NCBI GenBank assembly: GCA_021234155.1
Contig: JAJEKV010000003.1
Coordinates: 14,492,386 to 14,556,385 of the forward strand
Length of the DNA: 64,000 bases
Direction of reading: 5' to 3'
Source of the DNA: Isoetes taiwanensis
Lineage: Eukaryota > Streptophyta > Lycopodiopsida > Isoetales > Isoetaceae
The notes beneath the pieces were generated by a model that saw nothing but the letters and a program-made list of their open reading frames with translations, was not told the origin of the DNA and ran no database searches. The translations under genes were made by a program, and so were the position numbers. Shown piece by piece: positions 1 to 64,000 of this stretch (position 1 is the first letter of the stretch; each line of letters begins with the position of its first letter).

Positions 1-640
1 ATCCATCCTTCAATCTTGGCTTTGAAGATTTCGTATTTGCGAATCAAATGCTCGATAATCCGTGAAAAAAAACCCTCCCGTTGTTTACGATTACATGTTC
101 TAACCTCTTTTTCTATTGAGAAATGATGTGTTTAAATGAAATCTTGTATGCAATTTTTAGTTTCAATGAAAATTTTTTATTATCGATAGCCCTACTTAGA
201 TAATTAATGGTTATGGTTCTAATTGTGTTTCTTTTGTTTGATTATATCCAATAAATAAAATAAAATGAATGTCTGCCCATCCTTTTTATTTCCATAAGCA
301 AAAAAATTATTATAGAGTCATTACATACAAGCTCATGGGTTCCAATAAGGATAGATGTTTGTTACTTAGAATGGAATAGTCCATTCGATGTTATAATTGT
401 TAATGTTTTGTATGCCTGCTTGGAATAGTTCATTTGTATGTGTAGGCCTACTTAAAATAGTTTAATGGTTAAGGATTATATTGGTGCTTCTTTTGTTGTG
501 ATTGTATACTTTGTTGGTTGTTATACTTAAAATGAATTTTCATCCCGTCTTTCATTTTTATTCTTTGTCTGCACTTTGTTATTATGTAGCATAGTTGTTG
601 TAGAACTCATGGTTACAATAGAAGTTGCCTGCTTAGAATG
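1..640. repeat. Gene-free AT-rich stretch with a diverged direct duplication
   Basis: No coding sequence is supported. Two diverged copies of a roughly 190-base segment lie at about 186-380 and 441-640. Both run through a CCTACTTA-like start, TTAATGGTTA, TTTCTTTTGTT, AAAATGAAT and a later CTCATGG element in the same order. Divergence is high, so the duplication is old. The second copy ends in the short tandem repeat that marks the neighbouring non-LTR element. Confidence 0.4.
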
Positions 641-1120
641 AATAGATAGATAGGTAGGTAGGTAGGTAGGTACAATTTTAACGTCCACAAAGACTACCGA
701 GAGCCATGGAACAATACAATGAGCAGGGGCAATAAGCCCACAAACAAACTTGGGGACAAAGTCCCATTTCATAAGTACAACGAAATTAAGTAAACCAACA
801 ACGAAAAGACAAGGCTAGACATAACCAGTCCAAGGATCAGAAGCCCAATGATCCCAAATTATAGCCTTGCTTTTGCAATAAACTGCGCATTTTTTTCGTT
901 GTCGTGCTGGTCTTGCCTTGCCTAGCTCTTCCCTTATTTTGCAGATTTGCAATGGAGTGAAGACTTCTTGGACTGAAAAATTAGTGCCCTTTAGGTGACT
1001 ACCATTGCCACAGGCATCTAGTCAAGAAAATGTGTCTCTAAAGTGCACCAAAAGATGTCGAGGACGATCTGATCGGGCAGCTCGTACTCATATAAAAGAT
1101 ATAATGCCCTCTGTTTGTAG
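641..1120 (-). mobile_element. Non-LTR retrotransposon 3' end, copy 1 (GATA/GGTA tail)
   Basis: On the minus strand a decayed reading frame is followed by a 3' UTR and a terminus ending GTGGACGTTAAAA, then about 30 bases of GATA/GGTA tandem repeat (641-671). Joining two frames between about 1095 and 826 recovers RHLLVHFRD, then HLKGTNFSVQE, then AIIWDHWASDPW. These line up closely with the cleaner copy at 16535-16930. This matches the C-terminal part of a LINE ORF1-type protein. Frameshifts and stops show it is dead. The 3' UTR contains two GGGCTT..GCCC hairpins (726-739 and 752-765). Confidence 0.7.
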
Positions 1121-3061
1121 GCCTCTGTCTATGGAATTCAAATTATCCCCTTTCTATAGCAGCACTAGCATTAGCATTTACAGTAGCATTTGCAATCTGT
1201 AGCAACAGTAGTAACATGAGATGGACTAGTTGTGTCTTTTTGCAATGCATCTGCCATAATGTTATTGGATGGTTGATAAATTTGCACCTTGCCATGCACC
1301 AGCCAGTCTATTTTATGTCCCTCACGCATGCAAGGTCGCGTTGAATTAATTCTCGTTGTAGTGGGATGAGGTCGTAGTTGACATACAAGGAGGTTCCTTT
1401 CAATTCCACTACCTGATGAAGTATGGCACCTTTAACATTCCATCTGCCACTGTGAATTGCACAAGACGAGGCTGATTATGGTGCTAAGGCTAAGAAGTAA
1501 TGCCCTGACAATGTGCACAAGAGCTTGAAAGCTCATCTTGGAGAAGATCATTGTATGGATCTTTAGGAGGTCCTCTTATGAGCCTCTGCTTGGAGGCCTT
1601 ACACGGTCACACTATGGCGCATGCGCTTTTGTTCCTATTGCTCCTTAATCAATATCCTACTTCCCACAGGCAGATGCTGCAGGGAATCCCCAAGGTTTCA
1701 ATGTTGCTCGACCTAAGGGGTATGCTACTTAGATGGGTCGAAGCTTGCTTTGACTTGTCTTGGCGTGGTAAAGTTTGCTTGTCTTGTTGGATGTGCCTCA
1801 TGTAGCTCTATGCAGGCAGTGGCTGTAATATCAACATTAGCCCTAAATGTTTGAAACTCATAGCTCAATTCTTCATGTCTCACTATCCGTTTCACGAATT
1901 CTGACATGTAATGGTGAAATTGCTTATGAGTGTGGCATGATGATGCTTACCTTGTAAAGCAATTACCTTTTTCAGCTCTCATATAGTAAGGTCCCGACTA
2001 GAAGAGCTTTCCTTCAACCTCAAAAGCTTAGAGGCCATTGCAATATCCTTGGCTGAATTTGCATTTTCCAAAGCGTCAAGCCATGTCTACAAAACATGAA
2101 CAAGTTACTGTGTTTGACTATCCTGGAAGCTGTTTGAATAGCTCGTTGGAATGTTATTGTATCTTTAATTTCTTGCTCAAAGTGTTCCCTTTCTTAGAAC
2201 ATGGTAGCGTTGTCTGACCTATTCTGATGTCTTCAAACTATACAGCATAGCACCATGAAAAGATCCTTTGAATAATCTACTGGAGTATAACTTGGTGAAC
2301 TGGCCTTGATTATAGAAGCACTTGAGAGCATCGTCATCTACTATTTGTCAATGTCCAAGGAATTGTAGAATTGTTGAAGGTGTTCCTGGCAAACCTTCAA
2401 CCTCAATTGCTTAGAACCTCCAGGCAACCACTCTAATCAAGAAGATTGCAAAAAGTATGCCCAAACTTTGTGTTAAACTGCTTTCCCAAAATCCAGAAAA
2501 AATGACCCTTAGCAAAACAGATGCCATTTGCAAACAGACTCGAGTTTTGACATGACTCTAGGAATCTATGGTTAAAAGTCAGGTGCAAAAAGATATACAG
2601 AGGCTACTCAAATTTTCCTTTCTGACCAAGTCAAAATTTGATCAATGTCCCTGGCAGCAAGCTAATTTTTTCAAGTGAAAAAGTACAACTCCTTTTTCAC
2701 TTTTGCCACTTGATTCTGACTCTGACAGGCCTGCACACAAGGTTCAACAAGTTTTTTGCCAAAAAAAACATGAAAAAATGCTCTGAAATTGAAATTTTTT
2801 GCTCAAGGACTGTCAAATACAAAACAGCACGCAAATTTTGGTAAATCGAATTCGGTGATCTCTTTTGACTTGTTGACAACTCCTGACAACTCTGACAAGC
2901 TTGCAAGCAATGTGCATCAACTCTTTTTTTAAGAGATTATGCTCAAAAGGTCAGAAACCACAATTTTCTAGCTGAAAAACTGTATTTTTTGCAAGAACAT
3001 CAAGATAATGTTTGCAAGATGAGATTGCGAGAATGTTTTTTGATTTTGTAAGTTCCCTTGA
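1121..3061. other. No recognisable gene
   Basis: Only short ORFs without family motifs are seen. The stretch is AT-rich with scattered homopolymers. No RNA gene, clear repeat boundary or splice-supported exon is visible. Confidence 0.4.
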
Positions 3062-3245
3062 GTTCTAAGACACCTGCACAATGAGTACAACTGATTTTTG
3101 TGTTGGAAATTCCATTTTTCCTTCAAGGATCTATTTTTTACATGCAAAAAACAGTTCTAAGACACTTGCACAATGAGTACAACTGATTTTTGTGTTGGAA
3201 ATTCCATTTTTCCTTCAAGGATCTATTTTTTACATGCAAAAAACA
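3062..3245. repeat. Near-perfect 92-bp tandem duplication
   Basis: Two adjacent 92-base units (3062-3153 and 3154-3245) begin GTTCTAAGACAC and end ATGCAAAAAACA. I see one substitution between them (CACCTGC versus CACTTGC). The near identity points to a recent slippage or unequal-exchange event in non-coding DNA. Confidence 0.9.
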
Positions 3246-5520
3246 GTCATAATTAGAGAGGCAAATGTATTGAGTTTTTTATGCTCACTTTGAACTTTTC
3301 CTTTTGAATTTTTCTGTAGCTTGTCACAACTTTTAATTCTCTATCAATGCACATGCATGAGATTTTTTAATCCTACTAATGCTAATGCTACTTAATGGTC
3401 TATGCTTGACTAATGTTGACTCTATCAATGCATTCCCAATTCAATTTTTTCTTTTATTTTTTTATTTTGTGCTAAGCTTACTGATCCTGAATCTATTCCT
3501 TGAAAAAGTAACCTGTGATTTCTTAACTTGCCTAGTTTAAATGCTTTTTTCAGAGTTTTACTTCATATTGAGCAATTTTTGGTATAAGATGCATAGAAAA
3601 CTTTACCAAGGATCAACTTTACATTCAAAAGAACATTATACAGTGAAATCTTCAATCCCAAGCTCTGTGGTCTTGGGCACAGGGTCGAAAATAATCATAA
3701 GAGGTGAAAATCAAGCAAATTGCCTCAATAATCCATCGATTTATGAAGCAAGGAAGGTCAATTCGAGCAGAGAAAGATCAATCCGGCTCCAATCAGTCTT
3801 GTGCAGGTCGATTCTCTCGCCCAAAGCCCTTGAACTTTTCTGTAACAAAAATTCCCTTCCATAATCCCCTGTTTTCGGCCCCTTCTAGGCAAATCCGGGC
3901 CCAAATCTCTGTCTCTTTGCTCAGAATAGGTTTCTTAATGTAGAATAGGTCAATTCGAGATGTCTAGGCTATTATTAGGTTGTTAATTTGAGCTGAAAAT
4001 CCGGATCTTGGCATCGATCTATTTTTAGGGTTCTTGAAGTTCTCGTGCGAATTATCCCACAAGCATTTATAAAAAAGGAAGCTCGGGTATATAAGGTATA
4101 GTCTAGCTCAACTATTAATAATTGTGTGTTGTCCTCCACGTGAGATCTGGCATGTTGCCAACTCACATGCCCGGAGGCACCACGTGGCGAGAGGAGATTG
4201 GGTTCGGGAGTGACTAGGTTTTGGGGGCCCGGGGGTAGATAGGAATTTTTTTTTTAAATTTGGCACGAATTCCAAGAAGTGAAAAATGAAGGTCAATATG
4301 GGGTCTTTTTTCAAAAATTCTTTTTCCATAAGGAATTTTTTTTTATGCTCTACAAGATGGGAGGATCTTTTGCAAAAAAAAGCATTTTTTTGGTTAAAAA
4401 AGGGAGTGAAATTTGATGATGTGGCAAGTTGGTGGGATGATCTGGCAAATGGGTGGTGACATGGCATTATGAAGTGATGATGTGTCAATTAAGGTGGCAA
4501 AGTGACTTTTTTCTAGTCAAAACTTTTTATGAAGTGGAGATGATGTGGATAACATGTGTATGATGATGTGGAAGCACTTGGAGATGATGTGGCACCATGG
4601 GATGATGACATGTCACCTACGGTATCAAAATGACTTTACTTAGGTTAAAATTTTTGAAAAAAAAGTTTTGTGGGGTGACACGTGATGTGCTTAGGTGATG
4701 ATGTGGATGGTATTTGGCATTCTTGAGGACGATGTGGGCAATTTGGCACCTAGTTTGGCACTAGTGCACATACCATTAGATCTTTTATGCAATGATTTGG
4801 ATAATTTACTCTTCCACACTTGTTTGAAGAAAATGTGCACTTTCTCTCTCTAGCTTTACTTTTAGAGAGAGAAGATGGTCTTAGACCATGGGAATAGCCA
4901 AATTTGGTGGGATTTTTTGCTTTTTTCAAAGGTGGTGAATGTATGATGGTTATGTGATGTATGCATGGTGTGTTTTGACTAGAAAAAATACTCTTTGCCA
5001 ACTTGGGCTAGGGAAAATGATGATGAGGCATGAAGATGTGAGTTATGAAGCATATATGGTGTTCATGGATGGGATTGAGGTGGTAGGATCATGTAAGTAG
5101 CCTTGGGAAATAAAACTCATGCCAAAATGACTAGCCACATACCATACAAACAGGTCTTCCAAACTTCAATCTTGAGGGGTCTTTCAATCTCCAAACTCAA
5201 CTTGTCTTGCTTGAATCTTAACTTCCTTGCTATACTTGCATGATATCCAATGAATGTCCTTCCCTTGATTCTTTAATATAGGTGTCAACTTGGAGTCTTC
5301 AAATATGGGAGTCTTCAAACTTCTAGCTCATGCACACATATATTAGTCAAATGTTAGACAAAATGTGCAAATTGTGTGCATTGCTCTTCTATGCTGCCAA
5401 AATGTGGCAGCAAGAATATATGGCCATTAAAGCTTAGAGCATTATAGAGGATTAAACTTAGAACATCTAATGGTCGACCCCTAATATATTCCAGAGCATG
5501 TGCCAACACTTTAGAAATTT
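3246..5520. other. No gene; GATGATGTGG-rich simple stretch at 4410-4740
   Basis: No coding sequence is supported. Between about 4410 and 4740 the words GATGATGTGG and ATGATGTGGC recur many times at irregular spacing, giving a purine-biased, low-complexity block. The remainder is AT-rich with no motif I recognise. Confidence 0.4.
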
Positions 5521-6670
5521 CTTTGTTTGGATTGAGGTGCTTACCTATTAGCATATAGAACGTTCTAAAACACCGTTATTTTCATTACACGATTTTTTAA
5601 GACTTTCTTTTTTTGGATTGAGATGATTACCTATGAGCATCTAGAACATTTTAGAATACTCTACAACATTTCATTTTCATTGGAGCACCATTTTTTCCTA
5701 CAAAATTCTAGAAAACTCTCTTTAGAACATCTTTAAAATCCTTCTTACTCGCAACATATATGGAAACCTTCTTCTTTTGGATTGGGTGCTTACCATAAGC
5801 ACCCTGAAGATTCTTAGACATCTTGGAGCCCAGATTGGATGCACGTTTCTAGTTATGGCATCATGCGACATGGCAATATCCTAGTCCTTGCATTCTATTT
5901 TTTGTTGCAATATTCTAAAGAGATTATATCCTTGGATTGAGGTGCTTACCCATCAACATCTAGAGCATGTTTTAAAACTCTCTCTTTTTGGATGGAGGTA
6001 CTTACCTATGGCTGAGATCATGCCACTTGGCAACATCGTAGCTCTTGATAGGTATCGAAGATGGACACACCATTCTATTTTAAATTCAACACTCTATAAC
6101 TTCGTTTGCCATCGCCGCAACTCTTCCCAAACGCACATTACCTGTTGTAGTAACATTGTATCTTAACATTAATACTCTTACACATTCTATGATGATTAGA
6201 ACACCCTATTTGCAACATTTTTGAAAGCTTTCTATTTTTTGAAATTAAGTGGTTACTCATGAGCATCTAAAACCCTCTTTCCAAGATTGTAAAAACTTTC
6301 TCTTTTTAGATTGAGATGCTTACCTATGAGCATTTGAAACATTCTAAGACTATAATTCTTGAACACGTAACAATACTCTGTTTTGCATGAGCACTCTTGC
6401 TGCAGCATTTTTGAAATACTTTTTATTTTTGGATGGAGGTACTTATCTATTAGCATATGAAATATTCTGAAGCATTCTAGAACACTCTCAATATTCTATT
6501 GTGCTTGGAGCACCTTCTTTGCAACATTTATGAAGACTATCTATCTTTGGACTAAGGTCCTTATCCATGAGTATCCGCAACATTCTAGAACACTCTAGAA
6601 CATTCTATTTTGCTTGACACATCCTTTTGCATTATTTTTGAAATTTCTATTTTTAGACTAAGGCGCTTGT
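5520..6670. repeat. Degenerate tandem array, unit roughly 110-130 bp
   Basis: A unit with core TTGGATTGAGGTGCTTACC, then TATGAGCATCTAGAACATTC, then a run of CTAGAACACTC and a GCTTGGAGCACC..TTTGCAACATTTTTGAAA part recurs with heavy divergence. Core starts are near 5525, 5612, 5777, 5930, 5988, 6240, 6306, 6428, 6545 and 6652. Irregular spacing shows units were deleted and rearranged. It looks like an old satellite or the inside of an element and carries no ORF of interest. Confidence 0.7.
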
Positions 6671-6673
6671 TAA

Positions 6674-7110
6674 TCCCATTGATCCAAGCCATCGGATCGA
6701 GATTCTTGAGGGGGCCAGCATACATGTCTCGCATGATCCATTGCATGTTTTCTCTGGTTGGGAGATCGCTATTTTAGGCGAGGTTCTTCATCAATGTCTC
6801 ATTGGTGATTCCTCGTCTCTCTCAACAGTACACTATTCTCTATTCTTTGAAACCATGCAGGGGAGGGGCTTCTCCCTGCTTGGATTGACCAATTTAGCGT
6901 TTCTTTCTATGCTGTGACGTGTTCTTCATCGGCCTTGCCTCTTCTTTGGTCATAATCCTTTGACCTTCGCCCTGAAACTGGAAGTTCTCTTATATTCGGG
7001 AGGTTTTTGTCATTTTCATGCGAGCCCCATTCTAGAATCCCATCGATCCGAGCCGTTGGATCGAGATTCTGGAGGGGGCGAGCATGCATGTCTCACATGG
7101 CGCTTCCTCT
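6674..7110. repeat. Pair of direct repeats about 360 bp apart
   Basis: Segments at about 6674-6750 and 7036-7110 share AATCCCATYGATCC, GGATCGAGATTCT and GAGGGGGC.AGCAT.CATG. They could be old LTR fragments or a tandem duplication of a larger unit; the DNA between them carries no recognisable gene. Confidence 0.55.
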
Positions 7111-7187
7111 CTCCTCAACAGTACCTTATTCTTTATTCTTTGAAACCCACCCTCCCCCCTTAATTGATTAATGTACTTGTCGTTTGG

Positions 7188-7320
7188 CACGCGTGACTAG
7201 CCCCTCTATTTGAAGAGGTTTTTTTGTTGCGTCACACGCGTGACCAACCCCTCTATTTGAAGAGCTTATTTTTTGCGTGGCACGCGTGATCAGCCCCTCC
7301 ACTTTGGGAGGTTTGTTTTT
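7188..7320. repeat. Three-unit minisatellite, period 46-47 bp
   Basis: The word CACGCGTGA recurs at 7188, 7235 and 7281, each followed by AGCCCCTC or CAACCCCTC and a TTTGAAGAG-like part and then a T-rich run. Units are imperfect. No coding function is apparent. Confidence 0.8.
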
Positions 7321-7423
7321 TCACATTTGTTCTAGTGTTCTTTCCCCTTTTTTTTTAAATCAAAGCATGAGATTTGCAAAATTTCTACAAGAAGTCAATC
7401 ATCAAGAGGTTTATACAATGAAC

Positions 7424-7475
7424 AAAGAATAGAATAGAATAGAATAGTTTTTTTAACGTCCACGGAGAACCATCA
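7424..7475 (-). mobile_element. Severely truncated non-LTR 3' end, copy 2 (AGAAT tail)
   Basis: A block of AGAAT repeats (about 7426-7446) is followed on the plus strand by TTTTTTTAACGTCCACGGAG, the same terminus as copies 1, 3, 4 and 5. Only about 30 bases of element body remain before similarity is lost, so this is an extreme 5' truncation. On the minus strand it reads CTCCGTGGACGTTAAAAA, then the tandem repeat. Confidence 0.7.
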
Positions 7476-7515
7476 GCTTTGAAGTAGAATGCACTACAGG
7501 TGATTTCTTGAGTGT

Positions 7516-8560
7516 ATGGCAGTCATAAAGGAGAGGAAGGTGAATCCGCATCAAATTTATCCTCAATTTGTAGGCGAGCTCCATGATCTAGAAAACAAAA
7601 TTTATCAGTATGGTCTAAAAATTAAAGTCAGAATGCCATTTTCCAAAGGCTTTATATGGCATCGACAACCTACAAGAATGGCAATTGCAAACCCTGGTGG
7701 TTTTAGAGTTAATTGGGGACACTCTAGCTCACTGCAGATATTTAAAGGACCAACCAAAAAAGAAGCACAATATTAGAGAGGAGTATAAAACTCATTGTTA
7801 GTGCTATAGCTTGCTTGAAGGCAAACATGCAGCTCTTTAGTGATGAGCTTATTCAACTAGAGCAGCGAAATGAAGCAAAAGGAAACACACAAGATTAAAA
7901 TCAATGGGGTTCTGCTAGGCCTTGATCTCTCTCCAGTGTGTTTATATAAGAACATTATAGAAGTTAAAGATAAGATAGATGATCTTACTATAATATGTCC
8001 AAAGGAAGATAAAGGTTTGAAACAATTAAGTAATGGCGAAAATAGATTATGGCTTTTTTTGCTATCTGAATTGAAAATGAAGGAACAACTGATGATAAAA
8101 AAAAAAAATAGAACACGAGATTGACAAGTTGAGCATGATGATCACCATAAAAAGGAGGCACAATTGGATCTGCAAATACAATTAATAACTTGAAGCATCT
8201 TGAAGAGATTTATATAGATATTAATTTACCAAAACCATTGCAAGTGCTTGGCCTTTTGCAGATGGGTTAGTGGATGTTTGGTTTGTGGAGTGGCCTTCTC
8301 CTCGTATTATACTTTGCATGTGCAACTACTTTTTGGCTACAAATATCACCTATTTTGCTTCCAGTTGTGCATTGGAGAGTTGCACTGTCATGTATGCAAG
8401 ACAGAATTTCTGAAAATCTATTTTTGGAGTTAGAGAGATACCTCAAATATGTGCATCAAAAAACTATAGATGAAGATGATTGTGGCAAATCTAGCAAGAA
8501 AACTTCCATGGACAATGAAGACAAAAATGTAACTTACAATATACATGCAAATTGAAAGGG
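7516..8560 (+). pseudogene. Cluster of unrecognised decayed ORFs
   Basis: Three short open frames follow each other: 7516-7776 (86 codons), 7870-8124 (84 codons) and one from 8274 to 8555 (93 codons). The middle frame is rich in Lys, Ile and Asp. The third has a hydrophobic stretch near its start (about residues 3-35) followed by a charged tail, so a membrane segment is possible. Frame changes between them suggest one decayed gene rather than three genes. I do not recognise the family, and chance ORFs in AT-rich DNA remain a real alternative. Confidence 0.25.
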
Positions 8561-10950
8561 AGAATAGTGCCTCGAACTTGATCTACGGTTACTCCAAAAA
8601 TAGATAATTATTTGCTCTAAATTAAATACTTTCTAGTGGCTCTTTATATTAAGTTTTAACCTCTATTTTATTTGCTAAATCTTTAAGATCAAACAAGGAA
8701 GCCTTCAAAGAAACATGTAGTACAATCGAATGCTCGAGAAGATATGGACCAAACCTCTTTATTTGGTAAGAGAATCAAGCACCCAAATGTCTTAATTAAA
8801 TACATCTTAAGCAAAAGAATAACATATGATGATGATGATAAAATCTTAATATCCATGGGGAGCTGTAGCTTAAAAGTTCAAGAAATTTGTTATTTAACAT
8901 ATTCGAGCATTTTTCTACCCAAGAAATTCATGTCTCAAGATTAACTATATTCCAGAAGTAATTTGCCAAGCCAAAAGCATGCAAGAGCTTGTAAATCAAC
9001 ATTCTTTGCCTCAACTTTTGCACATACCTATAGAAGACACCCAAGCCACTTATATATTTGATGATATTATTATCTTATTATCTTATTCTTTCAAGTATAT
9101 TGGAACTTAGCTGATAAATTCAACAATTAAATCGAACTCCAAGATGATTGCCATCTTTATTTGTGCATGTGCCTTATGAAGCAGCCTTTTTATCGTGGTT
9201 CAGGGATAAGTATAACTAAATGCTTTAGCTTTCTAAAATACTCTCCATGTGACTAAGCACTTTGGACAATTGTAGGCAATCAAGCAGCTCAAGATCAAGA
9301 ACAGCCACCACTAGTAGGCAATAAGCAACTTAAGACCAAATAATAGAGGTTGTTTCAGTTGAAGATTCATAGAAATATAAGAGAACTGAAAGGAAATAGC
9401 CCAAACTTACAAACCACTGGAAAGTCCATTCAAGCAAGCAAAACCCAAGATGAAGGGCAAAGGTCCAATTTTGAAAAACGGAAGAAGAGGGCAGAGCAAT
9501 GATCCTTACATGAGAAAGTCAATTTAGAAGTTCCATTGGAGAAGGAGATATCAATTTAGAATGAGACGGAGATGCCAGCTGAAGACGTTCCATTAGATAA
9601 AAATTCTAATTTATATAATTGAATCTCTAGATTTTATTTTGCTTTTAGATGCTCATGAAAATGTTGCTTGCAGGAGCTTCGAGTTTCAAAGCAAAATTAT
9701 AGATTTCTAGCCAATTAAAGAACATTTGATTTCCATCTTCAAGCTTCAATCCGAAGTTTGAAAACCAAGTACCATTATTTTGAATTTGTCTCACATCATA
9801 CCATTTATAGCCAATCTAGTACAAAAGCCCTCCAACCCTCCTATTCTAGATGCTGATGAAACCTATTCCCTTTAAACAAATCCAGCGAGGAAACAAGCAG
9901 CTAGCAATGGAGAAGATGTCGAAACTAATGATGATACAACCTTGGAGTAGTTCACCCTGTGCCAAGACTAAGATGCAAGAAATTTTTGTGGCTAGATTGT
10001 TGGCTATCCCTATTATCTGTATGAATATATTAGACTGTAAATGGTACTTTATATGATATGACTGAACTCTAGTAACCACATGAGCCTTTGCATATATTAA
10101 TACACGAACTCTAATAACTACTATGTGATACCAATCTTTGGTGTGCACTAATTGATTATGTCTTTTCAAATAGCCTTTTGAAAATAATTGTGTTAAATTG
10201 TACATTGAGGTTGTCATACAACAGTGACCAATGCTTTCCTTAGCAAATGTTCCAAGTACTTTAAATACTCATAATCCATACTTTAAACTTTATGTACTCA
10301 CAACTGCAAGGATCGGAGCAGTTTCACTTGCAGCATCATAATCCATTTTTATACTTTAAGTACTTACATCTGCAACGATCATATCAGTTTACTTTGCCTT
10401 AAACACATAAACATAGTTGACAATATATATTGATATAGGTTCTCAAATTACAACTGAATACTTTCTTTGATCTATCTCAAGCAGAAATATATTGACAATG
10501 TATATCGATACATGTCACTCAAATCACAACTGCCAACTTCATTTAATCTAATCACATAATTAAGCTGGATAATGAATTACCTGGCCATGTAATCACGTTC
10601 AAAGCCCCAATACAATAAATTACCATAAGTAACTCTGCCCTTTATACTCGAGCCATACTTTAACTTTCTTGTGTGTCTGATATATATTGCAGAACTGCCT
10701 TCCTTCCAAGACAGAGTTTTAAGAACTGTAGACGTTCACTAATTATGTCATTTTCCTTACTTTTCCTCAATATAGAAAGTACCAACCACTGAATAAACAA
10801 TATACTCTCAACGATATCAATCTTGTTAATTTAGGATTTTCCGGTTTGGCCAGAAACTTTTTGGAATTTTTTGTTAACATATTTTTCCAATGCTTTAAGC
10901 GCTTTTAGCTACCGAATAAACTTGCCGATTTCCAAAAATCAAAATTCCAT
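8561..10950. other. No gene; two old local duplications near 10.3-10.5 kb
   Basis: No supported coding sequence. Around 10272-10392 a segment with ATAATCCAT..CTTTAA.., CTGCAA.GATC and CAGTTT occurs twice. Around 10416-10545 a segment with TTGACAATATAT, GATA and CTCAAATTACAACTG occurs twice. Both are diverged tandem duplications. Confidence 0.4.
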
Positions 10951-11150
10951 ATGTTTTTTAGGTCGGTTTATGGTCTGCATAGCCGGCATGTTTGGGAAGA
11001 TTTCCAGCGTGCAAAACCTTGGAGAAGTTTTCGGCATAGACAAATTTGGTATGGCCAACATCTGTGTTCAAAAATACCTTTGGGTGCCCCCATCTTGAAG
11101 AGGAGTCCCGTGGTTTTGCACAAAGACTATGGTCCAGAATCGAACAGGTA
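10951..11150 (+). other. Exon-like open frame ending at a strong splice donor
   Basis: A 66-codon open frame ends beside GAACAG|GTAAGACC (about 11148), a strong 5' splice-site match. No family is recognised, and no acceptor or partner exon was found. It may be a 5' UTR exon, a decayed exon, or chance. Confidence 0.2.
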
Positions 11151-13755
11151 AGACCACTGCTTTGGAGCCCCCTTTTGTTTTGAGTTTTATAGTAGGCTTG
11201 GGGTTTCGTCTCCTGGCCTTCTAAGAGGTCTGCAACCCAGATTACATAGGTTAGTGACTTTGTTGTAGCTGAGCCATTTGTTATTAGTTTCTAAGGTCCC
11301 CTAACCTACAGTTTCGATGTCCAGAGATCTTGAGTACAAAATTTTTATGTCCATGTGGTGCACCTATTTCCTAAAACACGACATCCATCTCTGCTGGTCA
11401 TATGCATGTGCGTACTTTTTGCTCTCTTTCTCCTGTCTAGATGGGCACAACATGCTTCCACCTGATAAGGTATGTATTATAAGTTTGTTATATTTGACGG
11501 TCTAGCCTTCACAACAAATCCTTGATGCTCATTTCTTTTCTGATTTCAATATAGTAAATGATGATTCAAGTTAGCTCAGATTTGAAAGTTCTTGTGCAGT
11601 TTAGTTCTTGCGTATTGCGTCCAGCGAAGGAACTTAGGGTGAGATTCTTCATTGTATTGGTGAAGCTCCATTCTCCCTTATATTCGATGCAATTTGGTCG
11701 TTTTGCAATTCAATTTTAGTTTGAGAAATCTCGCATGCCATTTTCATAAAAGACCAATACTTTTTGCTGCGATTTTTAGCCTATACGGGCATAACAATAT
11801 CAAACCTTTATTATTATGCATTCCTTTATTTTGTTTATTATTTTGTTGCAAGTAGGATCTACAGCACTTTGCTGTGTTCGGCACAATTCATTAGTGCATA
11901 TTGTGGCAGCCCAGTTCCATAGACCTTAGTTTCTCCATCTGCCTATGAATTTTCAATTTATACGATGTGATCGCGCTGCATATGCGTATACTTGCAGGTG
12001 ATACAACTACGTAATCCAAGGTTCTATGAGCTCTTTATGCAGAAAATACGAAATGTATTTTGAACACTATAATTTTGTACTGAGATATGCAAGTTTCAAT
12101 ACTTTGAATCTGTATACTCGGCTTCATGCAAGTCACGGCTAAAGTTTGATCAGAACTTGTTGTCACAAATTCAGTGAATGTCTCTGTATGGGCAATGGTA
12201 AGGTAGGTAGTCCTTGTTACCAAGAATGCTCTCTCTTTATGTGAGAAAAACAATGTTTTTCAGATCAAGTATGCTTTGGTATTTTTTGCAGTTGCATGAG
12301 CGAAAGATTGCTTTCTTGGGAGCTCTAATAGGTCTATATGCCTTAGTGTTATTTGTTAATGTAGCAATTTCGTTGTCCAAATGTCCTTGGCCAAGCTGTT
12401 TGCATTACACACAGTGGCTCGAGCATGGAAAGTGACATTTTACATTTCCAAGCCCAGATGGCAGCAATGGATGTTGCCCAGTCTAGTAACTTTTCTTTCC
12501 CAAGTTCTTTTTTATGCTACTATTGCTTTGGGTAATTTTTATCTTTGCTCTTCCTGCATCTGGGAGCAATTAAATTGAAGAGGAATATGGTTGCATTTTA
12601 TTTGATGCAATTGTTGGATGATCCAAGATGTTAATGTTGTGGCTTGAGATGGCATTCTATGTCATGCATCTAATTCAAGTGGAAAACAAGGTAATGTACA
12701 TTACCTGCGTGCAGGATATGGAACTAGCACCACTTTACCCCTCTCTTTATCCATGTTTGAAGTTTAGATGCCATGCAATTCCTCCATTCTGTGAGTGCCA
12801 CAAATATGCACTATCTTAGAACTTAAAGACAAGTGTGGCTGTGACACCCTCAGCGGTGTGGCTATGCATATTGCTGATAAAGCTATATGTGGCTATGCAT
12901 TGAACCTTGCAAGATAGAATGACCAAGCACATCTTATATGACCTTTACATCTCTTCCATCCAGCTAAGATAGTAGACAACATAATGCAGCTACATGGGAA
13001 ACTATAGTATAATTTTCCCTTCCTCTTAGGCATCTTTCACGCATTCCCCATAAAGCAAGTTAGAATAAATTTCATCTACACAAACTTTGTATGCTTTGTT
13101 GTTTAGGCTCACTAGACGAACAATTTAATGTAATATGGAATATATACAGCAACCATGAATTTCACGGAGCTAATTCATAGGTCAGATCTCATAGTTTTAT
13201 AACTGTGCTTTCTTTTATCTGCAAAGTCTACAATTATGTCAGCATTTAGCTCTATTGTTTAATGTTCTTTTGTGTAATTGTTGCATTTGAAATGCACAGT
13301 GATGGAAATCAAATTGCAAGCTTTGACATTACAAACCCTGTGACTTCCTATGGGCATTCTCTGCATGCAGACCATTGTATATTTCAACCTATTGCATCAA
13401 CTCTAAGACTTTACATCACATAGCCTTAATACTCCTCAACTTTCAATAACATGCTCTTCAAAAGCTTAAATTATTGTCCTCTGTATCTACATTCTTATAA
13501 TTGCCAGTTGATCACATGTTCATGGATATAACCATACTGACCTCGAAAATTTAGTTGGTGATGTAGACAACCCATTCCATGCAAGATATGCATGAGTTTT
13601 GTGTAATTACTTTCATGTATTAGAGGAGCGAGATTTACTTGCGGCTAAGCATCAAGCAGATCAAAGCCACGGGTGCATTTCACATGCATCCAACCCAGTA
13701 GGCTTTCCAGCCATCTATTACATAAGTTTTTCTCAAAGTTAATGTTAGGAAATCT
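11151..13755. other. No recognisable gene
   Basis: AT-rich DNA with only short ORFs that lack family motifs. No repeat boundary, RNA gene or convincing exon is seen. Confidence 0.4.
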
Positions 13756-13759
13756 AGGT

Positions 13760-16190
13760 TCAACCTCCTATGCCTTTTCCCTTACTACAACGTCCTCGAG
13801 GCATGTTTCTCCTAACACGTTCTCTGTTTGTCAAGGTAATTGGCATTGAAGAGTCCAATGCATCGCGTGGCCTTTCTGTATCGGACTCCTCGGTATCCTC
13901 GCTGTCGGCTGATTCGTCTGAGAATATGATTTGGCCTATATCATCTTGCTCGTCAACGAAGTGGGTACGCTGAATGTCTTCAACATAGTTTGCGGCATTT
14001 ACTGCAAGTAGCTCGTCCTCACTGCCTTCGAAGCTGTCCTCTTTCACTTCGAAATCTGCATCCATGAAATGAAACTGTAGCTTATCGATTGCGGATGCAC
14101 CACTATTGCGATTCAAGAGCCGTCAGTTTGAGAAGTTATATACAAGTTTGTCAGCCTTCTTACGGGTGACACTGTGTATATACTTATAGGCACTCCAATT
14201 CCTCTCACTTGCACTATTGGAGGATACCAAGGAGCAGATAATCATTGCAATTGCCTGTAAGATATTAGTAACTTGCCCGTGGGCTTGCCACAATGTATAG
14301 GATTCCATATTGGGCTCCTTCTTATGACTCTTCAACGCGTCATGAAGCTCTTTTTCTGCCACCTTCCGCTCAAGTTTTGGTATTCGGTTAACTCAGCAAT
14401 GAAAAGCTTGTAGTTTGAGATATTAGGATAGTACAATTTTGCAACTTTCTTTAACGAACCCATAACTTCCTTATCTGTATGTTAGTCCATATCATGGTTG
14501 TGCGGGTCTAAGGCATATGTGGCGCAATGAAGTTCGTTGTACGACTTCTTCCATCGTTCAATGAAGTCCCTGAACAGTGTTGTGCGCTTGGCATTGTCAA
14601 AGGGCGCATTGGGCCCGTCACGTTCTAGGAATGATTGAATTGAGTGCTAACACCTCCAGACCTTATCAGTGCTTGCCTTTGAAGAATCAAGGGTTTTGAT
14701 GGCATGACAAACAGGTTGCATGCACCTCACAAGATTCTTTACACCTTTCCAAAACGTCTCCCGCCCAAGCATTTCTCGAAGGGCAACAGCTTGTTGTCGC
14801 TGTTTGGAGGCATTTTTGCCCTTCCGCCTCCTCTCGCATTCAAAGAACTCAGTATGATTGAAGGTCGAGATAATCCAATCACGATACCTAAGCACTCTTT
14901 CGAGACAGATGTAATTGGAACCAAATTGCGTTTGCCCAGGATTCATGAATGCTAAGGCCTTCTGACGTTATGACTTGTAAATGGCGTAAATTGCCAGCTT
15001 TTTTGTGATGAATTTTACAAGACGACGCGCTTTCTGAATGGGATCTTTAAACCAAGTGTGCTGTGAGAACCAATCCTTGAGCAATAGGTTCCGGAATGGC
15101 ATTGGCAGCTAGTGGCGTCCAATCCTGGAAATTTGGACTCCAACAATTCACCCGCTAACTTACAATTAGACACGTTATCTATTACAACCTGAAATATTCT
15201 CTTCGGTTCAAAACTCTCTATCACAGCCTTTATTTTCTAAAAAATCCAATCTCCTGTCACTCGGTCAGTTTGGGTTTCTACGGTCTTCAAAAATACTTCG
15301 CCCCCTGGATACACGATCATGAAGTTTATAAGATGATCCTTATTTACATTACTCCAACTACCAGTCACTAGTGAAGCCGCCTGGCTTCAGTAACACGAGA
15401 CAACTTCATCTCCACCCTCTCGACCATTTTTCTGTTATTTCATCGACCATTTTATTGAAGGCAACCTGAAAGCCGGCCCTGCTTTGGCAACTTCCTGGAA
15501 GGCTTTGTGTTCCAAAATATGTGGAGATAACCCAGCATATAAAAATGCCTCTATAACCTTCAATTGTGTCTTATTCGGTTGCTCTGATGTTAAGCAATGA
15601 TCAATCCTCTGTTGCTTCGTCTGTCTTTCCACTATTTCAATTGTCTCTATCATTCTTTGCTCGCCTATACTTATACCTATTGATCCTAGTCCACCCTCTG
15701 ATTGGTATGTTGCCCCAACATGGGGGGTGGTATAGTTATTTTCGTCTGCTTCTGCTTGGCACTGCTCTTGAGTATTCGTAACCCGTCTTTTTTTCATATT
15801 ATTCCTCGTTTTGCGTATCACATCTAGTCGAGACAACCTTTCAATGGCATCTTTTCGCAAGTCAGCAGATGCAGCCCAAGTCGTCACACCAACGTCTCTT
15901 TCACGTAAGATGTGAGCTCAAATTCTTGTTGTGGAACCATTTATCGATGAGTATCCACAAAATACACATTCCCACTCATTTATGCCAAACTCCTTCACAA
16001 AATCCCATTTTGGGCCTCTTTTCCGACTAGCAACCCCAGTAACGCGACCAGGTGCATGTGGTGCAGTCCCTGTGGCCCTGTCACGAGCGCACGCAGTCCT
16101 CGCACCCCTAGAAGAGGATGCATGACTGCTGCCTGCACCTCCTGAGGTAGATGCATGACCAGCTGCCATTGCTGCTAGCTTGGCTGACAA
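13760..16190 (-). pseudogene. hAT transposase pseudogene (BED, DUF659-like, C-terminal dimerisation)
   Basis: Fragments on the minus strand lie in hAT order. 16190-15918 has a Ser/Gly/Ala-rich start and a BED-type finger (WECVFCGYSS, then a stop, then a His). 15887-15435 is a linker and the start of the DUF659-like region. 15224-15015 contains VVIDNVSNCKLAGELL followed by a CQCHS motif, typical of the catalytic core of these transposases. 14362-14123 has the hAT dimerisation signature (SSNSASERNWSAYKYIHS, then KADKLVYNFSN). 14116-13760 is an acidic tail. Several stops and frame changes interrupt it, so it cannot make a full transposase. Catalytic acidic residues could not all be located. Terminal inverted repeats were not identified. 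Confidence 0.85.
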
Positions 16191-16330
16191 TGTCTGTTGA
16201 TAAGACTCCTTGATTACACGAACTAAAGGAAGACGTATATATGCAAAGGAGCGAGCTCATTACGCATATGTTACGTCGACGTTTCCGTACGAGAACCAAG
16301 GGGGGTGGACGAGAGCCTATAGGATATTTT

Positions 16331-17000
16331 AAGGAAGGAAGGAAGGAAGGAAGAAATTTTTAACGTCCACGGAACCCAATCGGGTTATGGGACCAGAACA
16401 AACAAAGGGGGCATAAGCCCTAACAGAACAGAGGCCCGAAGCCCAAAAAACAGAATAGAACATGGGGTCTAAGCCCCGTTACAACACACAAATAAAGGAA
16501 ACTGAACCAACCCAAAAAAACAAGGAGCACGTGGCTATGCCAAAACTGTCCAGGGATCAGCAGGCCACTGATCCCGAATGATAGCCTGGCCTCCCCTATA
16601 CACTGCCCATTTCCGTTGTAGGCGAGCCTCGCGCACTCGACATAGCTCTTCTTTCCGCCTGCAAAGCTGTGCTGGGGTCAAATCTTCCTGAACAGAGAAG
16701 GTGGTTCCCTTCAAATGATTGCCATGCCGTAAGATGTGCAGCCTGGAAAGAGCATCCTGAAAACAGACCAAGAGATGACGGGGGCGGTCGGGTCGTGCTG
16801 CTCCAACCCGCTGGGCCGAAAGGAGGCAGGTGCGAACCCAAGGTTGGAAAACACCAGGACGGAGTAATCTCACTTCACAATATCCAACATCAGGCCCGCG
16901 ACACAAAATCCAAGGAAGACCGTTTCCCAAGAAGTATTTTGACTTAACCTGGCAGTCAACGTTTGAGGTAAATTCTAGGGCTAGTCACATTTTTCTTATA
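16331..17000 (-). mobile_element. Non-LTR retrotransposon 3' end with ORF1-like segment, copy 3 (AAGG tail)
   Basis: The minus-strand order is ORF1-like frame (16930-16535), about 180 bases of 3' UTR, terminus TTCCGTGGACGTTAAAAA, then AAGG repeats (16331-16353). The terminus is shared with copies 1, 2, 4 and 5. The 3' UTR carries three stacked GGGCTT..GCCC hairpins (16407-16420, about 16430-16444, 16464-16477). No reverse transcriptase precedes the UTR here, unlike copies 4 and 5, so this looks like a non-autonomous derivative that uses the same 3' end. The 5' boundary is unclear. Confidence 0.75.
16535..16930 (-). CDS. LINE ORF1-type C-terminal domain, open fragment
   Basis: This is a 131-codon open frame on the minus strand. 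In the middle it shows RPRHLLVCFQDALSRLHILR, then GNHLKGTTFSVQEDLTPAQL, then a basic helix (RRKEEL, REARLQRKW) and AVYRGGQAIIRD. This resembles the RNA-binding C-terminal part of ORF1 proteins of non-LTR elements, where a strand of the type 'tinEDLT' precedes a basic helix and a short hairpin. The frame ends just before the 3' UTR. The ATG is internal to the domain and is unlikely to be a true start, because similarity-like sequence continues upstream to about 16990. Confidence 0.6.
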   Translation of the reverse strand: MGNGLPWILCRGPDVGYCEVRLLRPGVFQPWVRTCLLSAQRVGAARPDRPRHLLVCFQDALSRLHILRHGNHLKGTTFSVQEDLTPAQLCRRKEELCRVREARLQRKWAVYRGGQAIIRDQWPADPWTVLA

Positions 17001-17340
17001 TATAATACTACAAAAAGTGCCCAGCATTGCTGGGCTTTTTGTTGGGATTAAAGCAAAAAATTATTAAAGTTATGGTAGAGAATGTCTAGTTATGATCATT
17101 GGGTATGGCTATTCAATATAAATTGAAGTTTGAAATAGCTAAGGAAAAGCCCAAAGAAGCTGAGGGCCAAGATTGAGTCTTGGTAATGTTTAGAAATATC
17201 TAGAGCAATCATTATTTTGTTGCATCAAGTGAATTAATTTTGACACTATTTTGCGTCCTATGCGAGATATGCAATTCCATGGGCCAATCTAGTAGAAGGG
17301 TGTTGAAAAGGATTGCTAAGGTCAATATGGATAATAGAAG

Positions 17341-17442
17341 GGAAAACTCCCTTAAGCACATGTTCCATAAGATCATTTTGCATCTTAGAAAGGAAAACTC
17401 CCTTATCCACATGCTCCATAAGGTCATTTTGCATCTGCATAA
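17341..17442. repeat. 51-bp tandem duplication
   Basis: Two adjacent units (17341-17391, 17392-17442) begin GGAAAACTCCCTTA and contain CATAAG.TCATTTTGCATCT. They differ at a few positions. The period is a multiple of three and an ORF runs through it, but no family is recognised. Confidence 0.8.
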
Positions 17443-18113
17443 ATAGTATATAGATATTTTATCTACACATGGGCCAAGCTTTCTTGCCAGAGAGAGAACA
17501 ACCTTAGTTGTTTAGCATGCAAAACCTTAGATGCTCACTTGGGTGTGCATAGATTCTTGAATTAATGGTAAAATTAAAAACTTTATAAGGTGCAATTTTC
17601 TTGTTCGACATCATGCCATTGAGGTCCTTTCGATGATAAGATTGCATAAGTACTTAATCTTTATATTAAACTTACTCATTATACAATTTCTTGAACTATG
17701 TTCTCTTTCTGAAGTTTGAAGTGGTCTTTTTGATACTTGCATAATTCCATTTTTTTATTGCTCCGTAAGGATTTGTCATTATGATTAAATTATGCATTTC
17801 TGATCATGGGTTAAACTAATGCTTAATTGTCAAATATTGGTTAGGAGCTTTATTACAATGACCACATTCCTTCAATTGCTCCAATCTACGCTTAACCTCA
17901 CATTAGCTTGTGCCTCACACTTCTTACCATACAATAACTACTAAAGAGATGCTACTAATGGTGGGTAAAATATCATTATCACTCATTTGCACATTTAAGA
18001 TATATGAGCAAAAAGCATCTAAGTTAAGTTGCAGTGTGGTATGAGAAAAGCATATCTAGGTAGTGAGTGCTCATGGACGACCCTTTTCTTAAATACCTTT
18101 AGGACCCAGGAAG
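17443..18113. other. No recognisable gene
   Basis: AT-rich DNA without a supported ORF or repeat. It lies between the non-LTR copy and the putative chromovirus LTR. Confidence 0.35.
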
Positions 18114-19037
18114 TGTCGGACCCATACACAGCCCACACGAAGTGACCTCACTATAAGCCTAGCCCATTATGGGTCCCTAGTAGCCACGCTCAGCAGGGCC
18201 CTCCCTCCGCTTTGCCACTAGCCTCGTTGTATGGTGCTAAGTCATTCCATAGCCCCCGTAGCCGGGTGGGTTCCTATGCACAGGCTGCATACTAATAGGA
18301 ACTAAGGGTCTAAACTAGAAGCATCATCTAGATAGTAGCCACTAGGTCTCTACCCCCCCTTCCCAATACACAAGAGGTGCAAACATAAGATCAACCAACA
18401 TCGTACATCAACATAACATGATCAATAATGAAGATACATCTAATTCTAATCACATGCATGGGGTTCATTGATTAGGGTTCCAAAGCTAGACTGAGGGTTC
18501 TAGGAAGGCTCTACTAGCAAGATAAGATACTAGCTCATCTGGAATCCTAGGTTCTAGATGATCTACCTATGAAGCTACTATGAATACCTGCTCCGGACGA
18601 ACTTCCTCCAACTCCTGGGGTCTCCATGACTTGATAATGAGTCGAGTGATTCCTCCTCCGTCTGATGAGCATACTGCCTTGGGGCTGTCAATCTGAGCTA
18701 CGCCGCAACGAACGGTGTTTGAAACGGAGTTTCGAGCAAAGAACAGGTCACAAGGTAGGTGGAGCCAAAAAGGGGCCTAGGGTTAGGGTACTTATCGGTT
18801 AGAGTTTCATGTCACTTCCATGTGGCTCCAATGGGGTGCTTCCATGTGGTGGGTGCCCACTAGGTTGAGGCCATGTGGAAATGGCCTTAAGCCTGAGGTT
18901 GGCTAAGTTATGTAAATAATTTGGCCATGCTCCCTTTTCCACTTACTATGGTGTACAAGACTATAATGATAGGCTTGTAAGGGGACGAGGCCTAGAAATA
19001 TACGTATTTATGGCATATATTTTTGGGGAACGTCACA
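18114..19037 (-). repeat. Putative 3' LTR of the chromovirus
   Basis: On the minus strand, TGTGACGTTCCCC begins at 19037 directly after a polypurine tract, the expected start of a 3' LTR. The far end is set only tentatively at the TGT of TGTCGGACCC (18114), which gives about 920 bp. The sequence is more GC-rich than its surroundings. No matching 5' LTR was found in the window, so the boundaries and target duplication cannot be confirmed. Confidence 0.45.
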
Positions 19038-19050
19038 TTCTCCTCCCTTT
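19038..19050 (-). promoter_or_regulatory. Polypurine tract of the chromovirus
   Basis: The minus strand reads AAAGGGAGGAGAA immediately before the TGTGACG of the LTR. This is the primer site for plus-strand DNA synthesis in LTR elements. Position and composition fit well. Confidence 0.65.
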
Positions 19051-19899
19051 ACGAAAATGCTGTCCTCAACATCATGCAAAGTTAACGAACCTGCACTAGC
19101 CCTGTAAGATCACACACATGAATATAAAGACTTACCTTTTGCTATTAGCTACTTATTACGTACATATAGGCTATATTTGTACCTATACAAAATTATATAG
19201 CCTTCGCAAGTGTTACTTATCACAATTTATCCATAATCATTATCACGACGGTTATTAGAAGTCCATAGTTAAGTCTACAAAATTATGACTCCTGCCTTCT
19301 CGTAGTGTGCTCCTTCATCCATGCTCCCCTTCATTGGCCTGCACACATTGCACATTATGTTAGTTTAGTTAATAAGTTTGTGGTTTTAGGGGACCACCCC
19401 CCTTACTACCTCCTTGAGCCGAACTACTAGCTCAAGGTTACCTCTATTACTTGCACTCGATCATGGCCCTTAGGATTTGAGCTTAAGGACCATTTAAGAT
19501 GATCCTATCATTGCCCATGATCGGGTGTTACCTTGTACAAGATTCCTTTTATCGAGTACATCCGCAATGCCCCATGCCCCTGGGGATTTAAGCTAGGGAA
19601 TGTCTCATGATCCCATCATCGCGCATGATCACGCATACCTCGCCACGATTGCCCTATGGTCATGTACACGTTCCCTGCATCGTGGCATAGAGATCATCCA
19701 GGTGATGGTCTCATCATTGCCCACCATGATGCACTCCTCTCACATGACCATTCCGGTCATGCGCACTCTTGGTGCGTGCTGGCCTAGAGAATGCCCTTGG
19801 AGAGTATCTCATCATCGCCTACACTCCAAGATTCCTGCATATGCACCGTACTAGCATAGAATACATGCGCCTTCCTGTTCTTACACTAAGACATAACAA

Positions 19900-21215
19900 A
19901 GCTTAGCTAAAGCACCTGATAGGTTGGCGTCGACCAATTCGGAGATGACTTGACTATCGAATTGCTTCTTGAAGTCTGGGTATTGCCTCTCTAAATCTTG
20001 CTTCAATACCCATGTTGCATATTCCACGGCCAAGTACTTCCACTTGACCAAATATTGAAGGAACTAGGACCTTCTTGTCTTCTTAAATGCCTTATCAGGA
20101 ATTAACTCAGGAATTATCTCGATTTTCTCCTCTGTCATTTCCAACAATGTTGGAGTTTCCAAGACCTCCTCTGGGTTTGGAGTGTGCCTCTTTAATAGGC
20201 TTACATGGAAGACTTTGTGGACTTTGAGATGGGCTGGTAAATTGAGCTTGTAGGCTTGATTCCCTACTTGCTCTACGATCTTGAAAGGTCCTGCCCATCT
20301 TGGAGCAAGCTTCTTACAATTCCCAATTCAAAGCTTTGCTTGCTTGACCTTAATCTTAAGCCAAACACTATCCTCAACTTGGAACTCTCTTGTAATTCTA
20401 TGCTTGTCGGCTATGCTCTTTTTTCGACTTCTTGCTGCCAGAAGATAGCCTCTAACCTCTTCCACTAACTGTTGCATATCGGTCAACATTTGTTGAGAAA
20501 CTTCAACTTTAGACACTGGATTATGCCAAGTGTCTGGTATCAAACGTTGATAACCATAATTAATCATGAAGGGGGACATTTGTGAAGATTCCTACTTGGT
20601 ACTATTATATGTTAAACTCTACCAAGTAAATGTAGTCACCCCATTTGGCATGTTTGTTCCACACATAGCTTTTCAACATGTCTTCTAGAATTTGGTTGCT
20701 GCATTCTGTTTGACCGTCAGTTTGGGGATGGTAAGCCGTGCTCGTAGCCAACTTGGTCTGGATCGTGTTGAAGTCCTTCCAAAAAGGCAGTTATAAACTT
20801 GGGATCCTTATCAGATATAATTTTCCTTGGCATCCTATGTAATCTAAATATTTCTTTTGCAAAGAGCAAGGCGGTGCCAAACGTTGTATCAGTGGTTCGA
20901 CATGGCAAAAAATGAGCCATCTTTGATAACTTGTCGACCACTACCATTAAGACATCATGGCCCCTTGCTGTTCTTGGGAGTCCGGTTATAAAATCCATGC
21001 TCACAACTTCCCACTTAGCCGTTGGCACTGCCAAGGGTTCCAAGGTTCCTAGAATTCGAAGCTGCTCGGCCTTTGTTTGTTGACATAACTGGCACTGTCG
21101 AATATAGTTGGCTATGTCCTTCATTTGCTGGGCCAATAATAACTACTTCTTATCTTGAAATAGGTTTTCATGAACCCTGCATGGCCGGCTATTGGGCTAT
21201 TGTGAGTATCATGAA
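19900..21215 (-). pseudogene. int: Chromovirus integrase and chromodomain
   Basis: Reading the minus strand: an HHCC zinc-binding motif (His pair in DTHNSPIAGHAG near 21210-21175, CQLC near 21090), then the DDE core with SMDFITGLP, IISDKDPKF and a Glu in TDGQTECSNQ (about 20715). The GPY/F-type region follows (AGPFKIVEQVG, near 20290), then VFHVSLLKRHTPNPEEVLET, then a chromodomain with LQYLVKWKYLAVEYATWVL (about 20070-20010). In the element the integrase inserts cDNA, and the chromodomain is thought to steer it to modified histone H3. One stop lies at the start of the chromodomain and frame changes occur near 20600-20700, so the protein is dead. Confidence 0.88.
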
Positions 21216-21834
21216 GAATTAACTTCCTTGCTCCTGATGATTCAGGGACACAAAGTTTGTCCTTGTGGTAGAGAAGATTGCCTTCTCTCTTATATTTTTT
21301 ATAAGCTTCTCTTTCTTTATCTGTCCTTGCCTCTTTGCAAAGAATAGCCCATATTTCCTTGAATTCTTTGCTTGAAGGCAAGACCTCTTCAATCTTTTTG
21401 CCAAAATCACTACACAAGGTGGAGGTGGCATTGCAATGCACTCGAATCTCCAATGGCCTGCGAGAGAGAGCGTCAACAACCGCATTTAATTTACTTGGCT
21501 TATAGACTATCTCAAGGTCATACTCTTCGAGGGAGTCCATCCATCGCCTTTGCCTCAAACTGAGTAGTGGTTGCGTAAAAATATATTGGAGGCTTTGATG
21601 GTCGGTATCCAACTGAAATTTCCTACCAAGCAGGTAGTGCCTCCTAATACGAAGAGCTCTTACTATAGCCAGAAGTTCTTGATCATGCGTTGGATAACGT
21701 TGCTCGACGCCATTCATCTTCTTAGAGTCATAGGCTAGCATTCTTCTTTCTTGCATGAGAACTCCACCTGTTGCTAGCTTACTAGCATCAATTGCTACAA
21801 GCTTATCCTTGCTTGAGTCTGGTAGGGTGAGCAC
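21121..21834 (-). pseudogene. Chromovirus RNase H domain
   Basis: This 237-codon open stretch contains the RNase H motifs: LVAIDASKLATGGVL (first Asp), a Glu in THDQELLAIVRAL, and LDTDHQSLQYIF (later Asp). It continues into LRQRRWMDSLEEYDLEIVYKP and the spacer DALSRRP, the usual join to the integrase zinc motif. The region degrades the RNA strand of the RNA:DNA hybrid during reverse transcription. It is the longest uninterrupted piece of pol here. Confidence 0.9.
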
Positions 21835-21849
21835 TGGTGCTGTTATTAA

Positions 21850-22845
21850 GGCTTCCTTGAGCTTTTCAAAACAAGCTTAAACTTTCTCTAGCCAATGCGC
21901 CCCCCAATCTTTTACCTTGACATTCTTGGTGAGGTCCGGCAAAGGGGATGCCCACTTAGCAAAGTCCCTTACAAACTTCATGTAGTAGCCTGCTAACCCA
22001 AGAAAGCTTCTCACTTCAGAGACGTTCTTTGGGGCCGGCCAATCTACTATGACTTCTATCTATGCCGGGGCCGTTGCTATTCCTTTGGCTGACACAACAT
22101 GTCCAAGGTACTCAACCTTGGTTGTAGCAAAATGGCAATTAGAAAGCTTGCCAAACAAGCGATGCCGTCTTAGCTTCTCCAAGACTTTCCTTAAATGTGC
22201 TACTTGTTCTTTCCATTGACTTGCTATAGATGAGGATGTCGTCGAAAAAGATGATGACGAACTCATCCCAGAACTTTCTGAAGATGTCGCTCATTAGCCT
22301 CATGAACGTTGCTGGAGCATTTGATAACCCGAAGGGCATGATTGTAAATTTGTAATGCCCATACCGCGTCTCAAGTCTATCTTAGAAAAGACTTTTGCTC
22401 CTTAGAGTTAATTCATCAAGTCATCTGCCCTAGGCAAGGCATATTTATTCTTTACCATCTGCTTGTTCAACTTACAGTAGTCTATACACATCCTTAGGCT
22501 TCCATCCTTCTTCTTCACAAAGAGAACGGGTGCCCCGAAGGTGATACGCTTATCCTGATGAATCCGAACTCAAGCAATTCTTTGCTTCTTGAACTCAACT
22601 AGCTCTTGGGTATTCATCCTATAGGTGCATTTGCTAGTAGACATAGCATCTGGTGCTAGTGTGATCTCACACTCCATGCCCCTATAGGGTGGTAACTCAC
22701 GGATTTCATCCGGAAACACATCATGGAACTCCTTGATTAGCCTTGCTACTGGTCTGAATTGCTGATTCAAGCTTGGCTCCCTTTGCTTTTCCTGACCCAG
22801 CTCAATTGCCTCTAGTCGAAGGATATATTCCACCTTGTCCTTCAT
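21850..22845 (-). pseudogene. Chromovirus reverse transcriptase
   Basis: RT blocks on the minus strand: FHDVFPDEIRELPPYRG (near 22720) precedes the fingers, then [12 protein letters not shown] (near 22335) and the catalytic [11 protein letters not shown] (near 22240), a variant of the usual YVDD/FVDD box. The thumb and connection follow with [21 protein letters not shown] (about 22150-22090). Frameshifts near 22600, 22370 and 22250-22140 and stops show that it is inactive. It lies between protease and RNase H as expected. Confidence 0.88.
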
Positions 22846-23405
22846 TTAGCTTTTGTGCAATTGCTTCAGAGAGATACACTGCATAGCTGAAAGGACTTTC
22901 TTACCTTTGACTACAAAGCAGTTCCCGTCGGGTGCGGTGATGGAGATTTCGTGCTTGTCATAGTCAATCATGGCTTTAGCTGGCTTCAAGAACTCCATTC
23001 CCACTATGAGGTCATATTTACCAATATCCATTATCTCTGCTCCCATCGTCCATTTGGTTCCACTAAGGTCTATATCAAAGTTGATTCTCTTTCTCTTGGT
23101 GTGGCGAATTGTACCACTTGCCATACTGACCGACCTGGGTTTGGACTCAAGGGTCTTGTTCTTCATGGAGAAGCAAAGTTGTGCGAGCTACCTGTATCTA
23201 TGAGGATTACATAGGGCTTACTATCAATGATGCCCTCTTCCGAAATAACTGTGGACTGATTTTTGACATCACCTGACTCAATAGCTGCACAAATTCTGCA
23301 TTCACCTTCTATGTAGTCTTGTGGTTCCTGCTGGTCATCCTCGTCGCTGACCACTTCCGTTGGTGACTCCCAATCAATGAGTTCTGCAAGTACTGCTTGT
23401 ATCAT
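22846..23405 (-). pseudogene. Chromovirus aspartic protease
   Basis: The active-site motif ILIDTGSSHNFASP is at about 23205-23163. The flap-side part has MGAEIMDIGKYDLIVGMEFL (near 23055-22996), in which the DLIVGMEFL strand is typical of gypsy proteases. A degenerate zinc knuckle (RCF, stop, PGHRTHDFPF) lies just upstream near 23440-23410. The frame changes near 23165. The protease would cleave the gag-pol polyprotein. Confidence 0.82.
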
Positions 23406-24516
23406 GAAGGGAAAATCATGTGTACGATGACCCGGCTAGAAGCATCTGAAATACAGCTTCTTCTTTATGCATTCCACCCTCTTTTCCTTTGGAATATTGT
23501 CCAAAAAGAATTTCAGTGATTTCACCCCCGGGCGTCCCTGCTACCTCTGTTCCCCGTAAGATCCTTTCTTATCTATCTTTCCCTGATATTGGTGCCTCCC
23601 TGGTGTGGAGGATGTCTACCTTGGCTGATAAGGCCCTGTTGATTTCCCTTTGTAAGCTTGTTGTTTCTGCCACGGGGTTGTCGGTGCTTCCTCCAAGCTT
23701 AGTGCTTGTCTTCGTCCTCCCCAACTATTTTCGGGTTGATGGCCCGTACCAATCTCTTAATGTTACTATTTAATCCCTCAATATAGCCATCCACTACCTG
23801 CCTTTCAGTGATCCTTGGGACTTTTAGCCTTAGCCTCATTTATTCCTCTGTATATTTGGCCACTGATATATTCCCTTGGTCCAACCTGTAGAACTGCTGA
23901 ATCTGCCTGCTGGTGTGCGACTTTGGGACGTAGTTCTTGCGGAAAGCCTTACTGAAGATTTTGAATCTGCAATTGTTCCTTCTTAACTTGTTTGACTTGA
24001 CATATCCCTTCCACCAAATTCAGGTTGGTCCAATCAGGTTTGTTGTTGCCACCTTTTCTATGTCCTTATCTTTCATCCTTTATGAGTTCTCAAATTCCTC
24101 CATCTCATCTAACCAAGCTTCCGCTTCCATTCTAGACCTGTCTTTCTCGGAGAATTGACCGAACTTCCGAGTTTTCCATACGTTACCCATTGCACTGTCC
24201 ACCTTCTTTTGATAGTCCCCTGTTCTACGATTCCTGTCCCTGTCTTGTGAGGCGTCTGACTCACTTTCAGAGCTGCTTCGAGATCCGCTTCCTGTAGTGT
24301 CTGACCAGCTGGAGCTAGAAGGAGTTGGGCTCCTCTTACTTCTTCTTTTTCTCTTTCTGTTCTTCTCAAGTACATGGACTTCTTCCTGCTCTGGTTGAGG
24401 AGCTTCGTTTGGTCCTCTCGGTGGTGGAGGAGACATTGATCCATATTCCTGTGCATGCATCAATGGCATGGCAATTAGTTGTTGCATCTGGTTCCGCATT
24501 CGGATTAGCCTTTCGT
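23228..24516 (-). repeat. gag-protease tandem duplication, left copy (1,289 bp)
   Basis: This unit is nearly identical to 24517-25803. On the minus strand it holds a complete copy of the region from the gag N-terminal part to the start of the protease. The left edge is AATGAT|GCCC and the junction is GTTGAT|GCCC, with 4-base TGAT homology. Because it sits nearer the protease, this copy continues into ILIDTGSS. Mismatches are few (for example GTGGACTG versus GAGGACTG near 23250/24539), so the duplication is young relative to element decay. Confidence 0.93.
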
Positions 24517-25905
24517 TGATGCCCTCTTCCGAAATAACTGAGGACTGATTTTTGACATCACCTGACTCAATAGCTGCACAAATTCTGCATTCACCTTCTA
24601 TGTAGTCTTGTGGTTCCTGCTGGTCGTCCTCGTCGCTGCCCACTTCCGTTGGTGACTCCCAATCAATGAGTTCTGCAAGTGCTGCTTGTATCATGAAGGG
24701 AAAATCATGTGTACGATGACCCGGCTAGAAGCATCTGAAATACAGCTTCTTCTTTATGCATTCCACCCTCTTTTTCTTTGGAATATTGTCCAAAAAGAAT
24801 TTCAGTGATTTCACCCCCGGGCGTCCCTGCTACCTCTGTTTCCCGTAAGATCCTTTCTTATCTATCTTTCCCTGATATTGGTGCCTCCCTGTTGTGGAGG
24901 ATGTCTACCTTGGCTGATAAGGCCCTGTTGATTTCCCTTTGTAAGCTTGTTGTTTCTGCCACGGGGTTGTCGATGCTTCCTCCAAGCTTAGTGCTTGTCT
25001 TCGTCCTCCCCAACTATTTTTGGGTTGATGGCCCGTACCAATCTCTTAATGTTACTATTTAATCCCTCAATATAGCCATCCACTACCTGCCTTTCAGTGA
25101 TCCTTGGGACTTTTAGCCTTAGCCTCATTTATTCCTCTGTATATTTGGCCACTGATATATTCCCTTGGTCCAACCTCTAGAACTGCTGAATCTACCTGCT
25201 GGTGTGCGACTTTGGGACGTAGTTCTTGCCGAAAGCCTTACTGAAGATTTTGAATCTGCAATTGTTCCTTCTTAACTTGTTTGACTTGGCATATCCCTTC
25301 CACCAAATTCGGGTTGGTCCAATCAGGTTTGATGTTGCCACCTTTTCTATGTCCTTATCTTTCATCCTTTATGAGTTCTCAAATTCCTCCATCTCATCTA
25401 ACCAAGCTTCCACTTCATTCTAGACCTGTCTTTCTCGGAGAATTGACCGAACTTCCGAGTTTTCCATACGTTACTCATTGCACTGTCCACCTTCTTTTGA
25501 TAGTCCCCTGTTCTACGATTCCTGTCCCTGTCTTGTGAGGCGTCTGACTCACTTTCAGAGCTGCTTCGAGATCCGCTTCCTGTAGTGTCTGACCAGCTGG
25601 AGCTAGAAGGAGTTGGGCTCCTCCTACTTCCTCTTTTTCTCTTTCTGTTCTTCTCAAATACATGGACTTCTTCCTGCTCTGGTTGAGGAGCTTCGTTTGG
25701 TCCTCTCAGTGGTGGAGGAGACATTGATCCATATTCCTATGCATGCATCAATGGCATGGCAATTAGTTGTTGCATCTGGTTCCGCATTCGGATTAGCCTT
25801 TCATTGATCACTTCAGCCGTCATTTCTTGTTCTTTGTCATGTTCTCGGCCGAAAAAGTTCCTAGGTTGCCACTGTTGTTGTCTGCCCTGACCTTGTGACC
25901 CTGAG
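24080..25905 (-). pseudogene. gag: Chromovirus gag (right copy and junction frame)
   Basis: On the minus strand gag begins after a TTGCAG acceptor-like site at about 25920. It runs through a Gln/Arg-rich start, NERLIRMRNQMQQLIAMPLM, a basic block (EKNRKRKRGSRRSPTPSS) and an Asp/Ser-rich linker. Then comes the Retrotrans_gag start (KKVDSAMSNVWKTRKFGQFS, then MEAEAWLDEMEEF). Further on, WWKGYAKSNKLRRNN, YTEE and VVDGYIEGLNSNIKRLVRAI are recognisable across stops. The protein would form the capsid. The left tandem copy encodes the same domains at 24516-23400. Confidence 0.8.
24517..25803 (-). repeat. gag-protease tandem duplication, right copy (about 1,287 bp)
   Basis: This is the second copy of the unit at 23228-24516, ending ATTGAT|CACT. 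It carries a one-base loss near 25415 (TTCCACTTCATTC versus TTCCGCTTCCATTC), which breaks the gag frame in this copy only. Instead of reaching the protease active site, its protease-proximal end reads straight into the gag start of the left copy. That makes a chimeric 204-codon frame (24694-24080) with ISEEGI joined to NERLIRMRNQ. Confidence 0.93.
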
Positions 25906-26157
25906 CCGGTATTCCTGGCTGCAAGTATTAGTCATCATGTTCCTTATTCAAAGTTATACATCATGATGTCATTTATATGTTAGTTCTTGTTAGCCATAAA
26001 AGAAATCAAGTTGAAACTCAACTTAATAATGAATTATAACAGTTGATACATCAACATACAATTAGAAGCTTGAAATTTTATATAGAGAATAGATAATAGT
26101 ACATGAAATTTTACAAATTATCTTGGTACATATTAATACATGGAAAGGCATAAGGGT

Positions 26158-27658
26158 TTATCGTCGAGATCCCTTCATAGACTTGAAGAAGTTCTTCGCG
26201 TCCTTGAGTCGAAGACCCTTGCCGACGTTGCGTAGAATATTTCGGAATGATCCGTCTTCTAATGCTCGAGCCATTTGAGGAGGTAGGAGCGGTGGTGTCG
26301 TAGCTGCTACTACTGTCGCCGGCACATCCCTTAGATGACCCCTCGCAAAGTCGAAGCTGTAGAGTACCACGGATCTTTTGAAGAGGATTACGTGATCCGT
26401 GTTCTCCCTCATCTTGGGATGCTGGCCGAACCCTGTAAGTGCAATCAGAAGTGACACAGACTCATCTCCTCGTGGGCTGAAGTCCTTGTGAAATACTATC
26501 ATCTGGCCTTGGCTTAGGACTAGAAGATAGTATCGAAGAGCCTTCCCCTTTTAGGGTCCCGCCGACTATGATCCTGTTATACCCTTCCTTTTAGCCGCTT
26601 CGTTGCAGATGTCTATTGCTAGGAGATCTTCATGGTCCCTCCACATAGTGGTTGCATTGTCTAAGTTGATGCTGCTGGAACCCCCCTTCCCCCCGCTCCC
26701 CGCTCCCCCCTCCCCCATGCTTCGCGCTCGAACGGGTCGGCTAGAGCTTGGGCCTCTCCTTGGTTTGTACAACCTACTTTGAATTTCTTGGAACTCCTCC
26801 TCTGGAATGACTGCCGGTTGGTGGTGATACATCTGCCTTATGTACTCGTATGCTGCAATGTCAGACATCGTTTCACCGGCATAAGAATGTCGATCTGCTA
26901 ATCCTCTTGGAACTTTTTGGTAGAAGTAGTCGATGAGGTCCTTCTGCTGCTCCTCTGCAATCAGTCCCATGAGCTCGTCTATCCTGAGCCCCTCTTCTAT
27001 GCAGTATGGGAGATGGAGGATGTCGTTGGCAAGAAGATACTCCTCCCTTTTGATCACTATCGAAGATAGGGCCGTGATGCCTATAGGTGGTTCATTGGCC
27101 CTCCTGATATCTTCATCATGCCTTGCTATCTGCCTCTCCATCTTTAATGCTAGCCTGCTCTCCTCGTCTTGATCGTCATCCCCTTCCTATTCATAGTCCT
27201 CTTCAATTTGAAGTGCCCCCGCGGATGCGCCATGGTAGACGTACTCCAAGGCATCTCGTGGATTTGGCCCTCACCCTCGTGTTGAGGGGTGCGAGGTCCA
27301 AGGGCTGAATTGAAGGCTACCCCACCCTGTTGATGGTCCTGAAGTGCATGAACAGAGATAAGGCCCTGTGTGTTGAGACATACCGATGCCTGAGCCTTAC
27401 AACTCATGTAATCAGGCATGTTCTTCCTTCTATCTCACAACTGGTTCTTGACTCTAGATCCCCCACCTAAGACTTCACTTAATGACTCCAAGGACACCCA
27501 CCTGCCTCCCCTTGGAGGAAGGCTGACTTCCCAGTGTTTTTAGTCAAGGTTGCATGGAGATCAAAGAGATGGTCAAAGACGTGGAAGGCCTCCTCTGCTG
27601 GGAATGCACTGATGTAATTTTCACCGTTGTACCATTCAACAAAGTTTGTGGGCACCAT
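26158..27658 (-). pseudogene. Extra gene upstream of gag, unrecognised family (ORF0)
   Basis: A TATA box (27764-27771) precedes an ATG at 27658 (MVPTNFVEWYNGENYISAFP). Exon 1 can end at CAG|GTGGGT (27501). A second part, in frame from about 27310, runs PLDLAPLNTR, an acidic linker with one stop, MERQIARHDEDIRRANEPP, DLIDYFYQKVPRG, RHSYAGETMSDIAAYEYIRQ, a Gly/Ser/Pro-rich linker, two stops, LSQGQMIVFHKDFSPRGDE and FRNILRNVGKGLRLKDAKNF, ending in RR at 26158. I do not recognise the family. The same blocks occur on the plus strand at 52270-52690, again about 0.6 kb ahead of gag, so this is probably an element gene. Three stops in frame mark it as dead. The upstream in-frame ATG at 27730 is too close to the TATA box to be favoured. 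Confidence 0.6.
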
Positions 27659-27763
27659 TGAGCAGAGATTGAAGTAGAAAATAGTAGGGAGACAAGGAGC
27701 TGGAAAATTGCCTAGAGAGGATGAGGGCAAACTTGGTGAAGAGAAAATGTCAAATGAGGTCCC

Positions 27764-27771
27764 TTTTTATA
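27764..27771 (-). promoter_or_regulatory. TATA box of the extra gene
   Basis: The minus strand reads CTATAAAAAGGG about 105 bases upstream of the chosen ATG (27658). A CT-rich leader (CTCATCCTCTCTAGGC and similar) follows, as in plant core promoters. If used, transcription would start near 27735 and run toward gag. Confidence 0.55.
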
Positions 27772-27939
27772 GACTAAGGTTGCCTAGGTTTCTATGATCA
27801 AGACTTCTTGTTCGGGTAGACCTAAGTTATAAGGCTATAGATCTCCAAACTAGGTAATATGAAGTGCAAAAATAAGCAAAATAAGTCAAGAAACACTATA
27901 GAGCAGTTTTATTAGATAAATTTTGGACAAATTTGGATC

Positions 27940-28440
27940 AAATATGCTAAACTCGGGCTATTCCACGCTAAACACGTCTGTGTTCGTGACGTAGGGCCCC
28001 TCAACGCGATGTGACCCGAGTGGGTCAAATTTGAATAAAGTTCATATTTTTGGGAGATGTAAGATACTAAAATGCAAGTTTGGCATTATTCTGGGGTATC
28101 TAGCAGCTTATTCTATATCAATCTAACATGTAAAAGTGCAAAAATGGGTGATTCAGATTACTCTGCGCAAAAGGCATCTGCATTTGCGACGCAGGGCCCA
28201 TCGGCACGGTGTGATCTGAGTAGATCAATCTAAACTTATTTTGAATATTTTTGACAAATTTAAGATGCTACACTATAAGATTTAATTAATTCTAAGCATT
28301 CTAACAACTTTTCTTACAAAATTTGGACAATTGATGCCAACAAAGAGGGCACTCGGGTTACTCTGCGCGAAACGCGTCTGCGTTCACGACGCAGGGCCCT
28401 TCGGTGCGGTGTGACTCGAATGGGTCAATTTTGACCTAAA
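27940..28440. repeat. Three tandem units of about 198 bp with a CpG-rich core
   Basis: Units centred near 27990, 28190 and 28390 share a core of the type CGCGAAACGCGTCTGCGTTC, then ACGACGCAGGGCCC, then CGGTGTGACYCGAGTGGGTC, with AT-rich sequence between cores. The period is about 198-200 bp. The array lies between the H3-fold sequence and the TATA box of the extra gene and could be part of a regulatory region or LTR. Which one cannot be decided here. Confidence 0.75.
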
Positions 28441-28525
28441 TAGTCAATTTTAATGAAAATTTTGAACTAGTAATATTAAGAAGAAGATTTTAACTACAGT
28501 AATGAAAACTTTACATCAAATTGGT

Positions 28526-29250
28526 TTATACAAAATTATCTTTATAAATTACTTTTATACAAAATTGCAAGCTTTCTAAAGCTCGTTTTCGGATCCTCCT
28601 AGTCAAGTGGAGGTCCTTTGGCATTACTGTTACCCTCTTCGCATGGATGGCACATAAGTTGCCTTCCTCGAAGAGTTGTACCAGCTCTGCCTCTACTGCC
28701 TCTTGAAGAGATCGAACTGTTAGGGGTATAACCCTATAATCGGTCCAGAACTCCTGCATAACTTCTTAGAGGAGCCGTTTAAACGATGCCTTCTGGATCA
28801 GGAGATTAATGCACTACTGGAAGTGCCTAATCTCCCAAAACACCCTGGCGTGCTTGGAGTTGGGTCCATGGTGGACCTTCTTCGGAGGTTGTGGCCGAGG
28901 TGGTGGTGGCTTCGATTGATTCTTTGGTCTGCCGCTCTTAACGTACTTCTGTACGTTTTGTTTGCAATACCACTCGTTGTACCTCTTCCACCTCCGGAGG
29001 TACTTCTGGTATGCTTTCTTCCTTCTTTCAAATTCGCGGTCTTGCTTAAGCATGAACTCGTGCTCTCCTGCTTTCTGCTTTTTCACCACCTTGGGTGGCT
29101 TGGGCCACTTTGGCTAAGGTGGTTGGGCGTCAGGATTTGAGGTCTTCCTGACGTCCTCTTCTGGCTCCTCCTCCTCCTCATTTCTGCCTTCTACGTCCAC
29201 CTCTTCGTCCTTGTCCTCTTTCTCTCGTCCACTTGCTCCCAGGGATAGGT
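28526..29250 (-). pseudogene. Histone H3-fold protein with a non-H3 N-terminal tail, broken by stops
   Basis: One minus-strand frame encodes an acidic start (EEEEEPEEDVRK), a Lys/Arg/Tyr-rich block (RRKKAYQKYLRRWKRYNEWY), a Pro/Lys stretch (KPPPPRPQPPKK), and then the H3 fold without gaps. The alpha-N region is WEIRHFQ (H3 REIRKYQ). Helix 1 is LLIQKASFKRLL (H3 LLIRKLPFQRLV). Helix 2 is [20 protein letters not shown]. Loop 2 and helix 3 are [20 protein letters not shown]. Loop 1 has the length of canonical H3, not the longer CENH3 loop. The ARTKQTARK tail is absent. Stops fall at about 29115, 28814 and 28775, so it is now a pseudogene. The 5' exon limit may be an acceptor near 29257. It lies upstream of the chromovirus extra gene on the same strand. 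Confidence 0.8.
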
Positions 29251-29360
29251 TCTGTACGTACGAAATTCAAATTCCTGACGTATAAAGTTAAAAAATACGT
29301 ATTTTTTTGAAAAAACAGTATTTAACGTATTTTTAAGTCGCGGGCCGAAAAAAAAAATCA

Positions 29361-29534
29361 CGTACGCAAAACCTTAAGAATCGCGTACGCGAAAATAACG
29401 TATTTGTGGCATAAAATTCAAATTCCAGTTTCGCGTACGCAATCCCCACAGTTTCGCGTACGCGAGTTCGCGTACGCAAAACTGCTGAGGTTTCGTGTAC
29501 GCGGTTTATTTAGTTTGAAGAAGTCGCGTATGCG
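29361..29534. repeat. Cluster of CGCGTACGCG palindromes
   Basis: Seven copies of CGCGTACGCG or close variants occur in 175 bases (29361, 29382, 29432, 29455, 29469, 29494, 29525). The surroundings are AT-rich and CpG-poor. The cluster is immediately upstream of the H3-fold frame on the minus strand. It could be a methylation or protein-binding array, or subterminal repeats of an element. Confidence 0.75.
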
Positions 29535-30614
29535 AAAATATTTATATATATTTGCGACACGGTTTTTCAGTTTTTGCGCCGCAAAGAAGGTATCTTCTGT
29601 GCCAAACCTCCTAATCTGCCCCTCAAAATTTTATTTTTTTTGTTTTCCTTAGTTTTTAGGCAAAAAATAGTTAGTCTTTTGTTGTTTTTGGATAACTAGG
29701 TCTAGACAAGGTCCTCAGTTAGGCCCTCATCTGTTGCCCCCCTATCCACGCCTTGTTCTGAGGACTGAGCTTGACCTATTTTAAGAAAAAAAAAAAAGGG
29801 GAACAATAAAGTAAGACCACAAACAAAAAAAACTAGCAAAAGGCACACCAGAAGGCTTTAGCAAGGTAAGATTTGTTAGGGTTTTTTTTAGAAGGCTTTA
29901 AACAGTGACATAATACGCATACGGAAATGAATACGGAATACGAATACGTGAAATATGCATACGGAGAATACGGAATATTCTCTTAGAATATTCCATAAAA
30001 TATCATATTTGTACTTGATCTTATCAGCTTAATCTCTATTTTTTAAATATGAAAACTGTAAATTCTTCTATTGCAATAATAACAACATTAAGGGACGTCC
30101 AACGACTTACTAACTTAGTTAGTACAACGATTCAAAAAAAAGGAACATCGAACAAACTGAACATCAATGCCAAGAACACCAAAAAGAGAAATTTATGGGC
30201 AGAAGCAACCTGATCAAGCCTTAGAAGGCGATCCATTTAAAAAGCATCCTACATATAAATAAAATGCCAATCATTGATTTTCTTGTATGGAAATTGCTTT
30301 GAAATTTTGTCATTCAAAGGAAAAGTACTTGGTCGAAAGCTTTGTTATCGAAGTGGCAGAAAGCAAATCTAAAAGTAGGAAGTAAATGCAATGGTAATGG
30401 AGTAGTATAACTAGTATTGCGAAAGTCTAGTGTACATTGTTGTGCTAAAGAGAACTCTTCATATCAGTACAAGAATAATGATCGTTACACAAGACCAGCA
30501 AAATCTGAGGAGCATGGATTAGCAGGATGCTTGTAATAATACTCAACATGGGTTTCTCAACTCCTGGTTGAAGTTTTCTATGTACCTTATTTGTTTCCTT
30601 GTCTTGAAAGCAGT

Positions 30615-30700
30615 CTTAGTCAAGGCGATAACACTGCACCAAATAATTGTTTTGGATCAAGATCCTTATCTTATGTGAGCCATAGTCATAGTCCAGCCTC
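30615..30700 (-). pseudogene. Second short copy of the SpoU-associated segment
   Basis: The minus strand repeats DPKQLFGAV with its upstream codons, nearly the same as DPKQLFGVV in the main frame 300 bases away. After this the similarity ends (no NVSVAAG motif). It is a partial local duplication inside the element. Confidence 0.45.
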
Positions 30701-30830
30701 ATGAGAACGTGATCTACTGACTCTATAATTTTAGTGGTACCTTTAGAGAGCAAAGCCAAGCCTCAAGGCCAACTAGCAACATGTTGCATTGCAAGGAGAG
30801 ATCAACCAGTAAAAACTTGCAAGTGTGAAA

Positions 30831-31281
30831 TTATTGATGCTGCCAAACCTTAATAAAATGAGAGTCCTGACATGAATTAGAAGCAGCACTAGGCATCAGC
30901 AACTTATGAAGCAATATTCCTGCTGCTACACTGACATTTAAGCTGTCTACTACTCCAAATAATTGTTTTGGGTCAGGTTCCTTTTTATAATCAGGAATGT
31001 CCTCACCGTCTTCTGCTGGAGCTGGTTGGCTTTCTAAATTGCTTTCAATTTCACCTTCTATGCTGTTCTCTATAGATTTATCTTGATATTCCAAATTGCT
31101 TCCCATTTTTTTCCTGCCATATGACTACCCCAAATTCTGACCCCATATGACTATCCCAAATCTTGGGCTTTTTATACTTGAACTCAGAATCCTTGTTTGG
31201 GTCAAAAGATTGCTCCTCAAAGCCATTGACAGCTGCTGATATGAACATAAACAAGAGTAAAAACATGATCTGCTTTTCCAT
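30831..31281 (-). pseudogene. Signal-peptide ORF joined to a TrmH/SpoU methyltransferase C-terminus
   Basis: The frame begins at 31281 with a clear hydrophobic leader (MEKQIMFLLLFMFISAAVNG) and continues 67 codons to a stop. A second frame takes over across an A7 run near 31106 (MGSNLEYQDKSIENSIEGEI) and ends with LFGVVDSLNVSVAAGILLHK. That last motif is the C-terminal S-adenosylmethionine-knot signature of SpoU/TrmH 2'-O-methyltransferases (xLNVSVAAGI). The catalytic N-terminal motifs are absent, so no enzyme is made. A secreted leader is foreign to this RNA-modifying family, so this is a fusion of unrelated pieces or wrongly joined exons. A small duplication (AGTCATATGG twice) lies at the frame change. 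Confidence 0.6.
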
Positions 31282-31592
31282 GTCTGATCAGGCAGTATTT
31301 CTTCCAAACATATGCTCAGAAACGTAGACGTGGTCTGCTCCAAGAAATTTTTTTCCACAAAAAGCACATCAAAAGAACAACGAAATTTCAAAGCAAAACC
31401 TCGAGAGCAATTCAATCCGAAACGCGGGGATGCAAGAAATAAGAAATGCGCGATTCTGTTTAGAAGATTTACCCGAAAGAAGGCGCTTGCCAGAGTCGGA
31501 AGGGGGATAATCTACCGCTGTGTCTGAATCTGAAGCAAAGAAAATATGAGACGGGGAACAAGCTTACAAAGCCCTGTACCCCGCCCCCGCCA

Positions 31593-31599
31593 TTTTATA
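31593..31599 (-). promoter_or_regulatory. TATA box upstream of the signal-peptide ORF
   Basis: The minus strand reads GGGGGTATAAAATGGCGGGG, a strong TATA box in GC-rich flanks unlike the surrounding DNA. It lies about 310 bases upstream of the ATG at 31281, which implies a leader of about 280 bases, with possible introns. Confidence 0.55.
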
Positions 31600-31879
31600 C
31601 CCCCTCCGACAAAGAGGCACTGCTAACGAGCGAGGCACCGGACCGGACAGACCAAAACCGCCTGATGATCTTACCGCTGCTATTTTTTCCCCTTTCGTTC
31701 GACCTTTTTTTCGCTTGTAACAGAATACGGGCGTATTTTGTATGAATACGCCAGGAATACGGGCGTATTCGATTTCACATTATGAATACGGCATATGGTG
31801 ATTTTGAATACGGGATTTTTTAAAAATCCGTATTCCCCGTATTCTAACATGAATACGGCCGTATTCTGTTTCTGTGTTA

Positions 31880-34800
31880 AAAGTTGCTAGGTTTTTATTT
31901 AGGCTTGGCGTTAGTAGACTGTGATTGGTAGCTAAGCTTCTTCCTTTGTATTTCATTTAGAAGCAATATTTCTTGTTTTTGTATTTCATTTTATTTAGCA
32001 TTTCCTAGTTGTGAAATTTTGCTTCATGTCATATGGTTCTATACAATGTATATTTATAGTGTGGTCTATGTTTTAGTTCGAGTTTAAAGTTTCCTATGTA
32101 CAAAGTGTGTTTGTGAACATTTTATTGTTTTATCTTGTAATGGTTTACCATGTCTAGAAGATCTAGAAGGTTAATTATGACCTTTAGTTGATGTATAATC
32201 GTGTGGTCTCTCTTCTTTTACTTATGAAAGAATTGCATCCTTCAATAAAGTTCCAAAAATGTGAAAAATATACCGTCGTACATAAGATTTTTAATGGTAT
32301 ATGAGGTGTATTCGTAGATAAATGAGTACAATGCTGATGGTGGAAAATGTGTTTCAATATATCGAAGGTTTTTGGAGAGGAGATGGCAGTGCAAAATTTC
32401 TCTTCAGCGAACTTGAAGAATCGTCGATATGGTGACTCTTGAGGAGATAAAGCGGCAGCCTTTTTTTAGGGTTCTTGGGCCCGATTTTTGTTTTGAAGCC
32501 GGGTTTTTGTTCTGAAGCCTGCTTCTTGTGTTGCAGAGCCTGTATAGTGCATGTGCTATGGCGGTGGAGGCATACAAAGCTCTGGTTATGCTCTGATTAT
32601 GCTTTAGGGTTTATTCTTAGAAGGTTTTGGCGCTGCAGGAAAGGAGCATCCACATGGTGGCGATGGCGCGATGGCGTTGGGGCTTTCACTGCTGGACTTA
32701 AATTCACTGCCTGCTCCTTAAATTCGTGTTCTCCTGTGTTCTCCTTAAATTCCGGCTTCTGTGTTCTGCTGTAACCTCCTTCTGTGTTCTGTGTTCTTCT
32801 GTGTTCCGCCTCCTTTGTTTTGCCGCCTCATCCCAGTTGTTGGGAACCCCTTTTCTATCTCAGAGGTAATTCCTGGCCATCTTTCCCAGGCCAAGAGAGG
32901 CTGATCCCTGATGGGTATAGTGCTGTTCTACCCCGGGACTTATTCTTGCTCTTGCCGCTACATTTTCTTGGAAGTCTCTGTTCTTTGTTTGCTTTATTTG
33001 CTCTGTGTGTCAATTCAGGACAAGCCTTGTTGTACTTCCTCAACTAGAAAGTAGTTTATTGTTCTTCTATTTGATCCGGCAGGGCATACTTTAGTAGGAA
33101 AATTGCTGTGCTGCAACACGGCATATTTTAGCATGAAACTTGATGTTTTTAAGGTTAATGCCATTTATATCAGAATTAAATATAGCGAAATTTGTATGAC
33201 TGCATGATTGACTCAAGACACCATTGTTTCCAAATCATATGCTGACGTGGAAATTGCAGTTTGACCCCATCAAGGGGTCAATGGACGGCCACATTGTCTC
33301 CATTTGGAATCAGAGTTGGAATATTCATAAGATCAATGGCCTAGAATAAAAGATAATACAGAAGAAGCGATAATACAGAATACAATTCTGTATTCTGTAC
33401 TTTGAGTTGTTTTACATATTCTTCCTTGTTTGGTAACTTCATTATATGCAAGTATAGTGCATCTTATTGCATTATGATAATATTAATAGGAAATACAAAA
33501 TATAAAATAGAAAATAGAAAATAAGGTTAAAAGGGATGTAGATATGTGTAGTAGATGAGTGTGTTGCACGATAATGTACCATCCTTATACACATCAACAC
33601 ATAAGGACATGCAATACACAAGACATGCATTATGTATGGAAAGATTATTTCTCATTTTTTGTATAGAATCACTTTCTAACGGTCAAATATAACGGTCAAA
33701 TATAAAATTCCATAGCAACAGGAGAAGAAAAGTGGATGAGCTACAGATGCATCGTGTTAAAGTTAGTATTTTTCTGCTATGAGCTGCAGTGTTGTTTTTA
33801 TGTAAATTTTGCCCTTCAATGTCTATTGCCTCTGTTTTGATTACCTTTCCAAGTTTCTTTCTGCCATAACACTATATGGTAGAGAAAGCAGACAAACTGT
33901 TTCAAGGGGCAGTAAGGCATCTCGTCTTTGCCGTGATGCTTTTGTACATTTCAACATAAATGCCCATTTGTGTAAGAGCAAAGTTCCTTTAATGGCCGGC
34001 GTAGAACAACCGAAGTGTCAAAATGTTTAAAGTATCAACATTTCCAGCTTAAAAGTGTCAAAATGTTTCAAACAAAAAATGTTTCCATATTCACCTTTCT
34101 TGTACATGTGACCCTAATATCTTTTTTGTGATTCCTTCTTTTCGCTGCATCTCTGGTTGCCTGCAAATATTGAGGAATCATCTTAGAGAGTGGCATACAA
34201 AGTACACCATGATAAACTGTGACAAAAGATCCAGAATGGCACAAAAGTTGCTCAACAAGAAAACATCAATATGGTTATTAGAGAGTACATCCTCCTCTTT
34301 TAAAAGACCTTGAAGTTATTTTCTGCAATCATCAAGTCGCCAAACAAGACCATTTGTTTGTTCATACTAATTTCTCCAATATGATCGTAAAGTCTTTTGT
34401 CCACCAACATCCCAAATGTTTAAGCGGTACCTGTTCTACATATAGTAAAGTTTCTCTGAGAGACAGGGAGAAAAATGCTAAAATGCCTTCAACAATGTAA
34501 CTGATTGGCAATTGTATAGCCAAAGAGTATTCAGATGAACCTCTCTTGTTGCATTTGCATAGCACATAGAATGAAACACTATAAAGCTCTTTCTTTAAAC
34601 CCGTCATGAGTGGGGATTTTTTAATCCTGGCAAATGGTTCAATTTGAAAGGTCACAACCCTCAAGCGTAAGCTGAAGCTTTATTAAGCACATCCTCACTT
34701 TATGTATCTGCGTTTGGTTTGAATGGAATATGTATGCTGAAGAACCATTTAAACAATCAAAAGCTACCCTCGACTGTAGCAAAAATTATGTGGAAGCTTT

Positions 34801-34914
34801 TGACATCATCATATTGTAGGAATGTTACAAATTATTTACCTATCTCTGACAGATCAGATAAGACCAGAAAATGAAATAGAACTCGTAAAGGAGCTAAGCA
34901 ATTGAACCACAGAA
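31880..34914. other. No recognisable gene; CTGTGTTC-rich block at 32700-32820
   Basis: No family is recognised. ORFs at 32475-33047 are driven by low-complexity sequence: CTGTGTTC and TTCTGTGTTC recur many times at 32720-32815. GC content there is higher than the surroundings, suggestive of an LTR or leader fragment, but no partner or boundary is seen. Confidence 0.35.
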
Positions 34915-35800
34915 ATGCAACAATGGCCCTTACTTCTTATAATGCATGGTTTTTATGTTAAAACAAAAAACTCTACCCCTCTTCATAATAGCAAAGGTGG
35001 ATATCTGGTTTTGTTAAATTCATCCCTAAATAACCTGGCCAGCAACCGTTTGTTTGCCGTCAAGTTTGATGCACATCAAAATACAGAGTTCGAGGACCTT
35101 GATTCTGAGCATGTTGGTTTCAACATCAACAGCATGAAGTCTGCTTATGTCTACAGCATTCCAAATAATGCTAATATATCTTTCTCCAAGAATCAGATCT
35201 TGCGAGTATAGATTGATTTTGCTGGATTGAATAAAACGGTGGAGGTTCGTATATTAAATGACAGTGAATATAAGCCAGTTGAGTCTGTCATTTGTTATGT
35301 AGTAGATCTTTCACAAATTTTCCAAGGTAAGGCATATATTGGATTTTCTGCCTCAATAGGAGGACAGAATGCCCAAATGCATGGAATTCGTGGGCTTTTA
35401 ATTCTTCAAGAATTGATGGTAGATCTTCTTCTCATTCTCGAATGGATGTTTTCCTTATTGCCTTTCTAGTAGCAGGTATTCTTTTTGTCATAGCCAGTGC
35501 AATAGGTACTTTTCTTATGATCAGAAGACAAGAGTAAATTATGGAAGGCTCAGCCTTCAAGTGTGGCTATAATATTCACTTGTTCATTAACACAGTTCAG
35601 CTACAAAGAACTAAAAGCAGGAACCAAGAATTTTAGTGAAACAGAATATCTAGGAAGAGGAGGCTCTGGCAAGGTTTATAAAGCAGTACTTCCAAGAGAT
35701 AGATCTGTTATGGTCTTGGCAGAAAGTAGTGAATATGCAGAGGGCCAATTTTTTAGCAGAGCTTAATGTAATAGGCAGGAAGGCACACATCATGCCACTA
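34915..35800 (+). pseudogene. L-type lectin receptor-like kinase pseudogene
   Basis: The legume-lectin domain is clear. 34915-35211 has LFAVKFDAHQNTEFEDLDSE, then VGFNINSMKS (metal and sugar-site loops). 35221-35470 has DFAGLNKTVEVRILNDSEYK, then VDLSQIFQGKAYIGFSASIG. A hydrophobic stretch (about 35455-35525) fits the membrane segment. The kinase N-lobe follows (FSYKELKAGTKNFSETEYLG, then GRGGSGKVYKA, the Gly loop), and it fades near helix C (NVIGRKAHI, about 35765-35790). No catalytic loop, DFG or C-lobe follows. Stops at 35211 and 35470 and the missing kinase make it non-functional. In intact members the protein sits in the plasma membrane and signals through its kinase. Confidence 0.85.
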
Positions 35801-36877
35801 TCAAACTTAAAAAGAGAAACATAGAGACACACATGTGCAATAAAGGGCAAAAGTAATTATTAGTATATTTGTTCCTTAACAGGTGGAAAGAAAACTATGT
35901 AGAGATGGCAATAATTTACAAAGTAAGACATTATCAAACAGAAAGACCAAGACATTGGTACAAATATTCTTATCCTTGATCCAAGGAGCTCTGCTGGATT
36001 GTGCTCACAAAGGAAGGCTTCTACACCCCATAGAACAAAATAGTAAATTGTATCAGGTTTTGACAGCTTCTAAGAATCGAGATGGCAAGAACATGGATCA
36101 AGGGGAGTAATTCTGACCTCCCAAGAGCTGACCTCTTTGTGATTATAACTTTGTGAATAAGCTGGACTATATGAAATTTAAGAAAAGAAAGAGATGGCAT
36201 TATCTAATGTGAGAAGCTAACCTTTTGACGATAAATTTGCACATGCAACACAGTTCGATTGGTTCAAGCTCCAGAAGGTAAATTGGGTTCCTGCAACGCA
36301 TGAATCAGATAGAAGAAGAGAAAAAAGAGTGCAGAACCAAATGTGCATCCATTCTTCACAAAAGCCTTCAAAAGCAAAGCCTATTTGCAGTTTGCACGAA
36401 GTACAGGGCAAATCCCGCCGGTGCTGTGAAATAAAGGCAGGGAATCAAAGCAGTTATCAGGTCTTCTTACGTTTGACTAACCAGAGTACAAGCGGCCGAC
36501 AAGCACCTATATCTCAAACCAGGGGCAAATGTCCCGTCCAACACAGGAGAACACTGGACTCCACGGCAACAGAGGAAGATCTCCTGTAAAAAAATTGTTC
36601 AAAGATTGAAAGAACGGCATAGTTACTACGTTTTTTGTGAAATCAAAACCTCGATAGAAATCAATCTTACATTGTATCGATTTGAGAAACACTAAGGAGG
36701 GTGCAGAAAGGTCGATAGAAGTTGTGAATCGAATCCATGCCAAAAGCAAAGCCTCGCAAGGGAGAATGCTCACGGCACGGGATGTCAATATCACCGTGTC
36801 GAAATTTGTGCCATTTCTAATTTCCCTAGCCGTCAATTTAAAAAAATGGAGATCTAATTTATGCCACTTAAGATGTG
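35801..36877. other. No recognisable gene
   Basis: No ORF with family motifs. The kinase C-lobe expected downstream of the lectin receptor fragment was looked for and not found. Confidence 0.4.
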
Positions 36878-36981
36878 GCTTAGGTGGAACTGTTACGTGG
36901 ATAGGCTAGAATTGCAAGAAACGCTGTAGGCTTAGGTGGAACTGTTACGTGGATAGGCTAGAATTGCAAGAAACGCTGTAG
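36878..36981. repeat. Perfect 52-bp tandem duplication
   Basis: Units at 36878-36929 and 36930-36981 begin GCTTAGGTGGAACTG and appear identical, with a third unit starting (GCTTGG) before similarity ends. The identity implies a very recent event. Confidence 0.92.
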
Positions 36982-37758
36982 GCTTGGTTAGGCTGGTGTG
37001 CTAAAAAAAAAATAACACAAAGAAAAAAAAAGGAAACTTTTGTTGCCCTCCCTTATCAAAGGACAACTGTAGTGCCAATTAGGCATAGTGCCATAGGGTT
37101 TCGTGTTGCCAAGAGCGTAGGCAGTGTCCTTTGCCTGGTATTGCCGCAGTTATTTGCACCATGCCGAGGGTGGGTGGCATTGGCGAAGTTTAAGGCAGCT
37201 AGGGTCTTTCCTTCTTTGAGAAATATAGCCTCGCCTGATGCCGTTGTTGGATTTGGCCATGCGGTGTCGAAAGGTGTGTGTTGTACTCTTATAGAAGTTA
37301 CGAGGATGTCTTACCAATTTATACCCTAGTTCCTGATGGGATTGGGGTATGTTTTAGTAAGTATTTGATTGGTCATGTTTTATGAAAAAGCGCGACCTGG
37401 GTCAAGTGCAATGCAATTTAAACTTGCTAGTCTCCAAGTGGGAACATTCTATTAGTAGCTGGGTTAGATCATAAATCGTGTTTTGGTCATTTCATGTGTT
37501 CTCCCATCCTGGCACGTAGATATCAACCAATCAAAAGCCATTTAGTAGTAGTAGTATAGGATGTTATGTTAGGGTCCTAACGTAGTGGCTTAAAACTTTG
37601 TGTTTTATTTTAGTTAAAGTGAGTTGATTTATGCTCTTGCTAAGCATTAAATTGGAGGTTTTATCTTTGCTTGAGCTGTAGGTGTTGTTGCTGTCATTTG
37701 CGTACTGTCGTGGGGTTGCATTTTGCTAGCTAGCTAGACAATCCCTTTAACAAGCAGT

Positions 37759-38314
37759 GTGGCTTCAAAAGAGAGAGCAGAATTTAACTTAGTGGCAGCA
37801 GAGGCATTAGTGTCTCAAATAGAGCCACAAGTAGAGCTGCAACCAGCAGAGGCATTGGCGTCTCAAACAAAGCTGCAACCTGACTCATTTTCTGCACCAT
37901 CGCATAGAAAAAGAAGTAGACCACAACAAGCATGGTCTTCTTTGAGACCAGAATTCATGAATTGGTTATGTAATCGACTTTTAGCCAAGGATTTGGAATT
38001 GATTACCAACAGCGAGGAAGGGTGGCTAGACTAGCATGCAGGGCTTGTTAAAGATGCTGAGAGGGCTTTTAAACCTCGAATGATAGCTCTAGAGCCTGAA
38101 AAGGGTGAGCAGTACACATGGATAGTGGGCAATATTAGCCATACTACTGGGAATATGATCACGAAAGTTGCAAATTTGAATAGTCATCATCCGAGGCTAC
38201 TGCTGAAAGAAAAAGCCATCACGTGGAATGCGGCTTGGTGCAACAGGAAGTTGAAGAAAGAAGCCCACCAACCCCCTCATCTTGTTAAAAAAGTGTTGGC
38301 GAAAACAATAAGAG
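37759..38314 (+). pseudogene. 5' part of a kinase-like gene, upstream of a LINE insertion
   Basis: One frame, with a single stop at 38032, encodes a repeat-bearing start (two AEALxSQ..xxLQP units), a basic stretch (SHRKRSRPQQAW) and a domain with RPEFMNWLCNRLLAKDLELI, KPRMIALEPEKGEQYTW and KEKAITWNAAWCNRKLKKEA. The frame reaches KTIR at the LINE junction. Across the LINE it resumes in frame at 41362 with VKHPGETDREWEARKRADAK. I do not recognise this N-terminal domain. The kinase fold begins further downstream (41468). Confidence 0.6.
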
Positions 38315-41300
38315 CCATCCACGATCAATGATTGGAGGCCTATTTCTTTACTCTCCTCTGTGTATAAGATTATTGCAAAAGCTTTGGCAGAAAAGCTTAA
38401 ACTGGTTCTAGCATCCTCTATTAACAAGGTTCAGTCTGGGTTTATCCCAGGAAGAAACATCTTAACTAACGTTGCTGCAGCTTGTGAGGGCTTGTATTGG
38501 GCTAGGAAAATAGGTCAGAGAGTTGTTTATCTTAAGCTCGATTTTGCGAAGGCATATGACAGTGTGCGCTGGGAGTTTTTGTCTAGTGTGCTTTTGGCTT
38601 TAGGTTGTGGTCCACGTTTTACAGAAATAGTTATGAAGCTTCACATGTCAGCACGAGCTACAGTTATGTGCCAGGGGGAGCCCTCCCCATTCTTTTCGAT
38701 GGGAAGAGGAGTTCGTCAGGGCTGCCCTCTGGCCCCATTTTTGTTTACCATGGTGGCAGAGGCATTATCACAATTGCTCTTGACTGCCGTAGATGAGGGT
38801 GTGGTAGAGGGTCTTCAGATGCAGAACGGCAGTCAGCAGATTTGTAATCAGTTTGCAGATGACACTTTCCTCTTTGTGGCAGCAGAAGAAAGCAATTTGC
38901 GTAATGTTAAGGGTTTGCTAGATACATTTTCCTTGGCTTCTGGTTGTCTTCTTAATTGGGGAAAGTGTCCGGCTCTGTGGGCTTTGGAGACGCCGCCTTC
39001 ACCTTGTTTGTTTCTCTTCCCTTGGAAGGTACTCCCAGTGAATGCATGTACCAGACTTCTGGGCATTCCTTTTGGGGGTGATATCCATGGAATAAATTAC
39101 TACTCCTATATTTTAGTGTAGCCAAAATAGGTTTAGCTAAACTACCTTCAAATTGGGGCTGGAAGTTTCTAACACTTGGCTAAACTAAATGGTTTTTCTC
39201 CATCACAGTTTCTTGCTTTTGGCTAAACTTTCACAAAATAGAAAGGCAAATATTAGCCATCACGCGATAGTAATTAAAAAAAATCCAAGCATTTTGGCAA
39301 ATACAATTAATTTATTGTAAATACATAAATCAAGACATACATGAACATGTTCAAAAACCTAAAAAAAAAAGGGACTACATTGTTCCTTTTCCTCTAATGC
39401 ATCAACTTTGTACTTGGAACAAGAAAGAAAGTGAAAAGAAAAAGAAAAATATAAACCTATTTGCAATCTCTTAAAGTTAGCACATACATTGATGTTGAAT
39501 TTCGGGCTAATCTATCCATTTTTCCAAGCCCACTCTATCTTAGGTTTGGCTAATCGATGTCATGATGGATATATCTGGAGGTAAACGTTTGGCTATTCAA
39601 CCTAAAAACTCACTTGGGCGGCAAAAAAATTGGGCTAAATTTTTTTTTTTTTTTTTGGGCATTTTTTCCATTTACTTTAGCCGTTTTTCTTGGCAAAACT
39701 GCTATAAAATAGTCATTTGGCTAACCTTAGCCTTTATTCCATGGTGATATCTCTGAGATTTTGCAGGGACTACAGAAGCACCTGAATTGGTGGAAGGGTA
39801 GTAAGTTGTCGATGGCAGGCAGGATTACTGTAGCTAAGTCAGTGCTTTGTAGCACCCACGTATACACAGCGTCTGTTATGTTAGCTCCAGAATGCAAGGT
39901 TCAGGAATTGAATAGAATTGTCCAAAACTTTGTTTGGGGAGGGGCTGTAGAAGGAGCAGTGGTTAAAGTAGCCTGGTGGAAGTGCCTCCGCCCTCGAGAG
40001 GATGGGGGTTTGGCAATCCTAGATTTGGCTTTGCATTCTAAGGTGTTAGTCTTCAAGTTTGTTTGGAGTATTCTCCATGAAGAGGTGTTCTCTCCAGGTG
40101 CAGCATTGCTTTTACAGTCCCTCGAGAATTGTGTGGCTTTTCACAAGCTATCTGTCCCTGTGAAGTTGCCTTGGGTCTTGCTTTACGGTCTGAGGCCATT
40201 CCCACACGCGTCACCTTTTCTCAAGGGTGTACTGCGGGCCTGGGAGCATGTGCGAGTGCTTTTCCAGGTAGACTATGCATCAATATTTCATCACACTTCT
40301 CCTTTTCTGTGGGTTCCTCTGTCTCCGACATACTTACCTTTGGCTTCCAGCTTGCACGCTCGGACGTAGGCCCATTGGACTCGAGCTGCAGTCTCCACCT
40401 TAGAGGATTGGTATTGACATGGCCAACTGGCTCCTTTGGAGTTTTTTCAGGCCCACTTTCGGCTTAAGAGCAGTGATCGAGCTATCTGGCAGCAAGTGGC
40501 CTCCTGTATTCCGCTGCATATTCCTGTTCTCCTCCAGGGAGGGGTGGTCTTTCAGATTTGGAAGGTTCATTCGAGAGTCGATGAGTCATGTTTTGTTCGT
40601 TCTTATTATCGGACATTGGTTATTCATGATACTTTACCTCCTTCTGACAAGTGGGCACTGAAGCTTCAAGGTTCCTGTTGGCGCTCCGTCTGGACATGGA
40701 CTTGGAACTCTCTCCTCCCACCGAAGGTTAGGGTTCTCTTGTGGCAACTGGTGCACCGCTGCATTAGGGTAAATGTTCTTGTGCATAAATTTAAGCCAGC
40801 TGTGAGTTTTCTTTGCCCCTGCTATGGCTCTCATCGAGAGTCCATTGAACATTGTCTAGTCTGGTGCCCACATTTGCAAGCTGCATGGGATTGGGTCAGA
40901 GCATTGTTCCGGATCAGGATGTGTAGCCAGAAGATACTTCTTCATGTGTTTCCAGCTTCATGGTCCTCTCCTAAGAAGCAAGCTTTCCATCTGTGTAAGG
41001 CATGGTTGGTTTGGTTGATTTGGAACGACATCATTTATGGATTTTTCAAGGGATTCAGCAACCTGCAGCCTCTCTAGTTCCACGACTCAGACATAAGCTA
41101 TTCTAGAGTTTTCTTGTGTTTACTGGCCTAGAGGAGACAAAGTTTTGCATCTGGCGAGATATTTTGCACATTGAAAATGCGAAAGGGGAGTTTGTACAGT
41201 GATTACTAGAGGTGATTGGAAGTTTACGCTCTAGTTTTTTAGTATGGAGTGCTGAGGTGTCTTTGTCCCTTTGGGGCATTCTTTTTCCTCGCTACTTGTC

Positions 41301-41353
41301 TTGTATCATTGCCATTCTTTTAATATAAGTGTCTCAGTTCTTCAAAAAAATAA
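38315..41353 (+). mobile_element. 5'-truncated plant LINE (L1 type), split by a MITE
   Basis: The element starts inside RT with INDWRPISLLSSVYKIIAKA. It continues with SGFIPGRNIL, LDFAKAYDSVRWEFL, GVRQGCPLAPFLF and the catalytic NQFADDTFLF (about 38850-38870), up to LLGIPFGGD. After the MITE it resumes with LQKHLNWWKGSKLSMAGRIT, and later has the zf-RVT region (LLPPKVRVLLWQLVHRCI, then SIEHCLVWCPHLQAAWDWV; about 40715-40900). The 3' end is a short A-rich tail at 41344-41353. AATAAGAG occurs at 38307-38314 and 41354-41361 as a target-site duplication. Frameshifts near 40370 and later stops show it is dead. Confidence 0.92.
39086..39743. mobile_element. hAT-type MITE inserted in the LINE
   Basis: The 658-bp insertion has 11-bp terminal inverted repeats (CATGGAATAAA) flanked by a perfect 8-bp target duplication GTGATATC (39078-39085 and 39744-39751). 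Eight-base duplications and CA-starting ends are the hAT hallmark. TTGGCTAA/TTAGCCAA words recur near both ends, as expected for transposase-binding subterminal repeats. It has no ORF. Removing it and one duplication copy restores the LINE frame exactly (FGGDISEILQG). Confidence 0.93.
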
Positions 41354-41361
41354 AATAAGAG

Positions 41362-42460
41362 TCAAACATCCTGGTGAGACGGATAGAGAGTGGGAAGCTC
41401 GTAAAAGAGCGGATGCTAAGACAAACTGGTTTGCAAAAGTAGATTCGTTGTAGATAATAAATAAACAAAGAATTGGTTCTGGTTCATATGGGATGATGCA
41501 TAAATGCAATACTTTAGGTCTAGCTTTATTAAGGATGAACCATATTGCGTAAAAGTTTCAAAACAATAATTTTCAGCCAGGTACAGATCTTAATAAGTTA
41601 GTGGAAGCTATGTTGAAGAATATGAGGGAGTCTGGGATGCAGGTTAGGCATGGATGTATAATACGCTGCATAGGCTTAAATTTTTCTTTTTGGAATGGAG
41701 GTTCGTTGGCAAGCTTTTTTACAAGTCATGGGTGCAATGCTTTTGCTGAGCTTGCATTTAAAAAGTTAGGAGTTGTCCCCAGAGTGGAGACAGACTTGAT
41801 GCGCCTTGAGGAGCGCAGAAGGAAAGATTTATTTGTTGCCTCTAGGGTTGGGGTCTTGGCTATGTCATTCTGCAGCGGCCTGCAAAAACTTCATCAAGAA
41901 AGGTATTTGCATATGAACTTGCATCTGGGCAATGTGCTGCTCCATTTTACATATGGAAAGGAGAAGGGATGCATTGATCCTCAGGCTGTTTATATTGGCA
42001 TTTGTGATTGGGGTGAATCTAGACTGATGGGTGAGACAATGGAAGTGAAGTAGGTGGCATTACAAGGGTTTGGATGATGAGGCAAAGAAAAGAATTGAGA
42101 TTGAAAGGGCCAGGCATCCATATATGCACGATGATCTTTATTTTGGCAATGGCTCAAAGACAGTGGCTACAAGGGTTGACTTTGACTTGCACGGGGCAGC
42201 GTATATTGTGTATTACTTGGCTGATTTTGCATTAAGGTAGGCATCAAAGAATGTGTGACTATTTGACTCATTGCGTTGAGTCGCCAATGAGAGACAAAAT
42301 GCGAAAATTTGATTTGGCTCATCTACTTGACACCATGCGGAGTAGTTTTCATTGCATTCCAATGCCGTGCACGAGGCCACAATTGGAATCAGATTGGATT
42401 CTTCAGCTTGGCCACAGTGTGGATGATGCAGTAGACCAAGCTGGTCCTAGTCACGTTTAG
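41362..42460 (+). pseudogene. 3' part of the kinase-like gene: protein kinase domain with altered HRD
   Basis: The host frame resumes after the LINE (VKHPGETDREWEARKRADAK). The kinase fold shows a Gly loop RIGSGSYGMMHKC (about 41468-41506). After a frameshift comes EPYCVKVSKQ (the VAIK-type Lys). The catalytic loop is HQERYLHMNLHLGNVLL (about 41892-41942) and the metal motif ICDWGESR (about 42001). After a further shift a C-lobe is seen with HYKGLDDEAKKRIEIERARH and FDLHGAAYIVYYLA. The HRD Asp is replaced (HMN) and DFG reads DWG, so catalysis is doubtful even apart from the stops. The subfamily is not identified. Confidence 0.7.
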
Positions 42461-42719
42461 CCTGCATGTCCTGTTATTTACACGACACCTAAAGTTACAT
42501 TCAACATTCATGTATGTAATATTCGAAAGAAATTCATTAAACGCTTGTTCATTTAACACTATCGAGAAATTATTGCCCATATATATAATTCTTCTTTTCG
42601 TATTTTAGAATTGTGAAATTGCATGCAAGTTGTTTATTGTGTGCTTTTTCTATATGTCGCAGCAAACAAAAATTATAAAAACAAGAAGTCAAAGCACACC
42701 TTGACAAATCAGCACTATT

Positions 42720-43774
42720 ATGTCTCATCAACAGCATAACGAGAATGACCAATCTCCTTCCAATGTGGGCACACCGCAGCAGCAGGGAATGTCTCCACAT
42801 GACTTCTCAATGGACCACTACCCCACGACAGTGAGTTCAGTAAGAGGTTTGCGCAGCAAGTATACTATGAGCTTGTGAAGGAAGTGCCTGTAAATTATGC
42901 CAGTAGAAAATGGAGGCAAGGAAGCGGTAGTGGCAGCACCAAGAGGGTTAAGCTATCGGAAGATAGTGAGAGTGGGGCGCATGGTGAGCCTGTCACCATT
43001 ACATACCTGGTTGTTGACGCTATTCTACTTTTGGAAGTGGCAGGTGTAGCCTCGGCCAGAGTCGTCAATGAACTTGTAGATATTCGGGCCCAATTTGAGA
43101 ATGAGAGAAGTCGGAACCTAACCCTTTCTGAAGAGAATATTCGCTTAAAGGACCGTGCCGATGGGTATGAGAAGATGCCAACCGAATTAGAGGACACTAA
43201 ATGGCAGCTAGCGGCATTGAACAGAGAGGCAACGGTCGTAAGGGAAAACAACGATCACTTACGCAACCTAAGAAGATCGTTGGACTTTGACCCTTTTAGG
43301 GTGGCTTCCGAGTATTCAATTGTATATCTCCCTCGCGAGTACTTGTATGAGAGCTAGTGGGAAGAGCTAAAGGCCGCTGATTATAGATATTGTGTGTGAT
43401 GTGCTGACAACTTGATACAGGTGGGCTGGTACACTCTAGGTTGTGGGCATCGTATGCACATGCGATGTGTTCTTGATTGGATGTTGCAAAGTCGCTTTTG
43501 CCCAATGCAAGACGGATGGATTTTTCCTGAATTGCAATATGCCATATTAAACATGCAAGATCGCATGCTAACTTTGCCACAACGAGTCGCTTGCATAAGA
43601 GGTGGGCAAATGCATACCTTTGAAAGCTATCGCAAGATGGAATTGTGGAGGGGAGTGGAGGAGCCGTGCGAAGGAGAGGTAGTGCCAGACATTAACCAGT
43701 TCCTACCTCTACCTCCAGGGCCGCATGGCGATTGGGTTGATCCAACTGAGACCAATAAAAATAATCTTGAATGA
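42720..43774 (+). pseudogene. Coiled-coil RING-H2 protein, two in-frame stops
   Basis: An ATG at 42720 gives a Gln/Asn-rich start (MSHQQHNENDQSPSNVGTPQ). After a one-base shift near 42825 a single frame runs to 43774. It holds a Ser/Lys-rich segment, a heptad-rich coiled coil (about 43060-43290, with VRENNDHLRNLRRSLDF at its end), then the RING: C-V-stop-C (about 43391), LGCGHRMHMRCVLDW and RFCPMQD. This matches C-x2-C, then C-x-H-x2-H-x2-C, then C-P; the last Cys is missing. RING-H2 proteins are usually ubiquitin ligases. Stops at 43355 and 43398 and the lost Cys suggest it is dead. It lies 260 bases after the kinase-like gene on the same strand. Confidence 0.6.
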
Positions 43775-43859
43775 CGTATAATGATACAAAGATTAAACTT
43801 TGACTTGTAATATTTTGCGAATAGATAGTAAGGTGAATGATACAATTTTGAATGAACTC

Positions 43860-45055
43860 CATTGTTCAAAGAAGCATGAAAGCAAGAATTGGGAATTCTG
43901 GAACCTTTCACTCTGAAACTCCTTGGATCAACTGCCATCTCTTTCGCCTCGGCTCTGTCTTTTTTTTGTTTATCTTGTTTGATGTATCTAAAGTGTCCCC
44001 TAGGATAAGTTCACTCGCTCATTTTAGATGGCACTTTATATTAGTCAAATAGGAAAATAAAAAAGGGAGTAAGCCTGGAGTGCAACCTTGGCTTAGCTTT
44101 GTCCACACATTTTTGAATGGCTGTCGACTAACCAGGCTTGCTTGTATTGTCAATGGCAAACAATGTAGATTTCTCGGAATCCTTGCTACCTCCTCTAGAA
44201 AGAGCGAGCTTTGCTCTCGCTCTCTTTTAGAGACTCTCTATCTTAATGTAGCTTAGTGTTTTTGCTAGGTTACATTACACAGAGAGGCTCTAAATGGGAG
44301 ATGGAGCATAATTCGTTCCTTCTAGAGGTGGAAGTTCTCATATGCAAGTCGCTATAATGTCAGAGGTGAGAGCGTTCCCAAATTTCAAGCCGTAGTGGTG
44401 CCTGAACTTTGTCCATGCAGCTGTTAGGCGCCAAATCATGGAATATTCTAACTCCTGCTATTAATGGAGAACCTTGAGTAGCACTGTGACTTGAAATTAG
44501 AGGACGTATCCCCTTTGGAGTCATGGTAGATTGTACAAGGATAGAGGTAACAAGATTTTTGAGTACTCTATTTTATTGTGGCCATGGATGATACAGCCTG
44601 GTGGTTGCTTGTGATTCTGTAGCTTGAAGTTTGTGAGATGATGGTGAGATGAGTCACAGGTGCGGTTCTTAAACGCTAAGGTCATCGAGCTGTGTATTAG
44701 CTAAGTAAAAAGTGAATCAAAACATCTGGACAAATAATGCCTTACCTTTGACATCTGGACTTCTAGTCATGCCTTCTTTCCTTTGAACATCATGGTAGAT
44801 AAAATCATGGTGACCACTGAAAAGAAGGGACTGATGTAGAGGGACAGATGCCATTAGGGTTAGTGGCCCAAGCATGGAGGGGTTCATCAGAATTCATGTG
44901 GTTGATGACTAGAAACATCGAGACTTCCTTATCTTTATTTCCCCCCCTCTTTGGGCAATGTAGCTTAGTTACATTCTAAGTTCCATCGTTCAAAGAGGCA
45001 TGAAAGCAAGATTTAGGAATGTGCGATGCTTTCACTTTGATTTTCCTTACCATGA
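43860..45055. repeat. Direct repeat pair about 1.1 kb apart, no gene between
   Basis: Segments at about 43860-43930 and 44985-45055 share GTTCAAAG.GGCATGAAAGCAAG-type sequence and an nTTTCACTnTGA part. The DNA between them holds no supported ORF. They could be ends of an old insertion or a segmental duplication. Confidence 0.5.
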
Positions 45056-45140
45056 TATATGCCACTATGCATGGATAATACAGTTGATTGGGGGCCTTGT
45101 GAACCTTTCTTAACCAGAGTACGTCATAATCATCAATAGT

Positions 45141-45815
45141 GGATCGTGTATCTTGTGAACCCTCCGAGTCAGAATCCTCTCGACTGGTCTGTAATTGTTT
45201 GGCCCCTTGGCATGCATAGATTACTTCTTATCAGAATATTCTATAGCATGCGAAGGGGCAAGCAGCAACAGAAGTCAAGAGGGTTCTAACCCGATGAGGG
45301 TTCTCAAGGCATTACAGTCGACTGAGGTGATGGTGATGATCAGGATAAGATTCGTTCTCAAGGCAGTTAGGTCGAATGTTGAACATGAATCACATGTGGA
45401 TCATGTATCTTGTGAACCCTCCTCAGGATCAGATTCATCTCAACTGGTCTGTGGCTTTTTGGCCCCTTGGCATGAACAGATTACTTCTCATCAGCAAGAT
45501 TCTGTGGCATGCGAAGGGGCAAGCAACAACAGAAGTCGAGATGATTCTGATCCAGGGAGGGTTCTCAAGGCACCACAGTCGACTGAGGTGATGGTAATGA
45601 TCAGGAGATGATTCGTTCGAGGCACTTAGGTCAAATGTTAAACCCGAATATCACATGCTGATCATGTATTTTATGAACCTTCTCAGATTCGTCTCAACTG
45701 GCATGTGGCTGTTTGACCCCTTGGCATACGTGGATTACTTCTCATCAGCAAGAATCTGTGGCATGCGAAGGGGGGCAAGCAGCAACGGAAATCAACACGA
45801 TTCCGATCCACATAC
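45141..45815 (+). repeat. Three tandem units of about 260 bp with an open frame through two
   Basis: Units start near 45141, 45398 and 45659 (GGATCRTGTATCTTGTGAACC). Each contains TTTGGCCCCTTGGCAT, GCGAAGGGGCAAGCA and AGTCGACTGAGGTGATGG. A 139-codon frame (45195-45611) spans two units; the peptide ACEGAS.NRS, then RVLKA.QSTEVMVMIR recurs 87 codons apart. No family is recognised. A decayed repeat-bearing exon or a satellite are both possible. Confidence 0.8.
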
Positions 45816-45974
45816 AGTTCAACAAGTTTTTATGCAAAGCAAGTAGTAAACATTACACATTCCTCCACATACATTTTAGTGAAATGGCCATCCACCAACA
45901 CTTAAATATAGTTTACCTTATTTTCCATGGATTATGAAATGCCATTTCAAACAATTTGTAGTGCTTGAACTTCA

Positions 45975-46703
45975 CATTAGGATAAAAGAGTGCAGTGGCT
46001 AACTAGATGGAATGTCCAGGAGCACATGTGCATCCAGGTAGAAACAGAGGCAGATCGTGACAGCCTGAGATGTTACCTTGATGCTTGTTTCTCCAAAGAA
46101 GCTTTGGGATTCCGGGCTCGAGCAAGTCAAAACAAACACATTACAAGCAAAGACATAAATCCCACATTAGAACGAGGCCCACAAAGGCGCTACCTACGTT
46201 CACATCTCGCCCATGAAAAGCGCCGGGCATATCGCCACCATTCGCGACAGGTGCCCACCATCTCCTGGGATTGAGGCAGTCGATGGATTGGGGAGCCACG
46301 TCGATAGGGTTTGTCGGTCTTTGCTGCCGAGGGGAGATGTTGAGGATGAGTGTCACACTTTCCGAGCTGCCCAAAGATATGATCGATTCGGACACGCTAT
46401 ATGCTAGTTGATTAGGCCCGATGAGCCGCTACACATGATACTTGGCACGACTTGGTTAAGCTCACTTTCGGATCATACATTCAGGGAAGTAATCGGACTT
46501 GAGGGCTCGGATATGCTCCCCACAACCATTTAATTGATGTCGGCCTTCTTATTGCTGCCCGCGGTTTTCCCTCGAAAACCCTTCCGGGCGGGGTTTTTAA
46601 TCCGGCGATAATGTGATCTAGCTGCGCTTTGTATTGGGTCCCATAGGCCGATTGGTCTCCGTGGACGATAAAAACAATTCTATTCTATTCTATTCTATTC
46701 TAC
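45975..46703 (+). mobile_element. Non-LTR retrotransposon 3' end, copy 4 (ATTCT tail)
   Basis: The plus strand carries the end of ORF2: WLTRWNVQEHMCIQVETEAD (about 45990-46050), then GDVEDECHTF..QRYDRFGHAI (about 46335-46400). This is the C-terminal zinc-like motif seen in many LINE ORF2 proteins. A 3' UTR follows with CCTTCCGGGCGGGG and the terminus GGTCTCCGTGGACGATAAAA, then ATTCT repeats (about 46677-46702). The same ORF2 blocks, UTR and terminus occur on the minus strand in copy 5. Stops show that it is dead. Confidence 0.78.
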
Positions 46704-46714
46704 AATGGGATCTA

Positions 46715-49180
46715 CGCTGTAAGTTTTTTTTTTTTTTTTGGTGGACATCCATTTGAAAAAAAGCTCTATATATACATTTTCAGCATCACATTGGAAGCAC
46801 TGCATGGCTCAATTTAGCAGTTTTAGAGGCATGGTTGGGCCTTTAATTTTTTTTTAAAAAAGGAAAGGCTTAATTAGAATGGACGTCCTAGAATTTAGTA
46901 TGCCTATCATTGTTGCCAGACCAGCTTTTATTTTGATGGTCTTTTTTATTTTACTTTTCTCATCATATTTTCTGTTTGCAGATCGTTTTTTTGCTTTCAA
47001 AATTTCCTCAAAGGCAACCAATCACATCTTCAGAGGTAATTCGCAAAAACTTCTTTCGTTTTCTCATTTTGGGAAACCGTATCCGTATACTGCCGCAATG
47101 CATTGGCAAGTTTTTAAAACAAGATTTTTATCCTCTGTGCTGGAACAGGCGTTTTGCAAGTCTATAGCCAGACCATCTTGCATTATGACCTATTCCTATT
47201 AGGATGAACATGTTTTTCAATGCTTGGCATATGTACCTTTTTTAATCTTTTGTCAATCAGTCTTGACATTTGGCATGTGCTCCAAGTGCTGTTACACTTG
47301 AAAACGCGATAATTGATCCTCTAATGCTATGCATGTGTCCTAAGAGGTATGCTTTTTATTGTTGTTTATGCTCTCCATTGTCTTAATGAGATTCCTTATG
47401 TAGAAATGGTTTTGGAAACAATAGAACAACATGATTCGTGTGACAAAAGTCTAATGAAAGTGGAAATCACAGCAAGAGGAGGTGCATTATCTCTTTATTC
47501 TTCATCGATTTAAAATGCGTGCCGCTTTTACTATTGAACTACAATTTTTTTATTCTCTAGAGTTACAGCAACTATCCACTGACTTCTAGGTCAGGACTTA
47601 GCTGGGAGGTTATTGCTCTTGCTTGCAGGTCCTCCTCGCAAAAGGCAAAAGAGAAAAGGGCCTCAGAAAGTGCTTGAAAAGAAAAAAAAAATATATAAGG
47701 GTTAAGTCACTGCAAAGGTAATGCATATGTAGTTAATGTACTTATCTATATATGTGTTCTTGTCTGTTTTTAGAAATTTCTAAGCCATGTACGATAACCA
47801 GCTTACAGATCATTACAATGAGTTCTCATTCAAATCAGTATAACAAGTCATTACATTTTTTGCATTCTAGAGGATACTTATGGATATATTAAGTCTAAGA
47901 TGGTACAGACGAATATTTGAATTTCCCCTAGAAAGCTTGCATATCCTTATTCTGTATACCCTTGTTGACAGAGTTCTCAAATGCCCATATGGTTTATAAA
48001 TTGTGCCTACTCTGAATTGATGTGAGTTGTGTGAGATCAATGTTATCTGGAATACATGTGATTGCATTTATTGCATGGTAGGAAAATCTTTCTTGGCATA
48101 ATTTATGGTATGCAGTTTCTGAGCTTCTCTACAGCTTCAACATTTTCTAAGTTTCCTTCATATATACGGGGTGCTTATATCCCGAGCTTCGAAGCCATAA
48201 ACCTTTATCCGATCATTATCTAATGTGAAGGTCAGAAAATGCTACTTTTCCCAACTTACTGCTTCAAGGTTCTTATTTCTTTTAACAAAAAATTTATCCA
48301 GCTGTGGAATCAAACAGAAAAATGGTTTTGCACTGCCAAAAGTTTTTTAATAAATTATGCCTGTTCTACAGCATATATAGGCACATCAAACAAAAGATCA
48401 AAATTGAGCATTTGGTGTTGGACCATTTTTTATTATATCAATATAAAAATCTAGCCTTCAAAAACAAAAAAGTTGCCCCTTCAGATGGAATGGTATGTTT
48501 CTTTGACTACAAACATAAATAGTTGTAACTACCAACATGTTTATGTGCATTCTCTTGCTTTTTTTGAAGTATTAAAGCATAGTCAAGACTCAAATTCTTA
48601 TAACAGATGGTCCACAATGGTCCACAGAACATGCCATAACCCCAACTATTTATCAACATTTGATCCATCTCAAAATGATACCTCTTGGTACATGTGTACT
48701 TTTTTGCAACTCTTTGCCCTGACCCTCAGGAGTTGCAGGTGTTGGCCTGGCTCTTGTTTTGGGGAGTTCAGTCGGGAATGAATCGTGTGTCGCCATGATC
48801 CTCTAGTCGCCCATGGAACCACTAGACCTCGGGAAGGGGAGATGGAACCCTTCCTACCTCATCGGACTAGGGAGATGCAATCCGGAATGGTCTCAATGGG
48901 TTATACCATGAGACTACGTATCCAGCAGGTTATAGTCATGCCAGAGCCCGATCTAGCCAGTCTGCAAAGTATGCACAGGAGGGGCACATGTAGTGGTCAA
49001 CCCTAGCCATTATTTATAGCCAGCCCCGCCATTGTTATATCTCGGTCTGCTCTATCTTGTGGCCCAGCCATCAGTCTACTTCCTTACGAGTCTGAGCCCG
49101 GGTAGAAGCTCTCATGTTTTATGGCATGTTGATATCTTTGTGTATTTATGGATGTACGGATGTGCTACCCTTCGAGGTAG
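46715..49180. other. No recognisable gene; possible LTR-like GC-richer block 48780-49100
   Basis: No family is recognised. Around 47637 a TTGCAG acceptor precedes a basic open peptide (PPRKRQKRKGPQKV), which may be a decayed exon with a nuclear-localisation-like run. At 48780-49100 the base composition rises and a TATTTATAG word is present, as in LTRs or promoters. No boundaries could be drawn. Confidence 0.3.
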
Positions 49181-49189
49181 TTAGATGTA

Positions 49190-49421
49190 TTGTTGTTGTT
49201 AGTGCTGACATTATATGCTTCCGCTGTTATAGAAAGGGCAAGGCACCTTCGTGTCCCCTTCCTGCACTGGGGATACCTTGGGTGTGGGATAGATGAAGGG
49301 CCCATGCGGCCAGAGGGTTGGATGGGGAGTTTCCTACGAGATATACGACCGGGCGTCGTATATTTAGTAGAGAGTGTCACAGCATCAGTAGATAAAGATG
49401 GAAAATTATACGGGACCATGT
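49190..49421 (+). other. Exon-like open frame between an acceptor and a GTAAGT donor
   Basis: A TTGTTGTTAG acceptor (about 49201) opens a frame of some 73 codons containing VPFLHWGYLGCGIDEGP, then GWMGSFLRDIRPGVVYLVES, then KDGKLYGT. It ends at GGGACCAT|GTAAGTTTG (about 49421), a strong donor. Amino-acid composition is that of a folded protein. I do not recognise it, and no neighbouring exon was found. Confidence 0.35.
49341..49363. other. Hairpin-forming inverted repeat
   Basis: ATATACGAC and GTCGTATAT are separated by five bases (CGGGC), a perfect 9-bp stem. It lies inside the exon-like frame. No function is known. Confidence 0.6.
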
Positions 49422-50616
49422 AAGTTTGATTTTCAATGCCAATTGTTGTTGTAAACAATATTAGAAGAAATTCTTCTCTCTCCCATTATTATAGTCTTCT
49501 TTGATTGTCCCAGTAATAAAACTCTTTAACAAAGCTCTCCTGCTTTCTTGGAATGTTAAAATGTAAATGTCATTACCATTGAGCATTAACTACAATTACA
49601 GACAAGATAATTGTTTTTGGTGCATAACGGTTTGCCAAGACACATTATATCATGGGATGATACAATCAGCACAACCCAATAATACAAATATCCAGTAGCA
49701 TTATGTATTCCAGTTGAAATAGTTGCTTATAAATTTTGCTAATTTCCATCTTGTCCGAGTTCATTTTCTGCAAATTGATAGCAATCCAAAATTATAAATC
49801 TGACTGTTACTAATAAAGTAAATTGAATTGAATTGAGTTGATTTTATCGTCCACGAAGACCAATCGGCCCATGGGATCCAATAAAGGAGCACAACAGACA
49901 TATTACTGTCTGAATTAAAAAACCTTCACCCCGAAGGGCTTTTGAGGAAAAATCGTGGCAGTAATAAGGATGCTGATAAACTGTAAAAATATACATTTAT
50001 GAAATATACATAGATGTCAGCTGAGCTGAGTGTCCGAGGCCATGGCCGAGCCCACGTCTCCATTGTCTCCATGAGCTTATGAAGGTATGATCCCAACATC
50101 CATACCGAAGATGTATTCAATAGCACATGCAGCAGCTGGTCGGGCCTGAACAACTCAGCATAACATATACAGATTTAATCATATGTTGGACAGCTTTGCA
50201 GAGTATGACACTCATCTTCAATTGATCCCCCTCTCAGCAATAACAAACCCTATCCTGGCATGGCTCCCAAATCCATCTGCATGTCTCGATTCGGAGACAA
50301 TGTGCGCCTGTGCGAATCAAAGCAATGAGTCTGCACTTCTTCATAGGTAGATGGGTACGTAGGTGGCATTATGGGCCTCGTTCCAATCTAAAGTTTGTGT
50401 GGTGTTGATAATATGCTGTCTAGACCTAGGGCACTAGCATCTCAAAGCTTGCTAAGAAAGCAAACGTCAAGGTATTGACTTAAGCTATGACGATCCACTT
50501 CACTTTGCACCTGTATACAACTGTGCTCCTGCACATTCTATCTGGCCAGTAACTGAGCTCTCATTTCCCTCTAGCAGGCCTTGAGGCCCTGCGGCCCTAT
50601 TGCTACGGTGTAAGCC

Positions 50617-50664
50617 AAGTTAGGGAGGCAAGCATCGTCCAAGTTAGGGAGGCAAGCATCGTCC
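50617..50664. repeat. Perfect 24-bp tandem duplication
   Basis: AAGTTAGGGAGGCAAGCATC plus GTCC occurs twice in tandem (50617-50640, 50641-50664), inside the non-LTR copy. Confidence 0.92.
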
Positions 50665-50739
50665 ATGAGCAGGCAAGAAATGCACATGGATGTTGAAATT
50701 GCATAGATCTACTATAGACCTTTCTTTAAAACTCGACCT

Positions 50740-51860
50740 TCCCAAAACTGCTTTGGTTTTTATTCTTTTGCAAATTATAGAATACAGTGATTGCATATTT
50801 AGAGAAATGCTACAACACAAACGACTAACTGTAAGCCATAAATGTTATGGGAGATGTTGTTTTTTTGGTTTGAAAAAAAAAATCAAGATTCAAAAAACAT
50901 TGGCAGTTCATAAATAAAATATAAAACATTAAATATAGCACAAATCCTTCACACACTAAAACAATAATTTTCATTTTTTTTTTGCTTTGATACAAAACGC
51001 GGCTAATAAAGCACAGCCACCATAACATCATCTCCCAAAGTACAAAATGTATTTGTCTTAGTTTCAATATCTTCATAAAAGCTTACTGCACTACAATGAT
51101 ATTTCGCATATAGTTTGCAATGCTGCCTTTTGCAGGTCTTTTGGCTTGTTCAGTTATGGCTAAGCTCTAGAAGTAACCAAGCCTCTCCCGTTCATCTTCT
51201 CTTTCCTATTCTGCTGCATGAATCCAAAAGTGACCCTAAATTCTACTATACATACACCTGGAAAGCCAGATAAATTTAGTTTATGATCAATTCAACAGAA
51301 TCTGTCGGTGAACCATCAAAATGTATGTTCCAGAATCAAGCACAAGTTCAAGCTCAAGCATAGAAAGATTCAAGCTTATTAAGATTAAGCAAACTTTTGA
51401 GTCTAGGAATTACATCACCCCTTGCAACTATCTACGTCAGCCCATCTCATCTGGGCATCCTCTAAAATGCAAACGACTGTCCAACAAAAACTCCTAGATG
51501 CCTTCGCATTTGTGGGTTTGAAATAATAAGGCCTTAAAAAATATAAACCAAACAATTCTTGAAAAGTTTGTTACGTTTAAAAATAACAAGGCTTAAAAAG
51601 ATAAACCAATATAATAATATAAGCCCTTAAAATAATATAAGCTTCTTTATTTTTCTTTTCATTTTTTTTACATCTCTTCCTCTATACTTATATAAACTCT
51701 CTATGGTTCAACATGCACAAAAAACCCCTATTTTTGAATAACCTCAACAAAAAACTTGAAAAAACCATTTGCCAACGTAATGCTAAGTTGTAGATTTGTA
51801 GTCAGTGTGAACCTGCTAAATAGATAGAAATGCTAGATCTAAGCTTTACTAACAAACTAA
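50740..51860. other. Gene-free insert within non-LTR copy 5, bounded by 60-bp direct repeats
   Basis: Similar segments of about 60 bases (core TGTTGAAATTGCATAGA, then CTATAGA) lie at about 50678-50735 and 51860-51918. The DNA between is AT-rich and shows no ORF2 sequence. It could be an insertion, or decayed ORF2 DNA bounded by a duplication. Confidence 0.45.
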
Positions 51861-52257
51861 TGCACATGAATGTTGAAATTGCATAGACCTGCTATAGATC
51901 TTCCTGCAAAGCTCGATCTTTACATTGGACACCTTGGGGGACTCCCACACTATTGTTGATGACGTGGTCTGATGCTGGCATTCGAGATGTGACTATCTCA
52001 TATAGCCTAAACATTGCATTCTATAGCTCTTAGGATACTCTCAATTGCATTAATCTCTCCCACATCTTCTCCCTAGGACCGTTTCGAATGCCTTTGCGGA
52101 AACCATGCAGCAGCAATATAAGTTGTGTTGTTTATTTCTGTTGTCCTCTAACAGGGTACGCAAAGTGAAAATGTAGTCTATGGTGGAGTATTTAGATTTA
52201 AACCTTGCATGTCCAAGTGCGAGTACCATTGCTTTTTTTGACCATGATGTCAATGGC

Positions 52258-54010
52258 CATTCAAGAATTTTGACCCGATCGACTATTCTTACAAGGAATA
52301 TCCACGACAAGTAGCAGAGCGCCACTCATATGCCAGAGATTCATTGACCGATATCGAAGCATACAACACTCTCAGGCAGGCGGTTCAACAACAACTAATG
52401 ATATCGGAAGGGCAGGAACCGTTGCCAGGTGCAAGCATTCTCAACAAGATCATCGAATCAACCACTCTCTTTTGTAAGGAACGAATGCATTAATCTTGAA
52501 AGCTCTTTGACCATGCAGGGATTTTGCCATTTTTGACATATCTACAATAAAATTTTGAATCTGTGTCTAGCATTATTTTTAGATCTTCTTACAAAGGAGG
52601 ATCAACGAGAAATATTCTCAAGAACTTCGGCCTAGGATTGAAACTTAAGGACATCAAAGATCACTTCAAATTCAAACATCAACAGTGAGAATAGCTCCAT
52701 CAGTGTTTTTTTTTCAACTTCCAATCATGTTTCAAATTATGTTATGTCTGATGTAACTCCTTAGATATCCCTACATCATAATTATACGTGTTTTTGCCTT
52801 GAAAATTTATATCGTGAAGTTAATCAACATAGCAATGACATAATACTATGTCCATGGCATAAGAGACATCTATGATGAATGTTTTTGCAGCTAGAAATTT
52901 TATAACACCTTCACAGAACCCACTAAGCCAAGGATAAGCCTCTAACAGGATGTCAAAGAATTAGTTTGGCAAAGTGCAACAAGAAGTCAAAATGACACAG
53001 GCAGAGATAAATCGACACCTGGTAGAAATGGGTAGACAGATGTGAAAACTCATTTAGATTGTAACTTCACTTATTAGAGGGGAGGAACATGGGCCACAAC
53101 TACCACCTTATTAGGGAAAAGAACAACAACCCGACAATCAGCCCGAACAACAACCTGCCCCGGCATCATCCAGTCACAAGAAGAGAAAGAAAAGAAGCAT
53201 AAGATCTCAAACCTCTTCGAGCTCCAATAGATGACAGTTTCGATAGCACTTCAAATAGCAGCTGAAACAGCGGATCGAATAGCTATCATAACAGACATAA
53301 ACATTTACAAGAAGAAAATAGATAGCACAATGAGCAATGTGTGGAAAATACATAGGCTCGAACAATTCTCAGGCAAAGACAGATCAGGCATGGAAGCTGA
53401 AGCTTGGTTGGATGAAATGGAAGTGTTCGGAAGCTCGTATGGTATGAAGAACAAAGATATAGGTAGCAACTGCTAACTTGATTGGACTAGCATGCGTTTG
53501 GTGGAAGGGATATACGAAGTCAAACAAGCTCCATAGTAATAATTGCCGATTTAAGACCTTCAATAAAGCTTTCCATAAGCATTACGTGCCTTATTGTCAT
53601 ATTAGCAGGCAAATACAATAGTTCTGTCATCTAGACTAGAGGATTTCGTCAAGTGGCCAAGTATACAGAGGAATTCTTGAGGCTATAGCTGAATGTGCCT
53701 AGGATAACAGAAAGATAGGCAATGGACGGCTACGTAGAGGGGCTAAATAGCAATATTAGAAGGCTAATCCATGCCATAAATCCTAGGACAATAGAGGAAG
53801 AAAAAGATAAGACCTTGAATCTAGAGGAAATACTCAAACTCTGGCAAACAAATAGGTGTATTACGACAAAGGAAAGTCTACGAGTTTTTACAACCCAAAA
53901 TTGGCAAGCCCTAAATGACTGCGAAATTCAATTTGCAGCTACATGTTGCAGCCAGGCCACACCAGCAATAGCCACGTGGAAGGTTCAACATAGTGGACGA
54001 AATTCTTGAA
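52258..54010 (+). pseudogene. gag: Second chromovirus copy: extra gene plus gag, diverged
   Basis: The plus strand repeats the 5' organisation of the minus-strand element. 52272-52500 has DPIDYSYKEYPRQVAERHSY, then RDSLTDIEAYNTLRQ (compare DLIDYFYQKVPRG and RHSYAGETMSDIAAYEYIRQ). 52585-52688 has RNILKNFGLGLKLKDIKDHF (compare RNILRNVGKGLRLKDAKNFF). A TTGCAG site at about 52893 precedes gag (ARNF), then MTQAEINRHLVEMGRQM, KKRKKRSIRSQTSSSS, KKIDSTMSNVWKIHRLEQFS, MEAEAWLDEMEVF and, at 53722, MDGYVEGLNSNIRRLIHAIN. Many stops are present. No protease or pol follows. Divergence from the first copy is large. Confidence 0.8.
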
Positions 54011-54559
54011 GCAGTATTGAAGCCTGTTGTAACCAACTCCCACTGCTTCAAAAAAAGTAATCTATGTGAATGATCCATCTTGTCTTCATGTTGCAAATAG
54101 GCCACCCAAGTGCCTCTGCTTGCAGTTACGAAGGAGTAGGAACGGATAGTCATCTATCAGATCGTCGCCTTCTAAATTTTGCCGGCTTAACCACTCCTTT
54201 CTAAATCTAGCATGCATTAGATGATCCTACACATAGCGCTTGCCATGGCGAGTACCGCCACAAAGGCAAGCTGTCAATGAGCTTGGGGAGTTGAACCCCA
54301 GCGCAATGCCAATGCTCATCCAGGCATAAAGGATATCTCAGGAAAAAGGATCGCCCTTATGACCAGGGGTCAAAGCCCACTGAAAATGGACAAGTGTTAG
54401 CAACCAAATGCAACAAACAAGCTTCTCTGAGACAGGGCAGCAAATCAAGAAACAACACATATTTATGAGGTCACCAAATGTACATGTGGCACAAATGCCA
54501 CCTACGTCAAACTGCACAATAGAAAAAGTACATACACCAGCAAGAGCACAAAGGTCTAG

Positions 54560-56181
54560 TTCATAGGCTGCCCAGATACAGCATGCCTGATGACGGCATC
54601 AAGCTGGCGGATCTCTTGGGTCAGTAGGCCTCTAGCAAGGCTCATATGTGATCTCAGTGCCTACAGCTCAGACATTGGAGCCCCAAGCTCCTCCCAAGCA
54701 ACACTGGAAATCGCAGAATCAATAGCCACGTAGAACCTGTCAACTGCCTCCTCAGGATCCTAAGCGAAGCGACAATTCTGTGGGCCTCGGTCCCAACCTG
54801 TGCAATACTTGTTATGAACTCCTCTGCAATGAAGACTTGTTCACCCTCTAGAGGATACACCTGAGGATCAGGACGGAATGCATCAATCCTGGCACTAATC
54901 AAATCAGGGTCCAAGCTTAAGACAGGACGGGTCGTTCTCCCCCGTGGAATTTCCATTGCTCCGTATGTCAACCCTGCAAGAAGGCATCGCTACCGCAAAT
55001 CATCCTCAAAGAAAACAAAAGAAACAAACGACTAAAGCTGTATAGCAAATAAAAGACACATGGAATCACCCTGTGGTCCCTAGTGTGAATGGGGATGTAA
55101 TACACACCATGATCTGGAATTTCAAGCTCTAGGCTGAAGGATGGATCACGAAGATCCTCAAAGTTATAATCCATCTCATCAGATGGCACGGAATCATCCC
55201 AGTGCCATCGGCGCCCAGGCCCATTCCGTTCCACAGCCACATGCCATGCAGGCAAACCAAACAGGATAGTCCTGACATCAGATGGCATGCAGTGGGCGGA
55301 GTCCAAGAGAACCCTCCACGCAGCATGAACTCTATGCTCATTCACATGAGCATTGTTGGAAAGAATGATCTAGCTGCTGCTCAAAGTGTACTTTCCACTC
55401 CTGAGCATCTGCAAACAGTAAACGTCAGGCTAGAAGTGAGTCTACGACCACCGTGATAAAGTACAAAGTGTGCTACCTTATTCAACAGGTTCCTGTTGTC
55501 CAAAACACACAGGCCTTTTGTGTCCCCAGCATCCCATCTTAGATAGAGATCCTTCCCCTTCTCAATCATTAATTTAGATACGTATGGAGGTGACAAGCAA
55601 CATGCCCTCAAAGCAGTATAACATGTTATTCTTTAGCACTTTGCACACTAAAATAATACCGATTGGCTTGGAGGTCTGCAGAAGACCCCCTCTCAAGAGC
55701 AACAGCACCAGCCACATATCTTCTATTACAAAATGATGAAAGGGCATCAAAAAAACTAAGTGGGACATCTTGGCCTGACAGGCCCAATGTCACAGAGACG
55801 TCAATTGCCTCCCAATTCATTGCAAGACTAGGCATGGCAAGGGAATTACCAGTCTCCACATAACCTGAATCCAGAGGCATGGAACCAGAACCAGAGATGG
55901 GCACATGAACAACAGGAGCCTTGCCCTTTCTGGTTGCTCTCCTCATGGACATGATCACTGAGACAATCAACAAACCAAAAGACTAAGCAAGAATAATCAC
56001 TGACGTATGCCAGACATGCAGAATAAAATGTTTGCCCGATGAAGAAACATAAGAAATAGAAGTGGCCGATACCCTTTTGAAGCACATGGGCATGCCGACA
56101 CCTGCAGATAACATAATTAGAATGGAGGTCGTTGATCGCCATATGCATAGGGCGCACACGCTCCTTTATCTGCCGCTGCAC
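54560..56181 (-). pseudogene. Unrecognised multi-exon gene or recent pseudogene
   Basis: The minus strand gives good exon-like blocks with matched splice sites. The first coding block (about 55950-55662) starts MRRATRKGKAPVVHVPISGS and ends near ANR|GTATTA. The next (about 55605-55463) has PPYVSKLMIEKGKDLYLRWD and ends AAG|GTAGCA. The next (about 55410-55073) follows TTTGCAG, with HAAWRVLLDSAHCMPSDV, WHWDDSVPSDEMDYNFEDLR and IPDHGVYYIPIHTRDHR|GTGATT. The last (from about 54977) has YGAMEIPRGRTTRPVLSLDP and, after a frame change near 54770, DPEEAVDRFYVAIDSA. An upstream exon may start at 56181 (MQRQIKERVRPMH). One stop in the third block and the late frame change suggest early decay. The family is not recognised. 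It abuts a foldback element. Confidence 0.5.
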
Positions 56182-56185
56182 TTTC

Positions 56186-56825
56186 GTATAAGAGAAAGCC
56201 CCTCCGGGCTTGATTCATTAGAGGAAAAATGAGATCACATTTTGTCCCATTAAGGGATGCTTAAAATGGAAGAGCTCCAGTGTATTTCATTCCAGTATTA
56301 TGTGGCAACCTGTAATTAATGCAACTGCAACTAACTTCTGTAGTATCTTTTTTTCATTATAACTTTTGATCCAGAACTCCGATTCAAAAACTTTTTGTAG
56401 CAATGGGTTCGTCTTCAAAATATCTATCTAGAGTAACCCATTCATACATCTTTTATAATATAAATGTACAAGAAATAAGCAAAAAATCATATTTTCTAAA
56501 GGTTAACGCATATGACCATATTGAAATACATCATAACCATATATCATTGGAAAGATCTTTTCATTTCACATCTAATGCAACAAACGCCGCAGCATTTTGA
56601 TAAGTGGATCAAAAATTATGTGGGGAAAACAATAGCAATGAAGTTGTTGGTGCTGCATTAATTGCAGTTAATAGAGGGTAGCCATTCCATTGGAGGATTC
56701 TTATAGGGATGAAATGAGATCTCAAATTTCCTCTAATGCCGGAGGGGAAAGCTGGCCGACGCGCGGAGCGCGGAGGCCTGCTTGACCCTCCGGAATCAAG
56801 CCCGGAGGGGCTTTCACCTAACGGA
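56186..56825. mobile_element. Foldback (long inverted repeat) element, about 640 bp
   Basis: The left arm, from about 56186 (TTTCGTATAAGAGAAAGCCC, then CTCCGGGCTTGATTC), and the right arm, read on the other strand from about 56825 (TTTCCGTTAGGTGAAAGCCC, then CTCCGGGCTTGATTC), are inverted copies. Similarity continues inward through ATTAGAGGAAA, GAGATC, CAATTAATGCA and TTTTGATCC. The right arm has about 59 extra GC-rich bases after GATTC, so the left arm has a deletion. There is no ORF. Confidence 0.75.
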
Positions 56826-57052
56826 AAAGATGACTGGAGCCAATCCAGCGTCGCCACGTGGCGATAAAAATCAAAACAGCAGGTGAAAACAGCGGAATAA
56901 AATCAGAACGCGGGGTAAAAATCAGAACGCAGGGTAAAAAATGACAGAACGGAGGGTAAAATCCTTGCACGATTTTCAGAAAAAGAAACAGGGACACGTG
57001 TCACGATGCGATTAGAGGATAGGGCTGGATTGGCTCCAGTCGTCTTTTCCGA
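56822..57052. mobile_element. Second foldback element, about 230 bp, abutting the first
   Basis: CGGAAAAGAYGACTGGAGCC plus AATCCAGC occurs at 56822-56849 and, inverted, at about 57024-57052. The inside has CACGTG-containing palindromes (CGCCACGTGGCG near 56856, GACACGTGTC near 56995) and three imperfect copies of CAGAACGCGGGGTAAAA (about 56905-56960). It is MITE-like; no target duplication was established. Confidence 0.7.
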
Positions 57053-57879
57053 AATGAAAATATACTGCTTCTTTTTATAACCCAGATGCCAGCGCCACTT
57101 TTATTTATATGTATTCCTATACGAATACCCCAAACCACCTAAATCTTATGTTATAAAACTACGGTTCTTGATCGCGCAAACATTAGACCATGGAACAAAA
57201 AACCCTACGCCCCTAGCCCTACAACCTCGCCCCACACAACACGTTATCTTTCTACGCATTTTCATACGAATACTAGCCTGTACACATTGCACATATATGT
57301 TATATAAATCTACGCGAACCTTGAATTGTCAACATTATTATGAGATTCAAATACCAACTTTGACAGAATTATTCATCTAAGTGTGGCAAGATATTCATAG
57401 ATTATTTCATTGTTCTCAAGGCTTTGTTATATGTGTGGATGTGTAAATGTATAAGTACATGCAACATATACATAGATCAAAGCCAAATCCCAACACAATT
57501 AAACGAGAAAAAAAGGAGAATGGGCTAAATTGGAACCCTCTTCCTCTTACAGAACCAATGCAAGTGAAGGTAAGTTTTGTATTTCTTAAACAAGATGAAA
57601 TGTTCTCACAACAAATACCATTTGTGCAAACTATAACCACTAGGGGAACATTTACAAAAACCCATGGAGAATATAAGTATGCCATTTATCTCATAACCCA
57701 CCAAGGATATAAGTACTCCAAGGGCATATTTTTACTTTGTAACTAAGGTGTACTGTATGACACAAGACAAGATATATTTTGTATTACAACACCATCACAT
57801 TATATTGAGGGTGCATTTGTGGGTGGTCTAGGTTAAAAGAGGTAATTTACATTAGACATACGTTAGGCATACAACACTC
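57053..57879. other. No recognisable gene
   Basis: AT-rich sequence with chance ORFs only. It lies downstream of the carbonic-anhydrase-like gene and probably contains its 3' UTR and terminator. No clear polyadenylation signal was singled out. Confidence 0.35.
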
Positions 57880-59167
57880 CTATTTACAAGAATATACAAC
57901 TCTGCCTTTAAGCTCCTGAACAAAACGGGCATTCCCTCCCTGCAAAGACCGAACCATCATAAACATGCAAGAGAAAAACGGACGGAAGGAAAGGGATCAT
58001 ACTTACACCAAGAATACTCTGAATGGACTTAAGCTGCTTCAACGAGACTGTTCGGACCTGAAAAATCTTTCCAGATTCAGTGATCTCCAATGAGCATAAG
58101 CAAATAAATTACTCACATTTTTGGCAATAAGCCACAGCACGTTCTCTGTACAAGGTGGGGTCGTCATAGAACCATGATAAAAATAATAATGATTTCTCCT
58201 TGTTAGCTGCGGAGGATTAATGATACCCAAGTCGATGGTTTTACTGCCGGATTTTGCCCTTGATTTAGATTTAGATTTAGATTTAGATTTGGATTGGGAG
58301 TCTGAGTCATCCAGATGTTTTTCAATCTGCAAAACGCTCTGTCTCAGACAAACACTTGCAAAGTAAAGACAGAAACTTGTTGATGGAAACAGTTACCCGT
58401 TCGATAAAGGAATTTTGGCGACCAAGTCGATAGAAGAGGGCCAAAATGATTTTTTTCCCATGTCGATCAACATGCTCGAATTGACCTTCCAATGGAAACC
58501 TGGACAAGGAAGATGAAGAACGGAAAAAGGACTTAAAAAAAAAGAGGAGGCAGCTAACTTAGATAAACTTGCCTGGAACCATTAAGAATATGTTCACTTG
58601 GAGAATGAATGCGGAAGCTACGAAGCTGAAACCTGTGGCCTCTAACAAAAACACTGCCGCCATGACCGGCTCTGCGACGGGGGCCAGTAAAATCTACCTG
58701 GAAAAAGGCAAACAAATCATAAACTATTGAATAAAAATATAGCAGAAATCAGAAAGCAGGGCAGGGCGAACGAAGTGTTTAACTTACGTGCAGAAACGAA
58801 GGACCGAAAGTCAAGTTGGCTGTGGAAGGATGATAGAGGAAGCCAATCCGACGGATGCATTTGGAAGTAACGTTTGATGGGACAACGTTGATGGGCGACT
58901 GATAACAGCCAATCTGGCAGCTTCTCCAGGCGGGCTTTAACTTACCCCAGCTGCCGGGCCCGTTAGGCCCAGCGCTGTAGTCGAATCCTGCGAAACCCAC
59001 TATTAATTTAAATAACAATTCTGCCTGCAGCATAGGCCTACTGCTCAAGTATGTCCAAACGAACCAAAATCCAGTACCATACCTGTAGCAGTGGCGCGAC
59101 AGCATGTAAGAAATGCCAGCGCCATAACCATCACGTCCAACGGAGGCCATGTTGCAGGAGGGGCCAT
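57880..59167 (-). CDS. Alpha-carbonic-anhydrase-like protein, seven exons, probably catalytically inactive
   Basis: Exons: 59167-59083, 58987-58788, 58697-58573, 58499-58397, 58326-58117, 58057-58007, 57939-57880; total 834 nt, 277 residues, all phases consistent. The chosen ATG gives a signal peptide ([20 protein letters not shown]), as in secreted plant alpha-CAs. Family motifs follow: [43 protein letters not shown] and NARFVQ. The zinc sites are altered: the usual H-W-H before SPSEH reads R-I-H, and the later His of the LELH strand is Gln (LEGQFEH), so two of three ligands are lost. Carbon dioxide hydration is therefore unlikely; binding, structural or storage roles are known for such relatives. 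Intron 3 uses a GC donor. Exon 5 has a Lys-Ser repeat coded by AAATCT units. The frame is open throughout. Confidence 0.88.
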
Positions 59168-59294
59168 CGTTTGCAGATGCCTATGCCGCTGCAGCATCGG
59201 AATCAGAGTAGCGTGATGCCCTTGGTTTGGCCAGTTTTAGCCAACTCCCAGTTCCCTTGTACAGGTGTTGCTTTCTATATTAGTGTCTTTGGAT

Positions 59295-59318
59295 GAGGAC
59301 CACTTGTAAGTGGTCCTC
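59295..59318. other. Perfect 11-bp inverted repeat upstream of the carbonic-anhydrase-like gene
   Basis: GAGGACCACTT and AAGTGGTCCTC are separated by GT. It lies about 130 bases upstream of the ATG, close to a TATA-like TAATATAG (about 59277-59283 on the minus strand). It could be a dyad operator-like site or a transcript hairpin. Confidence 0.5.
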
Positions 59319-61006
59319 CTTCCATTATCCACCACAGACAAAACAAATCTAGCAGCTCCTCAGTACCCTCACTAATTATTATGTGTTAATCTCCATGCAA
59401 TCTCGTCAAATTCTGTGGGCTAACAATTATAATCTTTTGTTGTGACAGAGACATGTAAAAGTTGGTAATACGGATCTGGGCATTTTAGTAGCCCGTCAAT
59501 TTATGCCCCCTTCAACATTTCAACATCCATGAATGTTGCTCCTGTCATGTTACTTCATTAAATGTTTCTCTTGGCGCTGTGTACATTGATGTGTATTGAA
59601 TGGTTCAAGCTCATATTTCTCAATTTTTTTATACATTTGTCTATGTCTAGTGCATGAACTTTTACGTTTTGAAATTGACAATAGAGCTTTATTCACTAGG
59701 AGCAAGCATGTCTTTAGCATAGAATGGTATTCAATGACAAGTTTTAAGAAACCACTTAAAATGACTAAAAGCACCCGAGCGTTGTCATTCCAATATGTGT
59801 AAATCAAACTTTAGATAGCCAAAGCTTTTAATACATTTAAAGGATGGGAATTAAATGTAAATTTGCCTAAAAAAATGTATCACATTCTATCCAAGACCTT
59901 GTGTGAGTCCATTTTTGAAAAATAATTGCTAGATGTAAACCATAGGTAGTGAATGTTTATGATCTCTTTTTTAGAGATGGAAAAATATCTTAAACATTCA
60001 GGCAAACAATGTGATGAACAAAAAAGTAGATCCACCATGTATTTCCTTTGTTGTACATTATATATGTAGAGCAACAAGGTAGGTTATTTGTGGCTTGTTG
60101 ATCAATGCTTTGAGTAATCTAAACTGGCTAGAATCCACTTTTGATCTACATTAGCAAAAGAAACCATAATATGAAAGAGATATTGATGAAAATTTTGAAG
60201 AGTACCTTTGCCACAATTAGTTAAACTCAAAGGCATTTAGAACAATTATTCTTGCTAATAACTCCTATAAAGACTCTATATTGATTCTAGCACAATATCC
60301 TTCCAAGGACGCTATATTGTCATAGATCATTCTTGCATGACTCAAATCAACGAAACATTTAGTGGCCTCGGGGGACCATTTGGCCTCGAATCACTATTCT
60401 AGCGTAATCCTCTGGCTGGCTTGAGTAGGATGAGTTAGCTATTTAGTAGGTGCAAATTCACTGTTTCATCGCAGTGTATTAGCAGATAAATGATTGGCAT
60501 GGCCAATTCATTATTTTGTGGTTTGTGGCATACCCTTATGATGGCTATTTGAGTTTTATGGATGAAGGATAGTGGCAAAAAAATGGCTATTTTAAGGTAT
60601 AGTACATTCCCTAGAGAACCACAAGCTTGTTATATCCTTGGGGGTCTTTATTAGCGCCTTTATCTACTTACCAAATGTAGTAATAGTAATATCTATCATA
60701 ATTAAAAAAAAAGAACAAAAAACAAAAAGATCTAATTGAGTTTTCCTCCTTTGGATTTATTGAATATAACTTGAATTATTAGGTTTAAGTGAGCATATAG
60801 TTTGAGATGTTAGAATAAAATGAATGGGTATGTTGCTACATCTACATATGTTGTTTGTCTAAATTTGACCACTTTAAGCGCTCAAAATTTGAAGAAGGAA
60901 TCACCTTTTGGGTTAGATATATATTGAAAAAAAGATAGCAAAAATGACTCAAATGTGGGTTCTAGAACAATATCCTTCATATGGATTATTCTTACAAGGG
61001 GTTTGT
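59319..61006. other. No recognisable gene
   Basis: Very AT-rich DNA with chance ORFs only. No repeat or RNA gene is seen. Confidence 0.4.
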
Positions 61007-61028
61007 CGCGGCGGCCAAGGCCGCCGCG
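61007..61028. other. GC-only hairpin in AT-rich DNA
   Basis: CGCGGCGGCC and GGCCGCCGCG are separated by AA, a perfect 10-bp stem made only of G and C, in a region otherwise very AT-rich. It may be the end of a small inverted-repeat element or a strong RNA hairpin. No function can be assigned. Confidence 0.7.
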
Positions 61029-61116
61029 CATGTCTTTTTACGTGTAGGCGTTGTGTGAGAATATGGATGGGAGGATATAGTTATAAGAGGAAAAATGTAT
61101 ACGCTATTGATTGAAT

Positions 61117-61770
61117 CTAAGACGATTTCAAGTTGGCTATTTTATGTAGCAAAGTGTTACATTCAGTTGCCCAATCAATGGGATTGATTGCTTGATTAGC
61201 AATTTTTTGTCTTTGCCTATTCATGTAGTTAGTTTGTACGACCGTTAGATGGAATATTCGATAGGTCCATGTTGGTTTTTGGATTTCCCTCTGGTACGTT
61301 GCTTTGAATCTGTTAATTTCACTTGGAGAACATACCTGGCAATATTGTAACAGAAGAAGTGTGGTTAAGCAGTGTAATTGAATATGAACGTTTTGGGAGT
61401 ACCTTTTGGACGTTTCGGTGTTCATGTGGCATGTGTCACACCAGAAGTGGGAATCTTTTTCGGTTGCTTTCTTATGGCATGAAGTGCAGGCCTGGTACCA
61501 CATGGTTTGATCTGGATTGATATAACTTATGCAAGCTCGCACGGTGAAGTCCATGGGCTTTGCCGAATAAAGAAGAATGTGTAAGTATATGGGAAGAAGA
61601 TTGGAAATGGAATGCTGTGGAGATAGAATACCTTGTTGTCGGGCATTGCGAGTGCATTAATATCAGTTAAGAATGCGTAGGTGTGTTGAGTGGATCCAGA
61701 TGTTGAAGCTGTCTGGCGGTGGGGGAGTTGGGCTCCTGCGGATGTGTATGTTGCTGTTTTCCCTTCGTGG
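61117..61770 (-). pseudogene. C-terminal part of an RPA1 (replication protein A large subunit)-like gene
   Basis: The upstream exon ends at 61632 with QHTYAFLTDINALAMPDNK|GTATTC. The next exon starts at 61557 (PMDFTVRACISYINPDQTMW) after a 74-base intron. It carries the RPA1 zinc ribbon YQACTSCHKKAT, then FWCDTCHMN (C-x2-C, C-x2-C), then KRYSQNVHI. It ends with PTWTYRIFHLTVVQTNYMNR and INPIDWATECNTLLHKIANL at 61117. Intact RPA1 binds single-stranded DNA in replication and repair. About 30 residues expected after RYSQNVHI are replaced by an unrelated hydrophobic stretch, probably a frameshift. The N-terminal OB folds are not seen upstream, so this may be a fragment. Helitrons can also carry RPA1-like genes. 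Confidence 0.6.
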
Positions 61771-61852
61771 GCGGCCTCTTTTCTTCTGAAACAGTGCCAT
61801 AGCTGATCTTTATCATCATGTTTTTCTGAAGCACTTAAAGTAGTAATCATGT

Positions 61853-61905
61853 CTGGCCTACACTCTAAATATTAATCATATTTGGCCTACACTCTCGCAA
61901 AGAAA
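61853..61905. repeat. Short tandem duplication next to the RPA1-like exon
   Basis: GGCCTACACTCT occurs twice, with TAATCATRTYT before each, a unit of about 28 bases. Confidence 0.6.
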
Positions 61906-63480
61906 AAGGGCAAGGAGAAAGGACTGAAACTGTATGATTATTCTGTCTACTGTGGTATTGTTCTGATTGTGCTATACATTGGAAGGTTTATGCACTTTTT
62001 CTCTTATTCATTTCCACAACTTCACCGTAAGATATAGGTTCATATCAATTTGATGTTCCATACATCCTTTCTTTTCAAGTTCTCCCATATCCATATGTAA
62101 CATTCCACTATGTAACATTTCACTATTCATGATATCGTATTCTGCATCCTTCTATCTTCCATTGCTCTCTCTTGCATTGCTTCTCCAGAATTTAACAGCA
62201 TATTTCCTACCATTTTCTTCCGTAAATGTCTGGTAAGAATTAGGAAAGATGAGACAACTAGCTACATAGGCAAGACTGTGTAAGGAGATGTACAATGGTA
62301 TTTACAGACTCATTATTTGTTGACGCTAATGATGGGTTCACGTGTGAAAAAAGTTTTCAGTTTCAATTGGGCAATATAACTGGAGCTTATCTCTGCATTT
62401 CAATTACATTAAGGCAATATAACTGGAGCTCATCTCTGGTGTGCAGGGTAAGAGGACTTTCATTTATTGTGTAGTCTCAGGATAGTTTCCTGTTGCCATC
62501 TGCCCTATTTTTTCATTTTTGAATTTGGTAATTTATTGAATTCATCTCTGGGTTGATATGAACACCTTTGACATGGCAGCCTTTTTAACAAAAGACATCA
62601 AATTTGTCTGAATACTTGAGAAGCCAAAGTGGATTACTTCTTGCATGAATAAGAAGAGGCATTTGAGATGCATAATCTGCAACTTTGAGAAATAACAGGC
62701 TCTTCTTTAAGCAAACATCAAAGCAATATGCATGTAAAATGGGCGGAATGCATATAATGTCCTGAGCAAAAATGCAAGGACAAAAATTACCCGTCTCATC
62801 AACACTGAGGCGGATGGCTAATGTCTGTACAGTTGGATTGTTTGCAAGCTTCAACAAAGCGGGCAAAGGAGTTTTAAAACCATTTGATTTGAGAAAGCAT
62901 CTGTTGTCGGAAGTCACGGGACAAAGGAATTTTAAAACCACCTACTATGGAAAGTTTCAGAAGCCTACATCCGGCACCGTGGTTTGCTTGAGGCCACTGC
63001 TTAGAATCTTGGGTTTCTAGATTTTGGTCGATTCATAGGATTTTCCACAATTCCCTTCCCACAGTACAGTTCTTGCAATCCCGTGTGGCCATTGTTTTCA
63101 TCACGGAATTCCACAGAAAGTCAACTATGTCACAGACCAACGAATTTGCCACAGAAAGCAACTATGTCTGCCGGAACAGAAAGCACGATCATGGCTTGGA
63201 AAAATATGAAGAGGAAGATGTCTATCGGAATGAGGGGTGCTTTAACCAATAGTCTAGAGCAAGCATCAAATATGGCAGTTAGATGCTGCAAAATCTATTG
63301 ATGGAGCTGGGCAAAAGGAATGCAGAAGAGTCCTGGCTTTTGGCTTTGATGAAAGAGGAGCCCCCAGTGCCGAGACTTCCCATATCCGAGCTTTGCAGCG
63401 GCAACGACGCTCAGAAATTTTGCAGTGCCAGGAAGAAGGAGCAACCCCAGCATATACCGCCTTCTTTTTTCGCAGACCTG
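61906..63480. other. No secure gene; one exon-like frame at 62790-62941 (minus)
   Basis: On the minus strand an open frame with GFKTPLPALLKLANNPTVQT, then LAIRLSVDETG, reaches a possible donor (G|GTAATT, about 62788). The composition suggests a helical-repeat protein, but no family is recognised. A 22-base motif (CAAAGGANTTTTAAAACCA) occurs twice, at about 62863 and 62929. Nothing else is supported. Confidence 0.3.
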
Positions 63481-63521
63481 CAGAAAAACCGCAACCCTTC
63501 TTCACACAACCGCTCATCTTT

Positions 63522-63552
63522 ATAGCCATAGACCGGTGCTTCTCGAACCTTC
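63522..63552 (-). promoter_or_regulatory. Heat-shock-type element followed by a TATA box
   Basis: Three alternating units TTC-GAA-TTC spaced by two bases (63540-63552) form a perfect heat-shock element. On the minus strand CTATAAAGA lies about 14 bases downstream (63522-63530). This arrangement is usual in plant heat-shock promoters. The transcript would run left, but the gene it serves is not identified. Confidence 0.4.
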
Positions 63553-63986
63553 CAGCAATTTTAGTTAGTATCGAGACTTAACAGATTTATTCGTGCTCCA
63601 GCTCGCTGTGGCATGGGGCCCGTCCTTCCTCCTTCTCTCCTTAGGAAGGAGACTACACAATCCAGCGGGAAAAATTCCACAAAGTTCAGTAATTCAAGTT
63701 GCATAAACCAGATTACCTGATTTTTTACGCAGGTGTAAACACAACTTTACTGAGCGCCTCGAGTTCTGACCCTAATCCTGCCGATGGAGCGTGGAAGAGA
63801 AGATACCGTGGAAATCTATCTTGCTGGCTCTCTTTATGCTATCCTTCATGCCGGAGGCGGCAAACCACACAAACTCAAATAGGAAGAAAAGCGGACACAC
63901 ACAAACTCAAATAAGAAAAGCGGACAGCTCCCGTCATCTCTCTCCACAAACCCTCTCTCCCAAACTTTTAGCCGCCACAAATCGCC

Positions 63987-64000
63987 ATGGGCTATCGGCC
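63987..64000 (+). CDS. Possible gene start, cut by the window end
   Basis: An ATG in the context AATCGCCATGGGC (63987) follows a CT-rich leader (TCTCTCTCCACAAACCCTCT, about 63938-63957) of the kind found before plant genes. Only MGYR is visible, so the product is unknown. Confidence 0.3.

Follow-up and report, generated by a model that had tools for sequence, protein, structure and literature searches.

We report that an H3-like reading frame in the genome of Isoetes taiwanensis is the first open reading frame (ORF1) of a large Ty3/gypsy chromovirus family, and that this ORF1 codes for a chimeric, element-made histone H3. The frame lies in a 64,000-nucleotide stretch of contig JAJEKV010000003.1 (positions 14,492,386 to 14,556,385, forward strand; hereafter the window), and the window copy is a dead member of a second subfamily, C.

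In the window, the H3-bearing sequence is read on the minus strand in a single frame (approximately 29290-28526) that contains three in-frame stops (two TAG and one TAA) and requires no frameshift. The H3 core, from alpha-N to helix 3 (28586..28852, minus strand, two in-frame stops), matches Pfam Histone at 5.2e-23 and PDB H3 chains at 2.5e-25, the latter without gaps and far beyond chance, which confirms the gapless H3 fold with three stops proposed in the first-pass annotation. By sequence the fold is thus present over its full span from alpha-N to helix 3, while AlphaFold gave low confidence for the H3 part on a thin alignment. Ahead of the core is what remains of the rest of ORF1, which in the subfamily-C H3 protein is an insert with acidic, basic and proline-rich stretches (28853..29250, minus strand, one in-frame stop). 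At E 0.01, Pfam matches nothing in this long tail. It had been described as wholly non-histone; it appears so because the window copy has lost its 5' end, and most of the C loci examined do carry an H3 tail tip. The tail tip, leader and primer site are all missing from the window copy, neither a primer site nor a clear 5' LTR was found for it, and DNA of the C loci can be aligned to the window from ~29218 downwards. Immediately upstream of the ORF1 remnant there is an imperfect inverted repeat rich in the GCGTACGCG motif (29365-29578).

The neighbours of the H3 frame are those that had been claimed: an extra 5' gene, gag, protease (PR), reverse transcriptase (RT), RNase H (RH), integrase (INT), a chromodomain and the start of a 3' LTR are all present. 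Specifically, ORF1 and ORF2 are separated by a repeat array of ~200-bp units (27951..28440, minus strand, detected by self-matches), and these units have several matches each in three C copies (L037, L039 and L040). The extra gene is the family's ORF2 (26158..27186, minus strand, broken); the family ORF2 profile gives collinear matches at 27135-26785 (E 5.3e-5) and 26544-26350 (E 3.3e-5), and pieces of the window ORF2 match L044 and L045. The gag region (23210..25931, minus strand) includes a 1.29-kb tandem duplication (23228-24520 and 24517-25808, 98% identical). It is followed by a broken pol with protease, reverse transcriptase, RNase H and integrase (20067..23187, minus strand; Pfam RT_RNaseH, Integrase_H2C2 and a weak rve match) and by the chromodomain at the integrase C-terminus (19884..20063, minus strand; Pfam Chromo 1.2e-7). 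The polypurine tract AAAGGGAGGAGAA and the 3' LTR start (TGTGACG from 19037 downwards) occupy 19037..19050 on the minus strand; the LTR start, TGTGACGTTCC, is identical in complete copies, and the end of the window 3' LTR was not found.

A second, truncated element copy in the window (52272..53811, plus strand) consists of the ORF2 end and part of gag, and no H3 was found upstream of it. The 5' LTR ends of four C loci share 77-88% identity with a stretch at 49018-49381 (plus strand), which ends in GTCACA, has no primer site behind it and resembles a solo LTR. By eye, other parts of the window contain broken frames like a hAT-type transposase (13760-16250, minus strand), frames resembling a LINE reverse transcriptase (38360-41077, plus strand) and an ORF resembling an alpha-type carbonic anhydrase (58779-59150, minus strand).

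The genome (1,658,258,908 bases, or 1.658 Gb, in 1110 contigs) was searched with Pfam Histone, and 150 of the 8705 first-look candidates were scored. The top 15 are full-length matches (profile positions 2-122), and the eight of these that were read (L001-L008) are canonical host H3; in nearly all of the remainder the profile match begins at about position 10-25. By hand count, 36 of the 150 had at least 400 open codons; from these we took 20 loci, each with 10 kb of sequence, the choice thus resting on histone score and a long open frame. All 20 loci have an ORF1 of 411-459 codons ending in an H3 core, its openness being a consequence of how the loci were picked; as exceptions, L025 has no recognised start and L016 extends past the usual end. 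The copy number of the H3-bearing family in the I. taiwanensis genome is large; at least 149 other genomic copies, 74-89% identical, were found for a single 99-residue piece of the window frame (28817-29113).

Alignment of ORF1 from 18 of the 20 loci (L011 and L025 were left out) resolved subfamily A (12 rows), subfamily B (five rows) and one further type, D (L017). In A/B/D the protein starts with a ~215-residue N-domain and continues with a linker, variable and either Q/E-rich or charged, and with a basic pre-core that often has STGGK as in the tail of H3, before it ends in the H3 core. What stands in place of the H3 tail is thus the N-domain plus the linker, and the core behind them is almost canonical. 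While the core is almost constant, the N-domains of A, B and D differ strongly from each other, and no PDB or viral match and no known relative hinting at a binding partner was found for the N-domain. A profile of the pre-core and core of these subfamilies matches the window at 29014-28586 (6.9e-31); the N-domain profile has no match at the window ORF1 (best E 0.16, elsewhere), and the linker profile alone leaves the window tail unmatched.

Downstream of ORF1, ORF2 is present in 19 and gag in 17 of the 20 A/B/D loci (counting L013, which served as query), and pol pieces are present wherever the stretch is long enough. An LTR end beside the primer site was recognised in 19/20 by similarity to L013 (itself included), and the 12-nt primer core is perfect in 14/20 A/B/D loci and in 4/12 C loci. 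Two copies, L013 and L020, have LTR pairs with TG...CA ends, an initiator-Met primer site (TGGTATCAGAGC) and a polypurine tract, with ORF1 inside. The LTRs of L013 are 96.6% identical and flanked by a perfect 5-bp target duplication (GTGGC), and the element is ~13.2 kb long by coordinates, ~3 kb of its pol being unread; for L020 the LTR identity is 95.6% (93% in BLAST pieces), the perfect 5-bp duplication is CAATC and the length ~11.2 kb. ORF2 was not found in L020, the pol of which matches RVT_1 (1.4e-39), RT_RNaseH (5.4e-33), H2C2 (2e-20) and Chromo (2.7e-6), in the order RT-RNase H-integrase with a C-terminal chromodomain; window pol is 55% identical to it over PR-RT and 76% over RH-INT-chromodomain. 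That the H3 might be element-encoded had been suggested from the window, and it is borne out by independent copies in which ORF1 has the 5' LTR/primer site on one side and ORF2-gag-pol on the other, all on one strand. In one locus (L018, oriented) a 2.2-kb LTR plus leader (1390-3624) is repeated at 7173-9424, behind ORF1-ORF2, and sequence common to the gag/PR region of other loci follows from 9510, as in a rearranged or nested copy.

Subfamily C was searched for with 99 unbroken residues of the window tail, and 150 of the 5390 candidates were scored; among these the matches are 74-100% identical (100% being the window) with frames of up to 436 codons. Twelve loci, the window among them, were fetched, chosen by the insert. 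At the start of nine of the 12 stands MARTKCTARK(Y/F) or a sequence one or two changes away from it, and five have MARTKCTARK exactly; the tip is missing in the window copy, L032 and L040. The tip starts were located via DNA similarity to L042 and not by a residue pattern. Compared with the H3 tail tip, Q5 is replaced by C and S10 by Y/F. The layout in C is therefore the first ~9 residues of the H3 tail, an insert of ~250 residues and a diverged core, and neither here nor in A/B/D is there a canonical H3 with a complete tail in a ~136-residue protein. Most C loci are broken, and only L042 has an unbroken frame from the tip to the end of the core. With the first 83 residues of L042, which include the tip itself, as query, 139 of the best 150 of 1534 candidates align from residue 1 (hand count). 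In L043, another ORF1 start of subfamily C (MAHTKCTARKYRS) was seen at 7212-7829, ~2.2 kb behind an LTR end at L043:5021 and in the same orientation as L037. Across 10 copies, K9, R8 and T3 are kept in 10/10, K4 and A1 in 9/10 and R2 in 8/10, and the conservation of the tip, K4 and K9 included, in the subfamily to which the window copy belongs lends support to the earlier idea of an H3 mimic, which might then mark insertion sites or dock at them. Of the three C copies followed downstream, two have the order H3-ORF2-gag: L039 (ORF2 end, gag, PR, RT, RH and part of INT) and L040 (ORF2 and gag), both collinear with the window. The first-pass annotation had asked whether other copies of the frame lie away from the retroelement, or whether its only relatives are single-copy host H3 variants; neither was the case in the copies examined, with the reservation that no gag or pol was found within 8.9 kb downstream of L037.

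In the A and B cores, few of the DNA-contact and H3-H3' residues compared are changed (Y41F in 9/12, K64R in 11/12 and F104L in 10/12 A copies; R42K in 5/5 B copies), and the B core has Y41, H87 and L90, the plant H3.3 signature. The C core keeps C110, H113, K115, R116, K122, D123, L126, R128 and R129 in eight or nine of nine copies and most H3-H3' residues, and it is changed in loop 1, at K56 (to Q), K79 (to R/Q) and Y99 (to E), while R49, R63 and R72 are each kept in only 5/9 copies. Because loop 1, K56 and K79 are changed and R49, R63 or R72 is lost in several copies, the C core may not form normal nucleosomes.

The H3 tree places all 18 A/B/D cores in a single clade (99/94), separate from host H3, and the window core is outside that clade on a long branch. 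When C cores are considered together with those of A/B/D, the two form separate clades (96/93 and 100/99). It is quite possible, if not favoured, that H3 was captured twice, once in A/B/D and once in C, rather than captured once and remodelled twice; these separate clades, the tail tip being found only in C, and the failure of the N-domain profile and of the linker profile alone to match the window are all in line with two captures. However, a single A/B/D plus C clade is not rejected (AU p = 0.27), and in both lineages the H3 occupies the same slot before a homologous ORF2.

Selection on codons was estimated as dN/dS (Nei-Gojobori, ratios of means). Subfamily A (12 copies) gave 0.030 for the core, 0.127 for the N-domain and 0.205 for the linker, with dS undefined for the N-domain in 23/66 and for the linker in 15/66 pairs, and subfamily B (five copies) gave 0.020, 0.118 and 0.131, respectively; almost all pairs drawn from different subfamilies are saturated in dS. 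Selecting copies on histone score and open frame biases the A/B/D core values downwards, but not directly those of the N-domain. The tip and core of C are free of histone-score bias because the C loci were chosen by insert: tip positions 1-9 gave 0.07 (10 copies, i.e., nine of the 12 loci plus the second start in L043) and the core 0.098 (9/12 loci; L035, L038 and L039 were dropped for indels or frameshifts), and the insert, the region used for choosing loci, gave 0.052 (9/12 loci). These ratios indicate purifying selection on the parts of ORF1, with cores at dN/dS 0.02-0.10. The time over which this retrotransposon lineage has kept and diversified its H3 corresponds to dS near 1.

An H3 core kept under selection to dS near 1, together with a tail that is replaced in some subfamilies and preserved at its tip in another, points towards use on chromatin, and the best overall explanation of our data is probably a chimeric element-made H3 that is under purifying selection and used on host chromatin. 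As to how, our opinion is nearly balanced, leaning slightly to doubt: judged from the sequences, the core would pair with host H4 and enter nucleosomes or the histone-chaperone path, and the fused domain or tail tip would tether element proteins or cDNA to chromatin. Such tethering could aid nuclear retention, insertion-site choice or escape from silencing, the last being considered because the A/B/D protein is without the K4, K9 and K27 positions. A more far-reaching version, which we put forward as speculation, is that the element writes its own chromatin address, in that the ORF1 histone would sit in host nucleosomes, its tip (C) or N-domain (A/B/D) would recruit integrase or the particle, insertion would be steered by this element-supplied histone, and the lost silencing sites would shield the new copies. 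Plain reading of H3K9me by the element chromodomain (QYLVKWKHLPVEDATW in L020, QYLVKWKYLAVEYATW in the window) appears doubtful, and the data are mildly against it, because only one of the three aromatic-cage residues is kept, as seen by eye in comparison with HP1.

Two other functions would not depend on nucleosomes made with the element's own H3. The protein might act as a decoy or poison that occupies histone chaperones or the H3K4/K9 methylating enzymes and so weakens silencing of the element, as might be expected from a C tip that retains K4 (9/10) and K9 (10/10) with S10 changed to Y/F, and from an A/B/D protein that has no tail yet keeps the core surfaces; the long, conserved A/B N-domain (dN/dS ~0.12) would be superfluous in a pure decoy, and we regard this role as rather improbable. 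About equally unlikely, or marginally more so, is a structural role outside nucleosomes, in which the H3 fold, being basic, would package DNA or RNA within the virus-like particle or the integration complex. A particle role would fit the position of ORF1, which precedes gag and follows the primer site as the first ORF, and the drift of the C cores in loop 1, which faces DNA; but a near-constant A/B core that includes the H3-H3' residues seems beyond the needs of packaging, and C has retained a histone tail tip. Finally, a host H3 pseudogene or passenger beside the element, to which the three stops of the window copy, the second window copy without H3 and L037 with no gag or pol in 8.9 kb downstream might point, is refuted by the same order in many copies, two of them within LTRs and target duplications, and is at odds with purifying selection on ORF1.

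In the literature searched we found no precedent for a retroelement-borne H3. The closest case is the H3-like (H3L) gene carried by a hAT DNA transposon in Pyrenophora tritici-repentis, of which the available sections of the report describe 26 genes, all very similar, and leave the function undetermined (PMC3538342). Both systems have an H3-like gene that is borne by a transposable element and multiplied with it; the fungal element is a DNA transposon with terminal inverted repeats in a wheat pathogen, whereas that of Isoetes is a plant LTR retrotransposon, having LTR ends and reverse transcriptase instead of the transposase and terminal inverted repeats of hAT elements. Moreover, the Isoetes H3 is within a larger ORF1 and occurs in several old subfamilies and in far more copies, and here selection has been measured. 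With plant chromoviruses the family shares LTRs, an initiator-Met primer site, gag, PR-RT-RH-INT and a chromodomain (PMC6317226, PMC2864245), and it differs by extra 5' ORFs of which the first is the H3 chimera; most Tcn1 elements are described as lacking a tRNA primer site (PMC6317226), and the Isoetes elements have one. Orchid Ty3/gypsy elements have captured an AlkB m6A demethylase (PMC9289625) and are thus similar in being gypsy elements with a host-derived gene in an extra ORF, the gene being for an RNA demethylase in orchids and a histone in Isoetes. In its section on a screen of LTR retrotransposons across 121 angiosperm genomes, the same report lists further extra domains, a histone domain not being among them (PMC9289625).

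Like the element ORF1, CENH3 combines an H3 core with an altered N-terminus. Loop 1 of CENH3 is longer than that of H3, and the element core, which is retroelement-encoded, has no loop-1 insertion relative to H3 in the gapless alignment. By eye the window core has a few CENH3-like residues, and Marchantia CENH3 is among its matches (52%); in the trees the element cores are apart from the Marchantia CENH3 pair. A protein on an ENA contig (P0006, 346 residues) also has a long non-histone N-terminus and an H3 core.

The family may have been hidden in the Isoetes genome paper because its repeat library dropped repeats that resembled plant proteins (PMC8566536); the word "histone" does not occur in the main text of that paper (PMC8566536). 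Similar elements may have been missed in other genomes, too, wherever repeat pipelines filter out sequences similar to host proteins.

The Isoetes family is a chromovirus with a new class of captured gene. Histones are normally the property of the host, and an H3 preserved by selection suggests that the element acts directly on host chromatin. With its own diversified H3, the family would directly exemplify a mobile element at work on the nucleosome. It offers a testable system for target choice and avoidance of silencing in chromoviruses, and a natural experiment in what can replace an H3 tail.
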